Positions 1 to 64,000 of a stretch of DNA of 64,000 nt are shown piece after piece. Both the position numbers and the translations under genes were made by a program. Origin of the DNA: Dysgonomonas hofstadii (lineage in GTDB: Bacteria; Bacteroidota; Bacteroidia; Bacteroidales; Dysgonomonadaceae); assembly GCF_014196915.1 (NCBI RefSeq), contig NZ_JACIEP010000008.1:1-64000 (forward strand). Reading direction: 5' to 3'. Each line of letters begins with the position of its first letter. Within the stretch, counting starts at the first letter, position 1. Under the pieces are notes generated by a model. The model saw only the letters and a list, made by a program, of their open reading frames with translations, searched no databases and was not told the origin of the DNA.

Positions 1-215
1 GTGACTTCCTGCCCTTTTTTCTCATACATTTCCCATCCCAACGGGCAAAGCAGCTGCCCTACTTTTTCTTCCAGGGTCATACGACCGAGAAGATCATATG
101 TCCGCTCTTCTGCGCTTAAGGTGGGTGATTTATATTTAAAACTGTTCTGTGCAGCAGCATACAACACAAAGCAACTGCCCAACAGTATCATTAGAGTAGA
201 TGTAATTTTTTTCAT
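1..215 (-). CDS. glycoside hydrolase family 3 enzyme, N-terminal fragment (cut by window edge)
   Basis: Only the first 71 codons are in the window; the gene continues past position 1. The translation starts with a signal peptide (MKKITSTLMILLGSCFVLYA) and reaches a motif reading LLGRMTLEEKVGQL near residue 50. That motif is a hallmark of the N-terminal region of family 3 glycoside hydrolases (beta-glucosidase, beta-xylosidase or N-acetylhexosaminidase types). The start is the ATG at 213-215. It lies on the same strand as, and downstream of, the SusC/SusD locus, so it probably trims oligosaccharides imported by that system, although a terminator-like hairpin separates it from the locus. The substrate cannot be told from the fragment. 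Confidence 0.8.
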   Translation of the reverse strand, partial: MKKITSTLMILLGSCFVLYAAAQNSFKYKSPTLSAEERTYDLLGRMTLEEKVGQLLCPLGWEMYEKKGQEV

Positions 216-310
216 AAATATCGGTATTGTTAATTGTACAGTGTTCCAGATTGCTTTATAAATCGAGCTTTATAGAACCTGTTTCATCATCGATTGGCAG
301 ATATATAACT

Positions 311-368
311 AAAAAAAGCCCGTCAATAGTCTGTAATATACTTATTATCAGACACAGACGGACTTTTT
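311..368 (-). terminator. terminator-like hairpin after the PUL operon
   Basis: An inverted repeat of about 12 bp with one mismatch (313-324 against 357-368) is followed on the minus strand by a run of seven T. It lies just after the stop of the LamG lipoprotein gene, so it probably ends the SusC-to-LamG transcript before the GH3 gene. Confidence 0.6.
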
Positions 369-387
369 ATTTTATGAAACGGTTATG

Positions 388-1599
388 TTAGAACGGACAC
401 TTCTGGTTGTCTACCCATTCTACCGTTCTGTAAGGTTTAGCATTGTGCCCATGACCTGTCATGTCGAGTACGGTGCCATCATCTTGCAGTTCACCATTGA
501 AGCGCCAGTAAGCAAGCAAGCCTTCGCTTGTCGGGTCAACGTAGCAGATACCGTCTTCGAGTTGGGCAGTGGTACGAGCTGTATTCCATACACGGCACTC
601 GCTGATATATCCGTTGAACATACGTTGGTAACCTACCGAACGGCCGATAGCAAAAGTATCATCCCATGTGTGACCATCGTAAGACATACTCAGGTTGATT
701 GTGCCACCATTCCGGGTTTCTACAAAGTGAATTTGTTCGCCGTCTAAGTAAACGCGGAGATATTGGCCGTCGTAAACTGCTGCAAAGTGCAGCCAATGGC
801 CGGTATCAAACTCTTTCTCTGTCCAGGAGTCGTAGTGATCCTTCTGGTCAGGGTGAGTAGCCGTACCGATAGATCCTTTTGATAGTTGCAATTTATTGGT
901 CGGATTTCCCGCACCGTCGCCAAAACGGAAGAGGAAGTTCTCTTCACAACCAACCAACGAACTGATACCGTTTGCACTGCTCGGAGTAGTCGGGAAAGAG
1001 ACCGGAAGCACTTTCATCTCCAACGTCATTTGACCAAGTGCTTTTACCGGACTATCTTCCTCACCAAACGATGGTATATCGAAACAGTTGTTGCGGTTCA
1101 GGTTAGCCGCCTTAACGGTAATAACTTTAGTCAGCATTACATAGGCTGTACGCGAAGTTTCCAACACATTCATTCCCCCTTCTACAGAAGATATAGTTAT
1201 CGGTATGCAATAAGAAACACCTTCCTGTAACTTTTCAGAATCTGCACTTACTTTAATTTGCGAAGACTGATGTTTTCCGGCTTCAATCACCACTTCCGAA
1301 CCGCCTATTGTATAGCTACCATCGGGTGGCAACTGACAATTACGCCCCGTAGATGCATTAAATGCATCAAGTAATTCAGGTGCTGCTTTCAAAGTAATCT
1401 TAACATCAGCATCCACTTTAGCTGTCGAAGTTACTGTAACCCCCATACTTGATTGCCCGTCCACTAAGAGACGAAGGTTGGATGAGGTTAATGTTCCTGT
1501 AACATAGAGTGCATCCCCAAAATCATCGCCATTATTGCAGCCTGTGATACAAATCGCCAGCGCAAATAAATACAATATATACTTTTTCATATTCTTCAT
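388..1599 (-). CDS. DUF1735 and LamG domain surface lipoprotein
   Basis: A 403-residue protein with a lipoprotein signal ending at the Cys of ITGC (about residue 21). Residues about 30-160 match the DUF1735 (BT_3987-like N-terminal) pattern. Residues about 185-395 form a concanavalin-like LamG domain, with typical strings such as WLHFAAVYDGQYLRVYLDG and ISECRVWNTART, and a C-terminal LAYWRFNG. Known LamG domains of this type bind glycans. It is the last gene of the PUL operon, 3 nt after the preceding DUF1735 gene, and probably acts as a surface glycan-binding protein. No catalytic motif is visible. Met1 and Met4 are both possible starts. Confidence 0.8.
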   Translation of the reverse strand: MKNMKKYILYLFALAICITGCNNGDDFGDALYVTGTLTSSNLRLLVDGQSSMGVTVTSTAKVDADVKITLKAAPELLDAFNASTGRNCQLPPDGSYTIGGSEVVIEAGKHQSSQIKVSADSEKLQEGVSYCIPITISSVEGGMNVLETSRTAYVMLTKVITVKAANLNRNNCFDIPSFGEEDSPVKALGQMTLEMKVLPVSFPTTPSSANGISSLVGCEENFLFRFGDGAGNPTNKLQLSKGSIGTATHPDQKDHYDSWTEKEFDTGHWLHFAAVYDGQYLRVYLDGEQIHFVETRNGGTINLSMSYDGHTWDDTFAIGRSVGYQRMFNGYISECRVWNTARTTAQLEDGICYVDPTSEGLLAYWRFNGELQDDGTVLDMTGHGHNAKPYRTVEWVDNQKCPF

Positions 1600-1602
1600 A
1601 AA

Positions 1603-2583
1603 TTATTTTGCATAAACATTAAATATACTGACGTATAATGTAGTATTAGACGTAGTGCCCGAACTTTTAGTAATCCGTATATACCGAGTAGTAATAGGTG
1701 CATAGAAAGCACAGAACGTTGAAGCTTTTGTCATTTCGCCCACCGATCTCCATGTCGTACCATCACTACTGGTATATATAGTCATACCACTGGCAAAAAC
1801 ATTAGTGGCGGTAGATCGTTGCAGCCTAATGCCATCAAACGTATATTCTTTCCCCATATCAACATCCAAATTGATGGTAGGAGTACCATATAGATAGCAA
1901 TAAGACGATGTGGCCGTTGTAAAAAGATACGTCAATGGTTGATAATAAGAATATATCGTTGCATTAGTTGTTGCCGACCAACCAGTCTGATCCGCTACCA
2001 ACGTACCTGTAATGTCACCCACTACAGCATCGTGATTGATGTTATCTTCCGTCACAGTAACTATAAGATAAGCGAAATAAATATTCGTGCTTGGCAAAGC
2101 ATCTCCACCCTCTGTGGAAGTAATACGCAATGGGATAAGATAACCATTCTCGCTTCTAAGACCGGTAAGTATACTCTCATTTTCTGTCATCGTGATGCGC
2201 AGGGTGTCTGCCGTTACCATAGCACCCGCCGGAATGGTCATGGTTGCATTCTCTATCACGAGAGCCGATGCCGGCATAGCTTCGTAATTGGTCCCGTTGG
2301 CTTCGTTATAAGCTGCAATCATCGAATTGTCAATTTCCACTGTAGCTTTAATGTTTGACGAGGCTGCTTTTGTACATTTCAGCGGAGTTTTGAATTCCAG
2401 ATTAGTTACAGAACTGACAGGAGTTTGTACAATCTTGTAAGAACTTGCCTCATCCTGTAAATATACACGGTTGTATGCATCGCCAGGGAAGTCGTAAATA
2501 TTTTCATCATCGCTACATGCTGTAATATTCATCATACAAAAAGCCAGCATGCCTGCATAAAATATGTTTTTTATATTTTTCAT
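1603..2583 (-). CDS. DUF1735 and F5/8-type C (discoidin-like) domain lipoprotein
   Basis: A 326-residue lipoprotein with lipobox NITAC near residue 23. Residues about 35-180 carry the DUF1735 pattern, including the typical stretch YNEANGTNYEAMP. The C-terminal 130 residues look like an F5/8 type C carbohydrate-binding domain: DVDMGKEYTFDGIRLQR, then IYTSSDGTTWRSVGEM, and a terminal RYIRITKSSGT. Such jelly-roll domains bind sugars on host or fungal glycoconjugates. It sits between the GH18-like gene (23 nt gap) and the LamG protein (3 nt gap). The likely role is a surface glycan-binding protein that passes substrate to the SusC/D transporter. Confidence 0.8.
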   Translation of the reverse strand: MKNIKNIFYAGMLAFCMMNITACSDDENIYDFPGDAYNRVYLQDEASSYKIVQTPVSSVTNLEFKTPLKCTKAASSNIKATVEIDNSMIAAYNEANGTNYEAMPASALVIENATMTIPAGAMVTADTLRITMTENESILTGLRSENGYLIPLRITSTEGGDALPSTNIYFAYLIVTVTEDNINHDAVVGDITGTLVADQTGWSATTNATIYSYYQPLTYLFTTATSSYCYLYGTPTINLDVDMGKEYTFDGIRLQRSTATNVFASGMTIYTSSDGTTWRSVGEMTKASTFCAFYAPITTRYIRITKSSGTTSNTTLYVSIFNVYAK

Positions 2584-2606
2584 ATCTATTCTTTAATTAA
2601 GATAAA

Positions 2607-3623
2607 TCAATGAACTGCCGGATTCTGAATCTGAATACACTCTTTAAAACGGCCGTATGGAGTAGGGTTATTCTCATGTACGTTGTAATCGCGATGAATA
2701 AAGAAAGCGCCAAAACCACCTTTTCTGCCTGTGGCAGGTTTAGACCTTGCCTGCGTGTACATAGTACTCATAGTCCCTTGCCAGTTATCACCCATGTTGC
2801 AACAGAATACTACCTTCTCCGTTGGCCATGAGCCCGCACTTGTACCACCACCATACGCTTGAAGGAAGCAATAGTTGCTGTATGCAATGAGACTGGTCAT
2901 GCTGGTGCTTGTCTGGTCGATATTCAACATTTTATCACAAATGCCTTCTTGCGAAGCGATTTCTTGACCATAGCGCTCCTTGATGAGTGCCAGACGTTCT
3001 TCCTTAGTGATGTCTGGGTTTGGCCCCATGTACTTCGCCATATGTTTGTAGAAATGTTCAAAATAAGATCCACTCAAGAAGTCACCTTCGGGTTCGTAGT
3101 CGGCATCAAATCCATCCAGCTCGTTATCAAACACCTGATCCAGAAAGTATTCGGCATACATCTCAATCGATTTTAGGATTGCAGCATCTCTTTCGTCGCC
3201 TGTAGGCATTGCTTTAGCCGCGTCATAGGCTATCTTAAATTCTTTTTCGTTGGTTTCCGAATCGATACGGGTAATAGCTACCGCAAGCATTTTGGTACCT
3301 TTTACTTTCTGTACGAAGCGGATTTCTTCCCAAATGGCTGTGTTTTCCTTAGCGGGAATACCACCCCACATCGAGCAAATGTCCAAACTGTCGGGCAGAC
3401 CCATGAAACGTACGCCCAGAGAATTTTGCGCTCCGTATTGGGCAAACCAACCAAAAGCGATTTCTCGATCATACATCGTTGACTTATATTCGCGCAAATT
3501 TTGATAATATAAATCACTATAAGTATAAGGTTCCTGTATAGTTCCTGCTTCAATATCCGTGTCGCACGAAGCTAACGACCCAGCCACCACTATAAGAGCC
3601 AATATATATTTGATTGCTTTCAT
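2607..3623 (-). CDS. GH18 family endo-glycosidase-like lipoprotein
   Basis: The mature protein carries the GH18 catalytic signature DGFDADYE near residue 176 (pattern DGxDxDxE, with the last Glu as acid/base). Substrate-assisted GH18 enzymes with this architecture cleave chitin or the chitobiose core of N-glycans (endo-beta-N-acetylglucosaminidase, EndoBT-3987 type). A lipobox (GSLASC, Cys about 20) puts it on the cell surface. I take the ATG at 3621-3623 as the start; two residues further upstream lies only a TTG. The order SusC-SusD-GH18-DUF1735-DUF1735 resembles high-mannose N-glycan loci of Bacteroides, so an N-glycan or chitin-like substrate is inferred. At about 338 residues it is short, and a purely binding GH18 protein cannot be excluded. 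Confidence 0.82.
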   Translation of the reverse strand: MKAIKYILALIVVAGSLASCDTDIEAGTIQEPYTYSDLYYQNLREYKSTMYDREIAFGWFAQYGAQNSLGVRFMGLPDSLDICSMWGGIPAKENTAIWEEIRFVQKVKGTKMLAVAITRIDSETNEKEFKIAYDAAKAMPTGDERDAAILKSIEMYAEYFLDQVFDNELDGFDADYEPEGDFLSGSYFEHFYKHMAKYMGPNPDITKEERLALIKERYGQEIASQEGICDKMLNIDQTSTSMTSLIAYSNYCFLQAYGGGTSAGSWPTEKVVFCCNMGDNWQGTMSTMYTQARSKPATGRKGGFGAFFIHRDYNVHENNPTPYGRFKECIQIQNPAVH

Positions 3624-3659
3624 AATCAAATTAATTATTTTTTATTATTAGACTTATTT

Positions 3660-5258
3660 TTATCTTCTTGTATCCCACCAAAGTCTTGTCCCGGCAGCAT
3701 CAGTTCCTCCCAACAAGGATACAGCAGCTTGTGTATTCTGGCTATTGTTGGAGTATTCTGTTGTTGGGAACTTCAAGCGGCTGATAAGTTCATTGCTTGC
3801 CACTTCGGTTTGGTAGCTATAAGAATTGATTCTCACAAAGCCCGGATAACCGGTACGGCGCATTTCACTCCATGCTTCCTGTCCATCAGGGAAAAGGGCA
3901 ATCCATTTCTGGATCATGATACGCTCCAGTTTAATCTCTGTACTGGCACTTTCGTCCCAGGCGATAGTTCGCTGAGAAAGGGAACTGCTTACATTTGTAC
4001 TGCCATTAGTAGCAGGATTAGTGTATGAAGTAAGAGGCAAACTGGTTGTATTGGCAATGTAGGCATCCACACCGGAAGCACCTTTGGACGAGAAGGAAGT
4101 CTTTATACCTTCTTCGTAATAAGTCTGTACGGTTTCTGTTCCCAGATTCAACCGAAGTTTCGCTTCGGCCAGCAAGAAGTAAGCTTCGGCTGCATCCATC
4201 CACGGCATATCGCTGTTCGTCTCAAAATTAAGGCCGGAAGCGGCAGCTACATAGGTATCTTTTGAGATACCGGTCATACCGTTTCTTACGCCATGGTAAT
4301 TGCCGTCTCTTGTTGCCGGACGGAAGTATCTGGAGATACGTGGATCGCCGTAACCGTTCAGGTAACAATCCATTGTAGCACCCATACGCATATCCTGGAA
4401 ACTTTCGCTTACCTCCCAGATAGGGTTGGTGAATGTGAAAGATGTGTTTTGATGCAGGATGGCAGAGTCATCGGCAGAAGTCATCAAACCATAGCTATGG
4501 TTAATGGCTGCAGTAGCTTCTGTTATCGCTTTAGACTGATCAACAAAAGAAATACGCATAGCCAGGCGCATACGCAAGGTGTTGGCAAACTTGATCCATT
4601 TGCTTACATTGCCACTATAAATATAGTCGTACTGTTCCATGTATTTAGACGAATTATTGCTACTATAGGCTACTAATGCTTCGATAGCCTCGTCCAACTC
4701 ATCAAAGAACTGATAGTACACATCTTTTTGACTGTCGTAAGGTACCTGAGTAGAAGTTCCGAACTTGCTGTAAGGAATCGGCCCGTACATATCTGTAATG
4801 CGACTCATTCCCAATACTTTCACGATAGTGGCCATTGCTCTCGCCGGAGAATCTTCATCCGTTACCTCTGTGATAGATTTCCACGGTTGCATAATGTAGG
4901 TATATGCGTCTTTGAAAGGGGCATCGTACCAATCTTTATAAAGTGCATAGTGGTCGTTGTGGTAAGTAGTGTAGCTATAAGTATTGATATTGGCAATATA
5001 GCTGGCAAAAATGTCTCCGGTAAGCATCTGTGTGATTTGATATTCACCGCCCAGATCTTTACCTACTATAAATACGCCTTTCTCCATTTGAACAAAGTAT
5101 GCGCCTGTGTTCAGGTTGTCCTGCTCCATTTGTTCAGGCGTTACTTCATTCGGATTGATGTTCCATTTTTCAAACGAATCGGTACAAGAGGAGAAAAGTA
5201 AACTTCCCATCAGGAACGCACCGCTAATTATTTTTGTATATTTCAATATTCGTTTCAT
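3660..5258 (-). CDS. SusD/RagB-family outer-membrane glycan-binding lipoprotein
   Basis: A 532-residue lipoprotein (lipobox LLFSSC, Cys about 25). It follows SusC after 11 nt and shows the SusD-like type 2 organisation: an N-terminal CTDSFEKWNINPNEV, a TPR-like core with RITDMYGPIPYSKFG, and the DAAEAYFLLAEAKLR helix near residue 365. The C-terminal WIALFPDGQEAWSEMRRTGYP is typical for the family. SusD proteins form a lid over the SusC barrel and capture oligosaccharides for TonB-driven import. Its pairing with a GH18-like enzyme and two DUF1735 proteins suggests a GlcNAc-containing glycan. Confidence 0.93.
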   Translation of the reverse strand: MKRILKYTKIISGAFLMGSLLFSSCTDSFEKWNINPNEVTPEQMEQDNLNTGAYFVQMEKGVFIVGKDLGGEYQITQMLTGDIFASYIANINTYSYTTYHNDHYALYKDWYDAPFKDAYTYIMQPWKSITEVTDEDSPARAMATIVKVLGMSRITDMYGPIPYSKFGTSTQVPYDSQKDVYYQFFDELDEAIEALVAYSSNNSSKYMEQYDYIYSGNVSKWIKFANTLRMRLAMRISFVDQSKAITEATAAINHSYGLMTSADDSAILHQNTSFTFTNPIWEVSESFQDMRMGATMDCYLNGYGDPRISRYFRPATRDGNYHGVRNGMTGISKDTYVAAASGLNFETNSDMPWMDAAEAYFLLAEAKLRLNLGTETVQTYYEEGIKTSFSSKGASGVDAYIANTTSLPLTSYTNPATNGSTNVSSSLSQRTIAWDESASTEIKLERIMIQKWIALFPDGQEAWSEMRRTGYPGFVRINSYSYQTEVASNELISRLKFPTTEYSNNSQNTQAAVSLLGGTDAAGTRLWWDTRR

Positions 5259-5269
5259 CTTAATAATTC

Positions 5270-8200
5270 TTAGAAGTTAAGTTTAACAGAGAAACCAAGG
5301 TTGCGTAAGCTCGGTTGCATGAAGTAGTCCATACCACTAAAGTGTGTGCCTGTACTAGCCGTCAATTCCGGATCGTAAGGAGCCTTGCAATAGAACATAA
5401 ACAGATTGCGTCCGGTAAACGCCACATTCATACCCTGAAGCCAGGAAACATATTTTCTGACAGGCACATCATAACCTAAAGTAAGTTCTCCCAAGCGAAC
5501 ATTAGTAGCACTATACACATACATAGAACCGGCACCTGTACCTACTGTCTGGTAATACTTTTGAGCTGCAGGAACCAGATATCCATTGATCACAACACCG
5601 CCGGCATCGCGGGCATCAGCCGATGCCTTTGATGTTCCATAAGCGTCCATCAATGCTTGTGTCATAGATACGCCCACGCCGCCTACACGGGCATTAATAA
5701 GGAATCCAAGTGTTATTCCTTTATAACTAAACGAGTTACGCCATCCGATTGTATATTTGGCTTGTGAATTTCCGGCATATATCCAACCGTCTTTCCGGTC
5801 TCCTGCATTATTATCAACTGCGACTGTGTTATTCACGTAGTCTACATCGATATATCCATGTTCATCTGTGCGCAATGCCGTTACAAAGAGATCGCCAATG
5901 GAACCGCCTTCTTCCAGACGGGTCATTACATTACCAATACCACCTAAATCCAGCACATCTTGCTCTACTGTCAGCCCATCAGCCAGTACGGTCGGATTCA
6001 ATAGCTTCTTGATCTTGTTTCGGTTAATGGTGTAGGTAAATGTCGAATTCCATTTTACAGGACCAATTGGTTGATCAATTGACAAGCTGGCTTCAATACC
6101 TTTATTATCTACCTGCCCACCGTTGATATAAATCGAAGTATATCCCGAAGAAGCAGAAAGTGCCGGATTAAACAACTGATTGTAAGTAGATGTTTTATAA
6201 AGAGATACGTTCAATGCGATTTTATCGTTCCAGAAACGGGATTGCAAACCGGCTTCCCATGCTTTGGTACGCTCAGGCTTAATATCCGTATTTGGATAAG
6301 TAGAAGCTGTAGTAGGCGTTCCCGACTCATAAGGATAAGTCTGGTAAGCAATATAACGTGTTGGTGCATTACCTACTTCACTGTAAGAGCCACGCAACTT
6401 CAAAAATGGCAATATATCACTCTTGATAGGCAACAAATCCGTAAGGATAGCTGACAATCCCACAGAAGGATAGGCTACATAGTCAGTATTGGTCCATGCT
6501 AAAGCTGACGACCAATCAATACGGCCGGTTACGTCAAGGTAAAGTTTACTTTGCCATCCGACTTGTGCAGTAGCGAAGATAGACTGCGTTTGGTCATGGT
6601 ATCCATCCTGATCGAATTTTGCCTTCGATTGGTTCAGATTTTTTAACGTAAAGCTGTTTGCCACAGAGTTAAGATCTCCACCTACGCTATAATACTTATA
6701 GTCAACATCCTGAATACTGGTACCGACAGTGGCCATCACAGAGAAATCGCCAAAGTATTTATCGATGTTCAACATCATATCTCCATAAAGCTGTCGGGTA
6801 GAATAGTCGTCTTTGTAGTAAGCGCCATATGTTCCGGCGAAAATAGCATCGGTAGAAGCCGAATATTTCTTCTCGTTAATAGCAGAAGTATAGTCTATTT
6901 TGGCACGTCCGCCAAGGGTGACACCTTTCGCTATTTCGTAGTTTAATCCTGCACTCATAAGGAAACGGTTCTTGCGATTGATGAAATTGTCGCGGTTGGT
7001 GATCCAATATGGATTTTGCATACCCAAACCCATATTACCCCAAGGCCAGTATTGAGTTTTAAATCCACGGCTCTCATCGTACATTTCAAACAATTTATAT
7101 GTTTCGAGACTATAGCTCGGCGACATCAGGTAAGTAGATACGATAGGATTGAAATACTGACCTTGAGAAACCATGTTCCGCTCACGTACGTTCATGTAGC
7201 TGGCATTAAGATCGAGACGCAGCTTATCATTCAACATATTGGTCGTATTACGGATGGTTACATTATAGCGATCAAGCGTATTATTTTGCACAATGCCTTC
7301 TGCGTTGGTAGCAGCCAGAGACAGAAATGTCTGATTCTTATCAGTACCATTACTTATGGTCAGTGAATTCGTTTCATTCCACCCAGTTTGGTAGAAATCC
7401 ATAGGATCATAGCTGCTTGGCTGGGCTAGTTTTTGTCCCCAACTCTGAAGTGAACCCGTGGTAGCACCATATGTATTTTGGAACTCCGGTGTAATAAATG
7501 GATTATAGAAAGATGTATGGTTTGCATAGTTAACGCGTAATTTGCCTGCCGAACCTTTCTTGGTAGTAATCATTATAACTCCGTTTGCAGCTTCGCTACC
7601 ATAAAGAGCAGAAGCGGCAGCACCACTCAGTACAGATATATTTTCAATATCTTCGGGATTGATCATGGAAGCTCCGTTACCCGATTGCCCCATTCCTGTA
7701 AAGTGGTCGCTTGGTTGTGTTGTTTCCAATGCAGGCATAGGAATACCATCGATTACATATAACGCATTGTTATTTCCTGATAGTGATTTCGCGCCACGCA
7801 TCACAACTTTAGCTCCACCACCGATACCGGATGAACTAGAGTTAATAATCACACCTGCAATCTTACCGGACAAGCTGTTCATGAAGTTGGCATCTTTTAC
7901 ACCTACAATTTCATCACCGGACAACTCTTGTACATTATAGGAGAGTGCTTTTGCTTCTTTCCTTATACCCAGGGCTGTAACAACCACAGCATCAAGCATC
8001 ACCTGATCTTCTTGTAATTCAATTTTTAACTCCTGGTTATCGGTTACCTTTACCGTTACGGATAAGTAACCTACATAGGTAAATTCAAGAATATCACCTT
8101 TTTCTACAGACAGGGAAAAACGTCCTTCTATATCGGTGACTGTACCATTATCGGTACTTTTCACCCTTATATTCACTCCAATCAAAGGGTCGCCTTGAGC

Positions 8201-8626
8201 GTCTCTTACAATACCATTGACATTGATACGTGGATTCTGTTGAACCAAATCTGTTTTTGTTGTTGACAAGATGATTTGTTTATCAACGATAGTATATGCA
8301 ACATTCGTTCCACGAAATACTTCATTAAGAATATCAGAGATGTTTCCGGATGTGTTTTTTACAGAAACGATGCGATTCTTCTGAATCGTTTGATCATTAT
8401 AGAGGAAAACGTAATCGGAGTTTTCTTCTATCATATTCAGGACTTGCTCTATTGAGATATTAGATACAGAAATGGGAACTCTCGTTTTTTGAGCATATCC
8501 ATTCATGGCAGAAAGCTGCATTACTGCAGTCAGAAGCAGTACCAGTGTGATTCTCATACATAAAGGAAGTTTAAGGTTTAAAGCATAATATGGATATAAT
8601 GCTTTAAATGAATGATTTTTTTTCAT
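5270..8626 (-). CDS. SusC/RagA-family TonB-dependent transporter with STN signalling domain
   Basis: An 1118-residue outer-membrane transporter. In order it has a long signal region (to about 45), an STN domain (about 52-120, with ISIEQVLNMIEENSDYVFLY), a carboxypeptidase-regulatory-like domain (about 133-215), a TonB plug (about 220-350, with LYVIDGIPMP and GVIMITTKKG) and a beta-barrel ending in the aromatic terminus GFSVKLNF. The STN domain is the part that contacts a FecR anti-sigma factor, which fits the FecR and sigma genes upstream. It imports glycan fragments together with the SusD protein and is probably the first gene of the PUL operon. A 7-bp stem hairpin lies in the 183-nt gap to fecR (around 8724-8745). 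Confidence 0.95.
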   Translation of the reverse strand: MKKNHSFKALYPYYALNLKLPLCMRITLVLLLTAVMQLSAMNGYAQKTRVPISVSNISIEQVLNMIEENSDYVFLYNDQTIQKNRIVSVKNTSGNISDILNEVFRGTNVAYTIVDKQIILSTTKTDLVQQNPRINVNGIVRDAQGDPLIGVNIRVKSTDNGTVTDIEGRFSLSVEKGDILEFTYVGYLSVTVKVTDNQELKIELQEDQVMLDAVVVTALGIRKEAKALSYNVQELSGDEIVGVKDANFMNSLSGKIAGVIINSSSSGIGGGAKVVMRGAKSLSGNNNALYVIDGIPMPALETTQPSDHFTGMGQSGNGASMINPEDIENISVLSGAAASALYGSEAANGVIMITTKKGSAGKLRVNYANHTSFYNPFITPEFQNTYGATTGSLQSWGQKLAQPSSYDPMDFYQTGWNETNSLTISNGTDKNQTFLSLAATNAEGIVQNNTLDRYNVTIRNTTNMLNDKLRLDLNASYMNVRERNMVSQGQYFNPIVSTYLMSPSYSLETYKLFEMYDESRGFKTQYWPWGNMGLGMQNPYWITNRDNFINRKNRFLMSAGLNYEIAKGVTLGGRAKIDYTSAINEKKYSASTDAIFAGTYGAYYKDDYSTRQLYGDMMLNIDKYFGDFSVMATVGTSIQDVDYKYYSVGGDLNSVANSFTLKNLNQSKAKFDQDGYHDQTQSIFATAQVGWQSKLYLDVTGRIDWSSALAWTNTDYVAYPSVGLSAILTDLLPIKSDILPFLKLRGSYSEVGNAPTRYIAYQTYPYESGTPTTASTYPNTDIKPERTKAWEAGLQSRFWNDKIALNVSLYKTSTYNQLFNPALSASSGYTSIYINGGQVDNKGIEASLSIDQPIGPVKWNSTFTYTINRNKIKKLLNPTVLADGLTVEQDVLDLGGIGNVMTRLEEGGSIGDLFVTALRTDEHGYIDVDYVNNTVAVDNNAGDRKDGWIYAGNSQAKYTIGWRNSFSYKGITLGFLINARVGGVGVSMTQALMDAYGTSKASADARDAGGVVINGYLVPAAQKYYQTVGTGAGSMYVYSATNVRLGELTLGYDVPVRKYVSWLQGMNVAFTGRNLFMFYCKAPYDPELTASTGTHFSGMDYFMQPSLRNLGFSVKLNF

Positions 8627-8809
8627 ACATTTGCGGTCAACTAGTTTGTTACTAAAATGAACTATTGTCGATTTTCGGTTAGTGTTTGGAGACTCTGCAC
8701 CGTAAATCTAGAATCTGGGGAAGAGACTGTGTCTATAGACAGTCTTCTTCCTCTTGTATTTTTCAGGTCTGTACTATTTCATAGGCTTTTTATGTATTTA
8801 ATAAGGTTA

Positions 8810-9820
8810 TTAATTCAAGTCAATTATTATCTTTTTCTTAGTAAATGTATCATCAGGCCGCTGTTCCGAATCTTGTGTCTTCCATTTCAATGCTGCTGAT
8901 TTCGACAAATAGTCCAAGATTTGAGGCAGAGTTTCGTTTCGGAAGGTAGCCCGGTACTTATATTCTTTATTATATCTATTATTAAATTCTATCTCGACGT
9001 TGAAATGTCGTTCCAGACGTTTGAATATCTCTTCCAATGAGGCATTTCTAAAAATTAATTTACCATCTTTCCATGCGACTTTCTCATAGACATCTACTTT
9101 ATTTTTTATTGATTTGTGATCTTGTTTTTCGTAAAATAAATGTTCTCCGGGAAGCAGTACTATAGTCCTTTGATCTGGGGTTATTATGTTTATTTTTCCT
9201 TTTTCTAAAACTGTTTCGATATATGATTCATCTGCATAAGCGTTAATGTTAAACTGTGTACCATATACATATACACTCAATCCATGAGGCATATTTACAT
9301 AAAACGGGTTCTTCGGATCAGCCTGTACGTCAAAGTATGCTTCACCTTCCAGATTCACTATTCTTTCATTTTTAGAAAATGTTACCGGATGGCGTAATTT
9401 CGTTCCTCCGTTGAGCCAAACAACTGATTTGTCTGGCAGTTCATAACGTGTAATCGTCCCCATAGGGGTCTTCACTTCTGCATATTGAATGACATCTTCC
9501 GGTTCCGAGAAATTCAGATAAAACAAGACTAGTGTACTTATCAATAAAGGTAAAGATAAGAATGCGGCATATCGCATACACTGTCTTTGAAACTGTCTGT
9601 TTTTTTCTTTTCGTATCTTCTTTTGTGTTCGTTGATAAGCGACCTCAACATCTATCGCTTCCATTTCTTTTATATCGTCTGCTATGGATAAGGAAAGCCG
9701 AAGGTTGTGTAACTCATTACGCAATTCTTCTGAGGCTTCCAATGCTTTTTCCACATTTCGTTGTTCCTCTTGTGTGCATTTGCCTAAGCAATAATTCAAT
9801 AATAATTCGTGGTCAATCAT
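8810..9820 (-). CDS. FecR-family anti-sigma factor
   Basis: A 336-residue inner-membrane protein: an N-terminal cytoplasmic segment that would bind sigma, one membrane helix (about 85-103, YAAFLSLPLLISTLVLFYL), then a periplasmic FecR domain (about 115-230; IVNLEGEAYFDVQADPKNPF is the family signature) and a C-terminal DUF4974-like STN-contact domain (about 250-310, FRNASLEEIFKRLERHFNV). Such proteins hold an ECF sigma factor until the cognate SusC transporter binds substrate. It lies upstream of susC on the same strand and is divergent from the sigma gene, with about 220 nt between the two starts, whereas the usual order is sigma followed by fecR in one operon. Confidence 0.92.
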   Translation of the reverse strand: MIDHELLLNYCLGKCTQEEQRNVEKALEASEELRNELHNLRLSLSIADDIKEMEAIDVEVAYQRTQKKIRKEKNRQFQRQCMRYAAFLSLPLLISTLVLFYLNFSEPEDVIQYAEVKTPMGTITRYELPDKSVVWLNGGTKLRHPVTFSKNERIVNLEGEAYFDVQADPKNPFYVNMPHGLSVYVYGTQFNINAYADESYIETVLEKGKINIITPDQRTIVLLPGEHLFYEKQDHKSIKNKVDVYEKVAWKDGKLIFRNASLEEIFKRLERHFNVEIEFNNRYNKEYKYRATFRNETLPQILDYLSKSAALKWKTQDSEQRPDDTFTKKKIIIDLN

Positions 9821-9989
9821 GTACCCGGGTTGTTTAACGTGTTTATATTTTCTCTTTTTACCTGATTTAATATTTCTTTGTTTTATATATAATACAACCG
9901 GACAGGAATAAAAGGACAGGGTAACTGATTTTTTTCATAGAAAAATGCAAATCAAAATACATATTTAAAAATAAAGGCGCTTTTTTGCT

Positions 9990-9997
9990 TAGATTTG
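9990..9997 (+). promoter_or_regulatory. candidate -7 box (TAGATTTG) for the ECF sigma gene
   Basis: TAGATTTG matches the Bacteroidetes -7 consensus TAnnTTTG and lies about 45 nt before the ATG at 10043. No clear -33 TTG at the usual spacing is visible. Confidence 0.4.
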
Positions 9998-10042
9998 TGC
10001 CTGCTCTTTTTTTGTCTAACTTGCGTTATATATTGTTGCTGT

Positions 10043-10600
10043 ATGAAGGACACACTATCTAATTATAGTAAAGAAGCTAATTTTAAGACATTATACGAAA
10101 AGTATTATGCTCCTTTCTGCTTATATGCTAAAAGATTTATAGAGGACCGGCATTTAAGAGAAGATATTGTATCAGACGTATTTGCCATGCTATGGAGAAA
10201 AAGGGATGAGATCGATCTGAAATCGGAAACTGTTTTAGCTTACCTCAAAATGTGTGTAAAAAACAGTTGTCTGAATCATATCAGACACCTTCATTATGAA
10301 ATAGAGTACGCTGAAAGTTATAAGAATAAAAAACCGTTATACGAGCTGGCGCCAGATTCTGTATATAATCTTGAGGAACTGTACGAATTATTATATCAAA
10401 GTTTAGAAAAACTGCCCGAAAACTACCGGATTGTTTTCTCAAAACGATTTTTTGAAGGAAAGACCCATGCAGAAATAGCCGAAGAAATGCAGTTGAGCGT
10501 AAAGTCCATCGACCGGTACAAACAAAAAGTAATCGAGATTCTCCGGCAAGATCTGAAGGATTATCTTCCGCTATTATTCATTGTCTGTAGCTATTCATAA
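10043..10600 (+). CDS. ECF RNA polymerase sigma factor (sigma-70 family, Bacteroidetes type)
   Basis: A 185-residue ECF sigma factor. Region 2 contains FKTLYEKYYAPFCLYAKRF and EDIVSDVFAMLWRKR (about 15-55). Region 4 is LPENYRIVFSKRFFEGKTHAEIAEEM with a helix-turn-helix (about 127-170). The ATG at 10043 is chosen; an upstream TTG at 9995 would add a hydrophobic, cysteine-rich stretch and overlaps the -7-like box. The factor should direct transcription of the PUL when FecR is released by substrate-loaded SusC. It is transcribed away from fecR, an unusual arrangement. Confidence 0.92.
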   Translation: MKDTLSNYSKEANFKTLYEKYYAPFCLYAKRFIEDRHLREDIVSDVFAMLWRKRDEIDLKSETVLAYLKMCVKNSCLNHIRHLHYEIEYAESYKNKKPLYELAPDSVYNLEELYELLYQSLEKLPENYRIVFSKRFFEGKTHAEIAEEMQLSVKSIDRYKQKVIEILRQDLKDYLPLLFIVCSYS

Positions 10601-10693
10601 TCTGTTCGCATGCTGAAATACCAGGACCCGCATTTAACGGTTCTTCATAGCTGATCGGATTACACCCATTTAGTTTTCTGAGAAAAAGGCATA

Positions 10694-10725
10694 CAAAAAA
10701 GCGACTATCATTATATGATAATCGC
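10694..10725 (-). terminator. terminator of the tRNA-Gly / tRNA-Leu transcript
   Basis: An 11-bp stem (10701-10711 with 10715-10725, one mismatch) is followed on the minus strand by a run of T, shortly after the 3' end of tRNA-Leu. Confidence 0.7.
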
Positions 10726-10740
10726 CTGATTTTGAATCTG

Positions 10741-10824
10741 TACCCGGAGCGGGACTTGAACCCGCACAACCGTAATGGTCACAAGATTTTAAGTCTTGCG
10801 TGTCTACCATTCCACCATCCGGGC
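10741..10824 (-). tRNA. tRNA-Leu (anticodon UAA)
   Basis: The minus strand folds as a long-variable-arm tRNA: acceptor GCCCGGA pairs with TCCGGGT, discriminator A, the T arm contains GGTTCAAGTCC, and the anticodon loop reads CTTAAAA, giving UAA. CCA is not encoded. It lies 9 nt after tRNA-Gly and is probably co-transcribed with it. Confidence 0.93.
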
Positions 10825-10833
10825 AGCCTAAAG

Positions 10834-10906
<73 letters not shown>

Positions 10907-11016
10907 ATTTTTACTGCCTGGGAATATCTTTTAGTTGACTTTTCAACTTCTATTCCTTTTTAGCGAGTGCAAATGTAAAAAATGTTTTTACTTTTTGCAA
11001 GGTTTAAGAGGTAAAT

Positions 11017-11490
11017 TTAACGGGTAATATAATAAACATCTGTTTCCGATGTATTTACCACCCTGTATCGTTGCAAATGCAAACCTGAGGATTCTTCTTT
11101 TACCCGGCCATTGGCCATCAGGTCATAGACACGACCGCATTTTTCACATTTAGCTGTTCCATCATCAGAAGCTTTCACCCGAATATTCGCTGCTTTTTCA
11201 TTGGGACAGCTAAGATCGAAGGCGAAAAGATCGGGTACATTGGTCGCATATATACTGTTTACGACAACCAACCCTCCATAGCCTAACGACTCTCCACTGA
11301 GAACAGGGTAACTTCCTTTGACATATTCCCTATAAGTACCCGGTGTTTTTAATACAGCATCCACACCTTTCAAATTAATCTTAAAATTTACTAGATAAAC
11401 CGGAAGTACATCATTTTCTTCCTCCTTTCCACATCCAAGGAAAAGAATACTGACAATACCTATTATTGATATATATTTTAATATTCCCAT
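11017..11490 (-). CDS. small lipoprotein with Rieske-like fold and altered cysteine motif
   Basis: A 157-residue lipoprotein (lipobox LFLGC, Cys about 20). The C-terminal half resembles Rieske-type domains in its spacing, with FDLSCPNE, then AKCEKCGRVYDL and a GLHLQRYRV strand. The canonical CxH...CxxH ligands are replaced by a single CP and a CxxC, so a [2Fe-2S] cluster is doubtful and zinc or no metal is equally possible. It lies 21 nt downstream of queG on the same strand and may be the last gene of that operon. The function is unknown; the fold call is moderate. Confidence 0.6.
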   Translation of the reverse strand: MGILKYISIIGIVSILFLGCGKEEENDVLPVYLVNFKINLKGVDAVLKTPGTYREYVKGSYPVLSGESLGYGGLVVVNSIYATNVPDLFAFDLSCPNEKAANIRVKASDDGTAKCEKCGRVYDLMANGRVKEESSGLHLQRYRVVNTSETDVYYITR

Positions 11491-11511
11491 CTTATTAAAA
11501 ACTAAATTTTA

Positions 11512-12444
11512 TTACAAATATTTCTTTCTGTACAACTTCAATGCTTCCAGATTACGTTTCAGCCCACTGTATTTTGCTCGCTTAACAGCCGAACCTTTAA
11601 ATATCCGCTGATATTCGTCTACAGTCAACTCGTCCAGTTTATCTATAGATAAATCTAAAAATAATTCATTGGGATTGAATGCTTCCGTTCTATGCGGACG
11701 GGCATATCTGTTGTAAGGGCAGACCTGCTGGCAAATATCGCACCCATAGAAACGATTATTCAGATTCGGAATTATGCCACCGTCTATATCCCCTTTATTT
11801 TCTATAGTCTGATAAGAGATGCATTTCCGGGCATCAACTACTTTCGGTTTCACAATAGCTTTTGTGGGACAAGCATCGAGACAACGGGTACAGTTCCCGC
11901 AAGATAAATCCAATGGCTTGTCATAATCCAGTTCCAAATTGACTATCAACTCTCCCAAAAATAAATATGAACCTTTCTTCGGTATAATTAACAATGAATT
12001 TTTTCCGATAAATCCCAATCCTGCCTTCGCCGCCCAGTAACGTTCCAATACAGGTGCAGTATCCACAAAAGCCCGTCCCTGCAAAGACGGTTCCAATGAT
12101 TTTATATAATCGAAAAGCTTATTGAGTTTATCCTTCACTACATCGTGATAGTCTTTACCATAAGCGTAATATGCAAATTGCGGATGGCCTTCGGGCTGCT
12201 TTACCGCAGGATAATAATTTAATGCGACACAAACTATGGAACGTGATCCTTCAACTAACAAGGCCGGATTTAACCGTTTATCCTTGTTTCGGGCCATATA
12301 ATCCATATCCGCGTGATATAAATTATTGATCCAATCCTTATAATACCCCTGTTGTTCTACATCTACATCCGAAACCTTACAGATGCCACAGGCATCGAAA
12401 CCCAGTTCAGATGCATATTTCTTTATTTGGGCAGATGTGACCAA
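11512..12444 (-). CDS. queG: epoxyqueuosine reductase QueG
   Basis: A 310-residue enzyme reducing epoxyqueuosine to queuosine at position 34 of tRNAs, using cobalamin and two [4Fe-4S] clusters in the cytoplasm. Visible marks are the N-terminal LGFDACGICKVS, VDTAPVLERYWAAKAGLGFI in the cobalamin region, and two ferredoxin-type motifs, CGNCTRCLDACPTKAI (about 180) and CDICQQVCPYN (about 235). Length is normal for the short form without the C-terminal HEAT repeats. It follows the transglutaminase-like membrane protein by 7 nt. Confidence 0.95.
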   Translation of the reverse strand: MVTSAQIKKYASELGFDACGICKVSDVDVEQQGYYKDWINNLYHADMDYMARNKDKRLNPALLVEGSRSIVCVALNYYPAVKQPEGHPQFAYYAYGKDYHDVVKDKLNKLFDYIKSLEPSLQGRAFVDTAPVLERYWAAKAGLGFIGKNSLLIIPKKGSYLFLGELIVNLELDYDKPLDLSCGNCTRCLDACPTKAIVKPKVVDARKCISYQTIENKGDIDGGIIPNLNNRFYGCDICQQVCPYNRYARPHRTEAFNPNELFLDLSIDKLDELTVDEYQRIFKGSAVKRAKYSGLKRNLEALKLYRKKYL

Positions 12445-12451
12445 AGCTTTA

Positions 12452-13045
12452 TTATTTCTGTCGCTTACTTACTCGTTTTACTCCAAAATAATCATACGCT
12501 GTAGGATCGGCATAAATCTCTTCCTTTGTATTTTTATTTCTGAAAATAACAAAGTCATGATCTTTAAACCATCCATCCTTGGCATTCTTGTGCATATTAT
12601 TGCCAAACAGATAGAGTTTTCCTTTTTTAGGTCTGGCTTCCCAGTCCTTGTCCATCCCAAACCTTTTCAACAGATAATTGCCTGTAGCCGCAGTAAAGGC
12701 AGCGTATCCAATGCAATTTGCACCTCCGTTCTGGAATGCTTTTAAAGGCTCATTATCCTTGTATTCGAATGAAAAGTCGAGCGTCTTACTTGTTATCTCC
12801 TGCGACAGATCTATTATCTGATCGATGTCGATATTTTCGTCCAGTGATTCATCATTCGGCAAACTCTGATTGATATAAGATGCCAGAGCATCATCTTTCA
12901 GCTCGTAGTTCTTCCGGCCACCACCGTCCTCATACTTGACAGCTGCCCTGTATATATTCCCTTTCAACATGAAAGCCAGAAACAAAACCGCTACAACAAT
13001 AATGACTATAGCAATAATATTTCCTTTTATATCTTTTTTCGCCAT
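12452..13045 (-). CDS. membrane-anchored transglutaminase-like protein
   Basis: A 197-residue protein with one N-terminal membrane helix (about 10-27, IIAIVIIVVAVLFLAFML) and an extracytoplasmic domain. NCIGYAAF (about 111), followed by HDFVIF (about 164) and ADPTAYDYF (about 180), gives a Cys-His-Asp order seen in transglutaminase-like cysteine proteases. It may therefore be a peptidase or a catalytically related protein. It is 7 nt upstream of queG. No closer family is recognised, so a function should not be assigned beyond the fold. Confidence 0.6.
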   Translation of the reverse strand: MAKKDIKGNIIAIVIIVVAVLFLAFMLKGNIYRAAVKYEDGGGRKNYELKDDALASYINQSLPNDESLDENIDIDQIIDLSQEITSKTLDFSFEYKDNEPLKAFQNGGANCIGYAAFTAATGNYLLKRFGMDKDWEARPKKGKLYLFGNNMHKNAKDGWFKDHDFVIFRNKNTKEEIYADPTAYDYFGVKRVSKRQK

Positions 13046-13424
13046 AATATATTTTCGTTTGAGTTATGCAATATATTTATTATCAATATAATTTCAATAA
13101 AAACTGACAAACTTTACAGATTTTTTAGTTATCAATCAAAAATTACCAATTAACAAAAAAGTTACAAAAGTTACACTTTTGCAGCATTTTCTTTGTATAG
13201 GTGAGCCCATATACTTGCCCGTATCGATCCGAGCAGACACGCCGGTCTGGCCTCCTACAGTTACCATTTTTGACTAAACCTGACACATCTGACAAAAAAC
13301 GAAAAACTTGTTTACTTGTATCTCGTTTACTTGTCAACTTTATCCATTTCAAAGATCCTCCTACTTACTCCTTAACTACTTCAACTCCTCTGACAACTCC
13401 CTGTATAGATAAACTTTCTAAAAT
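13046..13424. other. 379-nt intergenic stretch without a convincing gene
   Basis: This gap lies between the transglutaminase-like gene and the GT2 gene. Two short overlapping reading frames on opposite strands have no recognisable protein features and are not called. The block near 13200-13265 is richer in G and C than its surroundings and might be a structured RNA or remnant. A small direct repeat (AAAAGTTACA type) lies near 13155-13173. Confidence 0.5.
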
Positions 13425-14330
13425 TTATTTACCTAACAATCCCTTTGTCACATTCCATCTGAACTGCAATAACTTCCACCCCTTATTGGGAGATAATATG
13501 ACAGTATAACCCGCAAATAAGATAACGGAAGCTATCCATTTTTTACATTCCGAAAATACTCTGTTTCGGAAAGCTTTTTCGGAAATCATTTTTGTGCGGA
13601 TTCGTTCACTTTTTCCAATAGAATATGTAATTCTTTTGAAAAAATCAACTGTCAGTTTTTCTTTGGGAATATGATGATAAATCGGAATACCCGGAAAATA
13701 ATAACATTCCACGTTATTTTCTATCAGGCGCAGGAACATATCCTTATCTTCTGCACCTAACAATGATTTAGCCTTACGCCCCAGCTCTGTATTGAAGTTA
13801 CCGTATTGTTCAAATAATTCCTTTTTTATAATAGCATGCCCCGTCCCCGGATAATCAGACGGGCCAACAATCTTCACTTTATCACCTTTATAATAATATC
13901 CTGTAATAAGCCTTTTGGTAAAGTGAGACATCCACTTCGGCTCACTCGTCTCATATACCGGCAGTACGGCCGTAGCGCCCAGTTGAGCCTCAGAATAAGC
14001 TGTCAGGTAATTATCCAGTTTTTCAAGATAGAAATCGTCTATTGTCTCATCGTCATCTATAAAAACAATATACTCTCCCCCAGCCTCTTTTATTCCCCTG
14101 TTGCGGGCATAAGATATACCTTGTTCGGTTTCGAGTATATATCTCATCTGCACCTCCGGATATTCGGCCGCGATAGTGTCAAATACAGCTTTAGTATTAT
14201 CAGGGCTGTTATTGTCAACCATCAGAAGTTCGAAATTGGTATCGGTAAAAGTTTGCAAACACACAGCCCGCAAACTTGCCGCAATATATTTCTCCCGGTT
14301 ATATGTACAGATAATGACCGAAAAACGCAC
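13425..14330 (-). CDS. family 2 glycosyltransferase
   Basis: A 301-residue GT-A glycosyltransferase. The N-terminus FSVIICTYNREKYI is the family nucleotide-binding start, LLMVDNNSPDNT the second motif, and FIDDDETIDDFY (about 94) the DxD-like metal site. A further conserved segment is GAEDKDMFLRL (about 200). No transmembrane segment is sure, though IASVILFAGYTVILS near the C-terminus may associate with the membrane. It is the last gene of a leftward operon after YfhO, methyltransferase and HAD genes, so it probably adds a sugar to a lipid-linked or surface glycan. The substrate is unknown. Confidence 0.88.
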   Translation of the reverse strand: MRFSVIICTYNREKYIAASLRAVCLQTFTDTNFELLMVDNNSPDNTKAVFDTIAAEYPEVQMRYILETEQGISYARNRGIKEAGGEYIVFIDDDETIDDFYLEKLDNYLTAYSEAQLGATAVLPVYETSEPKWMSHFTKRLITGYYYKGDKVKIVGPSDYPGTGHAIIKKELFEQYGNFNTELGRKAKSLLGAEDKDMFLRLIENNVECYYFPGIPIYHHIPKEKLTVDFFKRITYSIGKSERIRTKMISEKAFRNRVFSECKKWIASVILFAGYTVILSPNKGWKLLQFRWNVTKGLLGK

Positions 14331-14356
14331 GATGTTAATATATTAATTATAAACTC

Positions 14357-14412
14357 AAGCCCCACCAACCTCCCCTTCGGGGAGGCTTTCCCCCTTCGGG
14401 GGTTAGGGGGCC
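14357..14412. repeat. palindromic double-hairpin repeat (REP-like)
   Basis: Two adjacent GC-rich hairpins with TTC loops, 14369-14385 and 14390-14402, stand out in an AT-rich genome and look like an interspersed palindromic repeat. The stop codon and final codons of the YfhO gene fall inside it, and it separates that gene from the GT2 gene. Confidence 0.6.
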
Positions 14413-16925
14413 TTATCCTTATCCACAGACCTTTTAATATAAAAGCCTAATGTTATCAGAAGCAATAAGACCACAGCCAGAGACGAGAATGTACTCACTT
14501 TCCGGCTAAGGAAATAGTTATGCGGCTCGAACTTAAAGACAATCTCATGTTCTCCCGCAGGTACACGCATCGCCCTCAATGTCCAGTCGGCACGGAAATG
14601 AGGAACTTCATTACCATCGAGATAAGCCTGCCAGCCATCGGCATAATAGATTTCCGATAATACAGCCAGTTGCTCACTCGCTGTTTTCGACCTATATTTA
14701 ATCATATCCGGTTTATACTCTATCATTTCCATCGTAGCCAGAGAATCAGGAAGAATGGTCAACCCTGATAGTTCCCCTTCGAAACGTTTATCTATTACTG
14801 CTGTTTTATGTGCATTAAGAGTATTTAGCGCAGCAATCTCCTGATCGGCGTTTTCTACAAATTTATATTCATCTACAAACCAGGCGTTACCCATCGCATC
14901 TGGATTCTGTAAAGGTGGTTGCTCTGGATGGTAGATCACATATTTCGCATTCAGCATATTCAATGCCGTCAGGTTTCGGAATGAAGCCATTATCGTGTCC
15001 ACATTTTGAGACTGGAACGAATTGATAATCGTATTCATCTCATTGGTAATCTGAAACTCTATCAATTCCTGATAACGTTTCAGCTTAGCCGCATGATAGC
15101 CACCTATCGACTTATGGTAATATGAGGTTTTACTCTCCTGGAATGTATTATTCAGATTCAATACCCTGTACGACGGATGTTTATCCTGCAAGATAGCTTT
15201 ATCGGCAACAGTCTGAGGAAACTCGGCCGATAATATAGTTTCTTTCTTCATAAAGTTGGAATCGTTCAGGTAACGTTTGTCAACTCCCCAAAGATCTATG
15301 ACAACCAAAAGAATAAGAGCCAGAGATGAGAATAAGGCCACTTTCGTAGCTTCCAGTTTTGTACGGAGAGAGAAAAACAATACCCCGGCAGCCAGAACAA
15401 TAAATACCAGCGAGCGCAGGGCATCGGAAGAGAGCAAATCTTTCCGGTCGGCAATCAGCGCATTGTAGTACCAGTCGGGCATCTGACTTTTCCACGCGGC
15501 ATCAGATTCTGCGATAAAATTAAAGAAGAAGCCCGGCGCGATCCAAAAGAACAGGCTAAATCCACCTATTACTCCGGCTGATATATAAAGTGCTTTTTTC
15601 AGTTTTTCCTTATCTATCTCACCCGAGAAGAATTCTTTAATTCCCCAGACAGCCATCATTACCATTGTCAGAGCGGGTATAACCAATGCTGTCGACACAG
15701 CCCTGAATTTACTGTAAAGTGGAAAATGATAGAAGAACATATCGTTGAACCACTCCATATTTTTACCCCAGGCCAGAAATATAAATAGTACGGTAGCGCC
15801 GAAGAGCCACCATTTCAGTTTATTACGAACTATGATCATTCCCAAAAGAAACAGGAAGCAAACAATAGCCCCGAAATATACAGTTCCTTGTGTAAACGGT
15901 TGTGAACCCCAATAAGCATAAGATTGTATACCATCCGCTTCCAATTGAGCTCCATAACCCTGCTTTACCATTTCCTGATATAGATTCGACGATTTACCGA
16001 GCATCGCACCCGATGATCCTCCATAAAAGTTAGGGATCAGCAATGTGAATGTTTCAGCCTTACCATAACTCCATGCAAAAGCATAATCTTTATCGAGTCC
16101 CGAAGATTGTTTTTCGGTATTAGTTGGAGTGGTTAATTCAGATTTTCCGCGGATACTGGTTTCCGCCATTTCCATATTACCATAGATATTCCCCATGTTG
16201 CAGGCGAGGGCGAGGGCGAGGGCAATAAGCATCACACCCGATGCTTTCAACAATGATTTTATATCTTTTTTTGTTATCTTTTCTACAATATAACCTATAT
16301 AAAGAATAGCACAAAAGATTCCCGTATAATAGGTCATCTGCAGGTGATTGTTCTTTATTTGCAAGGCTAGCCCTAACGCCATCAGCACCCCTCCCAGGAG
16401 TATCTTATCTTTGAACAAGGCCATAATGCCAGCTACGATAAGAGGCAGATAAGCCAATGCCCACGCTTTGGTAACATGTCCGGCCTCCAATATCACGAAA
16501 TTATAGGATGAAAAAGAATAGGCCACCGCTCCCAATGCAGAAACGACTGGGCTGAATCCCATCAGCACAAAGAGGATATAAGCCATGATCATACCGGCAA
16601 ATACTGGTCCGGCAGTATTATTTCCCAAAGCTTTAAATGGCTTTTCCACATAATTGAGGAAGTCGGTTCCCCCGCCCATTACTCCGATCTGATAGGCAGG
16701 CATACCCGAAAACATAGAACCCGTCCACGCCGAAGATTTACCCTCATCATAATAATAGTCACGGATTTCTTTCGATCCACCCTGATATTGAGTCACATCA
16801 TGTTGTGACAGGACTTTACCTTCCAGCACCGGACTGAAATAGACAAGTGTTATGGCAAGAAATGCTATAACTGCAACAATATGCGGCAAAATGGCTTTAA
16901 ATAATGATTTCTCTTTGTTAATCAT
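14403..16925 (-). CDS. YfhO-family multi-spanning membrane protein
   Basis: An 840-residue integral membrane protein with about a dozen hydrophobic helices and a long extracytoplasmic domain before the last helix. YfhO proteins belong to the GT-C-like group and are implicated in glycosylation of cell-wall polymers in other bacteria. Visible traits are a first helix after residue 10, SGMPAYQIGVMGG (about 70), a large loop with a beta-rich domain near 600-800 (YADGWQAYLDGNEVPHFRAD is typical) and a final helix at about 810-828. It starts 1 nt after the methyltransferase stop region, indicating an operon. The last two codons and the stop come from a palindromic repeat. Confidence 0.88.
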   Translation of the reverse strand: MINKEKSLFKAILPHIVAVIAFLAITLVYFSPVLEGKVLSQHDVTQYQGGSKEIRDYYYDEGKSSAWTGSMFSGMPAYQIGVMGGGTDFLNYVEKPFKALGNNTAGPVFAGMIMAYILFVLMGFSPVVSALGAVAYSFSSYNFVILEAGHVTKAWALAYLPLIVAGIMALFKDKILLGGVLMALGLALQIKNNHLQMTYYTGIFCAILYIGYIVEKITKKDIKSLLKASGVMLIALALALACNMGNIYGNMEMAETSIRGKSELTTPTNTEKQSSGLDKDYAFAWSYGKAETFTLLIPNFYGGSSGAMLGKSSNLYQEMVKQGYGAQLEADGIQSYAYWGSQPFTQGTVYFGAIVCFLFLLGMIIVRNKLKWWLFGATVLFIFLAWGKNMEWFNDMFFYHFPLYSKFRAVSTALVIPALTMVMMAVWGIKEFFSGEIDKEKLKKALYISAGVIGGFSLFFWIAPGFFFNFIAESDAAWKSQMPDWYYNALIADRKDLLSSDALRSLVFIVLAAGVLFFSLRTKLEATKVALFSSLALILLVVIDLWGVDKRYLNDSNFMKKETILSAEFPQTVADKAILQDKHPSYRVLNLNNTFQESKTSYYHKSIGGYHAAKLKRYQELIEFQITNEMNTIINSFQSQNVDTIMASFRNLTALNMLNAKYVIYHPEQPPLQNPDAMGNAWFVDEYKFVENADQEIAALNTLNAHKTAVIDKRFEGELSGLTILPDSLATMEMIEYKPDMIKYRSKTASEQLAVLSEIYYADGWQAYLDGNEVPHFRADWTLRAMRVPAGEHEIVFKFEPHNYFLSRKVSTFSSLAVVLLLLITLGFYIKRSVDKDKAP

Positions 16926-16926
16926 T

Positions 16927-17850
16927 TTATATCTTATTTAATTGTTTCTTTTTCAGAATATACACCAGTGAACTCACCCGATCGGGCTTTCCTATACTAC
17001 GAAGGAAGAAAAAACCTCCTTTCACAAGTCCCACAAGGCTACCCAGAAAAGTTCCTTTATTCTTTTCACTCAACATAGATATATAGAAAGTATCAAAATA
17101 CATAGGCTTCACAGCAATCAGTTCAAATTGACGCCTCTTGGCTAGGTGCTCGAAGTCTGCCGGAGAAAAATGCCATAAATGGCGCGGCACATCATAAGCC
17201 GCCCAAAATTCTCCGTAATGCCTTGCATCCAGAGAATCTTTATTAGGCAGAGCTACCACAAGAGTGCCATTATCTTTGAGGACACCTTGTATATATTCCA
17301 GCACTCTATTCAGATGCTCCAGATGCTCCAGTACATGCCACATGGTAATAACATCTTTAGTCTTACATGGAATCTCATACAAATACTCGGAAGCCTGGCT
17401 GTCTATTCCAAATTTCTGCTTGGCATATTTGCGTGCATCTTCCGAGATTTCCACTCCGGTCACAATCCATTTACGCTCTTTCATCTTATTCATAAAATAG
17501 CCTGTACCCGAACCTATATCCAAAAGCATACCTTTTTTGATTTCAGCATATTTTGAAACCAGCCTGGCTTTCGACCTTAGAGATATCTTACGCACCTGAT
17601 GATAAAGAAAATTAATCAATCCCTTATGTGTATCGGAATGGGAGACGTATTCAGGAGCATCGTAATAGCGCCCTATTTCACTTTCTACAGGAAAATCCTG
17701 TGTGAAGGCAAATGAACATACCTTACATTTACATATTTCGAATTGTTCTTTTGTTGTCAAATAGTCCTTACATGACAGAAAATGTTCAATTTCGACACTT
17801 CCGCATACGGGACAAATAGTAGTATGAATTTTATTTAGTGTTTTGCTCAT
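16927..17850 (-). CDS. class I SAM-dependent methyltransferase with N-terminal zinc ribbon
   Basis: A 307-residue protein. The first 50 residues carry two CxxC pairs (CPVCG at about 14, CKCKVCSF at about 40) suggesting a zinc ribbon. A Rossmann methyltransferase follows, with motif I LLDIGSGTGYF (about 109) and MWHVLEHLEH (about 170), as in Methyltransf_23-type sugar or lipid methyltransferases. A hydrophobic segment near 265-280 may touch the membrane. It lies 2 nt from the HAD gene and 1 nt from yfhO, so translation is probably coupled. The acceptor is unknown; context points to surface-glycan assembly. Confidence 0.87.
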   Translation of the reverse strand: MSKTLNKIHTTICPVCGSVEIEHFLSCKDYLTTKEQFEICKCKVCSFAFTQDFPVESEIGRYYDAPEYVSHSDTHKGLINFLYHQVRKISLRSKARLVSKYAEIKKGMLLDIGSGTGYFMNKMKERKWIVTGVEISEDARKYAKQKFGIDSQASEYLYEIPCKTKDVITMWHVLEHLEHLNRVLEYIQGVLKDNGTLVVALPNKDSLDARHYGEFWAAYDVPRHLWHFSPADFEHLAKRRQFELIAVKPMYFDTFYISMLSEKNKGTFLGSLVGLVKGGFFFLRSIGKPDRVSSLVYILKKKQLNKI

Positions 17851-17852
17851 TA

Positions 17853-18515
17853 TTATCGTGGCATAAATTGAGTTCGGTCTACTTCATCAAAGTTTCTTAT
17901 TATCTGACAGTCTTTCCAGTCGGTATAATCGTCACCGTTAGAATTTACAACTATTATTTTACCAGCCCGGGCATTTTTTGCCGATTGTAATCCGGCTACA
18001 GCATCTTCAAAGACAATTACCTCACCGGGTTTCCTTCCTATAATATCCATTGCCATCAGATATATTTGCGGATCGGGTTTGCCTTTTATCTTTCCATTAT
18101 TATAAACGATTTTATCATATTCGAACCATCGGGTCAATGGCAAATGCCCGAAATAAAAATCTACATTTTCTTTACCCGAAGCTGTCGCTATAGTGAATGG
18201 TATATCATTATCTTTCAGAAAATCGAGAAAATCCGTTGCACCAGGGGCTAACACCATATCGGTTTGCAAACACAGTTCCTGATAAAGCCCTTCCTTTTCC
18301 AGTATATATTTTTGAATTTCTTCTTCAGCCAGAGGTTTACCGAATAAAGAAATAAACAAATCTTTGTTATTCTTTCCATGCATTTTACTGAATTTATCCT
18401 CATCGGAAAGACTAAGTCCATAACGTGTGAGGAAAATATCCCAAGCCTTGTTATGCAAGCTGGTATCCCAGAACAACGTACCATTAAAATCAAAAACTAC
18501 ACCAGAAAATGACAT
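17853..18515 (-). CDS. HAD-superfamily phosphatase / phosphoglucomutase-like protein with DFNGT motif
   Basis: A 220-residue HAD hydrolase of the beta-phosphoglucomutase-like group with a helical cap (about 18-85). Motif I reads FDFNGTLF, so the nucleophile Asp8 is present but the second Asp of DxDGT is Asn. Motif II is TIATAS (about 115), the motif III Lys is in GKIKGKPDP (about 140), and motif IV is VIFEDAVAGLQSA (about 165). The Asp-to-Asn change removes the usual general acid/base, so activity may be reduced or different. It is the first gene of the operon with the methyltransferase, YfhO and GT2 genes. Confidence 0.85.
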   Translation of the reverse strand: MSFSGVVFDFNGTLFWDTSLHNKAWDIFLTRYGLSLSDEDKFSKMHGKNNKDLFISLFGKPLAEEEIQKYILEKEGLYQELCLQTDMVLAPGATDFLDFLKDNDIPFTIATASGKENVDFYFGHLPLTRWFEYDKIVYNNGKIKGKPDPQIYLMAMDIIGRKPGEVIVFEDAVAGLQSAKNARAGKIIVVNSNGDDYTDWKDCQIIRNFDEVDRTQFMPR

Positions 18516-18680
18516 ATAAAAATCCGTTTATTTTATCCGAAATTTGCCACAAATGTACGAAATACTTAGATATATAGATATTTAAAGACCTAACTATTAT
18601 TATTTTTATACATATTCCTAAAACTTTCCTTCTTCCTTTTACGTTAATAAAACAAACAAAACAATTTAACACATATAATT

Positions 18681-19283
18681 ATGAAAAAAGATTTAATGAA
18701 AGCAATCGAAAACCGCAGAAGTTATTATAACATAAGCAATAACAGTCCTATTTCTGACAATGAAATAAAGGAAATTATAGATTTTGCCGTATTGAATGTG
18801 CCGTCAGCCTTCAATTCCCAGTCTACAAGAGTAGTCCTCCTGTTAGGAGAAAGTCACAAGAAACTGTGGAGTATAGTAAAAGAAACTTTACGCAAAATGG
18901 TTCCTGCAGAATCATTCGGCGCTACCGAAGCAAAAATAGACGGAGCTTTCGCCGCAGGATATGGTACAGTACTGTTCTACGAAGATCAGGATGTAGTGGA
19001 AGGATTACAGAACGCTTTCCCTACCTATAGCGCAAACTTCCCTATATGGTCGCAACATACTTCGGCTATGCACCAGTTCACTATCTGGACATTGCTCGAA
19101 GAAGCTGGATTCGGTGCTTCTCTTCAACACTATAACCCAATTATAGACGAAGAAGTGGCAAAAACATGGAAAATAAGTTCTAAATGGAAACTGGTTGCAC
19201 AGATGCCATTCGGAACCCCGACCGGAGAACCCGGAACAAAAGAATTTCAACCGTTGGAAAACAGAATAATGGTTTTCAAATAA
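18681..19283 (+). CDS. nitroreductase-family oxidoreductase
   Basis: A 200-residue flavoprotein of the nitroreductase superfamily, HBN1-like branch: N-terminal AIENRRSYYNIS (FMN phosphate site), VPSAFNSQSTRVVLL (about 41) and the C-terminal QMPFGTPTG (about 172). These enzymes use FMN and NAD(P)H to reduce nitro compounds, quinones or fatty-acid-derived signals; the natural substrate is unknown. It is monocistronic, starts at the ATG at 18681 and ends in a strong terminator. Confidence 0.9.
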   Translation: MKKDLMKAIENRRSYYNISNNSPISDNEIKEIIDFAVLNVPSAFNSQSTRVVLLLGESHKKLWSIVKETLRKMVPAESFGATEAKIDGAFAAGYGTVLFYEDQDVVEGLQNAFPTYSANFPIWSQHTSAMHQFTIWTLLEEAGFGASLQHYNPIIDEEVAKTWKISSKWKLVAQMPFGTPTGEPGTKEFQPLENRIMVFK

Positions 19284-19303
19284 AGGCGGTTTTATATATG
19301 ATG

Positions 19304-19336
19304 AAATCCTGGACGAATGGCCAGGATTTCCTTTTT
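19304..19336 (+). terminator. rho-independent terminator of the nitroreductase gene
   Basis: A 9-bp perfect stem (19304-19312 with 19321-19329) followed by a T run. It lies between the converging nitroreductase and EEP-phosphatase genes. Confidence 0.8.
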
Positions 19337-19338
19337 TA

Positions 19339-21198
19339 TCAAAGGTCGAGGTTCAACAATTCTTCCCCTTTTACATTTAAAATCCTCAGAGTCATTTTAT
19401 CGCCTTTTTTCTCAAGAATAGAAACTGTAGCGCTCTTTTCATTATTTCCGCCACCTATCACCACAGGGTATATGTTCCCTTCTTTTCCTACAGGGATATA
19501 TTCATGACGATGCGTATGAGCATTCAGGGAAATATTGAATCTCGCTTTTGACAATATAGGTTCCCATAAATCCTTACAAGGATTATACGCATCAAGATTC
19601 CTGCCATAAATAGGGATGTGGTGGATCAGTACTCTTTTAACTGCTTTCTTATATTCATTCGAAGCGATCTCCTTTTTCAAAAATTCGGCCTGATCCTGAC
19701 GGTAATGAGTGAAGTCATTCATATCGTAATAAACCCAATGGTCGTCTGGTTTATCCTCGCCACAATCGAGCAATACAAAACGGGTATCACCCAGATTAAA
19801 AGCTCCATAAGAATGAGTGCCTCCTTTTTTATCCAGTAAGTTCCACAAAAACATGGAATAAGCCCCCCTTGTCTCATGGTTTCCACGGATAAATATAGAT
19901 GGTATGCCTGCCCCATTCATCTTTTCGCAATAGTGGGAAATGCTCCTTACTGCATTCGACTCACTCTGCACATCAGCAATACAATCACCATTGTAAATAA
20001 CGAAATCATAATCGACAGTTTTCACCTGTTCCGATAGTTTATCGAACAGAGAGTAATTATCGTGAATATCGTTAAATATAATAGCGGTAAAGTCTTTCTT
20101 TCTATCATCCCATGTTGTAAATGAATGTACCGGAGTACGCACTGTATCACCAAATTCTTTTTTATATGGCTGGTATAATGTAATTTCCTGCGATACGGCA
20201 CGATAATAATATTTTGTTCCCGGCTTCAGGTTTTCGATCCTGATGCGGTTTATCTTATTATTGGCAATGGCTTCGCCTTCGGCAAAGGTGCGTACACGCT
20301 GCATATTTGTACTGTCTGTTCCATATTCTACCCAACTGCGACAAGGCACATTTGTTATCCACATCACAGTCATACCATCAGTAGACGGATTTTGCAGATA
20401 GGGTTCTGTACGCATCACATTATCGATATTTGTCTTGAATCTGACGTCCGCAAAAACCGGACGATGGTCGGATGCTACCTTTTCATCTACTACCCTCGTC
20501 TGTAAAACAGAATAAGTTTGGTTATTTGCTGTATATCCGGCGATATAATCAATCGTTTCTTTGGGTTCATTCGCTGGGAAAGTCGCGCTCTTCACATTAT
20601 TCAAAAGTTTCCAACTCCCGGTAAAACTCTTTATTTCATCAGAATCTGGTTTCGCATTCAGGTCTCCCATCAAAATAACAGGTTTAGCGTATTTTTTTGC
20701 TTCTGCACTTATGATCTCCATAGATGATTGCCTGTCTGTTTCATTCAGGGAAAGATGTACGTTAAAAACAATATATTGTTCAAATTCACAAATAAGCAGA
20801 ACTCTCTTCTCTTCTCTTCCGGGAAGAGGTATATGATGGGAAGACAGAGGGCGTTTCTTTGACAATATACCGATTCCATATTTTCCACCATCATAGTCAA
20901 TTGCTGCGGCATAAGTATAATGCAAACGGATAATATCGGCTAATTCTTTTAAGACGTCCACTTTCTGGCTTCTGTTTGTTACACTATCCAGCTCCTGTAA
21001 AGCGACTACTTCAGGGTTTATAGCTTCTATAATACCGGCAATTCTTTTGTAATCAACATTATTGTCAAGGCCTTTTGCATTCCGGATGTTATAGGACATC
21101 ATCCTGAACGTATTCTCCTCCTGAGCAGGTGTTTTTATCTGGGCATTAATAAAATAAAACGGAAATAATATTAAAGCCGATAAGAGAACTTTTTTCAT
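19339..21198 (-). CDS. secreted fusion of EEP nuclease/phosphatase and purple-acid-phosphatase-like domains
   Basis: A 619-residue secreted protein (signal peptide about 1-19). Residues about 30-255 are an endonuclease/exonuclease/phosphatase domain with VVALQELD, MGDLNAKPDSDE and the catalytic ASDHRPVFAD. Residues about 265-365 form a fibronectin-like N-domain of purple acid phosphatases (DGMTVMWIT, LKPGTKYYYRAV). Residues about 370-600 are a metallophosphoesterase with FNDIHDN, NGDCIAD, RGNHETRG, HHIPIYG and AHTHRHE. Both metal sites look intact, so one polypeptide may carry two phosphoesterase activities, for example DNA or inositol-phosphate cleavage followed by phosphate release. No frameshift joins them; the frame is continuous. 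Confidence 0.88.
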   Translation of the reverse strand: MKKVLLSALILFPFYFINAQIKTPAQEENTFRMMSYNIRNAKGLDNNVDYKRIAGIIEAINPEVVALQELDSVTNRSQKVDVLKELADIIRLHYTYAAAIDYDGGKYGIGILSKKRPLSSHHIPLPGREEKRVLLICEFEQYIVFNVHLSLNETDRQSSMEIISAEAKKYAKPVILMGDLNAKPDSDEIKSFTGSWKLLNNVKSATFPANEPKETIDYIAGYTANNQTYSVLQTRVVDEKVASDHRPVFADVRFKTNIDNVMRTEPYLQNPSTDGMTVMWITNVPCRSWVEYGTDSTNMQRVRTFAEGEAIANNKINRIRIENLKPGTKYYYRAVSQEITLYQPYKKEFGDTVRTPVHSFTTWDDRKKDFTAIIFNDIHDNYSLFDKLSEQVKTVDYDFVIYNGDCIADVQSESNAVRSISHYCEKMNGAGIPSIFIRGNHETRGAYSMFLWNLLDKKGGTHSYGAFNLGDTRFVLLDCGEDKPDDHWVYYDMNDFTHYRQDQAEFLKKEIASNEYKKAVKRVLIHHIPIYGRNLDAYNPCKDLWEPILSKARFNISLNAHTHRHEYIPVGKEGNIYPVVIGGGNNEKSATVSILEKKGDKMTLRILNVKGEELLNLDL

Positions 21199-21262
21199 GA
21201 TATTGACAGATTTTGGTTAGATATTTGAATTACAAAATTATAACTAATAAAAAAAGTCCGCA

Positions 21263-21310
21263 ACAAAAAACAAAAAAAAGAAGACTGCCTGAAAAATTCA
21301 AACAGTCTTC
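21263..21310 (-). terminator. terminator of the tyrosine phenol-lyase-like gene
   Basis: An 8-bp perfect stem (21280-21287 with 21303-21310) is followed on the minus strand by a long T-rich run. It lies just after the stop at 21339. Confidence 0.75.
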
Positions 21311-21338
21311 CATTCCCTAACGTTATCTATCTAATATC

Positions 21339-22790
<1,452 letters not shown>

Positions 22791-23018
22791 TCAACAAGCA
22801 CCGCTTTGTATCAAATTGACATTTCAGAAAGTCACCATCCACAAATATAAGATTAATTACACGAAATAATAAAGAATAAAACCACTTTTTACTGCCCTTA
22901 TGTCATTTTAATCTAAAAGAAATTATTTATGATATTATAAGTGCAAATTGTATTTATAATCAAAAAATAGTATCTATTTTTATAGTAAATAACAGACAGA
23001 TATAACTCCTCAAATTTT

Positions 23019-23549
23019 ATGAAAAACTGGAATATGGAAAAACAATTATTATTTAAAATCAGAGCCCTAACCGTCTTCTATATTTTCGCCTTGTTCTTTT
23101 GGGGAATAACCGCATTTCCGCTGGAAAGTGAGATAAGAATTGTAACTAATATTTTGGGTATAGATGTAAATCTTCCACCAGAAACATACGATGGCTTCAA
23201 TGGATGGATAGCGACTGTTGCCAATGGTATCATCAATACAAATATGAATTACCCGTTTCTGGCATATGGCACAGACTGGCTGGCCTTTTCACACATAGTA
23301 ATCGGAATAGCTTTCCTTGGGGTATACTTTAAACCGGTGAGGAATATCTGGATCGTTTATTTTGGCATGATAGCCTGTATAGGGATATTGCCTTTAGCTT
23401 TAATATGCGGGCCGATCAGAGAGATTCCTTTCTTCTGGAGATTAATTGATTGCTCTTTTTGCCTGCTTGGCATCATTCCATTATTACTTTTAAGGAAGTA
23501 TATAAAACAACTGGAAGAGTTGATAGGATATACTCCGTCTAAATACTAA
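23019..23549 (+). CDS. four-helix integral membrane protein of unknown function
   Basis: A 176-residue protein with four hydrophobic segments (about 15-33, 87-105, 112-132, 142-160) and no catalytic motif. It is not recognised as a named family. It stands alone between the divergent tyrosine phenol-lyase-like gene (about 300 nt AT-rich gap) and the converging PepSY-like genes. The start at 23019 gives MKNWNMEK; Met6 is an alternative. Confidence 0.75.
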   Translation: MKNWNMEKQLLFKIRALTVFYIFALFFWGITAFPLESEIRIVTNILGIDVNLPPETYDGFNGWIATVANGIINTNMNYPFLAYGTDWLAFSHIVIGIAFLGVYFKPVRNIWIVYFGMIACIGILPLALICGPIREIPFFWRLIDCSFCLLGIIPLLLLRKYIKQLEELIGYTPSKY

Positions 23550-23560
23550 GAACGAACAAG

Positions 23561-23581
23561 GAGGAGCCCAAAGCTCCCCCT
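23561..23581. terminator. weak hairpin between converging genes
   Basis: An imperfect 8-bp stem (GGAGGAGC with GCTCCCCC, one mismatch) lies between the converging membrane-protein and PepSY-like genes. It has no long T run, so termination is only plausible. Confidence 0.35.
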
Positions 23582-23632
23582 CAATATAAAAAGTTATAAT
23601 CACAGGATAGGATGAAGATAAACAACCTGTCC

Positions 23633-24478
23633 TTAATTTATGACATTTCCATCTTCGGTTACCTTAATTGTTATTTCACTATTTCCTTTTTCAAGTTCGA
23701 GCAAATAATAGCTACCCTGCGATGTTTCTACGAATTCAGCATCATCTATATAATAACCTGAATATTGAGCACTATTAACAATATTTGCCACAACCTGAGG
23801 TAACGCAGATACCCTGATATCCCATGAAGTATACAACCACTGGTTATTCAAATCGAAAATAACTTCTTTACCTAAATTATCGTGAATAATGTCTACCTCA
23901 ATACGACTATTTTCATATTCGATCTCTATTATTCTTGCTTGCGGATACTTTTCATTAATAAAAGACTCTATATCTGCAGGAGTTGATTGAGAAAGATAGT
24001 TTTCATAACTATTGTTATCGTTATCAGCAATAGTTTTTATCAGAATCCCTTCGACACTGTAGTACAGATCTATTTCCTGATTCTGTAATTCGACTTCTAT
24101 AATATAGATAGTTTCCGAGTCTTTGCGCTCCAGCATGTCTACATCGTCTATTTTCCATGTGCTGTACTCACTTCCTTCAAAAGAATCTTTAACAGCCTGA
24201 GGCAGCGAGCCATATGGTATATCAGTTTCGGTCATATACCATACCCCCTTTGAGTCGAACCAGGCCGATGTTTCTAAATTGTTATTAATAAAGTCTGCTA
24301 CTTTGTAGTCCCCCTTATTCTCCCATTCAACACGTTGTGCTGACGGATATTTTTCCGAGAATGCTGAACGCACTTCTGTTGGTACAATATCCCAATTAGA
24401 ATCATCACTGTCACAGCTTACAAATACAAACGATATTGTTAAAATAGCGGCTAATAAGTAAAATGTTTTCCGTTTCAT
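23633..24478 (-). CDS. PepSY-like (BLIP-fold) lipoprotein with two repeats
   Basis: A 281-residue lipoprotein (lipobox FVFVSC, Cys about 22). It has two copies of the PepSY-like DUF2874 unit, about 30-150 and 155-280. Each has an IxxFIxxxYPxAxxxxxE-type start (SAFSEKYPSAQRVEWEN; SFINEKYPQARIIEIEYEN) and a YEVxxxxG beta part with a conserved Trp. These domains are periplasmic or surface binding modules of unknown ligand. It is 17 nt downstream of a second PepSY-like gene and next to a two-component system, which suggests shared envelope sensing. Confidence 0.8.
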   Translation of the reverse strand: MKRKTFYLLAAILTISFVFVSCDSDDSNWDIVPTEVRSAFSEKYPSAQRVEWENKGDYKVADFINNNLETSAWFDSKGVWYMTETDIPYGSLPQAVKDSFEGSEYSTWKIDDVDMLERKDSETIYIIEVELQNQEIDLYYSVEGILIKTIADNDNNSYENYLSQSTPADIESFINEKYPQARIIEIEYENSRIEVDIIHDNLGKEVIFDLNNQWLYTSWDIRVSALPQVVANIVNSAQYSGYYIDDAEFVETSQGSYYLLELEKGNSEITIKVTEDGNVIN

Positions 24479-24495
24479 AATTGTGTTTTTTTTAT

Positions 24496-24936
24496 TTAGT
24501 TATCGATATCAATCAAATTAAACTTCGAATCGAATGTTAAATCCAATCCATTTACAAGTTCAACCTCATAACGGTTGCCACGCTCTTTCTCTATCTTGCT
24601 TATTTTGATATTAGGATAGTTTTTCGATACATAATCCTTTATTTGCACGGGGATAATATCAACCGGAAGCTCTGTATACTTACAGTCCACTTCTTTCCAC
24701 AACCCTTTTTTGTCAAAATCCACTTTATTACCATTGGTGAAAATCACTTCGTAGGATTTCTCGAAAAAATCACTTTCCATTTTCACTAATGCAATTGATT
24801 TTTCATCAAAATGCTTTTTTATAAATAGCTGCGATTGCTCTGGTAACTGTGCAAAATTTATTGGCTTATCATCACCTGCTTTAATTGTAGATTGTATAGC
24901 AATCAGGCCAAAAAAGAGAATAATTAGTTTTTTCAT
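24496..24936 (-). CDS. PepSY-like periplasmic protein
   Basis: A 146-residue exported protein with signal peptide (about 1-20, no lipobox Cys). It has one PepSY-like DUF2874 unit: INFAQLPEQSQLFIKKHF then KISKIEKERGNRYEVELVNG. It is short and simple compared with its neighbour, and is likely transcribed with it and perhaps from the promoter that follows the kinase gene. In related genomes such proteins often flank OmpR-type two-component systems; here the kinase gene lies 90 nt upstream on the same strand. Confidence 0.82.
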   Translation of the reverse strand: MKKLIILFFGLIAIQSTIKAGDDKPINFAQLPEQSQLFIKKHFDEKSIALVKMESDFFEKSYEVIFTNGNKVDFDKKGLWKEVDCKYTELPVDIIPVQIKDYVSKNYPNIKISKIEKERGNRYEVELVNGLDLTFDSKFNLIDIDN

Positions 24937-25026
24937 AACATCTTTATTTTACATTTATATTATATGAAACAAAGATGAATGTGAAATCTGAAAAGTTTAT
25001 GAAATAATGGGATTTAAACCGTTTTT

Positions 25027-26298
25027 TTAAATACAAATTTCGAAACAATGCAAATTGTCCTCGAAAGAATAATCCAGATGAAGCTTTTCCATATCACAGA
25101 TTGATTTTACTAATGCCAGGCCTAATCCGGTAGAACCTTCTTTTTTATTCCCCTGATAGAATCTTTCAAAAATAAGTTTTGCATTCAGTGGGAAATCCTG
25201 TCCTGTGTTTTTGAAAACTATTTTAGAAGGGAATACTTCTATATATATATGTCCGTCAGGAATATTATGTACATAACAGTTCTTTATGAGATTATTAATA
25301 AGGATACTTGCTAATGTTTCATTCATGCATATATTAAAAACTCCTGTTTCTTTTATTTCCATATGAATATTCATATGAGAATATACTTCCATATAATCCT
25401 GTATGAATTTATTGATCAGAGAATTTAATTTGATATTATGTTTCTCTGTAAACTGCCTGTTATCAATTTTAGAAAGGAGTAATAGCGATTTATTTAGTTT
25501 CGTAATATATTCCAAAGTCTGCTGGACTTTAGCTAATTCTTCAAGCTGGCTTTCTGAAAGGATCTCATCTTCCATCAAATTTTCCAAACGGTTGCAACAG
25601 ACAGCTAAAGGGGTTTGCATTTCGTGCGAAGCATTTCCTATAAATTGTTTTTGTTCCTCAAAAACCTCTTCTGCCCGCTGCATATTTCGGACAACAGTTT
25701 CATTTAGTTTTCTATATTCGGTTATATCGGTTTCATTTTCCAATGGAGTGTTTTTACCACCTATATTATAATTGTCCATCCATGCCAACAACTTATACAG
25801 CGGACGATTGCTTCGTTGATATACCCATACGTTAACGAGAATAATTACAAGAAGAAGCCCTAAATAAAGAAAAATGATCCAGTAGAGGATCGCTTCTTTC
25901 AAATCTTTTTTCTCGATAGTAGGAGTAAAGACTACAAGCTCATAATATTTTTCATTTTCATCCTTGTATATGGTAGAGAGGATGCGCGCAGGCTCGGTTT
26001 CCCGTTTTTGCGGGATATAAACCATAGAATCGATATAGCTGACATGAGGCTTACTTAGCGCATATTCGGGTGTTATCTCCGATAAATAGTATTGATTGTT
26101 GGTGTTGCTGCTTTCTGACGGCAGTTCTTCCCCAGCCAGAAAACGAACAATAATTTGCTCGGAGTAATCTTCCAGTGAATCGTCTATTTCATCATTTATC
26201 TCATCCATTATGGTAATATAGAAAAAACCGGCCCATAATGTCAGCACAATGCTAAGAATAATTGAAAGACGAATAATAATGCGATAAATTAATTTCAT
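25027..26298 (-). CDS. two-component sensor histidine kinase
   Basis: A 423-residue kinase with two membrane helices (about 8-30 and 137-158) enclosing a periplasmic sensor of about 105 residues. A linker and dimerization domain follow with the phospho-accepting H-box NASHEMQTPL (about 222) and a catalytic ATPase with N-box INNLIKNCYVHN (about 335) and G-box GSTGLGLALVK (about 390). It follows its response regulator by 6 nt in one operon. It probably senses an envelope state linked to the PepSY-like proteins just downstream. The ligand is unknown. Confidence 0.93.
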   Translation of the reverse strand: MKLIYRIIIRLSIILSIVLTLWAGFFYITIMDEINDEIDDSLEDYSEQIIVRFLAGEELPSESSNTNNQYYLSEITPEYALSKPHVSYIDSMVYIPQKRETEPARILSTIYKDENEKYYELVVFTPTIEKKDLKEAILYWIIFLYLGLLLVIILVNVWVYQRSNRPLYKLLAWMDNYNIGGKNTPLENETDITEYRKLNETVVRNMQRAEEVFEEQKQFIGNASHEMQTPLAVCCNRLENLMEDEILSESQLEELAKVQQTLEYITKLNKSLLLLSKIDNRQFTEKHNIKLNSLINKFIQDYMEVYSHMNIHMEIKETGVFNICMNETLASILINNLIKNCYVHNIPDGHIYIEVFPSKIVFKNTGQDFPLNAKLIFERFYQGNKKEGSTGLGLALVKSICDMEKLHLDYSFEDNLHCFEICI

Positions 26299-26304
26299 AT
26301 ACGT

Positions 26305-26982
26305 CTATTCGGTTACCATCTTATATCCTATACCATACACAGCTTTTATTTCCACATCAGCTCCCGATTCTTTGAGTTTCTTTCTCAGATTTTTAATTTG
26401 AGCATAAATAAAATCAAAATTATCAACCTGATCGATATGGTCACCCCAGACGGATTCCGCTAAAGTATTTTTGTTGATAAGCCTGCCACAACGATTAACG
26501 AAATATAGCAATATGTCATATTCTTTACGATTGAGATCGAGCTCTTTGTTGAGAACCGTTACCTTGAAATCGTCAGGGAATATCTTCATATTTCCTAACT
26601 CGATAAAAATTTCCCCGTCATTTTGCTTACGGCGTATAACACTCTTAATCCGGGCAATGAGCTCGGCCAAATGAAATGGCTTTGCAAGATAATCATCTGC
26701 CCCCAGTTCCAATCCTGCAACTTTATCTTCCAGCGAATCCTTTGCCGAAATTATAATTACGCTATCCCGTTTATGCATATTCTTTAATTCATCCAAAAGG
26801 GATAATCCGTTACCATCGGGAAGCATGATATCAAGCAAAATACAATCGTAATTATAATCTTCGAGCTTTTGTATGGCAGAATTATAGTCTGATGCGCACT
26901 CTACCACATAGCGCTCCTTTTCTAACGCTTGTCTGATCAATTCCTGCAAAGAAGGTTCATCCTCTATTATCAATATCTTCAT
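26305..26982 (-). CDS. OmpR/PhoB-family response regulator
   Basis: A 225-residue regulator. The receiver domain (1-115) has the acidic pocket EDE (7-9), phosphorylated Asp51 in CILLDIMLPDGNG, and K at ADDYLAKPF (about 101). The C-terminal winged helix (about 130-223) contains LDLNRKEYDILLYFVNR and KAVYGIGYKM. It is the first gene of the kinase operon and lies 214 nt from the mutarotase gene end. Targets are unknown; the PepSY-like genes are candidates. Confidence 0.95.
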   Translation of the reverse strand: MKILIIEDEPSLQELIRQALEKERYVVECASDYNSAIQKLEDYNYDCILLDIMLPDGNGLSLLDELKNMHKRDSVIIISAKDSLEDKVAGLELGADDYLAKPFHLAELIARIKSVIRRKQNDGEIFIELGNMKIFPDDFKVTVLNKELDLNRKEYDILLYFVNRCGRLINKNTLAESVWGDHIDQVDNFDFIYAQIKNLRKKLKESGADVEIKAVYGIGYKMVTE

Positions 26983-27126
26983 AATGCATGCATCTTAATC
27001 TTTGCTAAATAACAGAAAAATTCTGAATTAATTCTGAAAAGACTAATTTACTAATTTAAAAGCACAAAATATTATAGAAATTAATTTTACAATATCTCTC
27101 TTTAAAATTTGTAGCACGAAAAGAAC

Positions 27127-27155
27127 GAAGGATCTCCTTTTTAAAGAGATCCTTC
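27127..27155. terminator. perfect 10-bp hairpin between regulator and mutarotase genes
   Basis: A perfect 10-bp inverted repeat (27127-27136 with 27146-27155) lies downstream of the mutarotase gene and upstream of the response regulator. It probably ends the mutarotase transcript, although the T run is short. Confidence 0.55.
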
Positions 27156-27196
27156 CGTTATTAAAAATGATAAAGTAAAATTATTTCTTTGACAAC

Positions 27197-28342
27197 TTAT
27201 TTCTTTACAGAGAATTTATAAATTGTTTCACTCTCATATTTTTCACCCGGGCGAAGAGTAGCCGAAGGCCAGTCTTTTTTATTTGGTGTATCGGGATACT
27301 TCTGAGTTTCGAGACAAACTGCTGTACGATGCCCGTATACTATACCTTTCTTTCCTGAATGTGAACCATCCATAAAGTTTCCGGCATAGAACTGAATTCC
27401 GGGTTCTGTTGTATAAACATCCATCATAATACCTGTTTTCGGAGATTCCAGTGTTGCAGCAACTTTTGTCAGGTCTCCTCCTGTATTTAACACATAGTTA
27501 TGGTCATAGCCCTTACCATTCTTCAACTGATCGAATTCGAAATTATCGATTCTTTTGCCAACAGGAGTCGGTGTACGGAAATCCATATCGGTACCTTCTA
27601 CTGTAAGTATCTCTCCGGTTGTCATGAAAGTAGAATCTACCGGAGTATACTGGTCGGCATTGATAAATAATAACCAATCAGAATTCTTCTGGTTAGGATC
27701 TCCATCGAGATTGAAATATGAATGATTTGTAAGGTTAACCACAGTCGGCTTATCTGTTTCTGCTTCATATTTCAGATGTAGTGTATTGTCATCTCCAAGA
27801 ACATAAGTTACTTTACAAGTAAGGTTTCCAGGGAAGCCCGCTTCTCCGTCTTTCGACAAGTAGGTTAATTCTAATGTTTTATCATCTATCTGATTGGCAT
27901 CCAGCACCACTGTGTGGAAGCCATTGTCGCCGCCATGCAGTGTATGCCCGAAATTATTAGTCGGAAGACTATACATCACACTATCAATTTCGAATTTACC
28001 AAAGCCTATGCGGTTCCCATAACGGCCAATAAATGCGCCGTAGTTATTGCCTTTGGTAGTAATATAGTCTTGTACCGAGTCAAAACCTAACACAACATCC
28101 TTAAAGTTTCCGTCTTTATCTGGAACCATCACCGAAACGATACGTGCACCAAAGTTCGTAACACAAACTTCCATACCGCCGGTATTTTTTAATACATACA
28201 GGTCAGTTTTCTTTCCGTTAACTTCTGTCTCAAAGTTTTTCTTATCCAACCCAGACTCTGTTAATTTCCCAACTGATGCTTTTTCATTACAACTTGCAAG
28301 AATAAAGGTTGCAGCCAGCGCCGCAATAAATGATTTTTTCAT
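27197..28342 (-). CDS. galM: lipoprotein aldose 1-epimerase (mutarotase)
   Basis: A 381-residue galactose mutarotase interconverting alpha and beta anomers of aldoses. Family marks: FGARIVSVMVPDKDG, GRYGNRIGFGKF, the HTLHGGDNGFHT region with a catalytic His, VNLTNHSYFNLDGD (catalytic His) and the catalytic Glu in TTEPGIQFYAGNF (about 320). A lipobox (FILASC, Cys about 18) sends it to the periplasm or surface, as often in Bacteroidetes. It is monocistronic and not beside an obvious sugar locus, so it may be general. Confidence 0.92.
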   Translation of the reverse strand: MKKSFIAALAATFILASCNEKASVGKLTESGLDKKNFETEVNGKKTDLYVLKNTGGMEVCVTNFGARIVSVMVPDKDGNFKDVVLGFDSVQDYITTKGNNYGAFIGRYGNRIGFGKFEIDSVMYSLPTNNFGHTLHGGDNGFHTVVLDANQIDDKTLELTYLSKDGEAGFPGNLTCKVTYVLGDDNTLHLKYEAETDKPTVVNLTNHSYFNLDGDPNQKNSDWLLFINADQYTPVDSTFMTTGEILTVEGTDMDFRTPTPVGKRIDNFEFDQLKNGKGYDHNYVLNTGGDLTKVAATLESPKTGIMMDVYTTEPGIQFYAGNFMDGSHSGKKGIVYGHRTAVCLETQKYPDTPNKKDWPSATLRPGEKYESETIYKFSVKK

Positions 28343-28592
28343 AATAGGTTATCTTTTAGGAATTTGATTTATCACTATTTTCGTTTTATATTAGATTTGG
28401 TATCCGGAAAATTATAAGAATTCTTATATGATTTACCTCCTGCTTTCAAAACCATAAAATTAGGAATAAAATCAAATTAAATTGATATTTTTTAGAATAT
28501 TTTGTTTTTTGGTGCGAATAGACTACCTTTACAGAACTTTGACTAAACATTCGCAAAACCTAATGTTATTTTAACAAATAAAATATAATAAT

Positions 28593-29570
28593 ATGAATCC
28601 GGTGTACAGTTTCGACAAAGTTCTGGAAATAGTGAATTCCAATATCGACAAGATAGAATATAAGCATAATCCTGAAACACTTTTTGAACCGATAACATAT
28701 ATCCTTTCCCTCGGAGGAAAGCGTGTGCGTCCGGCATTGGCCCTGATGTCCTACAACTTATATAAGAATGATGTCGAACGTGTTATTCCAATAGCCCTGG
28801 CCATAGAAATTTTCCATAACTTCACTCTGCTACACGACGATTTAATGGACAGAGCCGATATGCGTAGGGGTAAGCCAACCGTACATATTAAATGGGATGA
28901 TAATACTGCTGTCTTATCGGGCGATGCCATGCTTATAGAAGCATATAAAGAGATCGCAAAGGTAGAATCGCAGTTTTTGCCGGAAGTGCTGGAGCTCTTT
29001 TCCAATACGGCTACAGAAATATGTTGTGGACAGCAACTGGATATGGAATTCGAAAAACGTACAGATGTTACTATCCCCGAGTATATCGAAATGATTCGCC
29101 AGAAAACTGCCGTATTATTAGCCTGTGCTCTTAAAGAGGGGGCAATAGTAGCAGGCGCATCTGATTATGACGCAAATAATCTCTACGATTTCGGAATAAA
29201 TGTAGGCCTCGGGTTCCAGCTTAAAGACGATCTGCTTGACGTATACGGTGACAGTAAGAGCTTCGGGAAAAGAATAGGCGGCGATATCTTATGCAATAAA
29301 AAAACCTACCTACTTATAAATGCCCTGAGCGACAACAGTACAAAAGAAGAACTTATGGCATGGATCAACAAGGTCGATTTTAACGAAACTGAGAAGATAA
29401 AAGCAGTGACCGGTATTTATAACAAACTGGAATTGAAACAAAAATCGGAATCTCTTATTAATGAATATTATAAGAAAGCAATAATCTGCTTAGACAAAGT
29501 CGGCATACAACAAGAAAAGAAACTTGAACTATATAAACTCGCAGAAAACCTAACGGTGAGGATTTCTTAA
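28593..29570 (+). CDS. polyprenyl (farnesyl/geranylgeranyl-type) diphosphate synthase
   Basis: A 325-residue all-helical trans-prenyltransferase. The first Asp-rich motif is LLHDDLMDRADMRRG (DDxxD, about 84) and the second FQLKDDLLDVYGD (about 212). GGKRVRPALALM (about 43) binds isopentenyl diphosphate. It condenses IPP with allylic diphosphates for quinone or undecaprenol precursors. Residues before the first motif (IFHNFTLL) contain a Phe at the position that limits chain length, suggesting a short product, C15-C20, but this is inference. It is the first of three co-directional genes ending with tatD. Confidence 0.9.
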   Translation: MNPVYSFDKVLEIVNSNIDKIEYKHNPETLFEPITYILSLGGKRVRPALALMSYNLYKNDVERVIPIALAIEIFHNFTLLHDDLMDRADMRRGKPTVHIKWDDNTAVLSGDAMLIEAYKEIAKVESQFLPEVLELFSNTATEICCGQQLDMEFEKRTDVTIPEYIEMIRQKTAVLLACALKEGAIVAGASDYDANNLYDFGINVGLGFQLKDDLLDVYGDSKSFGKRIGGDILCNKKTYLLINALSDNSTKEELMAWINKVDFNETEKIKAVTGIYNKLELKQKSESLINEYYKKAIICLDKVGIQQEKKLELYKLAENLTVRIS

Positions 29571-29588
29571 TAAAACCGCCCATAACTT

Positions 29589-30299
29589 ATGCCATACCGA
29601 CGACTACCAAACACAGATAATGCGCGGATAAAAGCCTTGAAAACAGCGATAGAGAAAAACAATTCGCTTTTTGGCGAAGGTGTTATACACCTCAATATCC
29701 GTAATTTGGAGATAAAGTTGCGCAATTTCGAAAATGCGCAAAGGAGCTACAAAGAAAGCCTGGAAACCCAGGCTGCTGCAAACCGGAAATTCCAAAGACT
29801 GGTGAAAAATGCCAGATTGTATATTTCCCATTTCATACAGGTCTTCAACTTTAGCGTTATACGCGGTGAAATAAAGAAAGAGACGAAACATCTGTATGGT
29901 CTCGACCCGGATAACTTTACTGTCCCGGATCTGAGTAGCAACGATTCTATCCTCTTTTGGGGCGAAAAAATAATAAAAGGGGAGCAAACCCGCCTGTCAC
30001 AAGGTGGAGGCGCACCGATATACAATCCGACAATAGCGCGTGTGAATGTAACATTCTCCTTGTTCAAGGATGCTTATTTTGCCCAGAGAACATATCAGAA
30101 TACGACTACCCGCCAACTAGACACGTTGAGCGAACAGCGTAAGGATATAGACGAAATGCTGATTGTCGTATGGAACCAGATAGAATCAGCCTTTGCTAAC
30201 CTAACTGGTAACGATCGTATCGAACGGTGTAAAGAATATGGAGTAGTATATTATCTACGTAAAGAAGAAAAAGAAAAACTGGAAAGTGAAAATAATTGA
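29589..30299 (+). CDS. conserved Bacteroidetes protein of unknown function
   Basis: A 236-residue soluble protein with no signal peptide, mainly helical, with a probable coiled coil at about 35-75 (LEIKLRNFENAQRSYKES) and again near 190. It is not recognised as a named enzyme family. It lies 18 nt after the prenyl synthase and overlaps the GTG start of tatD by 14 nt, so translation of the two is coupled. Confidence 0.75.
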   Translation: MPYRRLPNTDNARIKALKTAIEKNNSLFGEGVIHLNIRNLEIKLRNFENAQRSYKESLETQAAANRKFQRLVKNARLYISHFIQVFNFSVIRGEIKKETKHLYGLDPDNFTVPDLSSNDSILFWGEKIIKGEQTRLSQGGGAPIYNPTIARVNVTFSLFKDAYFAQRTYQNTTTRQLDTLSEQRKDIDEMLIVVWNQIESAFANLTGNDRIERCKEYGVVYYLRKEEKEKLESENN

Positions 30300-31056
30300 T
30301 ACACACTCTCATATATACTCCCAGGAATTTGACACTGATCTTGATGACGTAATCAGCAGGGCGAAACAGGCAGGAGTTAAAAAGATACTAATGCCCAATA
30401 TTGACGTAGAGTCTATTGATCGTTTACATCATGTCTCTGAGAAATATCCGGAATATTGCATCCCTATGATGGGCTTGCATCCGACAAGTGTTGGTGAAGA
30501 CTGGCAAGAACAATTAAATATAACAAAAGATCATCTCGCCAGACATAAATACATTGCAATTGGCGAGATCGGGTTGGATTTATATTGGGACAAGACCTTC
30601 AAGCAAGAACAGAAAGCTGTGTTTGAAGAGCAGTTAAAGTGGAGCATCGAATATAATCTTCCTGTTGCAATACATTCCAGAGATGCAATATCCGAATGTG
30701 TCGAATGCATCGAGAACGTTGGAACAAGCAGCCTTAAGGGAGTATTTCATAGTTTTGGAGGTACAGAAGAGGAATTAAAGGCAATCCTCAACCTAAATAA
30801 CTTTCTGTTAGGAATAAACGGAGTTGTTACATTCAAGAATTCTACTCTGCCCACTGTTCTTAAATTAACAGACCTCTCACAGATTATCATAGAAACAGAT
30901 GCACCTTATCTGGCTCCTGTTCCATACAGAGGTAAACGTAATGAATCATCATATACTTTAAAGGTTGTTGAAAAACTTGCAGAGATATATAATACTACTC
31001 CGCAGGAAGCAGGAGAAATAACGACAGAAAATGCGATAAAGTTGTTCAGCTTATAA
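30286..31056 (+). CDS. tatD: TatD-family metal-dependent deoxyribonuclease
   Basis: A 256-residue TIM-barrel hydrolase. Metal ligands: IDTHSHIYS (about 4-9), the Glu in AIGEIGLDLYWD (about 92), AIHSRDA (about 128), GVFHSFGG (about 153) and ETDAPYLAPVPYRGKRNE (about 203). TatD enzymes act as 3'-5' DNases or exonucleases in DNA repair. The start is GTG at 30286, overlapping the previous gene by 14 nt. It is the last intact chromosomal gene before the tRNA-Ser integration site. Confidence 0.93.
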   Translation: MKIIDTHSHIYSQEFDTDLDDVISRAKQAGVKKILMPNIDVESIDRLHHVSEKYPEYCIPMMGLHPTSVGEDWQEQLNITKDHLARHKYIAIGEIGLDLYWDKTFKQEQKAVFEEQLKWSIEYNLPVAIHSRDAISECVECIENVGTSSLKGVFHSFGGTEEELKAILNLNNFLLGINGVVTFKNSTLPTVLKLTDLSQIIIETDAPYLAPVPYRGKRNESSYTLKVVEKLAEIYNTTPQEAGEITTENAIKLFSL

Positions 31057-31073
31057 AATAAATTCTATCTTTG
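31042..31073 (+). promoter_or_regulatory. original tRNA-Ser promoter, now in front of a truncated tRNA
   Basis: A TTG (31042-31044) and TATCTTTG (31066-31073) match the Bacteroidetes -33/-7 pattern and lie 16 nt before the tRNA-Ser 5' half. The promoter overlaps the end of tatD. It now reads into the interrupted tRNA. Confidence 0.6.
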
Positions 31074-31084
31074 CATTCGCAACC

Positions 31085-31132
31085 AAAAAGGAGAGGTGCT
31101 CGAGTGGTTGAAGAGGCACGCCTGGAAAGCAT
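31085..31132 (+). repeat. left 48-bp attachment repeat with 5' half of tRNA-Ser
   Basis: Forty-eight bases identical to 46219-46266: five A followed by the tRNA-Ser sequence from its first G (31090) through the anticodon loop. Beyond this the match stops, so this copy is a truncated tRNA and marks the left junction of the integrated element. Confidence 0.93.
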
Positions 31133-31269
31133 AACAATCTGAATTTTATTAAAAATATATCTAACTGTATAATAGTCTTTTACAGGGTGATTTCTTTATG
31201 CTTGAATAGTAGGTTTATAGATTTGTATACACTTTTGTAGTCATTTGGTGTCTTAGGGTTAATATTCTA

Positions 31270-32490
31270 TTAATTTTCTTGTACAACTAGGTGTTTATTT
31301 TGTAGCATATATTCAGCTTCTTTTTGCATATCTAAGACTGCTAAATTATAATATTTTGAGAAGTCAGGATGCAAAATTAAAAGTGCCATCTTTCCAATTT
31401 TTAGATTGTAATATTTTTCCAAAATAAACCTGTGAATATTTTGCTTTAAGCAGGCTTTGTGATATTCACTACTAGGTGTCTTATTCATGCCATGTAATCC
31501 CACTCCATATTCTCTAACTGGAATTACATTTCTTTCTTCATCAAATAATTTATTTGATCTAATCCAATCACACATAGTATAAGAGCCATCAGCATCTTTA
31601 AATATTAAATCAACTGAACCTATAACTTCATGTTCAGGGCTATATATAAGCCAATCTGTTTTATAAATATTAGGTTTTATTTCTTTTTCTACCAGATTTT
31701 TAAAAATTGAAAACTCTTTAGATATGTCATATTCTAAATCAGATACTTTTTTATTAGGACTATTGAAACTAAAAGAATATTTCATTTCAACTTTTTTGTT
31801 TTGAAAATAATTTTCAATTTGCATATGTAGGTGTCTTCCTAGTTCTTTTCCCAGACTACTATCATGTTTCCATTTATCTTTTATTTCCTGTATACTACAA
31901 TTTTCTTGAATAGCTTTCTTTCTTGCTTTTTCTTCTAAATTAAAAGGGAAGAAGCCTCCTATTATATCTCTGACAGGGGTTAAAAGATATTCTTTATTAT
32001 GGTAGTATGAATCTGTATCTTTATGATAGAATAGGTAGTAATCTCTTTCTTGTATATTTCTAAGATTATGACCTTCTAATGAGATTTTTTTTATGTCACT
32101 ATTGTAATTATTACTTTCAGATTTAATAATAGTTTCTGGTTCTATAGGAGAATTATCTATTATTACTTCTGCATCAGATTCAGATGTTTTTCCTGTTTTA
32201 AATTCTTCTGTAATAGAGTTTGATTCACTTGTTAGCAATTCATTCTCAATCTTTCCAGAAGGTTCTGAATCTACAATGTCATCTTCTATTATAATTTCAT
32301 TAGTAGTTGTTTCTTCTGATTTGATTGGAGTTTTTTCAATTTCAATAGTAATAGGTTTGTAATCTCCATTTGCCTTTTTTGTTTCTGTAGACCTATCTTT
32401 CTTTTTGTCAGGAAATAATCTTGTCAGAAAAATTAGTATAATACCAACTAATAATACAATCAGAAGAATTTGTTCAAAAGCCAAAGCCAT
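31270..32490 (-). CDS. membrane-anchored PD-(D/E)XK nuclease-like protein with altered active site
   Basis: About 406 residues from the chosen start. An N-terminal helix (about 7-24, LLIVLLVGIILIFLTRLF) is followed by a charged, low-complexity linker (to about 140) and a C-terminal RecB-type PD-(D/E)XK-like domain. There, LGRHLHMQIENYF is the leading helix, EVIGSVDLIF supplies the first Asp, and YTMCDWIRSN the second, then a helix with KACLKQNIHRFILEKYY (the QxxxY motif). The catalytic [D/E]xK would need DWK; here it is DWI, with Arg one step later, so activity is uncertain. I use the ATG at 32490, which begins with the membrane helix; the open frame extends 21 codons upstream. It is the leftmost gene of the element. 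Confidence 0.65.
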   Translation of the reverse strand: MALAFEQILLIVLLVGIILIFLTRLFPDKKKDRSTETKKANGDYKPITIEIEKTPIKSEETTTNEIIIEDDIVDSEPSGKIENELLTSESNSITEEFKTGKTSESDAEVIIDNSPIEPETIIKSESNNYNSDIKKISLEGHNLRNIQERDYYLFYHKDTDSYYHNKEYLLTPVRDIIGGFFPFNLEEKARKKAIQENCSIQEIKDKWKHDSSLGKELGRHLHMQIENYFQNKKVEMKYSFSFNSPNKKVSDLEYDISKEFSIFKNLVEKEIKPNIYKTDWLIYSPEHEVIGSVDLIFKDADGSYTMCDWIRSNKLFDEERNVIPVREYGVGLHGMNKTPSSEYHKACLKQNIHRFILEKYYNLKIGKMALLILHPDFSKYYNLAVLDMQKEAEYMLQNKHLVVQEN

Positions 32491-32598
32491 AGTATAAGAT
32501 TTATAATAAACAGTGATAATATCTACACAAAAATAGTAAGTAATATTTAACATTTCATTAAAGACTACTTACTATTTCATTAAAATGGAGAATTGTAA

Positions 32599-33687
32599 TT
32601 ATAAATCAATTATTTCTCTTATTGAGATTAAGTAAGGTTCATTATTTTCTTCTGATTCTTTTTCTCTACTTAATATGTTTGATTTGTATATCATATATGA
32701 ATACTTTTCAACCCATTCTCCTTCTTTGTTATATACAAATTCATATCTTTCACTGAAATTTGGATTTATTTTTATTCGTCCTGAATCATTGTCCAAAGTC
32801 TTATAAATATAAGATTCCAAATCTCCATGACTATTATATTTCCATTCTTTAATATAGGCTATTGGAGTATATTCTATGTTTTCATAATAGTTCTCCCTAA
32901 TATATTCTTCTTGTTCTTCTGGAGACAAATTATTTGGTACTTGAAAATGCATTGCAGCAGTTTGACCTTTCATTTCCTCTTTGATTCTCCTATTTTTCTC
33001 ATCATAAGTAAAGGAGAAGTCTTCTTCTTTGTCCACCCTTCCATATTTATAATACTCATTTATAATTCGTAGTAGTTGACCTTCTGGATTAAAGATTTCA
33101 GTACCCTTTTCAATTAATTCATTGGAAGAATCTGCTTTCTTTTTAAATTTTCTGAATGTTTTTATTGTTAAGCCATCCTTAGATGGGGATTGCTCTATAG
33201 TAGTTTTTGTATCACCTTGCATTATCTCACTTCTTTCACCTTTGTTATTATAGTGATAGCTCTTTGATTCTAAATACTCTGCAAAAATATCTCCACTTAC
33301 AACTAGCTCAATTAGTTTATTTTCAGCATTTCTTATATATAATGCAGAATCTATATTTTCCCTTTGTAAAGAATATATTTTCTCCAAAAGTTTTTCTTTG
33401 GGAGAATGATAAATATACTTATTGATAGCATATCTACCTTTTAAAATTCTCAGAAGTTTATTATTATTTTCATCATAATATATTGTATCTGAAAGGTTTT
33501 CACTTCTACTATATTCTTCTCCACAAATCCATTTTCCTTCATGCTGTATTGGGGTATAGTGTGTTGTGATTATGCATTTTCTTGCTTCTATAGGAACAGT
33601 ATTAATATCTTCTTTGTTAGAATGTTGCTTCTCTACACAACTTGTAATTAATATTATACTGATTAAGATTGAAAAATTTAATTTCAT
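32599..33687 (-). CDS. lipoprotein with YD-like strand repeats, function unknown
   Basis: A 362-residue lipoprotein (lipobox ILITSC, Cys about 17). The body has repeated beta-strand units around YDENNNKLLR, YNNKGERSEI, FNPEGQLLRIINEYY, YDEKNRRIKEE, YNSHGDLESY and YNKEGEWVEKYSY. These resemble the short YD/RHS-like or MORN-like turns of surface proteins. No enzyme motif is visible. It sits after a 687-nt gap with structured DNA and before the PD-(D/E)XK-like gene. It may be element cargo acting at the cell surface, for example excluding other elements, but that is speculation. Confidence 0.7.
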   Translation of the reverse strand: MKLNFSILISIILITSCVEKQHSNKEDINTVPIEARKCIITTHYTPIQHEGKWICGEEYSRSENLSDTIYYDENNNKLLRILKGRYAINKYIYHSPKEKLLEKIYSLQRENIDSALYIRNAENKLIELVVSGDIFAEYLESKSYHYNNKGERSEIMQGDTKTTIEQSPSKDGLTIKTFRKFKKKADSSNELIEKGTEIFNPEGQLLRIINEYYKYGRVDKEEDFSFTYDEKNRRIKEEMKGQTAAMHFQVPNNLSPEEQEEYIRENYYENIEYTPIAYIKEWKYNSHGDLESYIYKTLDNDSGRIKINPNFSERYEFVYNKEGEWVEKYSYMIYKSNILSREKESEENNEPYLISIREIIDL

Positions 33688-34083
33688 ACTTTTTCTTTTT
33701 AGTAGCCATACCTACAAAAAGAAGGTGTGACTATCACTTATTAGTATCCAAGGTATTACCACACACCCCAACCACATAACAAGGAGCCACACCCTATTAG
33801 AGGATGTAGCATTCACTTATTACTGCTGTGGTTAATTAAAAAGTGGTAATTTTAGGATAACACAAGCAAAAAGCAAATACTTCTTTCTAAAAATATGTCT
33901 TAGTTAAACTTATATATTCATTCGCAATTATTTAATTCTTAGTATACTGCAAAAATACAAGATTTAAACAGATATACATCAAATATTCAACTACTTTTTG
34001 ATTTAAGTCCTTCCAATTCATTTATAGGTGTGGCTGTGAGTTAGGGTAATAATAAATTCATTAAATAATACTTTCTCTGTTTA

Positions 34084-34182
34084 CTATTTCTTCTTTCTGG
34101 TAGGTCTATCCTCATAGCATATTATATACATAATAATATACCCTATGACAATGTGACCTATTATTTGTAAAAGTGTTCCCAT
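34084..34182 (-). CDS. 32-aa single-helix membrane peptide
   Basis: A short ORF reading MGTLLQIIGHIVIGYIIMYI and ending in the basic tail RPTRKKK. It is one membrane helix followed by positive charges, the shape of type I toxin peptides or small membrane regulators. It lies between a terminator-like hairpin and the lipoprotein gene. The coding call rests on shape alone. Confidence 0.4.
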   Translation of the reverse strand: MGTLLQIIGHIVIGYIIMYIICYEDRPTRKKK

Positions 34183-34196
34183 AAATTAATAATTAA

Positions 34197-34223
34197 AAGC
34201 CCCATCCATTACTGAATGAGGCT
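34197..34223 (-). terminator. terminator-like hairpin downstream of the HEPN gene
   Basis: Stem AGCCCCAT / ATGAGGCT with one mismatch, followed on the minus strand by TTTTAATT. It may end the HEPN transcript. Confidence 0.5.
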
Positions 34224-34311
34224 AATACAACAATAATAAAAAAAGAGATAAATATCTTAATGTGCTATAGCTGCAATCAAAAATTATCTCTCTTTACTTT
34301 AAATACCTTTT

Positions 34312-34349
34312 CTCACTTAGGTTTCCATTTATATATAGATGTAAGTGAG
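34312..34349. promoter_or_regulatory. palindromic element motif, copy 1
   Basis: CTCACTTA (34312-34319), a 22-nt spacer, TAAGTGAG (34342-34349). On the minus strand the spacer begins CATC and ends ACC, as in copy 4. It lies just after the HEPN stop. Confidence 0.65.
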
Positions 34350-34374
34350 GCTTTAAAATGTCTAAAGAATAGTA

Positions 34375-35379
34375 TTAAATACTATCCTTTATTTCTATTG
34401 TTTTATTTATCAACATTTTCCCATGTTCTATTATTGGATTAAAAAATTTTGATATTGCATCATTCCTCCCTGAGATGAAGAGATTACATGAATTATCTAA
34501 TACTGTTATTTGTACAATATAATCTGCAAACTTTATACCATCTACTTCTAAATTATCCAAATAATCAATAATATCAAACTTATCTTCAAGAATACTTATA
34601 TCAATCATTAAGTTCTTTAGGTCTTTCCTAAATTTATTACTGCCTGAATAATACCTTTTATTTCTATTTGCATCAGGATATTTATTTGATAGTTCTTTAT
34701 TGATTAGTCTACCAAATTCCAGAAGCTTGTTTAATGATAAAATAAGATAATTATGTTCTATTTTTATTTGCTGAGATACTTTATAACCAAAAGCAGGAAA
34801 TCTTTTAACATATTCTAAATCAGTTATACCATTTCTATGTACAAATAGATGTCTTCTTGTATGAATCTCTTCAATATCTTGAAAATTGATTCCTATATTT
34901 CGAATATCTATTTCAAATAACTTCTTATAGTATTTCTCAATCTCCTTTAACCCTCCACTGGTTAGATTCCTAAAATCTTTAGATATAATGTCATTTTGAA
35001 TTTTATTTACACTACTCATGCTTAAAAGATAGTTTCTTTGAAAAGTAATAGTATCAGAAACCTTAAATGGAGATATATCCCTCTTGAATATTTCTAAGAT
35101 TACATCTGTGAGGTAGACTTCCAAGGAAGTTATGCTAGAGATCAATATTAATTGCCTTAATTTGAATGGATATAAATGCTCTAATCTTTCATATAAAGCT
35201 GTTGGACTATGTTCAATTGTCCCAACTGTAGTTTTCCATGTAGGTTTTAATTTATCCTGCTTTAATTCTTGCTTTAATCTTTTTTTCTCTAACTGATAAA
35301 GATGATAGGTTATGTCGTAAATTTGTTTTGAATCTTTTATATCCTTTTTAAACTTGTTATACGACTCAAATCCTTCCAT
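34375..35379 (-). CDS. HEPN-domain protein, candidate RNase effector
   Basis: A 334-residue, mostly helical, basic protein without signal or membrane helix. At about 172-186 it has HTRRHLFVHRNGITD, in which R176 and H181 form the RX4-6H motif of HEPN ribonucleases. The surrounding helices (LRQLILISSITSLEVYLTDV, about 74) match HEPN proteins of the MAE_28990 or RiboL-PSP kind found in toxin-antitoxin and abortive-infection systems. The N-terminal KKRLKQELKQDKLK stretch may be a coiled coil. No partner antitoxin lies directly beside it; the next gene upstream is DUF3871 after 90 nt. RNase activity is inferred. Confidence 0.65.
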   Translation of the reverse strand: MEGFESYNKFKKDIKDSKQIYDITYHLYQLEKKRLKQELKQDKLKPTWKTTVGTIEHSPTALYERLEHLYPFKLRQLILISSITSLEVYLTDVILEIFKRDISPFKVSDTITFQRNYLLSMSSVNKIQNDIISKDFRNLTSGGLKEIEKYYKKLFEIDIRNIGINFQDIEEIHTRRHLFVHRNGITDLEYVKRFPAFGYKVSQQIKIEHNYLILSLNKLLEFGRLINKELSNKYPDANRNKRYYSGSNKFRKDLKNLMIDISILEDKFDIIDYLDNLEVDGIKFADYIVQITVLDNSCNLFISGRNDAISKFFNPIIEHGKMLINKTIEIKDSI

Positions 35380-35469
35380 AATATAAATTGTTAAATCTCA
35401 ATAAATACAAATATATATACTATACTTAAAATAATATCTATAAAAGATAAACATTAAAAGAAATATTAT

Positions 35470-36498
35470 TCACTCAATAAACCATCTATACTCCTTATCT
35501 CCATGCAAAGCCCTATTAAGCCCTTCCAAGAGTTCAGTTGCATTTAAAGATCTATCTAATAGATTGTCAATATAACTATTCTTGTTTGCTCCTGTAAACA
35601 GATTATAGACTTTCCAGAGATTAATAGCATCTGCACCCTCTTCTATTCTGAAATTCTTATCATTGTAATAGGCTTTGGCTACTGCATTGATATGAGTATC
35701 TCCAAATTCCATACTAGGTAATAACTTCTTTTGTGTATTAGGTAAGCATTGATACAGTTTACTTTTACCTATTAACTGTGCAAACTGATGCTCTGTTAAG
35801 TAAGAATTCTGAAAAGAAGACATAAGTTGCAAATGCCTGTTTGGGTTATATTGCTGAAATAAGATTAATGAATGTTTGAATAATTCTTCCAAACTCATAA
35901 CTCTTAATTCTGATTTATACCCATCAGTAGATACACATAGATTTGTGCAAACAAGATTCTTAAAACCTATAAATATCTTAAACTTCTCTACACTCTTTTT
36001 AGAATAGAGGTTTTCATGGTTTAAGGCTCTTACTCCACCAATGGAAAGATTAAGCCTGTTCCCTTCTATATCCTGATAGATTGTAGGCACTTCAAAGCAG
36101 AAAGCCATCCTTTCATAATAAATAGTCTTATCACTCTCTAAAAGCTGACTGACAGGTTTATTTATAGCTTCTGGAATTCTCCCTTTGACTACATGAGAGA
36201 CTCTTATATCTGGCTGTAAGATAGTTTCATTTGGAAAGAAACTACTTGCTGCATCCCAAACTGTTTCTATAAAATTAGTATGGCTGATAGTAACCTCATT
36301 ATCCTTAGAAAAGACAGGTACAATACATTCATGCTTTAAATGATGTAAACTTGCTTCTTTGGTATTGGCTTCTATAAAAGGGCTTGGATTGCAGTCACAG
36401 ATATCTGTAATTTCTATTATATCTTGATTAGGGAGGAATTGTGAAATCATTACATCTCTATGATTGCTTTTTACTGTAGCTAATTGCATTGTTTCCAT
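35470..36498 (-). CDS. DUF3871-family protein
   Basis: A 342-residue protein matching the DUF3871 pattern: IEANTKEASLHHLKHECIVPVFSKDNEVTISHTNFIETV (broken here only by description, about 42-80), RVSHVVKGRIPEAI and the C-terminal AINLWKVYNLFTGANK. The family is known from Bacteroidetes mobile DNA and resembles DUF932-type plasmid proteins in having conserved His/Asn/Arg clusters. The role is unknown; a replication or anti-restriction function has been guessed for related families. A copy of the palindromic motif lies in its upstream region. Confidence 0.75.
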   Translation of the reverse strand: METMQLATVKSNHRDVMISQFLPNQDIIEITDICDCNPSPFIEANTKEASLHHLKHECIVPVFSKDNEVTISHTNFIETVWDAASSFFPNETILQPDIRVSHVVKGRIPEAINKPVSQLLESDKTIYYERMAFCFEVPTIYQDIEGNRLNLSIGGVRALNHENLYSKKSVEKFKIFIGFKNLVCTNLCVSTDGYKSELRVMSLEELFKHSLILFQQYNPNRHLQLMSSFQNSYLTEHQFAQLIGKSKLYQCLPNTQKKLLPSMEFGDTHINAVAKAYYNDKNFRIEEGADAINLWKVYNLFTGANKNSYIDNLLDRSLNATELLEGLNRALHGDKEYRWFIE

Positions 36499-36530
36499 AT
36501 GGAGTAAATTTTTTATTAATGATTAATATG

Positions 36531-36568
36531 CTCACTTTGTTTCTATATTATTTATATATCTAAGTGAG
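36531..36568. promoter_or_regulatory. palindromic element motif, copy 2
   Basis: CTCACTTT (36531-36538), 22-nt spacer, TAAGTGAG (36561-36568); outer bases extend the match to TGCTCACTT / AAGTGAGCA. It lies 33 nt upstream of the DUF3871 start. Confidence 0.65.
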
Positions 36569-36582
36569 CAAAATATACTTTA

Positions 36583-36611
36583 AAATAAAAAGGGAAGACT
36601 TTAATCTTCCC
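36583..36611 (-). terminator. terminator of the 89-aa gene
   Basis: Perfect 7-bp stem GGGAAGA / TCTTCCC (36592-36598, 36605-36611) followed on the minus strand by TTTTTATTTT. It lies directly after the stop at 36624. Confidence 0.8.
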
Positions 36612-36623
36612 TGTATCTGTTTA

Positions 36624-36893
36624 TTATAATACTGCTAAGGTTATAGCTTTGCTCTCTCCTTTCTGATGCAGAAGGTAGAACATTTCTCCTGTCTCAGAAA
36701 CACATACTTGTGATATTACAGGGTTGGTCAATTCTCTTATATCTGCTTTCTTAGAGACTGCCCCTGTTTCAAATCCATAGACAAAGAAGCATTTTCCTGT
36801 AGCCTCATTTTTCTTAATCTCAATCTTTTCTACATGGTGGTTTTGCTTAAATTGGCTCACACTCCAACTTTCTAAAAATGTTAGTCCATTCAT
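36624..36893 (-). CDS. 89-aa protein of unknown function upstream of DUF3871
   Basis: A small soluble protein with alternating strands: FESWS-type start, KCFFVYGFETGAVSK (about 33), VCVSETGEMFYLLHQKG (about 64). No signal or membrane helix. It has its own terminator, so it is expressed separately from the DUF3871 gene. The beta-rich pattern is compatible with a small nucleic-acid-binding or single-domain regulator, but no family is recognised. Confidence 0.6.
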   Translation of the reverse strand: MNGLTFLESWSVSQFKQNHHVEKIEIKKNEATGKCFFVYGFETGAVSKKADIRELTNPVISQVCVSETGEMFYLLHQKGESKAITLAVL

Positions 36894-36919
36894 AATTTCA
36901 AATATTATTGTTGTTGTTG

Positions 36920-36945
36920 TGCAGGGGGACTATCCCCTCACTGCA
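36920..36945. other. G/C-rich stem-loop in an AT-rich gap
   Basis: TGCAG (36920-36924) pairs with CTGCA (36941-36945), and GGGG with CCCC inside. It is the only G-rich block in the 227-nt gap between the SIR2 and 89-aa genes and may be an origin-like or regulatory structure. Confidence 0.35.
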
Positions 36946-37120
36946 AAAGATGGAGGGGGTGTAGTTTGGTTATCTAGTGCTTGTGGATATACAGAACTTT
37001 TTGAAAAAAAATAATAAAAAATTTTCTTTCAATTTCTCAAAGAGTAAGAATAGTTAATATTATACTAATTATAAAGGAGTTAGTGAAGCTAAATTTTATC
37101 TATTTAATTACTTCCTGAGA

Positions 37121-38989
37121 TTATTCAATGCTCTCAATAAAACAGACAATACATTTATTAGCTTTACATGAAACATGTAATCTTTTGTCTTTTCCAGAAA
37201 TATATCTTTCTTTATTAAGATATATAGGTTCTTCTATTTTTATGTATTGATAGCCTATGTCTAATTTATGCCCATGTAGATTTGCTATTTGCTTTTTATC
37301 ATTAACAGCCTCAAAGCTATCTTTCTTTAAAATATCTTTTTTGTAATCTTTTCTTCCTGACCTATTATAAGTCTCTATTGAGATTGTGCCATCTTCTGAA
37401 TTGTCCAATATATTGTTATGAACAATATTTTTATAGATTAAATCTACATTTTTATAATCTGCTGTAGTTATTTTAACTAGATTGTCAAAAATAACAGAAT
37501 AATGTTTTTCTATTATTTTTAATCTCTCTAGATATTCAAGCCTTCTAATAATAGCTTTATCAAATTCCATTTGAGGAATGTCTAAAGATATACTGAAATT
37601 GTTACCTGTAACTAGTTTCATCTTATTCCCTTCAAATAGTTTTAATGTGAGTTTGTAGAATAGTATTTCATCATTAATTCTACCTAATTTGCCATTATCT
37701 TTATGCTCTGAAGTTATTGAGACTTTCATTTCATCTTTTTCAGTATCTAAGGTTATTAATACAGTCAATATTCCTGCTTTTAATCTACATTTAAGTTTCA
37801 ACTCTCCTTTTCCTTTATAAAAGTCAACAGGTATATCTGTGAATTCATCTGTATCATTAAAATAAAAGTTAATGAAAGTTTTTTCTGGTATAGGAAGTAG
37901 TGTTATTTCTTTGAGTCTGTCAGATAAAGGATGTTTAATTCCATTTATGACCATTTGAGGATTCATTATTAACTCAGCTGGAATTACAATTTCATCAGTG
38001 ATAGAGGAGTTCATTATCTTTTCAGAAAAGTTTTTATCATTAAGATTAAATTTGAAAATTTGATTTAAAGCTTTTCCTGTTATTGGTTTTAAAGATTCAA
38101 TAATATTACCTCCTGCTACAGGTTTAACACCTACATACATCCCTGAATTGAGAACTGTATATTTATTGGCTGTATCTAGCGACACATATTTTCTTTCAAC
38201 ATCAAATAGTAAATTGTTATTTATATTCTCTATAAGTCCACTAACAAACTCTTCTCCTGTAGAATTTACATAACAAATACCTTTCCTTACTAATTCATTT
38301 TGTTTGAGAGATGGGAGATTAGGGGCAATAAAAAACATTTCTTTTTTATTGCTGCCTAGAGTATCACTGACTTTATTAAAGATTGCTGAAATATTAGAAT
38401 CTTCCATTCCATAGCCAATAAACACAACTGTCTTTGTTACAATCCTTTCTTTTATTAAATGCCAAATAGGGGTATTATAATCAATATTATAGAAGTTAGT
38501 ATAGTCATCTTTGGTTATAACTATCTTATCTGATTTAGTAAAATCCCCATGAATCTTTACTATTGAAGTTTTATCCTCTTTTATATAAGGAACATCTGAA
38601 TCAATAACTATTTTTTGTCCCCTTTCTTTATAAGCATCCTCTAAAAGAGTATCATAATTTGTTGTTATAATAGTTTTTATATGAGGTATTTGAGAAAGTA
38701 AATCATGATATTCTGTAGATGTAGGTTTATTATAGATTATATTTTCTTTTAATAGCTCAAATAATTGATTCCTAGAACCATTTCTTATATTTACAAAATC
38801 ATTAGCAATATCTTGGAGTGCTTTATTACCTCCAATAACTTCTTTTTCTTCTTTTGTGCAATTTGAATATATTATTTGAGCAAGTTCTCCTCCCATAGGA
38901 TAACCTGCATATTTAGAAAAGCCTGCACCAATCCATAATACAACATCTTCTTTACGAACTAATTCAAAAAGTCTTTCTTTATTATTCAT
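37121..38989 (-). CDS. SIR2-domain protein, predicted NADase defence effector
   Basis: A 622-residue protein. Residues about 15-260 are a SIR2-like Rossmann domain: IGAGFSKYAGYP (21-31), TTNYD with Asn111 and Asp113, the catalytic-type His147 in KIHGD, and FIGYGMEDSN (about 195). Such SIR2 domains in phage-defence systems (ThsA, DSR, SIR2-HerA, short-pAgo partners) hydrolyse NAD+. Residues about 270-620 are a beta-rich region with no recognised family, likely sensor or oligomerization module. The gene starts 4 nt after the polymerase-like gene, so the two are co-transcribed and maybe coupled. There is no adjacent HerA, TIR or Argonaute gene, so it is either stand-alone or linked to the element's replication proteins. 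Confidence 0.82.
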   Translation of the reverse strand: MNNKERLFELVRKEDVVLWIGAGFSKYAGYPMGGELAQIIYSNCTKEEKEVIGGNKALQDIANDFVNIRNGSRNQLFELLKENIIYNKPTSTEYHDLLSQIPHIKTIITTNYDTLLEDAYKERGQKIVIDSDVPYIKEDKTSIVKIHGDFTKSDKIVITKDDYTNFYNIDYNTPIWHLIKERIVTKTVVFIGYGMEDSNISAIFNKVSDTLGSNKKEMFFIAPNLPSLKQNELVRKGICYVNSTGEEFVSGLIENINNNLLFDVERKYVSLDTANKYTVLNSGMYVGVKPVAGGNIIESLKPITGKALNQIFKFNLNDKNFSEKIMNSSITDEIVIPAELIMNPQMVINGIKHPLSDRLKEITLLPIPEKTFINFYFNDTDEFTDIPVDFYKGKGELKLKCRLKAGILTVLITLDTEKDEMKVSITSEHKDNGKLGRINDEILFYKLTLKLFEGNKMKLVTGNNFSISLDIPQMEFDKAIIRRLEYLERLKIIEKHYSVIFDNLVKITTADYKNVDLIYKNIVHNNILDNSEDGTISIETYNRSGRKDYKKDILKKDSFEAVNDKKQIANLHGHKLDIGYQYIKIEEPIYLNKERYISGKDKRLHVSCKANKCIVCFIESIE

Positions 38990-38993
38990 GCTT

Positions 38994-40610
38994 TTAGCTA
39001 TTTATCTGTATTAATATGTCTTGGTGTTTTAATTTATTTTCTCTCCATTCTTCAACCTGTAATGTGGGAGGGACTCCAATTGCTCTGGTTAGCTCTTCCT
39101 CCATTATCCTTTTTACAAAATCTTCATTTCCTTTAGTGGTTACTATTGAATCATGGATAGTAAATATAGGCACTTGTTGCTCCCCTTCTTCCCATATCCT
39201 TTTGCAGCATCTATGCAATACAATCTCACTTTCTATTGATTGGAGAAGGCAAGCTAATCTTGCATGCTGTTTTTTCCTATCAACACCTTTATATTGTCTT
39301 TTTATTATTTTAAATAATTCTGCAATAGAAGGGAATTTTTCTCTGTAATAAACTTTTAACCAATGGTTTTCATCATTAGGATTATCCCTGTTACTGGAGA
39401 AAATTAATGTAAACATAGTTGTTTTAGCATCTTCTCTGGATATATCAATTTCCTTTTCTTCTAAAATCCACCTTTGCACAGTTTCATACATCTCTCCAGA
39501 TGAAACAATCCTTTTGTATTCATCAAAATCAGAAGGACTTAGATTGTCAAAGAAATTTCCTAACATAATGGATATGGGGGTTGTGTTGGATGTTGTAGGG
39601 GTATTGAATAACCCTTGAATATTATTGGGTATTTGACTGAATTTTAAATTGGGATCTGTGTTTGACCAGAAATTAGGGTTTGTCAATGCACTAACTAAGT
39701 AGGGTTGGCTGTTCTTTATATCTATTGAGACTAAGGGTTGTCCATCATAGGTTATAAAGTTCCTATAATCTTTTTGTATGTTGGTTAATACAGAATGTAA
39801 TCTATGAATATTTGAGTCAATCTTAGCTTTATAATCATGAGTCTGTACTGCTTCAGCATTATAAATCAAGGCATTATATTGGCTTATTGGATTTTTCTTC
39901 TCTCCAGAGTCTCTATTTATATCCCAAGCTTCTTCACCTTCTTCTAATTTTTTGTTTTTTAATATTCTACCATATTCTTTAGCCTTTTGGTAATCAATTC
40001 TCAGTTTTCTTTCATTATACCAATGGGATAAATATGAACAATCTAATAATTGATTTCTTTCAAAATCTCCTGTATCTTCATTATAAACTGATTCCTCAAT
40101 AGGTTCAATACTATTTTCAAATCTTCTATATGAATATCTAACTAAATCTGTATTCTCATATATTTCTGAGAATTTATAACCAATGGATTTTTCTTCTGGA
40201 ATGTAATAACCATCTGAGATAATAATTCCTGTATCAATCAAATAATCTAAATAGTCTTTATAATCTTTAAAGAATTTTTGAAGATAGGTTGAATTAAGAG
40301 GTATAAATCCATCTTTTGTAATAGAGTCTTTATTCTTCGCTGGTATAGCACTAATCAGACCAATAAGATACATTAGTTTATCCTTGTCAAATTTAAGTCC
40401 TTTTGAGCTTAAAATTTTGTCTCCATTCAATTCAAATGCACTATAATCAACAAGAGGGTAGTTTCTTAAATGATTGTCAATATCCAAGTTATCTGGTATA
40501 AGGGCAAAATATCCAGAATAAGCTCTCTTTATGTATAAAACTACATGAGAGTCTCCATTCTTCCTAAACTTCTCTATAATATTTCTAACAATCCTATATA
40601 ACCACCCCAT
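38994..40610 (-). CDS. minimal protein with family A polymerase palm domain
   Basis: A 538-residue protein. The C-terminal half holds the motifs of a family A polymerase. Motif A is VSIDIKNSQPY (Asp297). Motif B is SREDAKTTMFTLIFSS, in which R392, K396, F400 and F404 keep the spacing of R754, K758, F762 and Y766 in E. coli Pol I. LLQSIESEIV (about 455) fits the Gln motif, and motif C is FTIHDSIV (H486-D487, with Ser instead of Glu). The first 290 residues show no 3'-5' or 5'-3' exonuclease motif and are of unknown function. It lies between the helicase (upstream) and SIR2 (4 nt downstream). The likely role is replication of the element; a primase-polymerase or template-independent activity is also possible. 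Confidence 0.75.
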   Translation of the reverse strand: MGWLYRIVRNIIEKFRKNGDSHVVLYIKRAYSGYFALIPDNLDIDNHLRNYPLVDYSAFELNGDKILSSKGLKFDKDKLMYLIGLISAIPAKNKDSITKDGFIPLNSTYLQKFFKDYKDYLDYLIDTGIIISDGYYIPEEKSIGYKFSEIYENTDLVRYSYRRFENSIEPIEESVYNEDTGDFERNQLLDCSYLSHWYNERKLRIDYQKAKEYGRILKNKKLEEGEEAWDINRDSGEKKNPISQYNALIYNAEAVQTHDYKAKIDSNIHRLHSVLTNIQKDYRNFITYDGQPLVSIDIKNSQPYLVSALTNPNFWSNTDPNLKFSQIPNNIQGLFNTPTTSNTTPISIMLGNFFDNLSPSDFDEYKRIVSSGEMYETVQRWILEEKEIDISREDAKTTMFTLIFSSNRDNPNDENHWLKVYYREKFPSIAELFKIIKRQYKGVDRKKQHARLACLLQSIESEIVLHRCCKRIWEEGEQQVPIFTIHDSIVTTKGNEDFVKRIMEEELTRAIGVPPTLQVEEWRENKLKHQDILIQINS

Positions 40611-40644
40611 CTCTCATCCATTATGTTAGGAAATAATTCAAAAT

Positions 40645-40681
40645 CTCATTTACTTTTTATTAAATATACAAATTAAGTGAG
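40645..40681. promoter_or_regulatory. palindromic element motif, copy 3
   Basis: CTCATTTA (40645-40652), 21-nt spacer, TAAGTGAG (40674-40681). One arm differs by a transition. It lies 35 nt upstream of the polymerase-like gene, in the gap after the helicase stop. Confidence 0.6.
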
Positions 40682-40686
40682 ATTTA

Positions 40687-42867
40687 CTATATTATAAAAT
40701 ATCTAAGCAAATTATTCTCTACCTTGCCTATAGAGATCTTTCTCTCTCCAAAATTCAGAGGATTTTCTTTTATGGCTACATAGCTGTTCCTTGGTCTGGA
40801 TGTTTCAAAATAAGCCTTAAATAGGCTGATAGAAGTTCTTGGTTTTATAGTCTTGTGGAAATGATATTTGACTATTGGTTCTATCTTCTCATGTATTTCT
40901 TCTGGTGTATATCCTTTTCCTGTTTCAAAGGCTTCTCTCATACTTATTCTTAGAGGGTGGTCTTCTGCCAGACACCAGAACATAATAGCATTGATAAGCC
41001 CCTTGTAAGCTTTAATATTCATATGCCTTATTTCATAGAGGTAGTCTAATAGTTTATCAGATTCTACATATTCGTTCAAATCTATAAATCTTTCAAGGAT
41101 AGGCTTCTCTTCTTTGGTGCAGGTTCTTAGTTTCTCTGCAACATACTTATTTAGAACACCTGTAGGCAGCTTTTCTACTTTCTCTTTCAAGTCTGCAACT
41201 AAAGCAGTCTGTAATGAATCTATTAATTCATTTCTGCTATCTGTGAAATGGTTCTCTATTCTCTGTTCTGCTGATTTTTCTTCATCAGTCCTATTGTTTT
41301 CATATTCTATCTGTGTTACCTGATGTCCTTCTGAAACTAAGGCTTTATATAGTTTCTCTTGATTAATATACAGTTCATTGAATAGTTGTTCTCTTTCTGT
41401 CAGAAAATCAATATTAAGGTAGGCTATATCATATTTTCCTTCATTTATAGTAGGTCTTATAAGTGGAATTGGCTGACCTCTGAATGGGGTTTCAAGGGCT
41501 TTGTCCAATATGGCAAGTTTCATTACATTGAATAAATCTATTAAATCCTTATCTTCTCCCTGTATAATATGGGCTGCATTTATCAAATCTAAGACTTTAT
41601 TAGCCTTTTTAATCAATGTATTTCTATATTTAGCTGTAGTCCTTTTAAACTTAGGCTCATAGTCTGTAGTGTTATAGATTATAGTATCACTCAATATGCC
41701 ATCTTTAATTCTGCATCTACCATAGATTTGAGTTATCTTCTTTGTAGTAAGCATTTGATGTGCATATTTTACATTAGAAACAGTGATAAGGTGGTAAGTA
41801 TCATTGATATCTATTCCAGAAAAATAGCTGCAAGTCATAAAATTGATTCTCTTAGGTAATGTAGAATCATCTTTCAATGGGTAATAATAAGTTCCTGCAT
41901 CTTTCCTGCTTGATTCACTGCACATGATAGCACATTCCTTCTGTGTAGATTCATCTATCATAGATATAATATTCTTTACCTGTGAGACTGTATTATAGGC
42001 TATCAATATCTTATCTTCTGGATATTTTTTTATCAACTCTGTGACTGCATGATTGATGCTGTTAGACTGATTGATATGTATGAGCCTTATCTCTCTTTTC
42101 TTGTGGGATAATTCTTCTATTTCAAATCTGCATTCATTCTGGAATAGAGGATTGGAGAATTCCCCCATTGTAGCAGTTACAATACACCTGTTCTTTACAT
42201 CAAACTTAAAATAGTTATCTATTACTGTTTCTAAATTAGGTCTGTAGTTACTGTCTGCTTGGAGAAGATCTATTTCATCTACCATTAGGAAGCAATGTTT
42301 ATAGGCTTCTTCCCCTAGTATATTCATCAAATAATCTAAGCTGTCTGCTACCACTAAAAACTTTAGAGGCTGAGTAGTATTTTGCTCCAAATAATTAATG
42401 ATTTCATCTTTACTTACCCTGTCTGTAAATTCTCCTATGGAAGTGCCAACATATAGTACTTTTTTAGGGTTCAGATTATTTTCAGCCCATTTAAATTTGC
42501 TATAGGCTAGTTTCTTTGTAGGTACTACTATTATTGAATGTCTGGGTGATTTGAGTTCTAAGGTTGTTGCACCTACTCCTGTAGCTTTTTTGTCTACAAT
42601 TCCATGAGGCAACTTTTGGATAAAATTAGATAGTCTGTATTCATCTGTGAAACCTTGAGATGAACCCCAAATCATAAAATAACCTTTGTGAATGGTAGTG
42701 ATTGTTTCTTCTGGATTAGCTCCTGCCAGAGTATCTAAGACTGCTTCTGAAAATAAATCCTTGACTTGATTTTCTATTATCTCTTTAGGAATTATTTTTT
42801 CTTCTTCTTCTTCTTTTGCAGCCTCATATTTTTTGAGGCTGTCTAGTATGCTTATTGTTTTAGCCAT
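40687..42867 (-). CDS. superfamily 2 DEID-box helicase with unusual Walker A
   Basis: A 726-residue helicase. Motif I reads KATGVGATTLEL (about 94-105), where the Lys of GxGK[ST] is Ala. Motif Ia is IIVVPTKKLAYSKF; motif II is FLMVDEIDLL (DEID, 197-200); motif III is TATMGEF (231); IAYNT and FMTCSYFSGIDI lie in the second RecA domain; motif VI is QIYGRCRIKDG (about 385). The C-terminal 300 residues are helical and unknown. It precedes the polymerase-like gene on the same strand; the two may form a replisome with the element's origin. Loss of the P-loop lysine is surprising; similar GATT loops occur in some phage helicase-like proteins, as I recall. Confidence 0.8.
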   Translation of the reverse strand: MAKTISILDSLKKYEAAKEEEEEKIIPKEIIENQVKDLFSEAVLDTLAGANPEETITTIHKGYFMIWGSSQGFTDEYRLSNFIQKLPHGIVDKKATGVGATTLELKSPRHSIIVVPTKKLAYSKFKWAENNLNPKKVLYVGTSIGEFTDRVSKDEIINYLEQNTTQPLKFLVVADSLDYLMNILGEEAYKHCFLMVDEIDLLQADSNYRPNLETVIDNYFKFDVKNRCIVTATMGEFSNPLFQNECRFEIEELSHKKREIRLIHINQSNSINHAVTELIKKYPEDKILIAYNTVSQVKNIISMIDESTQKECAIMCSESSRKDAGTYYYPLKDDSTLPKRINFMTCSYFSGIDINDTYHLITVSNVKYAHQMLTTKKITQIYGRCRIKDGILSDTIIYNTTDYEPKFKRTTAKYRNTLIKKANKVLDLINAAHIIQGEDKDLIDLFNVMKLAILDKALETPFRGQPIPLIRPTINEGKYDIAYLNIDFLTEREQLFNELYINQEKLYKALVSEGHQVTQIEYENNRTDEEKSAEQRIENHFTDSRNELIDSLQTALVADLKEKVEKLPTGVLNKYVAEKLRTCTKEEKPILERFIDLNEYVESDKLLDYLYEIRHMNIKAYKGLINAIMFWCLAEDHPLRISMREAFETGKGYTPEEIHEKIEPIVKYHFHKTIKPRTSISLFKAYFETSRPRNSYVAIKENPLNFGERKISIGKVENNLLRYFII

Positions 42868-42899
42868 TTTATTTTTAATGTACCTGAGACTGCATCATG

Positions 42900-42937
42900 C
42901 TCACTTAGGTCTTGGGTATTATTAGGATGTAAGTGAG
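42900..42937. promoter_or_regulatory. palindromic element motif, copy 4
   Basis: CTCACTTA (42900-42907), 22-nt spacer, TAAGTGAG (42930-42937). It lies 33 nt upstream of the helicase start, in the gap after the AAA-TOPRIM stop. The minus-strand spacer starts CATC and ends ACC, as in copy 1. Confidence 0.7.
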
Positions 42938-42940
42938 GGG

Positions 42941-44800
42941 TTAATTATCTAATCTTTGAAGCTCTTGTAATGTTTCTAAAATATCTTTATGAATAAAACT
43001 TGGATATAGCCTATAGCTTTTATCAAACATTTGAATACTTAAATTCTTATGTTTATTCAAGAATGAAAAAGTTTGTATATATAACTTTTCTAAATCATGT
43101 CCTCTGATTATAGTAAACCATTTGGGAAGGTAGAACTCCATACCATTAATTACTTCATATTTTACAATTTCCAAATTTTCATTTTTGTTTGGATAATTAT
43201 CTTCTAATTTTGATATTACATTATTCACTATCGTTTGTATATCATGTTGAGATTTATTATAGAAGTTTATAATAGTATCTTCTTCATTGAACCCTACTTT
43301 TTCCTTCTCATTGTTTTCTGATAAAATAAACATTACAAATGCTATAGGGTCAAAAATATAATTATCAACAGCATATCTATTTTTATTACCTAAAACTAGA
43401 ATTCTTTCATTGCCATTATTTTTTAAATCCCAATCAATAACTCCAAATGTAGTAGTGTTTTTAGCTTTTGTTAATGTGTTAACAATATTCTTCACTTTAT
43501 CACAACCATCTTCTTCTGCAGAACTTCCTGCTGTGATGAATTGTAATATAATATCATTTGTTAAATAATTTTCAAATTGATTTTGGATTATAGTATAAAT
43601 ATTCTCCAAATAAAATTTATCAATTGGAGCTTCTACAAATATTTGTTTAATATTCTCATAATATACACTAATAGAATTTAATCCATTTGTTAGTGTTTTT
43701 ATAGCTTCCTTTTTTGATGATTTTATAATGTATCCTAATTCTCTATGCATTCTATACAAATTTAGCTCTGGAGTTAAAGCCACTGTTGTTGGACTATGGG
43801 TTGTCATTATGACTTTGATATTATTTTCTTTTACCAAAACATTTTGTATAACATCAAGCATTTGCTTACTCATAGTTGGATGTAAATATGCATCAGGCTC
43901 ATCAAAAAGTATTACATCTGGAAATTGAGCTCCTGTATTAGATGAATAGATTGCCAAAATAAGTGAAAAAATTACCTTTTCACCAGAAGATAAAAAATCT
44001 GCGTTTAAGGTGGTGTTAGAATCTCTATCTATTAGTTTAATTTCAAAATTAAATCCCTCACTTTCAATATCTGGAGTTTCTAGGTGGTATCTAAATTGGG
44101 CTATTTGAGCTATTTTATTAAAAGTTATCCATGGGGCTTCATTGAGTTCCAAATTTGCTTTTTTTCTAGCCCAATATTGAATATATAAAAATTTTAGATT
44201 AGCTGAAAACAAAGTTGAACTTGGTATAGGTTGGTATGCAATATAATAATAAGGGACTAAATATAAATCAGGGCTAGGGTGTAAATCTATAATTTTTTTT
44301 ATTATATCAATATCACTTTGACTAAATGCAGGAAATGTTACCTTCTTGTCTACATAGTCCTGATTACTTTTTCTAACACCAATAACCTCAAGATATCTCT
44401 TATTAAGCATGCCTAAATTTATATTTTGATCTGAAAATAAATTTATATGATTTATATAGAATAACAATTTATAAGCAATATCTTGTCCTTTGGTAATAAG
44501 TGAATTCTTATCATAGTGATTCCCTAAATCTACATAAGGTGTATCAATCATTCTATATATAATATTTGTAGCAGTTTTATTCTCTGAAATAATCTCTGCA
44601 TTATATATAGTAGTAGCATTACCCACACTATCAATCATTGTATGAGGCATACCCATCATAGGATTAACAGACTCATATAAGTGTGTTAGAAATTGGGTTT
44701 TTCCTGTTCCATTCTCACCTGTAATAACTATGAAATTAGGTAGATTGTACAGTTCTACTTCTTTTATGATTATATAGGGTTGGTTTATTTTTATATCCAT
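42941..44800 (-). CDS. fused AAA ATPase and TOPRIM/DUF4435-like protein (OLD/PARIS-like)
   Basis: A 619-residue protein. The ABC-type ATPase half has Walker A GENGTGKT (28-35), signature LSSGEK (270-275), Walker B VILFDEPDAYLHP (about 297-308) and switch THS (334-336). The C-terminal half resembles TOPRIM-like DUF4435: IFVEAPIDKFYLE (388, Glu390 and Asp394), FITAGSSAEEDGCDKV, FGVIDWDLKNN (Asp456, Asp458) and NRYAVDNYIFDP. In PARIS defence the AriA ATPase and AriB DUF4435 nuclease are separate or fused; OLD nucleases share the same logic. This protein fits the fused form. It is the first cargo gene after the integrase and has an inverted repeat in front of it. Confidence 0.78.
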   Translation of the reverse strand: MDIKINQPYIIIKEVELYNLPNFIVITGENGTGKTQFLTHLYESVNPMMGMPHTMIDSVGNATTIYNAEIISENKTATNIIYRMIDTPYVDLGNHYDKNSLITKGQDIAYKLLFYINHINLFSDQNINLGMLNKRYLEVIGVRKSNQDYVDKKVTFPAFSQSDIDIIKKIIDLHPSPDLYLVPYYYIAYQPIPSSTLFSANLKFLYIQYWARKKANLELNEAPWITFNKIAQIAQFRYHLETPDIESEGFNFEIKLIDRDSNTTLNADFLSSGEKVIFSLILAIYSSNTGAQFPDVILFDEPDAYLHPTMSKQMLDVIQNVLVKENNIKVIMTTHSPTTVALTPELNLYRMHRELGYIIKSSKKEAIKTLTNGLNSISVYYENIKQIFVEAPIDKFYLENIYTIIQNQFENYLTNDIILQFITAGSSAEEDGCDKVKNIVNTLTKAKNTTTFGVIDWDLKNNGNERILVLGNKNRYAVDNYIFDPIAFVMFILSENNEKEKVGFNEEDTIINFYNKSQHDIQTIVNNVISKLEDNYPNKNENLEIVKYEVINGMEFYLPKWFTIIRGHDLEKLYIQTFSFLNKHKNLSIQMFDKSYRLYPSFIHKDILETLQELQRLDN

Positions 44801-44813
44801 AATTTGTTATTTA

Positions 44814-44856
44814 AATTATAACCTCTAAATTTATCATAAAAATAGAGATTATAATT
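44814..44856. promoter_or_regulatory. inverted repeat operator-like site before the AAA-TOPRIM gene
   Basis: A 14-bp inverted repeat with one mismatch (44814-44827 with 44843-44856; core CCTCTA / TAGAG) lies between the integrase stop and the ATPase start. It may bind a regulator or serve as a hairpin after the integrase gene. Confidence 0.5.
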
Positions 44857-44882
44857 AACATTTTAAGAGTAAGTCTATTATT

Positions 44883-46115
44883 TCAAAGCAAATTCTTCAT
44901 AGCTTCATCTATCTGACTATTTTCAAAACTATCCAAATAAATCTGAGTAGTCTTTAAATCTGAATGCCCTAAAGCCTCACTTATAATAGCAACATTAATT
45001 CCAGACCTTTTCAAAATGGTTGCAAATGAATGTCTTGCACAATATGTCGTCAGAGGAATAGAAAGATTAATGCTTTCCCCAATCTTCTTTAGATTCTTAT
45101 TAGCTACATAGGTTACTTTCTTTATCCTTCTGACTTGCTGTTCTGCTGTAGCATGTATAGAATCATCCAAAATAGGAAATATATAGTCATTATTACTATT
45201 CTCATATCTCTGTATAATTTCTAAAGCATAAGGTTGTAATAGAAAACTGATTTGTTTTCCTGTTTTATGCCTTTTATAGACTATTCTGGTTGAAACTATA
45301 TTACTCCTTTTTAAATGTGCCATATCCACCATATTTATACCACACCCTAAATAACTGAATAGGAACAAGTCTTTACTGAACTGTAATAAAGATTGAGGTC
45401 TTTTGCTGATTGTCTGTACATCCAGAGATATAATTTTCTGAATATCCTCTTTAAGAATAGACCTCTTTGGTGTAGAATCTTTCAGCTTAGAGACATTATA
45501 TTCATTAAATGGATAATAGTCTTTCTTTACAATGTTATCCTTCACAGCCTTATTATAGACTGCTTTAAGAGTCCTCATTTTTATGCTGATACTATTGTTT
45601 TTATTTCCTATGTTTCTTAAATAAGTTTCATATTTATTCAGAAATGGTACATCTATATCTACAAATTGTAGTTGATTAATTTTTGTAAACCTTTCTAAAG
45701 AATTATACAATGCTTGATAATGGGTTGCATTGCCTATTCTATTTTCTTTTGTCAGTTTTTCTATGACTGAATTTAGATAATCACTTATAGATATATTCTT
45801 TGTTGGTCTTTCTACAGCCTCAATTAATTGATTTAAAGAAAAGTCTTTTCCTATAGATTGAAATTCCAAGACTTGTTTTTGAAACTTAGATAATTTTTCT
45901 GTTATGATATTTTCTAAATATTCAAAATTAGGGCAATTAGGCTTAATCTTATTTTTTGTAGCATCCCAATAGCTTTTTTCTATAGAAATACCTAATCTTA
46001 TTACTTTCTTTTTTCTGTCTTTTACAAGCCTTAAAACTATTGGTATATAGCCTTTTGATGTTAATCTGTAGGTCTCTGCGACTGCTTCTATTTTTACTCT
46101 CATTTTTGTAGCCAT
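44883..46115 (-). CDS. int: tyrosine recombinase (integrase) of the tRNA-Ser element
   Basis: A 410-residue site-specific recombinase with an N-terminal arm-binding domain (about 1-90), SAM-like core-binding domain (about 105-215) and catalytic domain. Active-site motifs are KRHKTGK (Lys), TTYCARHSFATIL (HxxR form, about 350), LGHSDLKTTQIYL (His/Tyr, about 385-395). The position of the first catalytic Arg (FSYLGCGINMVDMAHL) carries Cys instead, as in IntDOT-like enzymes that lack Arg I. It lies 103 nt from the right attachment repeat and is transcribed into the element. Confidence 0.92.
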   Translation of the reverse strand: MATKMRVKIEAVAETYRLTSKGYIPIVLRLVKDRKKKVIRLGISIEKSYWDATKNKIKPNCPNFEYLENIITEKLSKFQKQVLEFQSIGKDFSLNQLIEAVERPTKNISISDYLNSVIEKLTKENRIGNATHYQALYNSLERFTKINQLQFVDIDVPFLNKYETYLRNIGNKNNSISIKMRTLKAVYNKAVKDNIVKKDYYPFNEYNVSKLKDSTPKRSILKEDIQKIISLDVQTISKRPQSLLQFSKDLFLFSYLGCGINMVDMAHLKRSNIVSTRIVYKRHKTGKQISFLLQPYALEIIQRYENSNNDYIFPILDDSIHATAEQQVRRIKKVTYVANKNLKKIGESINLSIPLTTYCARHSFATILKRSGINVAIISEALGHSDLKTTQIYLDSFENSQIDEAMKNLL

Positions 46116-46179
46116 TTTGTAGCCACAAATGCCTAAAAAGGATTCAAATCATATCAAAAACTACTAATACTTTTACCTC

Positions 46180-46209
46180 TTGCATATCCAAAAATATCTT
46201 GTATCTTTG
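46180..46209 (+). promoter_or_regulatory. element-supplied tRNA-Ser promoter
   Basis: TTG (46180-46182), 19-nt spacer, TATCTTTG (46202-46209): an exact match to the Bacteroidetes promoter pattern, 14 nt before the intact tRNA-Ser. It lies inside the element's right end, so the tRNA is expressed from element DNA. Confidence 0.7.
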
Positions 46210-46218
46210 TCCCACAAT

Positions 46219-46266
46219 AAAAAGGAGAGGTGCTCGAGTGGTTGAAGAGGCACGCCTGGAAAGCAT
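46219..46266 (+). repeat. right 48-bp attachment repeat
   Basis: Identical to 31085-31132; it covers the leader A run and the tRNA-Ser 5' half to just past the anticodon loop. It is the right junction of the 15.1-kb element. Confidence 0.93.
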
Positions 46267-46310
46267 GTATACGGGTAACTGTATCGAGAGTTCGAATCTC
46301 TTCCTCTCCG
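46224..46310 (+). tRNA. tRNA-Ser (anticodon GGA), intact
   Basis: An 87-nt class II tRNA: acceptor GGAGAGG with CCTCTCC and discriminator G, anticodon loop CTGGAAA giving GGA, long variable arm, T arm GAGAGTTCGAATCTC. The 5' half lies in the element's repeat; the 3' half is unique here. It also borders the prophage on its right. Confidence 0.93.
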
Positions 46311-46461
46311 CCTGATAAATAGATGATTATGAATATATAGTCATCTATTTTCATGTTGTATATATCCAAAAATATAAATATATTTGGGGGCATATCAGGG
46401 CAAAAAGTGGACTTTTGAGGAAAAACCGTGCAATTTGTGTGCAAAAAAACAATAGTAAATT

Positions 46462-47721
46462 ATGGCATCAGTAAAATTATATCTTGATACCCGTGTTCCT
46501 CGTAAAGATGGAACTTATCCGCTAAAGATAGCTGTTACACATAAAGGGAAATTTTTCATCAATCTTAAAATATATCTGAAAGAGGACCAGCTTGTAGGCG
46601 GCGAAGTCGTTGGTCATAAGAGCAAGAAAATTTATAATACCATAATAGAGCAGTGGCTTATTAATGTAAAAAAAGTATTGTTAGACTTAGCTGCAAATGG
46701 AAAGATTAATAATCTATCCCACCAGCAGCTCAAAAATATAATTGAAAATTATAATGATTCAAATGAGCCCGATGATGAAACGCCATATTTATTTAAGGAA
46801 CATTTGGAAAGATTTATCTCAACTAAAGAAAAGAAGAATACAAAAGACATATATAGGGCTACTCTCAATAAAATCAAAAAACATACTGATATCGATAATT
46901 TAACTTTTGAAGACATTAACCTATCATGGCTGAAAGGATTCCAGCAAAATATATCAGAAGAAGGACTTAGCATTAATGCTCAAGGAATTCATTTTCGCAA
47001 TATAAGAGCAATATTTAATGATGCCATAGACGAAGAATTGATTTCACAAAGCATATATCCATTCAGACGATTTAAGATAAAAACCGAAAAGACAATTAAA
47101 AGATCTTTGACTGTTGAGGATTTAATACAATTGCGCGATTATCCATGCGAAGAACATCAGATGAAGTATCGGGATTTATTCATGCTTACATTTTACCTAA
47201 TTGGGATAAATGTCATTGACCTTCTACATCTGAAAGAAATAATAAATGGGAGGATTGAATACCGAAGAGAAAAAACTTACAGATTATATAGTATTGAAGT
47301 ATTACCTGAAGCTCAAGCTATTCTTGACAAATACAAAGGGAAAGATTATCTATTAAACGCACTTGATACGTACAATTATTACAAAGGATTTGCAGACAAG
47401 ATAAATAAAAATATACAAGAAATAGGGCCATTTGAGATAGTAGAAAAAATAGTAAAAGGGAAAAAGAAGAAAATTAAAGAAAGAAAACCCCTATTTCCTA
47501 GCATAACAACATACTGGGCCCGCCACACATGGGCCACAATCGCAGCCTCTCTTGATATTCCCAAGGAAACTATCGCAGCTGCTTTGGGACATGGTGGAAA
47601 TTCTGTTACTGATATCTATATCAACTTCGATCAGAAGAAGATAGATGATGCGAACAAAAAAGTACTGAAGCATATCAGAGAATATGGAAAACTAAAAAAG
47701 AAGAAAGCCTCCCAAAAATAG
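46462..47721 (+). CDS. int: prophage tyrosine recombinase
   Basis: A 419-residue integrase with arm-binding (about 1-85), SAM-like (about 105-205) and catalytic domains. YRREKTYRL supplies the catalytic Lys, TTYWARHTWATIA the second Arg motif (about 350), and ALGHGGNSVTDIYINF the His and Tyr (about 375-388). At the Arg I site the sequence is FYLIGINVIDLLHL, with Ile, as in other Bacteroidetes integrases lacking that Arg. It differs clearly from the neighbouring element's integrase, so two separate elements adjoin the same tRNA. It ends in TAG. Confidence 0.92.
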   Translation: MASVKLYLDTRVPRKDGTYPLKIAVTHKGKFFINLKIYLKEDQLVGGEVVGHKSKKIYNTIIEQWLINVKKVLLDLAANGKINNLSHQQLKNIIENYNDSNEPDDETPYLFKEHLERFISTKEKKNTKDIYRATLNKIKKHTDIDNLTFEDINLSWLKGFQQNISEEGLSINAQGIHFRNIRAIFNDAIDEELISQSIYPFRRFKIKTEKTIKRSLTVEDLIQLRDYPCEEHQMKYRDLFMLTFYLIGINVIDLLHLKEIINGRIEYRREKTYRLYSIEVLPEAQAILDKYKGKDYLLNALDTYNYYKGFADKINKNIQEIGPFEIVEKIVKGKKKKIKERKPLFPSITTYWARHTWATIAASLDIPKETIAAALGHGGNSVTDIYINFDQKKIDDANKKVLKHIREYGKLKKKKASQK

Positions 47722-47798
47722 AAGGCCTTCAAACATAACTATTTCGTAACGCAATATCGAATCTTGTTATGTTTTACAAATATATAAATATCTATGTT

Positions 47799-48908
47799 AT
47801 GACAAGCAGGAAAACAAAAAAAAACTATTTGATTTCAATATTAAATCAATTAAAATCTATTGGTAAAAAAGCTAAAATAAGTATTGTTATTGCTATAATA
47901 ACATTAGTTGTTACTCTAATTGGAAGCATAATTATCCCAGGTATTTGGAGAAAAGAGGATACTCAAAAAGGCTTAATATTGCATATTGGAGATTATGCTT
48001 TAAAGAAAAATTCTTTGACTTCAGTAATTTATATATGCCCTATCTCTTTTTTAGGGAAAAATGAGATCATTACCACATTGCCTATTAATATTACTAATGA
48101 ATATACTAACAGTATAGAAGATATTTCACTGTTTATTGAGATTGGGTTAACTGAAGATCAAAATATTAAAGACTTTTATAACCCCATCACTAATAAAACG
48201 ATAAAGGCTGAAAAAAAATATGATTTAACTAAGGTTAAATTTCGGGAAATAACAACTGAAACTAATTATGACGATAGGATAAGTTCTAGGTGGTATACAG
48301 AATCAAACAAGAATACGGAAAATGTAAATTATTATATTAAGTATTTAAATTACAGTGAAAAAACAAATCTGTAGCTACCCATGAGAATTGATACTACAGC
48401 AATGGAGACAATCTTTCATCAAGGGCCAAATTCAGGAAATTTGAATTACGCAATAAAAGATAATTTTACTTTTACAGCAGGTTATTCTTTTAAAAACACA
48501 AAAGAAAATAGTAATTTTTTCATTAATGTATCGGTATATAACTATGATGATATAAAACAATTTATTGAAAACGAATATAACACCAATGGTCATTTACCTT
48601 TTGAAGAAAGTCTTTATGATGCTAATAAAAATGAATTACTTGTGTCTGAAAGAAAGATTATAGTTCAACCTTCAATAATTCAGAATGAATCTGGGGATTT
48701 TGAAATTAGCAAAAAAGATATGAAAATTATACAAATAAAATATAGTGAAAAAGATTATCAAAAAAATAGGAAAATAGTATTCTATGATAAGGATAATAAT
48801 ATCGTTGATACCTATAAATTACCCGATCTAAATAAAAATAAAGCCGAAGCCAACAGAAAGCATCAAGAACTAAAGAAAGATATATATAAACAATCGTCCT
48901 ATTTGTGA
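47799..48908 (+). pseudogene. membrane-anchored cargo gene interrupted by an in-frame TAG
   Basis: Two adjacent reading frames are in the same phase: the first ends at TAG 48372-48374 and the second continues from there with ATG at 48381, only two codons later. Read through, the protein is about 369 residues with one N-terminal membrane helix (about 25-45, IVIAIITLVVTLIGSIIIPG) and a beta-rich external domain. The family is not recognised. It is most likely a nonsense mutation splitting one gene. The start at 47799 (MTSRKTKK) is preferred over 47769. A perfect 13-bp hairpin overlaps its end. Confidence 0.6.
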
Positions 48909-48921
48909 AAATAGGACGATT
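48892..48921 (+). terminator. 13-bp hairpin overlapping the stop of the cargo gene
   Basis: A perfect 13-bp stem (48892-48904 with 48909-48921) with the TGA stop in its loop. It would end the integrase-side transcript and also face the spanin gene on the other strand. Confidence 0.6.
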
Positions 48922-48950
48922 CAAAAATCAAAAAATTATGCTTTCAAAAG

Positions 48951-49364
48951 CTATATAAATCGTTTTATTCCTTTGAATCCAAAATAAGCTAGTAGCAAGA
49001 GCAATAATATTCTTCCACACCATACTTGAAATGATTGAAAAGATGTAAGTCGGTTTACTTCTGGCCCAGGTATCTCAACCGGATAGGGAACTTGTATACT
49101 ATCATTGATAAATATAGAATCTCTCACAAATTTATCCCGGTATAGATATCTATATTTTTCCAACCAAACGGTATCACCTTTTATTTTCATGAATACAGAA
49201 TCATGTAAATACACTGAATCACGCAAATACTTATCCCTGTATTCGGTTTTTACCGATTCAACAGGTACATATATCATTTTTGATTTACAACTGCTCAGAA
49301 GCAGAAGAATTGACACTACAACAACTATGATAATTCCTATATGTACTTTGTGTTCTTTTTTCAT
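48951..49364 (-). CDS. predicted unimolecular spanin (u-spanin)
   Basis: A 137-residue protein with a lipoprotein signal (hydrophobic 9-25, lipobox LSSC, Cys26) and a second hydrophobic helix at the C-terminus (about 112-130, RILLLLLLAYFGF). Between them lies a charged, periodic region (YRDKYLRDSVYLHDSVFMK, KYRYLYRDKFVRDS). An outer-membrane lipid anchor plus an inner-membrane helix is the layout of phage T1-type u-spanins, which fuse the two membranes at lysis. Its start overlaps the 48-aa gene by ATGA, and it is last in the lysis cassette. The family is inferred from topology and position. Confidence 0.65.
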   Translation of the reverse strand: MKKEHKVHIGIIIVVVVSILLLLSSCKSKMIYVPVESVKTEYRDKYLRDSVYLHDSVFMKIKGDTVWLEKYRYLYRDKFVRDSIFINDSIQVPYPVEIPGPEVNRLTSFQSFQVWCGRILLLLLLAYFGFKGIKRFI

Positions 49365-49507
49365 CGAGAAAGTAATTTATATATCACATCTAAATACTGA
49401 TTTATGAAATGATTCTGATAGATTGCAATGCCTACTAAAGCCAGAAGTGAAATGATTATTGAGACAAATACAAATAATGGAATTTTTATATACTTTATTT
49501 GTTTCAT
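49361..49507 (-). CDS. 48-aa single-helix membrane protein in the lysis cassette
   Basis: A short gene reading MKQIKYIKIPLFVFVSIIIS and onward with one helix (about 9-28) and a basic end. Its ATG overlaps the amidase stop (ATGA, 49504-49507) and its stop overlaps the spanin ATG (49361-49364). Double translational coupling is strong evidence that it is real. It may be a second holin, antiholin or release factor. Confidence 0.7.
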   Translation of the reverse strand: MKQIKYIKIPLFVFVSIIISLLALVGIAIYQNHFINQYLDVIYKLLSR

Positions 49508-49956
49508 AACTTGTATTCCTCCATCGCATCAAAACACGGACAAACTTTTATCCATTCAAAATAATCTACTTTGCCATTTCCATTCAGATCAGGACTAAAA
49601 TCACGATGTCCTTTTATTATTGCATCAGGATATTTGACTTTTAGCTTTTTCAATCTGCTGAGCATTGTTGCTTTTTGTGAATCGGTGCGGGTATCTGTAA
49701 AAACAGTTTTTTTGTTTTCAATTATCATACCACCCACATAACAGACATTAATTAATTCACTATTGAATCCTTTAACTCCGTTCGACACTTTATCCTCAGA
49801 TAATAATTGCACTTCTGTACCATCAGGAAATATAAGATAATGATATCCCGGATTCTTCCACCCTAAAGTATTTTTCCAGTATGCCTGTATGCTTTCAAGT
49901 GACTGACTGTCCAGTCCGCCAGTACAATGGACACCTATATATTTAATCTTTCTCAT
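49504..49956 (-). CDS. N-acetylmuramoyl-L-alanine amidase (phage endolysin)
   Basis: A 150-residue Amidase_2 enzyme cleaving the bond between MurNAc and L-Ala. Zinc ligands: His10 in YIGVHCTGG, His in IKGHRDFSPDLNGNGKVD (about 116) and Cys in VCPCFD (about 140), matching T7 lysozyme spacing. NPGYHYLIFPDG (about 35) is typical of the fold. No signal peptide, so a holin is needed. It overlaps the holin gene by 14 nt and the 48-aa gene by 4 nt. Confidence 0.92.
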   Translation of the reverse strand: MRKIKYIGVHCTGGLDSQSLESIQAYWKNTLGWKNPGYHYLIFPDGTEVQLLSEDKVSNGVKGFNSELINVCYVGGMIIENKKTVFTDTRTDSQKATMLSRLKKLKVKYPDAIIKGHRDFSPDLNGNGKVDYFEWIKVCPCFDAMEEYKL

Positions 49957-50428
49957 TCTTCACTTCCTTTTCTTCTGATATTTTTTTTACTAATTCTGTA
50001 AGACCTTTTATTAAATCATCCCGGTTATCCAGCATTATAGATAAATCTTTCAGGCTGTTATTCAATTTACGCTTATCCTTGTCATGTGCCTTTTCCAATA
50101 TTGATTTACCTTCTATGAATATCAAGAATCCGGCAGCGATAAATGTGACATATGGTAATGGATAGAAAAACGTGCCGATACAGTCGAACATAAAGGCAAA
50201 GAACATCATAGCATAATAGAATACCACCTTTGTTACAGTTCGTCTTAATCCGTATGAAGTCCGGGCTTCGTTCCGTTCTTTGGCCTTTCTCCATCCGCTA
50301 ATCAGATCGAGCGTGATAGCGATAGCAACAAATAGCCACATAATAGCCACAATAGCCAGTTTAGTTTCTAAAGAAACATAATCCCCATTTAAGTACGATT
50401 GAATAAATAGCACTACATTTTCTTTCAT
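49943..50428 (-). CDS. phage holin
   Basis: About 161 residues from the ATG at 50426-50428, which overlaps the upstream stop as ATGA; an upstream extension of 25 codons is rejected for that reason. Helices at about 25-45 (LAIVAIMWLFVAIAITLDL), 70-85 and 90-105, with the string LDLISGWRKAKER typical of holin family 4 proteins of Bacteroidetes prophages. The C-terminus is a charged coil. It should form the membrane lesions that release or activate the amidase encoded next. Confidence 0.85.
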   Translation of the reverse strand: MKENVVLFIQSYLNGDYVSLETKLAIVAIMWLFVAIAITLDLISGWRKAKERNEARTSYGLRRTVTKVVFYYAMMFFAFMFDCIGTFFYPLPYVTFIAAGFLIFIEGKSILEKAHDKDKRKLNNSLKDLSIMLDNRDDLIKGLTELVKKISEEKEVKNEKD

Positions 50429-50685
50429 TCCATGAATCTTATTATAAATATCACTATCCCCACCGGCACACAGCCCAACACAGTAGCGAGTATATCCCAC
50501 CAATCAAATCCCGTCTTTCGCACAAACCTATCATACAGTTCCTTGATTAATCCGGCAATCACAGGCAGCAATATCAGCCACACCCACAGATAAGCCAATT
50601 GAGTCAATAACAAGCCGATGCAAAAATGCATCAGCTTGTCTTTAGGTAATGCGTTCTCAATCTTCGCTTGCAGGCTCATTTTCAT
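50425..50685 (-). CDS. small membrane protein, DUF2279/VanZ-like pattern, in the lysis cassette
   Basis: About 86 residues from Met at 50685 (a second Met two codons on is equally good). It has DKLMHFCIG, then IKELYDRF and FDWWDILATVLGCVPVG, the D..H, K-E..D and D spaced as in DUF2279-type membrane proteins. Three short helices. It overlaps both neighbours (65-aa gene upstream, holin downstream by ATGA). Role unknown; it occurs beside holins in Bacteroidetes prophages, as I recall. Confidence 0.65.
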   Translation of the reverse strand: MKMSLQAKIENALPKDKLMHFCIGLLLTQLAYLWVWLILLPVIAGLIKELYDRFVRKTGFDWWDILATVLGCVPVGIVIFIIRFME

Positions 50686-50854
50686 CCTCACTTTCTTCCA
50701 ATCCGTTCTCCCGGATAAAATCATCTACCTCCTGTTCTGTGTCGAACAATTCAACCGTAACACCTTCAGGAGTGAATATCTCCCCCGTACCATCTACCCT
50801 GCGAACTATTTTACCGTCCTGATAAGCCAGGACATATTTATTTTCAAATTTCAT
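50657..50854 (-). CDS. 65-aa acidic protein at the head of the lysis cassette
   Basis: A small soluble protein with an acidic tail (ESEDENEPASED). The N-terminus reads MKFENKYVLAYQDGKIVRRV. No family recognised. It overlaps the DUF2279-like gene by about 28 nt and is separated from the upstream gene pair by a strong terminator, so it should be first in the lysis transcript. Confidence 0.6.
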   Translation of the reverse strand: MKFENKYVLAYQDGKIVRRVDGTGEIFTPEGVTVELFDTEQEVDDFIRENGLEESEDENEPASED

Positions 50855-50890
50855 AAGTCTTATTTTTTTATATAATTAAAATGTTTTCAA

Positions 50891-50928
50891 AAAAAAACGG
50901 TAAACTCATTTGAATTTACCGTTTTTTT
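50891..50928. terminator. bidirectional terminator before the lysis cassette
   Basis: A perfect 14-bp stem, with A run on one side and T run on the other (50891-50904 with 50915-50928). It insulates the 2TM pair from the lysis genes. Confidence 0.85.
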
Positions 50929-50947
50929 AAATTTGTTTTATCTGAAA

Positions 50948-51343
50948 CTATCCTGGGAAGTGTCTCTTCCTTAGTTGAATATCTCTAAAAATCTTGTATA
51001 CTTTGGAATGATCATATGGCTTGCCACTTTCTCGCTCCCATAGTGGAACATAATCAGGATGCTTTGCAATTTCGAAAAAATCCATAAATCCGTCAGGTCC
51101 AAATGCCGCCATATCTAGAATGGAGACTTCAAAAACAACAAGTAGGATACCATCTCCATATATATTTTTAATAGTAGCCCTTAACATGGACGCTGTAAAA
51201 GAATCTGGAGTTAATAATACAATTTGATGAGATATATATTCCCAGAATTCCAGTTTGTTTTCCAGAATATAGTCCATCAGTTTTTTGTGACTATCGACAT
51301 TTGCTTCTTTAAGATCATCAAATTCTATTATAAATGTTTTCAT
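50948..51343 (-). CDS. 131-aa protein with Cas2/SinR-like ferredoxin-fold pattern
   Basis: The N-terminal strand MKTFIIEFDDL, a helix with HKKLMDYILENKLEFWEYIS, strand QIVLLTPDSFTASML, helix and strand DGILLVVFEV recall small ferredoxin-fold proteins of the SinR/Cas2-like kind, without a clear catalytic Asp. The C-terminal third is not recognised. It overlaps the 2TM gene by ATGA, so the pair is translationally coupled and should act together. Its job could be that of a sensor or regulator of the membrane partner. The fold call is inference from pattern only. Confidence 0.5.
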   Translation of the reverse strand: MKTFIIEFDDLKEANVDSHKKLMDYILENKLEFWEYISHQIVLLTPDSFTASMLRATIKNIYGDGILLVVFEVSILDMAAFGPDGFMDFFEIAKHPDYVPLWERESGKPYDHSKVYKIFRDIQLRKRHFPG

Positions 51344-51711
51344 TTCTCAGCCTCCTCTTCTATTGAACCATAAGATACATAATTTGAGTTCGGTGGATTT
51401 ACTGATACTGTTTTTTTTATGCTATCAGACATTAAAGCTTTCTCTATTGCTGTTTTTTCCAGAACAAATTTTTCAGACCTTAACAAATTAGGGTCTTTAA
51501 ATAAACAATAAAAATAGGCAAAAAGAAAGGCTAGAACAATCAATACAGATAAACACCCCAAGATATACCCAAACACATTTTCTCCAATTTTAAAAAGTAA
51601 AATTGTTGCTGTCAGTAATATGGAGAGTAGTCCAAATAAAGATTTAACAACATTAGACTTATATCCTTGGGATGAAGCATGTTCAAAAATGTGTCTTAGA
51701 TAATCACTCAT
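51340..51711 (-). CDS. two-helix membrane protein, first of a coupled pair
   Basis: About 123 residues from the ATG at 51709-51711, chosen because a TATATTTG box lies 16 nt upstream; an in-frame ATG at 51753 would run through that box. Helices at about 25-45 and 50-72 (FGLLSILLTATILLFKIG; ILGCLSVLIVLAFLFAYFY), flanked by N- and C-terminal cytoplasmic helices (LRHIFEHASSQGYKSN; LLRSEKFVLEKTAIEK). This 2TM plan resembles small effector or SLATT-like proteins, but no family is certain. It has its own promoter between tail and lysis genes, as expected of a gene expressed in the lysogen. Confidence 0.6.
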   Translation of the reverse strand: MSDYLRHIFEHASSQGYKSNVVKSLFGLLSILLTATILLFKIGENVFGYILGCLSVLIVLAFLFAYFYCLFKDPNLLRSEKFVLEKTAIEKALMSDSIKKTVSVNPPNSNYVSYGSIEEEAEK

Positions 51712-51727
51712 ATATCTTGCTTTTTTG

Positions 51728-51735
51728 CAAATATA
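51728..51735 (-). promoter_or_regulatory. -7 box (TATATTTG) of the 2TM gene pair
   Basis: A match to TAnnTTTG on the minus strand, 16 nt from the ATG at 51711. No convincing -33 TTG, so the call is tentative. Confidence 0.4.
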
Positions 51736-51878
51736 ATAATAAATATCACTCATAATGAAATTGTTTATTTGTTTAAAAACGATAAATTCAATATATCAAA
51801 GACCACTTCCCGTTTTGGTAGGACGGATATACCTAACTTATTTATCTTTAATTATAGTAATAGTAATTATATTTACTA

Positions 51879-53015
51879 TTACCCAGCTGTCACCGTCACA
51901 GTGACACCTTTATCCGTCAATGTCTGTACGGCAGCATCCGAGGCCGCTGTCCTTGTACCGATCACATAGATGCTTTTCAGCCACGAAGAAGCCGCTGCCG
52001 TCGGGTGTAGTTCCTTTGTCGCCTGATCGATCAGCATCGCATCCACAAAATTGCCCAGCTTTACTTTCTCCAAGGCAAGAATAAAACCCTGAGGACGGAT
52101 CGACCAGGAGAAAGAAGATAACCCCCGCTGCCTGTATTCATTGTATGAACCGTCGGTATTGGTGAAAAATGCGAAAGGACACCGGGCTATATCCCCGCTC
52201 AGGGTATCCATATTTCTGGCCGCCAATCCCACTGTAGTTGTCTCATCCCACAAAACACCGTCAGAAAGCAGCTTTGCGAACAAAGCACCCAGATCACCAG
52301 ATACCAGTGAATCGGAGATCCTTAAATCACGTAGCTTCCCGTTTTTTATTTCAAGGTCAATAGCCGGATCAAAGGAAACATTGCTGCGTTCCACAGAAAG
52401 GGAAATCGCGCCGGTAGTAGCGAAAGAGATCGGGCCGGGGCTAAACTTCCCGGTGATCTTATAGCTGTTAAGATATATACTGGCGGAAGTGGTCGGTATA
52501 CTTTCGAATTTCAATTCACCTGCGTCAAAAACAATGCTTTCGTATTGTTCATTCACACGGGCAATAAGTTGAAAAGAACCGGTAGCCGGTTTTTGTTTAA
52601 GAGAATCCAACACCAGCAATTCTGACGGGAATAATACTAATCCTGTCAGGGAAGTCAAAAAACTGATCCCCCTGAAATTATAGGAGTAACCATTCGTGAT
52701 AAGGTTCCTGATAGAATATTTGTCCCGGATGCTGACATCTATTGTAGAACCGTAAGGAATATTAAAATAACAGGCTGTGTTCGCAGGGATTTCCACACTC
52801 CCGGATACCGTGACCGGGTTGGACATATCGGAAGATGTGGACATAGTGCATGTTTCAGACAGCGATACCGTATTGGCTTTGTCTGACAGTATCATAAAAA
52901 GGTTGCTGACCGTCGAGCTTCTTGTATGGCTCAATGAGAATCTGAGTTCTCCCAGTTTCAACAGGGAATCATTGTTTACAACCCCCTTTAATTGTGTGAC
53001 TAAACATTCGTTCAT
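51879..53015 (-). CDS. prophage tail-associated protein of unknown function
   Basis: A 378-residue protein without signal, rich in beta strands, Ser and Thr, with LSETCTMSTSSDMSNPVTVSG (split here in sense, about 50-70) and C-terminal TLTDKGVTVTVTAG, the latter like terminal pieces of Bacteroidetes phage baseplate or fibre proteins. A middle part (about 180-250) has leucine-rich strand turns. It follows the CotH-like gene by about 20 nt and so is last in the tail operon. It probably lies at the tail tip. Confidence 0.6.
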   Translation of the reverse strand: MNECLVTQLKGVVNNDSLLKLGELRFSLSHTRSSTVSNLFMILSDKANTVSLSETCTMSTSSDMSNPVTVSGSVEIPANTACYFNIPYGSTIDVSIRDKYSIRNLITNGYSYNFRGISFLTSLTGLVLFPSELLVLDSLKQKPATGSFQLIARVNEQYESIVFDAGELKFESIPTTSASIYLNSYKITGKFSPGPISFATTGAISLSVERSNVSFDPAIDLEIKNGKLRDLRISDSLVSGDLGALFAKLLSDGVLWDETTTVGLAARNMDTLSGDIARCPFAFFTNTDGSYNEYRQRGLSSFSWSIRPQGFILALEKVKLGNFVDAMLIDQATKELHPTAAASSWLKSIYVIGTRTAASDAAVQTLTDKGVTVTVTAG

Positions 53016-53035
53016 AACTTATATATTTTTTGTTG

Positions 53036-55507
53036 TTAATTATTAAACTGCGAATCCAGGTTAGCGAATCTCTGATCCAGCCAGTTGCCGACACGTCCGA
53101 TGCTGTTATAAAACCCGGCTTCCACAGGGTTATTTGAATAAAATCCGGTGAAAGGGCGGTTTCCCGTACTATCCTTCACACACCTGAAACCGTATTGAAC
53201 ATTCAGCCCGTCACGGCAGGTGTCGCCTACTGCATAACCCGCAGCATTATCATAAGGGGCATAGCTTGTGTTTCCCATATCCACCAGTTCCCAGAATTCG
53301 GCATTGATCTTCGGATCACGGTACGACGGCACATCGGGGTACTTTTCAAATTCACGTTTGTAATTGTCATATCCCACACGGCTTACCCAGTCTTCGAACA
53401 GCCCGGTTATATTCCCGGTGGTAAATACACCATCACCCCTGAGCTCGTTGTACCTCTCTTTGATTTGCGGAAGGTATAACTGGTATAATTGACCGGTTGG
53501 CAAAACGGAACTTGTACCCAGTATATTGGTGATCGATTCGGGCATAACGAATGTGCCCCGCCAGCTCATTCCGAACACAGAATCTTTGTCATACACACAC
53601 GGGGAATACTTATTGCCGTCCCACGAGCACCACAGCCAGTTTTTGGCAAAACCGTCAAAGTCATATATGGCTTGTGCAAACACAAAGTAATCTATCATAA
53701 AAGGCAGATTGAAATATTCTTCGAAGAGAGCCCTTTTATTATCGTTCCCACTGGCCGCCCTGATAGCCGGCACTGCACCCGCCAGTTTTTGTATATTCGC
53801 TTTCACTGTTGCAGAAAACGGATCGCTATCCGATAGTTCGGTAGGGTTATCCCCGTCATACTTATTGCCGTTGATATCGATCAGCCCTTTCGGGTTACGG
53901 ATCTCAAAGGCATTCCAATCGACGGTACCGCCCCATAATTGCGCTCCACCCAATGTGCCATCGAGGAATATATGATCCGGATTGGAACCGTCCAGGTTAT
54001 AATTATCCCTGTGTTTTTTCAGGTTCCATGAATACAACCCGAAAAAATTACCGTTCCAGTAGATAGCTATCGGGAATCCGTCAGGATGTGAAAGCGCTCC
54101 GGTAGGGAAGTCCCTGTCAAGTGTGCCGCCCGAATTGAGAACAGATGTATTATCATTGAGATAATCCCACGGGCGCATCTGTCCGTATGGGCGTGTCCGG
54201 TACATCTGTTCGGCAAGGTTGTAACAGACGTTACTCTGCCCCCTGAACGCATCGATATAGTATTTCTTGATATGGAAAGAGTCCTGTACAACCCAGTCGC
54301 CGAATTTAAGTTTCTGATTTACTAAGTCTATTCCAAGGTTCTTTATATAATAAAACATGGACGAACTACCTTGCGCATTCAGGATAATGGGAATCCTGAA
54401 ATAGTTCCCGTCCATATCCCATAATTCGAGTATAGCCTGTATATCATCGGTCTTACTGGTAGGCAATTTCGAACATATAAGGTTTACTTTAGCGCATATG
54501 CGTGGAATAGGCATTTTTATCAATGACTGATCGCTCCAGTCGCCGGTACCCGAAGAAAAGCCGCTGTTTATCAGATCGTGATGCAGGGCTTGCATGGCTT
54601 TGTCGGAGAAGCGGATGGCTTCGGTTACAGACAGGTTTTCGGTCAGTAGCTTCGGTTCTACCTTTGTACCGTCTGCTTGCCTTTCGGAAACTATATTCTC
54701 ATTCTTATCGAGTGTCAGTTCCAGACGCCCTTCGGGATCGTCAATAATATCACCGGATGTATTTTCAAGGGCTTCAATACGTTTCTTTATCTCTTCGAAT
54801 TCAGGCGTATAGAATGACCCGTCTGTTTTAATGCCTGCCAGGATATGCCCTTCTTTGTCCGTCCACACACGCAGCCATTCGGGATCGTCTGTTAAGCTTG
54901 TCATTTCAAGGATACCGGCATACAGGGTGATAAAGTTATCAAGCTGCAATTTTACTTCTCCGATATATTGTTCGTTGTGTTGGATATTATCGGTGATGGT
55001 ATTGTCACAGTCAAAAGTGGTACCGTCCCATCGTTTGCCCCACAACAGGTAGTTTTCCGCATCCACGATGGCATAGGCGTATTCATCGTCGCTGACAATG
55101 GAGAGTGTTCCTGCCGGAAGGTAGACAACAGGGTTGCCGGAGGCGTCGGTTTTATCCGCTTTGTTAGATACATCGCCTAATGGCCCCCGATATCTCCAAA
55201 CTCCTACGCCATCAGTTATTACATATGCATAAATGCCATTTTTATTGGGATCAGGATCATCAGTCACTGATACCAACTCCCCATTTTTTATTAAATTACC
55301 ATCATCGCCTATTGGATTAGGACTAGCATCTGACTGCATATCTGAATTTGTCAGATACGTTTTTTTTATTCCAAGACTTGCAGATTCTTCCAATACATCA
55401 GCTATATCTTTAAAAGCCTGTCCTTCGATCTGGTTCGTAACAGAATTAGGCTCTGTCGCATCATATATCTGTTGTCCTGTTTGTCTTATCCCTTCTATTG
55501 TTGCCAT
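53036..55507 (-). CDS. phage tail protein with CotH-kinase-like domain
   Basis: An 823-residue protein. The N-terminal 300 residues look like a tail-fibre attachment region (GIRQTGQQIYDATEPNS; short coiled coils near 230). Residues about 310-690 match the CotH protein-kinase-like fold: YWNGNFFGLYSWNLKKHRD (cf. INGxYxGLYxLxEK of CotH) and VYDKDSVFGMSW (cf. DxDxxFG). In spore-coat CotH this fold phosphorylates Ser. The end is a receptor-like Trp/Gly-rich piece (CRDGLNVQYGFRCVKDSTG). It lies in the tail operon between a 276-aa structural protein and the 378-aa protein. Kinase activity in a virion is unproven. Confidence 0.75.
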   Translation of the reverse strand: MATIEGIRQTGQQIYDATEPNSVTNQIEGQAFKDIADVLEESASLGIKKTYLTNSDMQSDASPNPIGDDGNLIKNGELVSVTDDPDPNKNGIYAYVITDGVGVWRYRGPLGDVSNKADKTDASGNPVVYLPAGTLSIVSDDEYAYAIVDAENYLLWGKRWDGTTFDCDNTITDNIQHNEQYIGEVKLQLDNFITLYAGILEMTSLTDDPEWLRVWTDKEGHILAGIKTDGSFYTPEFEEIKKRIEALENTSGDIIDDPEGRLELTLDKNENIVSERQADGTKVEPKLLTENLSVTEAIRFSDKAMQALHHDLINSGFSSGTGDWSDQSLIKMPIPRICAKVNLICSKLPTSKTDDIQAILELWDMDGNYFRIPIILNAQGSSSMFYYIKNLGIDLVNQKLKFGDWVVQDSFHIKKYYIDAFRGQSNVCYNLAEQMYRTRPYGQMRPWDYLNDNTSVLNSGGTLDRDFPTGALSHPDGFPIAIYWNGNFFGLYSWNLKKHRDNYNLDGSNPDHIFLDGTLGGAQLWGGTVDWNAFEIRNPKGLIDINGNKYDGDNPTELSDSDPFSATVKANIQKLAGAVPAIRAASGNDNKRALFEEYFNLPFMIDYFVFAQAIYDFDGFAKNWLWCSWDGNKYSPCVYDKDSVFGMSWRGTFVMPESITNILGTSSVLPTGQLYQLYLPQIKERYNELRGDGVFTTGNITGLFEDWVSRVGYDNYKREFEKYPDVPSYRDPKINAEFWELVDMGNTSYAPYDNAAGYAVGDTCRDGLNVQYGFRCVKDSTGNRPFTGFYSNNPVEAGFYNSIGRVGNWLDQRFANLDSQFNN

Positions 55508-55508
55508 A

Positions 55509-56339
55509 TTAATTAAATGGTGGTTTTATAAATTCTTTTGTATGTATGTTATATCCATTCGGATATAAATCTTCATACGACGAATAAAAATCTTTTGGTT
55601 CTACTTCCAGCTTGAAAATATATCCGGGGTAATATCCCGCTAGTTCGTTAACTTCAACTTCTGTCCCGTCTGCACGGACGTACTCCAACCCGTTGATAGT
55701 TATATATGACAGGCTGAACATCAGGTTTAACTTACGGGCAATCCATATGGGCACACCGGAATTATCACCTATTGTCAATATTCTTGATTCATATGGGTAG
55801 GCGTCCAGTTGGGTTAATGAATATCCCTGATCCCTGAATGTGTTATTACTCACATTGAAAGTCATTTCTTTAAACAGGAATCCTCCCCTAATCCTGAATT
55901 CAAAGAAGTAATTTCCTCCGTCACCATCTAAAAATTGCGTATCGAATTTATCTTCCCTGTTAGTATACTTTAAAAGAATAGTATCATAAAGGCATTCTTT
56001 TTCCATCACACAAAATACAGATGAACTTATCACTTCCTGATAAGTATTAATAATATCAACCTTGTACGTCCCTGTATCAAGGTCTGTTATCTCAAAATAA
56101 TATGAACGGTAATTGTCAAATGGAGCAAATTCTGTGAGAGGAATAGATATAACATCTTCAGTATCTAAGCCAGTAAGTCTTACTGTTGGTGTATCATTTT
56201 TGAATGCTGCAAATTGAACCCTTATTGTATCACTACTGGCAAAATATTGATTAAAACATTCCTGTTTCTCAAAATTATGTTGCCAGTCCGATTGAAAGTC
56301 CAAGCTGCTGAATAAGGATATTCTAAGATGGTACGCCAC
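55509..56339 (-). CDS. prophage structural protein (tail), unknown
   Basis: A 276-residue beta-rich protein starting with GTG (56337-56339). No signal or membrane helix. LGDTGTYKVDI-type strand patterns and an ELAGYYPGYIFKLEVEP strand near the end recall phage baseplate proteins, but no named family is seen. It is 1 nt from the CotH-like gene, so they are one operon. The next upstream gene on this strand is 107 nt away, beyond a hairpin. Confidence 0.6.
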   Translation of the reverse strand: MAYHLRISLFSSLDFQSDWQHNFEKQECFNQYFASSDTIRVQFAAFKNDTPTVRLTGLDTEDVISIPLTEFAPFDNYRSYYFEITDLDTGTYKVDIINTYQEVISSSVFCVMEKECLYDTILLKYTNREDKFDTQFLDGDGGNYFFEFRIRGGFLFKEMTFNVSNNTFRDQGYSLTQLDAYPYESRILTIGDNSGVPIWIARKLNLMFSLSYITINGLEYVRADGTEVEVNELAGYYPGYIFKLEVEPKDFYSSYEDLYPNGYNIHTKEFIKPPFN

Positions 56340-56382
56340 AATATTCTGTTTCCTTTAAAATATAATCTGAAATAAAAAATCC

Positions 56383-56410
56383 CCGCTTATTTATGAAAAC
56401 AAGCGGGGAT
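56383..56410 (-). terminator. terminator after the 97-aa gene
   Basis: A perfect 10-bp GC-rich stem (56389-56398 with 56401-56410 region) followed on the minus strand by TTTTTTATTT. Confidence 0.75.
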
Positions 56411-56445
56411 AATAATATTTAATATGACTATAAAAATATTTTATG

Positions 56446-56739
56446 CTATTCCACCCCACACCTCAATATCAGCATAAAATCATAATAAGTAACATACCCA
56501 TAAGAGATCAGAGCCCGGGCTTCATCATCTGATATGTTTTTATACTTCATAAGGAAAGAAATAAAGGGAACTCCCAATAATGACAGATCGACAAGATCTT
56601 CAGTGTCTAAAACATCTTTTTCTCGGACTGAGTGCATAATATCTTCAATCATTACCTGTAGTTCGATGCGCTTTAATATATCATTGGGCTTAATTTGTAA
56701 TGCCAGGCTACTGGATATGTATTCTATCTGATCTTCCAA
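56446..56739 (-). CDS. 97-aa helical protein, unknown
   Basis: A small soluble protein, mostly helical and acidic (MEDQIEYISSSLALQIKPND start, SVREKDVLDTEDLVDLSLLG middle). No family recognised. It ends at a strong terminator and lies between divergent lipoprotein cargo and the tail operon. It could be a tail assembly chaperone or regulator. Confidence 0.55.
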   Translation of the reverse strand: MEDQIEYISSSLALQIKPNDILKRIELQVMIEDIMHSVREKDVLDTEDLVDLSLLGVPFISFLMKYKNISDDEARALISYGYVTYYDFMLILRCGVE

Positions 56740-56842
56740 ATTATTTTTATTTGCAAAATTACTCTATAGATACGATAAATACCGAATCAATTAAATATCT
56801 TTAAGATGTAAATAAGCGATCAACTAACAAAAAACAATAAAT

Positions 56843-57208
56843 ATGAAACTTTGGAAATTAAGTGGGGTTTTTATGATTGGTATAATATCTTTCATTGTGA
56901 TTAGTTGTGCGAACAAAGGCAATAATATTGAAGGCAAATGGGTGAGTGAGGCTCAACATGATTATGAAAATCATATTGTATATATTTTCACTAACAGCAA
57001 ATATCAGGTAATCATAAATGGAGAAGAGGAAGGGTTACCCCTTTCATACAAAATAGAGGGTGATACCATCATTATGGATAGAGGTGAGCATTGGGTTCCA
57101 ATTGTAGGTGTTCAAAATAGATATATAAAAGAATCATTTTCTATTTCTAAAGGAATTGAAGGTACGACTCTTGCATTCGGCTATTTAACATTAAAAAAAG
57201 TAGAATAA
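56843..57208 (+). CDS. small lipocalin-like lipoprotein (prophage cargo)
   Basis: A 121-residue lipoprotein (lipobox IVISC, Cys about 22). The mature part has IEGKWVSE followed by about six strands, the pattern of lipocalin-like DUF4488/DUF4923 surface proteins. It stands on the plus strand against the tail operon, so it is likely lysogen-expressed cargo. It is 17 nt upstream of the nuclease gene. Confidence 0.65.
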   Translation: MKLWKLSGVFMIGIISFIVISCANKGNNIEGKWVSEAQHDYENHIVYIFTNSKYQVIINGEEEGLPLSYKIEGDTIIMDRGEHWVPIVGVQNRYIKESFSISKGIEGTTLAFGYLTLKKVE

Positions 57209-57225
57209 TATACTATAATCGTGTT

Positions 57226-57852
57226 ATGAGATACATTATTATACTGCTATCTTTTTTAAGTATTTCTTTATATTCCCAGAATACAATCAGAGGGAAAGTA
57301 GTTAAAATATCCGATGGAGATACTGTTGTATTGCGGGATAGTACAAATACTCAACACCGTATTCGGCTTGATGGCATTGATTGCCCGGAAAGGGGACAAG
57401 CCTTTGGGAATGTAGCCACTAATTTTACCCGTGGTATTTGCGCAGGAAAAGATATTATTGTCGATATAATAGGATATGACAGATATAAACGAATACTGGG
57501 AGTAGTCTGGGTTGAAGATGTGAACCTGAATGAAGAGCTATTAAAGGCTGGTTTAGCCTGGCGTTACAAGTATAACAAATCCGAAGAATATCATCGATTA
57601 GAACAAGAAGCTAGAAAAAACAGAAAGGGACTGTGGGTTGATAAAGAACCTATAGCTCCATGGGATTTCAGAAAGAAAGGACAAAATACTATATCAGTCG
57701 GAGTATCGTATGTATATAAAGCAAAGTCTAATATCTATCATAGAAGAAAAGATTGTCCGGAACTGACCAAATATAAATCAGACATCAATAAAATAGATAT
57801 AAAAGAAGCAAAAAGGAACAATTTGTACCCTTGTACAATGTGCTCCAAATAG
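57226..57852 (+). CDS. secreted thermonuclease (SNase family) with C-terminal CxxC tail
   Basis: A 208-residue exported nuclease (signal about 1-18). The SNase OB-fold (about 22-145) shows VVKISDGDTVVL, HRIRLDGIDCPERGQAFG (catalytic Arg and Glu), YDRYKRILGVVW (second Arg) and AGLAWRYKYN. The tail (about 165-208) has YHRRKDCPELTKY and YPCTMC, a small zinc-type motif found in some secreted SNases. It would degrade extracellular or periplasmic DNA and RNA. On a prophage it may exclude incoming phage DNA or recycle nucleotides. It lies 17 nt after a lipoprotein gene. Confidence 0.88.
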   Translation: MRYIIILLSFLSISLYSQNTIRGKVVKISDGDTVVLRDSTNTQHRIRLDGIDCPERGQAFGNVATNFTRGICAGKDIIVDIIGYDRYKRILGVVWVEDVNLNEELLKAGLAWRYKYNKSEEYHRLEQEARKNRKGLWVDKEPIAPWDFRKKGQNTISVGVSYVYKAKSNIYHRRKDCPELTKYKSDINKIDIKEAKRNNLYPCTMCSK

Positions 57853-57867
57853 TTATTTCTGCTTCTT

Positions 57868-58536
57868 TTATATCTTTTTTATAAAGTCATTATTTATTTG
57901 GTAGGCGTCCATTCTACTGGCATCGAAAGGCTTTAGTAGATCAGTGATATCCTCTTTTGTCAGTTTAGGATCAATCCACTTGAGTTCATCTTCCTTTGAC
58001 AATATAGCCGGCATTCGCTTTTTTGCGTTATGTATTTGTGCTGTCAACGGGTTAGCTTCAGTTGTTATGATTGAGAAAGTATGCAGTACCTCTCCTGTTT
58101 CTTTGTTTTGCCATATATCATATATTACGGCCATAGAGAATATCTCTTCATCCTTCAGGAAGATAAAGTAAGGTGTTTTTGTTTTATCTGCGTTGTGATG
58201 CCATTCGAAATATCCGGTACTGGGAACTATGCAGCGGTGAGACTTAACCGATTCCCTGAACGATGGTTTTTCGAATACGGTTTCCGCTTTGGCGTTATAT
58301 GTCATTTTTCTTATCTGCTCGGCATCGGCTTCTGTCTTTTCCCAGAACGGTATTAATCCCCACTTCATCACCTGTATCTGTGGATCATTCGTTATGACAG
58401 GGTAATAGGGATTCGAAAAAACATTCACATGATACTCTTCCATTATCTCTTTGTAGATTTCTACTACGTCAATTTTAAGGCCATATCTGGCCGCAAGTTT
58501 TTGAGCCTTTGCACTTATGGAGTTGTGGAAACACAT
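57868..58536 (-). CDS. SRAP-domain protein (HMCES/YedK-like abasic-site sensor)
   Basis: A 222-residue protein of the SRAP family, which shields abasic sites in single-stranded DNA by a covalent bond to Cys2. The start MCFHNS leaves Cys2 after Met removal. NAKAETVFEKPSFRE (about 88), GYFEWHH (about 121) and the active-site HNAKKRMPAIL (about 168) are all present. It lies convergent with the nuclease gene in the cargo block of the prophage; it may protect phage DNA during replication or the lysogen from DNA damage. Confidence 0.93.
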   Translation of the reverse strand: MCFHNSISAKAQKLAARYGLKIDVVEIYKEIMEEYHVNVFSNPYYPVITNDPQIQVMKWGLIPFWEKTEADAEQIRKMTYNAKAETVFEKPSFRESVKSHRCIVPSTGYFEWHHNADKTKTPYFIFLKDEEIFSMAVIYDIWQNKETGEVLHTFSIITTEANPLTAQIHNAKKRMPAILSKEDELKWIDPKLTKEDITDLLKPFDASRMDAYQINNDFIKKI

Positions 58537-58618
58537 AGCTTTTATTGATTATAACAGCTATAAAGATATTAGTGTTTATTCATTTTTGCTATCTTCGTGT
58601 ATAAAACTAACATCAATT

Positions 58619-58996
58619 ATGAAAAAACTACTTTACTTGCTTTTATTTATGCCCTTTGTTATGTCCTGTGGTGGTGACAGCACTGATTTCAACCCGGTAA
58701 AAGGGAAATGGAGACACAATGATACAACTGGAGATTATAGCATTAAAATATACAGTGAAGATTTTTCACTTGTTGAATATTATTATTCTGAGGATGATGA
58801 ATTAATAAGAACATATTCAAAAGAATCATATAAAATAGATAAGGAGCATATTTACATGACAATCAAAAGGGATAATAATACAACTCATGATACTGCTTTT
58901 AAATATGAAATTGTAAAGTCAGAAGGCAAAAGGATATTAAGAATATATGATTATCCATTTAATCATACTTACCAAGAATGGCACGAGGTAGAATAA
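58619..58996 (+). CDS. small lipoprotein (prophage cargo)
   Basis: A 125-residue lipoprotein (lipobox FVMSC, Cys about 17). Start is the ATG at 58619, giving the signal peptide; an upstream open frame from 58517 overlaps the SRAP gene and is not used. The mature part has FNPVKGKWRHND and further strands, as in lipocalin-like surface lipoproteins, similar in plan to the 121- and 133-aa lipoproteins nearby. It ends in a bidirectional terminator. Confidence 0.65.
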   Translation: MKKLLYLLLFMPFVMSCGGDSTDFNPVKGKWRHNDTTGDYSIKIYSEDFSLVEYYYSEDDELIRTYSKESYKIDKEHIYMTIKRDNNTTHDTAFKYEIVKSEGKRILRIYDYPFNHTYQEWHEVE

Positions 58997-59028
58997 AAAA
59001 AGGAGTACTCCATCGAGCACTCCTTTTT
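58996..59028. terminator. bidirectional terminator
   Basis: A perfect 10-bp stem with A run on one side and T run on the other (58996-59005 with 59019-59028), between the lipoprotein and STAS-like genes that converge here. Confidence 0.88.
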
Positions 59029-59046
59029 ATTATGTAATATAGTGTA

Positions 59047-59343
59047 TTAACAAGTTGTTAAAAGAGCTTCATAGTCATTGAAATATTTTATTATTCTTTC
59101 GACTTGAGTTTTCAAAATGTTTCTAAATTTAAAACTTTTTTTGGTCTTTTCAACCCCATACATATCCATAAGAGCTCCCAGAGATGTATTTAAGAAATTA
59201 GTAGGAACTGACTCAACATCGGTCATATCAATAATAATTATCTCATCTCTAGAAACTGCATCTTTGGCCATTTCAAAAACTATATTCCCACTTTGAACAT
59301 AGTTATGATTTTCCAATAAATCGTGTAAAATTACAGTTTGCAT
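59047..59343 (-). CDS. STAS-like (DUF4325) domain protein
   Basis: A 98-residue protein. EIIIIDMTDVESVPTNFLNTSLGALM (about 34-59; key residues Asp39, Val43, Asn49-Phe50, Ser54, Gly56) is the DUF4325 signature, related to the STAS fold of anti-sigma antagonists but with a polar helix and no clear phospho-Ser site except in the SVPT stretch. It follows the GHKL ATPase gene by 12 nt, so the two make an operon. The pair mimics a kinase / antagonist switch. Confidence 0.75.
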   Translation of the reverse strand: MQTVILHDLLENHNYVQSGNIVFEMAKDAVSRDEIIIIDMTDVESVPTNFLNTSLGALMDMYGVEKTKKSFKFRNILKTQVERIIKYFNDYEALLTTC

Positions 59344-59355
59344 TTTATTATATTT

Positions 59356-60249
59356 TTAAGAGATCATTATTTCATCTTCAATATCTTTTAAAGGAAAATT
59401 GTCAGTTGATAACTCAAAGTAAATCAAAGTTCCTCTAAATTCAAAATCTAGGTCAAAATATTTAATGTTATTTTTATTTCCAAAACAAGTTAATAGAGCT
59501 TTATTACTTACTATTCTAAAATTATCTTCATTACTAATAGTAGAAAGTATATTATCAAGTCCCATGCCTTTATTGCCCATTGTACTCTTTGCTGTAACTC
59601 CTATATTCAAAGAATCTCTCAATGCAAGTGAATCACTTTCATACACTTTATTTGACCTTTTAAGTGTTGTCGCAATTCCCAATCCAAAATCACATGCAGC
59701 TATATGTATTTTACCTTGCACAGGATTATAAGAAATGTAGGAAAATGCATTCCCATCTGATTGCGAATGATCTGCAATGTTTGCATAAACTTCATTTAAA
59801 GCACTACTTAATGCCGATGTATCTAAATCATGAAAATAATTATTCTTAAAATAATTAGATACAGACAAGCTATAAGCATATGTTTCACTTTCTACAACTT
59901 TCCATAAATTTAAAATTTTACTATCTTCAGACTCCTCATGATTTGAAGGACATTCATCTTCAAAATATTTATGAATTTTTATTTTGTCTCCAATAATATC
60001 TAAAACATCATCATCTTCAGTGTAAATTGTTATTTTAGAACAAATTTGTTTATTCAAATGTTCGAGGAAACATGAGAGTAAAACTATATGAAAAGGTTCG
60101 AAATTTTCAACTTTTATATCTTCTGGTAAAATTAATTTAATTTCTGTTGCCAAGTTATCACTATTTAACAACTCTATATATCTTATTATGTCATAAAGCC
60201 ATACTCCTCTACTGCAACTGCTTAATGAAATAGTCAAGGTATTCTCCAT
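59356..60249 (-). CDS. GHKL-type ATPase, partner of a STAS-like protein
   Basis: A 297-residue cytoplasmic protein. The N-terminal 140 residues are a STAS- or receiver-like alpha/beta region (LPEDIKVENFEPFHIVLLSC). The C-terminal ATPase has N-box ALNEVYANIADHSQ (150-163), G1 CDFGLGI (186-192) and G2 GNKGMGLDNI (225-234). It lacks a His-kinase H-box and a MutL-like tail, so it is more like anti-sigma serine kinases or MORC/HSP90-type switches. It is coupled with a DUF4325 gene. Its location in prophage cargo suggests a regulatory or defence switch; neither has been shown. Confidence 0.75.
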   Translation of the reverse strand: MENTLTISLSSCSRGVWLYDIIRYIELLNSDNLATEIKLILPEDIKVENFEPFHIVLLSCFLEHLNKQICSKITIYTEDDDVLDIIGDKIKIHKYFEDECPSNHEESEDSKILNLWKVVESETYAYSLSVSNYFKNNYFHDLDTSALSSALNEVYANIADHSQSDGNAFSYISYNPVQGKIHIAACDFGLGIATTLKRSNKVYESDSLALRDSLNIGVTAKSTMGNKGMGLDNILSTISNEDNFRIVSNKALLTCFGNKNNIKYFDLDFEFRGTLIYFELSTDNFPLKDIEDEIMIS

Positions 60250-60400
60250 AAATTATTTTTTGCAAAGATAATAAATTTAATATATTTTATATTAATATTA
60301 ACACTCTCGGCTTAACCATATTACTAAAGAGACCTATTCAGTCTCTTTTCTTATTTTAGTATCTTTTTCATACCTTTACCGAAACTAAATTCAATAATTC

Positions 60401-60802
60401 ATGAAAAAAATACTCACATTATTACTTATATTCCCTCTATTTATCGCCTGCGGTGACGATGACGAAGACACAACTCCAGAACCTGATTATATTACGAATG
60501 AGGATATTGTTGGGTATTGGAATCAAATAGATGGAAAAAATCACTTTGAATTCACTAAAAATGGTGGACTGATATGGCGACAATCTTTATCAGGGCAAAC
60601 ACCTAGTGTTGTGGGTACTGCCGATTTCAAGTTAACTAAAGACATAATTGTTTTATTTGATTTTGAATCATATGGTACAGGACCAATTGGACTAAAACTT
60701 ACAGAAAACATTTATTATTCTATTGATACAGATTCAGATCCTTACAGATTATCAGTTTGGAATAAAGATAAAGAACCGTTGGTTTTCGAACTAAGAAGAT
60801 AA
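60401..60802 (+). CDS. small lipocalin-like lipoprotein (prophage cargo)
   Basis: A 133-residue lipoprotein (lipobox FIAC, Cys17) with an acidic linker (DDDEDTTPEPD) and a mature domain IVGYWNQIDGKNHFEFTKNG, the start of lipocalin-like folds. It lies on the plus strand between the GHKL pair and the large tail gene and ends 7 nt from the tail gene's stop, without a clear terminator between them. Confidence 0.68.
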   Translation: MKKILTLLLIFPLFIACGDDDEDTTPEPDYITNEDIVGYWNQIDGKNHFEFTKNGGLIWRQSLSGQTPSVVGTADFKLTKDIIVLFDFESYGTGPIGLKLTENIYYSIDTDSDPYRLSVWNKDKEPLVFELRR

Positions 60803-60809
60803 AAGGGGA

Positions 60810-63221
60810 TTATCCATCTCCTAATTTTTTAAGCATTATTTCGCACTGTTCTGTTTTGTCTCTTCCATAGTTCTTGCTCAGGGCTTTAGTATACCCTTCA
60901 TACTGCTGTCCCCTGTAAGTCAGCCTTATCAGCCCGTTAGCCTTGCTTATATCCGGCAAATCTTCATATTGTGCCAGTTCAAAAACGCCATTGGCAGGAT
61001 AAAACAATTTATCTGCTACTGCTATGTCCTGATACATATTCACTCCGTTACTGATCATAGACCGCCTGTATCCGTCAGTACTCGAAAATAGAAGCTGATC
61101 GCCCGATATACCAAATAATGCCAGGTTCTGAATCGCCAGATAATAAGGATTTATGGCAGCGTTAAACAAGCGTATGCCGCTGCTTATCATTTCAATGTCC
61201 CTGTTTGTTACATATTTGTCCTCTTGTTCGGTCAGGTGTGCCACAAATACATTGTTGTCGCTGCGGGTGTCTTTGGTGCTGCCCCTTAGCCAGCAAAGAG
61301 TCTCTATGCCTATGCTGTCAGCCCTGTATGGTGATGAAAAATCGGCTTCATTCTTCATGTGCGATATAAACCCTGTCGTATACTCAAACAATCCATTCGG
61401 TTCAAGCAACCCGTTTACCGATTCAATGTCTTTGCCCGAATACCCTGTTTTTATATTGCTGTACATATATTCCACGTCCGATTCAATAAAGAAGTTCGAC
61501 ACCTCTCCCGGATTGTATTCCTGTGCTATTTCATCAGTAAAAAACCGTTCCCTTTTCTTAAACACCACCCGGTAATCTTCATAGGACGATTCATACCCGA
61601 ATGCGACCAACCATTTATTAAAATCGTTGTATGATGTATGGAAACAGGCTTCTTCCATTCCACGCAATGTTTCCCCAGCTATCAGCTTAAAAGGTTTATC
61701 GGCTTCGTTTTCCCATTCTATTTCAACTATATATTGCCTCTGCCTTCCGGTTATATTGTCCATCAGCGCCTGCCCTAACCTTACAGGATCGGCTACGTCC
61801 AAGTCGATGTTTGATGGCGAGGATGGCCACTGCACATTCATTTCCTCAAAGTTAGATACGGTCAGTGTATGGTTTTCGAGGACGCTTTCTCGATATATAA
61901 GCAACAGTTCTTCTTCGGCTTCCAGCTCTATATCAATGCTGGTGTTTACCGATTTTGTTGTTATATTCAAAGATTCATTGTATACAAATCCCCCCAGCCC
62001 GGGAGTAACAGCTGTTAGGTCGCTAAACTTAGTGTCCCCCGGCTTTTTCTTGTACAATGTTATCGATGCACCCCTAGCCACAGCGTTACCGTCAATTGTC
62101 AGGTCAAACTTCAGGTTACAGGTAAACAGTCCTTTTACCTCGCACCTGAAAAAATGGTTGTCACTCAGGTTATCATTATTCACCTGTCCCGGTGATTGCG
62201 TCCGTCCCGATCCTTTGGATTCTCCTGCTATGACATCGGCCGTCTTAAAACTCACAAGCATATAGTTTGTAAAGTATACAGGATATTCTGTTTCAGCTAT
62301 TTCATAATATATCCCCTGTGTCAATGGTATCCTGTCAAAGTCCCATTTTTTCGCATCGGCCACACTACTCACAGGGATATCATATTTTACGCTGCCCAAT
62401 GAGTTTATGTAGTCCTGTATCTTTTCGGCTGTCCCCATCAGTATTACAGTTTGGTCATATTGCTTGTAAGTAGTAAAATCAAGCTCCACGGTCTTTAAAG
62501 GATAATATCCTTTCGCGTTCTGCCTGTGCCTCCTGTACAGGTCAAGCCTTGCCTGCGCATATACATTCTTCTCAATAAACATCATCCGGAACAATTCTTT
62601 TGCCCCGCCGCCAAATACAATAGGCTCCGAGAAGTTAAGCTCCACCCCCGAAAGGTTATTTCTCAATTGCTTCACGGTCATATCCTGCCAGTTTATAACC
62701 GACATGTTCCTCAAATTATCAGTATATCCCTCATTGCCGCTAACCAGAATAACCGGAGCAAGTGATACCTCGATATCAATAAACGGCCGGCCGATATTCA
62801 CCTCTCTGTAGACTGGGAAGTACAACGCTTTTGTCCCTTTTGGAGCCAGAAAGGTATATTTATATGCACCCGCAGCGACAACAGTAAACGACGCCAGCAC
62901 ATTCGCATCTTCCGAATTTGCGTCAAGAGCTATTATTTCGGCTTCATTATCATTGATATATCCCCTGTATCTTACCTGCATATCTTCCTCAAAGTCCACA
63001 TCTAACATAAACACGGCGTAATTAGGGTTATCCACACGATATATTTTATTGTTTACATCTGTTTTGTAATAGAATAAATACCTCCACACGGCGTCTGTGT
63101 CTTTATATACTTTTCTGTTAAGCCCTGTCAGTTCAAATTTCAACAAGGGTTTTGTAATAAAGTTGGCCATATATCTTTCTCCCTCAATACGTAGCCTCTT
63201 AATCAATTCAGTTATTTCCAT
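60810..63221 (-). CDS. large phage tail protein (baseplate / tail-tip type)
   Basis: An 803-residue protein that follows the tape-measure-like gene with a 14-nt overlap, a usual place for distal-tail or tail-tip proteins. It shows an N-terminal beta-rich domain (FITKPLLKFELTGLNRKVYK), a middle LYKKKPGDTKFSDL and EELLLIYRE region and a C-terminal LIRLTYRGQQYEGYTKALSKNYGRD typical of Bacteroidetes phage tail proteins. No catalytic motif is seen. The ATG at 63170 (MANFITK) is a serious alternative start because a GGGAG stretch precedes it. Confidence 0.65.
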   Translation of the reverse strand: MEITELIKRLRIEGERYMANFITKPLLKFELTGLNRKVYKDTDAVWRYLFYYKTDVNNKIYRVDNPNYAVFMLDVDFEEDMQVRYRGYINDNEAEIIALDANSEDANVLASFTVVAAGAYKYTFLAPKGTKALYFPVYREVNIGRPFIDIEVSLAPVILVSGNEGYTDNLRNMSVINWQDMTVKQLRNNLSGVELNFSEPIVFGGGAKELFRMMFIEKNVYAQARLDLYRRHRQNAKGYYPLKTVELDFTTYKQYDQTVILMGTAEKIQDYINSLGSVKYDIPVSSVADAKKWDFDRIPLTQGIYYEIAETEYPVYFTNYMLVSFKTADVIAGESKGSGRTQSPGQVNNDNLSDNHFFRCEVKGLFTCNLKFDLTIDGNAVARGASITLYKKKPGDTKFSDLTAVTPGLGGFVYNESLNITTKSVNTSIDIELEAEEELLLIYRESVLENHTLTVSNFEEMNVQWPSSPSNIDLDVADPVRLGQALMDNITGRQRQYIVEIEWENEADKPFKLIAGETLRGMEEACFHTSYNDFNKWLVAFGYESSYEDYRVVFKKRERFFTDEIAQEYNPGEVSNFFIESDVEYMYSNIKTGYSGKDIESVNGLLEPNGLFEYTTGFISHMKNEADFSSPYRADSIGIETLCWLRGSTKDTRSDNNVFVAHLTEQEDKYVTNRDIEMISSGIRLFNAAINPYYLAIQNLALFGISGDQLLFSSTDGYRRSMISNGVNMYQDIAVADKLFYPANGVFELAQYEDLPDISKANGLIRLTYRGQQYEGYTKALSKNYGRDKTEQCEIMLKKLGDG

Positions 63222-64000
63222 AATTCATATTTTTATTTATTATATAATTTCCTGAAGTAGTAATAAATGTGGATTTTGGTAATCTTGGATTTCCTTTTGC
63301 TATTTTCTTCAACAGATGGTTGTTTTCTTCCTGTAGCTGTATTTGCCTTTTATTTTCGGCTACTACTATTTTATCCTGTGCTTTTCTATCTATCAAATGT
63401 GTCATCGCCATCAATGGCAATGCTTTTTCCATATCAGGCAGTACAACTGTATGTTTAGGCAGATCTACAAGGGTAGGGGTTTTAGGTGTTACAAACACTT
63501 CTCCTGAAGGTGTGATAATCAATTCACTACGCCCGCCATCTCCGACAATAGCACGGCCTCCTTTATGGTCGTCAGTTCCCTCTGCGTATTCAGGGATGCT
63601 CTGTGCGCTTATGGTTGTAGCCTGAACAGCAGCAGATGCCAAAACAATAGGGATTTGAGCATAAGCAACAGCGGCAAGGGCAGCAGTTACAGGATTTGCA
63701 GCTAAGACAGCGGCTTGCGCCCTTATTTTTCCAACAGCCATGGCAGTCTCAACAGCTAACTGTAATAATGCCATTTGTTTCTCTCGTTCTGCCTGATCAC
63801 GCTGTATTTTCTTCTTCCGTTCTTCAATAGCGTTTTCCCTTTCTTCAGACTGTTGTTCAATAATTAGTCTTTGCGCTTCGGCCTGTTGTTCAGTCAATAC
63901 CCCGGAATTTTCTTTTTCCTGAATCTTTCTAAGTTCGCCTTCTCTCCATTTATCGTTATCCTGGCTTTCCTGTTCTAGTTTTTGCAGATTCCTTTCTGTT
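63208..64000 (-). CDS. tape-measure-like tail protein, C-terminal part (cut by window edge)
   Basis: The frame is open to position 64000, so the start is outside. The visible 263 residues have a long coiled coil (EEQQSEERENAIEERKKKI-like, ends about 70), a hydrophobic Ala-rich helix pair (AAVLAANPVTAALAAVAYAQI, given in part), then a Gly-rich segment GGRAIVGDGGRSELIITPSG that resembles the C-terminal part of tape-measure proteins. It overlaps the 803-aa tail gene. It sets tail length and probably plays a part in DNA entry. Confidence 0.72.
   Translation of the reverse strand, partial: TERNLQKLEQESQDNDKWREGELRKIQEKENSGVLTEQQAEAQRLIIEQQSEERENAIEERKKKIQRDQAEREKQMALLQLAVETAMAVGKIRAQAAVLAANPVTAALAAVAYAQIPIVLASAAVQATTISAQSIPEYAEGTDDHKGGRAIVGDGGRSELIITPSGEVFVTPKTPTLVDLPKHTVVLPDMEKALPLMAMTHLIDRKAQDKIVVAENKRQIQLQEENNHLLKKIAKGNPRLPKSTFITTSGNYIINKNMNYGNN

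Follow-up and report, generated by a model that had tools for sequence, protein, structure and literature searches.

A tRNA-Ser(GGA) element of Dysgonomonas hofstadii with a TV-Pol-like family A polymerase, a putative replication module and defence-type cargo

We analysed a stretch of 64,000 nucleotides from Dysgonomonas hofstadii (the window; contig NZ_JACIEP010000008.1, positions 1 to 64,000, forward strand), which contains a 15,134-bp element in tRNA-Ser(GGA) encoding a 538-aa family A polymerase. We consider it probable (roughly 0.7) that this element carries its own replication module together with defence cargo. What is new here is a family of compact, tRNA-targeted elements (6-18 kb) built on an integrase and a TV-Pol, which is modular and widespread in Bacteroidota.

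Boundaries and gene content of the element

An earlier note, made from the sequence of the window, had proposed an integrative element of about 15 kb, and its ends can now be given exactly. The 15,134 bp are bounded by perfect 48-bp repeats that correspond to the 5' half of tRNA-Ser. The features are as follows.

31085..31132, +: attL, 48-bp copy of the tRNA-Ser 5' half, identical to attR
31270..32553, -: 427-aa protein with a match to the phage exonuclease family phrog_298
32599..33687, -: 362-aa predicted lipoprotein-like protein, cargo
34312..34349: palindrome, fourth copy, intergenic
34375..35379, -: 334-aa protein
35470..36498, -: DUF3871 protein, encoded by a conserved core gene of the element
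36531..36568: 38-bp interrupted palindrome, 33 bp upstream of the DUF3871 gene
36624..36893, -: g89, small conserved core protein of 89 aa, downstream of the polymerase gene and kept across relatives
37121..38989, -: ThsA-like protein with a SIR2 domain, defence-type cargo, immediately after the polymerase gene
38994..40610, -: TV-Pol-like family A polymerase, 538 aa (ORF, motifs and predicted fold)
40645..40681: 37-bp interrupted palindrome CTCACTTA..GTAAATGAG with one mismatch, 35 bp upstream of the polymerase gene
40687..42867, -: SF2-fold helicase, 726 aa (P-loop GVGATT, motif II VDEID, motif VI QIYGRCR)
42900..42937: 38-bp interrupted palindrome CTCACTT-N24-AAGTGAG, 33 bp upstream of the helicase gene
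42941..44800, -: AAA ATPase-Toprim protein resembling AriAB/PARIS and the retron ATPase-Toprim, defence-type cargo
44883..46115, -: tyrosine integrase with Phage_integrase, Arm and SAM-like domains
46219..46266, +: attR, 48-bp repeat within the functional tRNA-Ser
46224..46312, +: tRNA-Ser (GGA), the 5' half of which is supplied by the element

Empty sites were found in relatives, where the joined att site is uninterrupted (G014 and others). The element was transferred recently: the block from 35466 to 42938 is 96.1% identical to a copy in another species, in which the chromosomal flank is 72% and polA 78% identical. The element DNA was not found in phage records. The palindrome occurs in three exact copies, against 0 expected. 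The phrog_298-type exonuclease gene belongs to the element but does not adjoin the polymerase gene. The 3' half of this tRNA-Ser is used by a prophage, which lies on the other side of the tRNA.

Fold and family of the polymerase

The polymerase carries motifs A, B and C of family A. Motif A contains D297 (SIDIKNSQP), with Arg270 in a preceding hairpin; motif B reads R392-xxx-K396-xxx-F400-xxx-F404, with the same spacing as in the host's own PolA (RRKAKTANFGIIY); and motif C is H486-D487-S488. R270, D297, Q302, P303, Y375, E460, H486 and D487 are each present in 63/63 polymerase relatives, K396 in 62, S488 in 59 and R392 in 53, with Lys replacing the latter in 8. By its sequence, the polymerase is under purifying selection (dN/dS = 0.11 against the G023 copy).

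Searching Pfam gave nothing above cut-off (DUF5388, at E 0.003, stayed below its own), and PADLOC returned no usable match. The best PHROG was PHROG 4756 (1.7e-7), a function-unknown family, so this match names nothing. Compared with the PDB, the polymerase sequence profile found nothing significant (E 0.16 using A1; no hit using A2), and compared with host PolA it aligned in the motif C region alone.

In the AlphaFold model (mean pLDDT 91.2, pTM 0.89), an N-terminal region (residues ~35-180) is followed by thumb, palm and fingers (180-526). Foldseek against the PDB placed Pol I-type structures on top (E 2e-7); the best structural matches were Pol I, T7 DNA polymerase and Pol theta, POLRMT was also among the matches, and the Zamilon virophage replication protein matched at E 9.5e-5. 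Alignment with VIA-align gave Z 14.4 and an rmsd of 3.8 A over 278 residues (model 180-526). A two-helix thumb (207-224, 241-256) comes before the hairpin in the model, R270 sits between short strands 263-264 and 271-272, D297 lies within strand 291-298, and D487 falls in the turn that joins strand 483-485 to strand 488-492. This modelled strand and turn placement of D297 and D487 is as expected for a palm. The modelled helix/strand pattern of the N-terminal region suggests a winged helix. Comparing this region with the initiator-like protein of a polymerase-less element gave no significant similarity, so the winged-helix reading (residues ~76-150) is drawn from the secondary-structure pattern only.

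The earlier note had described a 538-aa protein with the three polymerase motifs, Pol I spacing in motif B and a palm without exonuclease domains, and an upstream SF2 helicase with a changed P-loop. All of this held up: both ORFs (538 and 726 aa) and the motifs were recovered, the predicted structure has the family A fold, and Pfam and structural alignment found no exonuclease or nuclease domain in the 538-aa protein.

The polymerase fits the published family of TV-Pols, which are polymerases of transposons and viruses and predicted primase-polymerases of mobile elements (Iyer, Abhiman, Aravind 2008; PMC2579912). TV-Pols are likewise nuclease-free proteins of 400-600 aa with a minimal family A core (thumb, Arg hairpin, two Asp, RxxxK), and they lie on mobile elements with an integrase or resolvase and replication genes; a subset has an extra N-terminal domain, and Bacteroidetes and Planctomycetes are among the reported hosts (PMC2579912). 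Because its features match those of published TV-Pols, it does not constitute a polymerase class of its own. No profile similarity was seen to the Ma-LMM01 TV-Pol, the sole named TV-Pol compared (picked as MAP_030 by motif order), so membership is assigned by features and fold. The published helicase partner is a D5-type AAA+ protein, whereas the present elements have a lysine-less SF2 or a UvrD helicase in its place. A D5-type helicase fused or adjacent to the polymerase is absent; in TV-Pols this is a subset trait that is not required of integrase-linked members.

The sole assayed TV-Pol is CcPol of SCCmec, which acts as a primase when joined by its small partner MP, and CcPol, MP and helicase have been shown biochemically to form a replication module (PMC7581432). 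CcPol-MP/Cch2 and the PolA-SSB primases (PMC10061031) resemble the Dysgonomonas system in having, on an integrative element, a family A polymerase without a working exonuclease whose neighbours are a helicase and a site-specific recombinase. They differ in their Bacillota hosts, their large serine recombinases, the OB-fold partner between polymerase and helicase, and the 3'-5' exonuclease remnants that they keep and that were not found in the Dysgonomonas polymerase. An MP-like OB-fold partner was not identified in the element. The earlier note had held that small elements seldom carry their own polymerase, which was overstated, since exonuclease-less family A polymerases on mobile elements have been published. 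Its suggestion of a new self-replicating class stands in part: self-replication is probable, but the polymerase is of a published kind (PMC2579912, PMC7581432, PMC10061031).

With Pol I, T7 DNA polymerase and Pol theta, the element polymerase shares the thumb-palm-fingers fold and the motif B spacing, but it has no exonuclease domains. The Glu of Pol I motif A is replaced by the invariant Q302, and HDE of motif C by HDS. HDS is also found in motif C of T7-type RNA polymerases (at 811 in T7 RNAP); unlike these, the element polymerase has no N-terminal promoter domain, and its motif A and fingers are Pol I-like.

The helicase and related elements

The helicase gene ends 76 bp before the polymerase start, with no gene in between. 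Its model has an SF2 fold (Z 15.8, 319 residues, model 74-520) with two RecA-like domains and TAT as motif III, and the P-loop GVGATT stands in place of GxGKT. The Walker A Lys is absent in 14/14 family members inspected, 13 of which have the form GxG[AG]T, and relative L041 has lost motifs II and VI too; hence, the helicase may not unwind DNA. The SF2 core is common to the HSV-1 UL9-type origin-binding helicase, which is among the Foldseek matches of the model, and to DEAD/RecQ helicases. Unlike these, the element helicase family lacks the Walker A lysine, and its origin-binding role is putative. With it, the SF2 helicases include a family whose members, if active, dispense with this residue.

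Polymerase relatives were found at a minimum of 80 loci, nearly all in Bacteroidota, by an alignment-derived motif only; scanning genome contigs with a single sequence found nothing. An integrase lies within 6 kb of the polymerase gene in 63/80 loci. At more than 12 other loci, tRNA-derived repeats (Ser, Asp, Ala, Gly, Met, Phe, Val) flank polymerase and integrase and delimit elements of 6-18 kb; ends based on 16-23-bp repeats are possibly due to chance and were not relied upon. The smallest version, in G025, is a 6.0-kb element in the same tRNA-Ser with the integrase, the polymerase and two small genes only.

The earlier note had proposed a search of other Bacteroidetes for conserved gene pairs. 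The polymerase is linked to an integrase across Bacteroidota, and the slot between integrase and polymerase holds a lysine-less SF2 or a UvrD helicase, depending on the element. Elements with the helicase but without the polymerase exist, and the polymerase is therefore not essential for that element type. In related polymerase-less elements, which also contain g89, the polymerase slot is taken by HTH_36/replication-initiation-like proteins. The module is best read as swappable, with helicase slot and polymerase slot exchanged between elements. A Hymenobacter plasmid that carries a relative was rejected as proof of polymerase-only replication, as it also has its own replication initiator.

Proposed role and alternatives

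Initiator-like proteins in the polymerase slot and UvrD or SF2 helicases in the helicase slot point to replication. From these and the preceding observations we infer excision, replication of a circle, priming activity and a role of the palindrome. The tyrosine integrase would have inserted the element into the anticodon-arm region of tRNA-Ser(GGA) and most likely excises it as a circle. The replication module would consist of the helicase and the TV-Pol-type polymerase with g89 and the DUF3871 protein as companions. The helicase may open or remodel the origin, where the polymerase, without proofreading, would prime and extend DNA; alternatively, it would make the complementary strand after transfer. 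The element would thereby copy itself before re-integration or spread. The SIR2 and AAA-Toprim genes would be defence cargo, and elements of this kind would carry anti-phage cargo between gut-type bacteria. A bounded, recently transferred element and its natural 6-kb version allow polymerase-driven element replication to be tested directly.

A bolder form of this reading is tentative and, in our judgement, doubtful. In it, the polymerase primes with an active site intermediate between those of Pol I and T7 RNAP (invariant Gln for the motif A Glu, HDS) and is started by a lysine-less SF2 initiator at an origin of the element. The elements would then make up a separate Bacteroidota class, self-replicating and tRNA-targeted, whose priming polymerase, initiator and helicase can be exchanged for one another's counterparts under the control of one palindrome.

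The earlier note had also considered a phage satellite. In that case the polymerase would copy the element during helper infection and the helper phage would package it, the neighbouring prophage being a candidate helper. Size (6-18 kb), tRNA att site, integrase, own replication genes and the prophage across the same tRNA would all suit a satellite. However, neither the element of the window nor most of the delimited relatives showed a recognisable capsid, packaging or terminase gene, and the cargo of many relatives is restriction-modification-like or metal-related. A satellite is unlikely, and for the window element the proposal finds no support. The wider group could still include satellites, as L027, a distant relative of 7.15 kb flanked by 17-bp repeats, has genes for a terminase large subunit (phrog_2, 2.4e-23) and a DUF5681 protein.

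A role of the polymerase in repair or gap filling within a recombination module, by which it would aid entry or recombination of the element and not its replication, is in our view improbable. The Sak4-like ATPase between g89 and DUF3871 in relatives and the phrog_298 exonuclease in the window are consistent with such a module, but the replication-initiation-like proteins in the polymerase slot of polymerase-less elements and the UvrD and SF2 helicases in the helicase slot point to replication.

Polymerase and SIR2 protein could form a defence unit, in which the polymerase senses or makes DNA and NAD+ depletion follows. The SIR2 gene begins 4 bases after the polymerase gene, its product has a ThsA-type match, and the pair is kept in G023 at 98-99% identity. 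The G023 copy, however, reflects one recent transfer, SIR2 adjoins the polymerase in no other relative (its neighbours are the integrase, an HTH_17 protein or the helicase), and the minimal G025 element has the polymerase but no defence genes, leaving this reading very unlikely.

Decay to an inactive polymerase, which the lack of Pfam recognition and the changed Pol I acidic residues (position +5 of motif A and the residue that follows HD in motif C) might suggest, is hardly credible given the low dN/dS, the invariance of metal and template contacts in 63 relatives, and the conservation of the changed positions themselves (Q302 and S488).

Boundaries of the element and its neighbourhood

The 48-bp perfect direct repeat that bounds the element is the 5' part of tRNA-Ser(GGA); the element, put at about 15 kb in the earlier note, therefore measures 15,134 bp and has given the tRNA gene a new 5' half. 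The site is uninterrupted in relatives (for example the genomes G014, G021 and G009), where the left flank is directly joined to a complete tRNA-Ser. All named genes of the element lie on the minus strand of the window, which is G000:C8:1-64000 in a genome of 5.0 Mb.

Features of the element
31085-31132 and 46219-46266, perfect direct repeat, 48 bp
46224-46312, tRNA-Ser(GGA)
44883-46115 (-), integrase
42941-44800 (-), AAA-Toprim
40687-42867 (-), helicase
38994-40610 (-), polymerase
37121-38989 (-), SIR2
36624-36893 (-), g89, a conserved small protein of 89 aa
35470-36498 (-), DUF3871
beyond DUF3871, down to 31270 (-), genes for proteins of 334, 362 and 427 aa

Block 35466-42938 shares 96.1% identity with its counterpart at the same tRNA-Ser site in genome G023, against 72% for the chromosomal flank and 78% for polA, a contrast that marks recent movement. 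The integrase match in G023 is only a fragment, and IS-like genes lie near that copy. A second integrase, at 46462-47721 (+), is part of a prophage. This prophage uses the 3' half of the tRNA-Ser and lies on that side of the gene, covering 46313-64000 and continuing to about contig position 102533, with a third, partial tRNA-Ser copy at 102477-102533. The 68-kb IMG/VR record IMGVR_UViG_2830022421_000002 seems to fuse this prophage with part of the element.

The split tRNA-Ser has a new upstream region (46101-46219), brought by the element, and TATCTTTG, which resembles the Bacteroidetes -7 box, lies upstream of old and new tRNA copies alike. The 427-aa protein (31270-32553) matches the phage exonuclease phrog_298 (1.7e-9), and its gene is 83% identical in DNA to a copy in a polymerase-less element of genome G007.

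The polymerase and the helicase

No Pfam family scored above the cut-off for the polymerase. An AlphaFold model built from an alignment of 63 relatives was confident (pLDDT 91.2, pTM 0.89), and Foldseek against the PDB returned Pol I-type polymerases throughout, plus one mitochondrial RNA polymerase. VIA-align gave Z scores of 14.4 to 5dkt (rmsd 3.8 Å, 278 residues), 14.0 to Pol theta and 13.8 to T7 DNA polymerase, and the predicted fold bears out the family A palm first noticed in the sequence. The structural match spans residues 180-526, with the N-terminal part outside it. When comparing motifs with host PolA and T7 RNA polymerase, we found HRLHSVLTNIQKDYR versus GRLSSSNPNLQNIPIR in the hairpin, DIKNSQ versus DYSQIE (PolA) and DGSCSG (T7 RNA polymerase) in motif A, REDAKTTMFTLIF versus RRKAKTANFGIIY in motif B, and in motif C the HDS of T7 RNA polymerase, where PolA has HDE. 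Position +5 of motif A is Gln in 63/63 relatives and Glu in PolA. As this Glu helps Pol I exclude ribonucleotides, the replacement could alter the enzyme's choice of sugar. The polymerase is under purifying selection (dN/dS 0.11).

All structural features named for the transposon/virus polymerase family TV-Pol (PMC2579912) are present, and on its anatomy and predicted fold the polymerase is a TV-Pol. Of the new element class suggested in the earlier note, what stands is that the element is a new version within the TV-Pol kind; its polymerase, on the same anatomy and fold, belongs to a known kind that is almost uncharacterised. Sequence comparison with the TV-Pol of Ma-LMM01, the one member compared, gave no direct link, and the replication protein of the Zamilon virophage matches the fold weakly. 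We rejected an enzyme of the CcPol-MP type, because no gene lies between polymerase and helicase, whereas the small partner MP of the SCCmec polymerase CcPol is encoded between the two.

Although the helicase model is weaker (pLDDT 74), it has a clear SF2 core: the structural match reaches Z 15.8 across 319 residues, and the Foldseek matches include HSV-1 UL9. The suspected change in the P-loop is real: motif I reads TGVGATT, and 13 of 14 family members inspected keep the lysine-less form. Upstream of it, Lys93 is nearly invariant in the family. With dN/dS of 0.23 and 0.21 in two comparisons, the gene is not decaying. In Phocaeicola faecium (locus L041, 7434-9842), a helicase relative that has lost motif II (now VKDME), motif VI and the P-loop lysine still adjoins the polymerase.

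We infer that the element is excised, primed and replicated by its own proteins. The integrase would cut it out, helicase and polymerase would start and then carry out replication of the excised circle, and the SIR2 and AAA-Toprim cargo would repay its carriage. SCCmec provides a precedent, in which CcPol and MP prime DNA at an origin adjoining the helicase gene (PMC7581432).

An interrupted palindrome of 37-38 bp, CTCACTTA...TAAGTGAG, lies 33-35 bp upstream of the start codons of helicase, polymerase (with one mismatch) and DUF3871. With a further copy at 34312 and none elsewhere in the window, exact copies number 3 (0 expected). Among the fetched loci, those with the helicase-g89-DUF3871 module (L022/L023, L041-L043, L135, L136, L139 and overlapping loci) likewise contain exact copies; the others have none, except L002, the window's own element. 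This candidate control site probably ties helicase, polymerase and DUF3871 together functionally.

Distribution and modular make-up of relatives

The polymerase is present in 5/101 genomes of the same family and 12/393 sampled from the order (several matches weak), the helicase family in 20/101 family genomes. Public genomes hold at least 80 polymerase loci, nearly all in Bacteroidota, with a few in Planctomycetota and others. Of the 80 loci, 63 have an integrase within 6 kb of the polymerase; many loci without a nearby integrase are short contigs or a plasmid. For several elements, tRNA-derived repeats (32-95 bp) mark the ends, in tRNA-Ser (6.0 kb), tRNA-Ala (6.4, 8.8 and 10.8 kb), tRNA-Phe (7.7 and 11.5 kb), tRNA-Met (8.2, 11.2 and 12.2 kb), tRNA-Asp (11.7 kb), tRNA-Val (11.7 and 17.9 kb) and tRNA-Gly (14.3 kb). 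The 6.0-kb element of genome G025, in the same tRNA-Ser as the window's, holds only an integrase (72% identical to the window's), the polymerase and two small genes.

The interval between integrase and polymerase holds the SF2 helicase in the window and L041-L043, a UvrD helicase in L035, L037 and L038, and a small HTH_17 protein in flavobacteria. Behind the polymerase, g89, a Sak4-like ATPase and DUF3871 recur in this order; the Sak4-like gene is missing from the window's element. In related integrase-helicase-g89-DUF3871 elements without a polymerase, the polymerase's place is either empty or taken by a small protein of HTH_36 or replication-initiation-like type. Iyer and colleagues used the swap of unrelated proteins in one slot to propose replication roles (PMC2579912), and the exchange seen here is, by analogy, the same kind of evidence.

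The flavobacterial loci L044-L084 have a variable cargo bay behind integrase, HTH protein and polymerase, with restriction-modification-like genes in several and a TonB-like, Fur-like and metal-pump-like set in others (named from reading the sequence only). A satellite-like 7-kb relative in a Bacteroidales MAG (L027, 6101-13269, on a contig shared with L091) lies between 17-bp tRNA-Met repeats and holds an integrase, a TV-Pol, a DUF5681 protein and a terminase large subunit. Polymerase relatives of about 24-26% identity also occur in uncultured huge phages of 595-636 kb (LR756511.1, LR745206.1 and LR756504.1).
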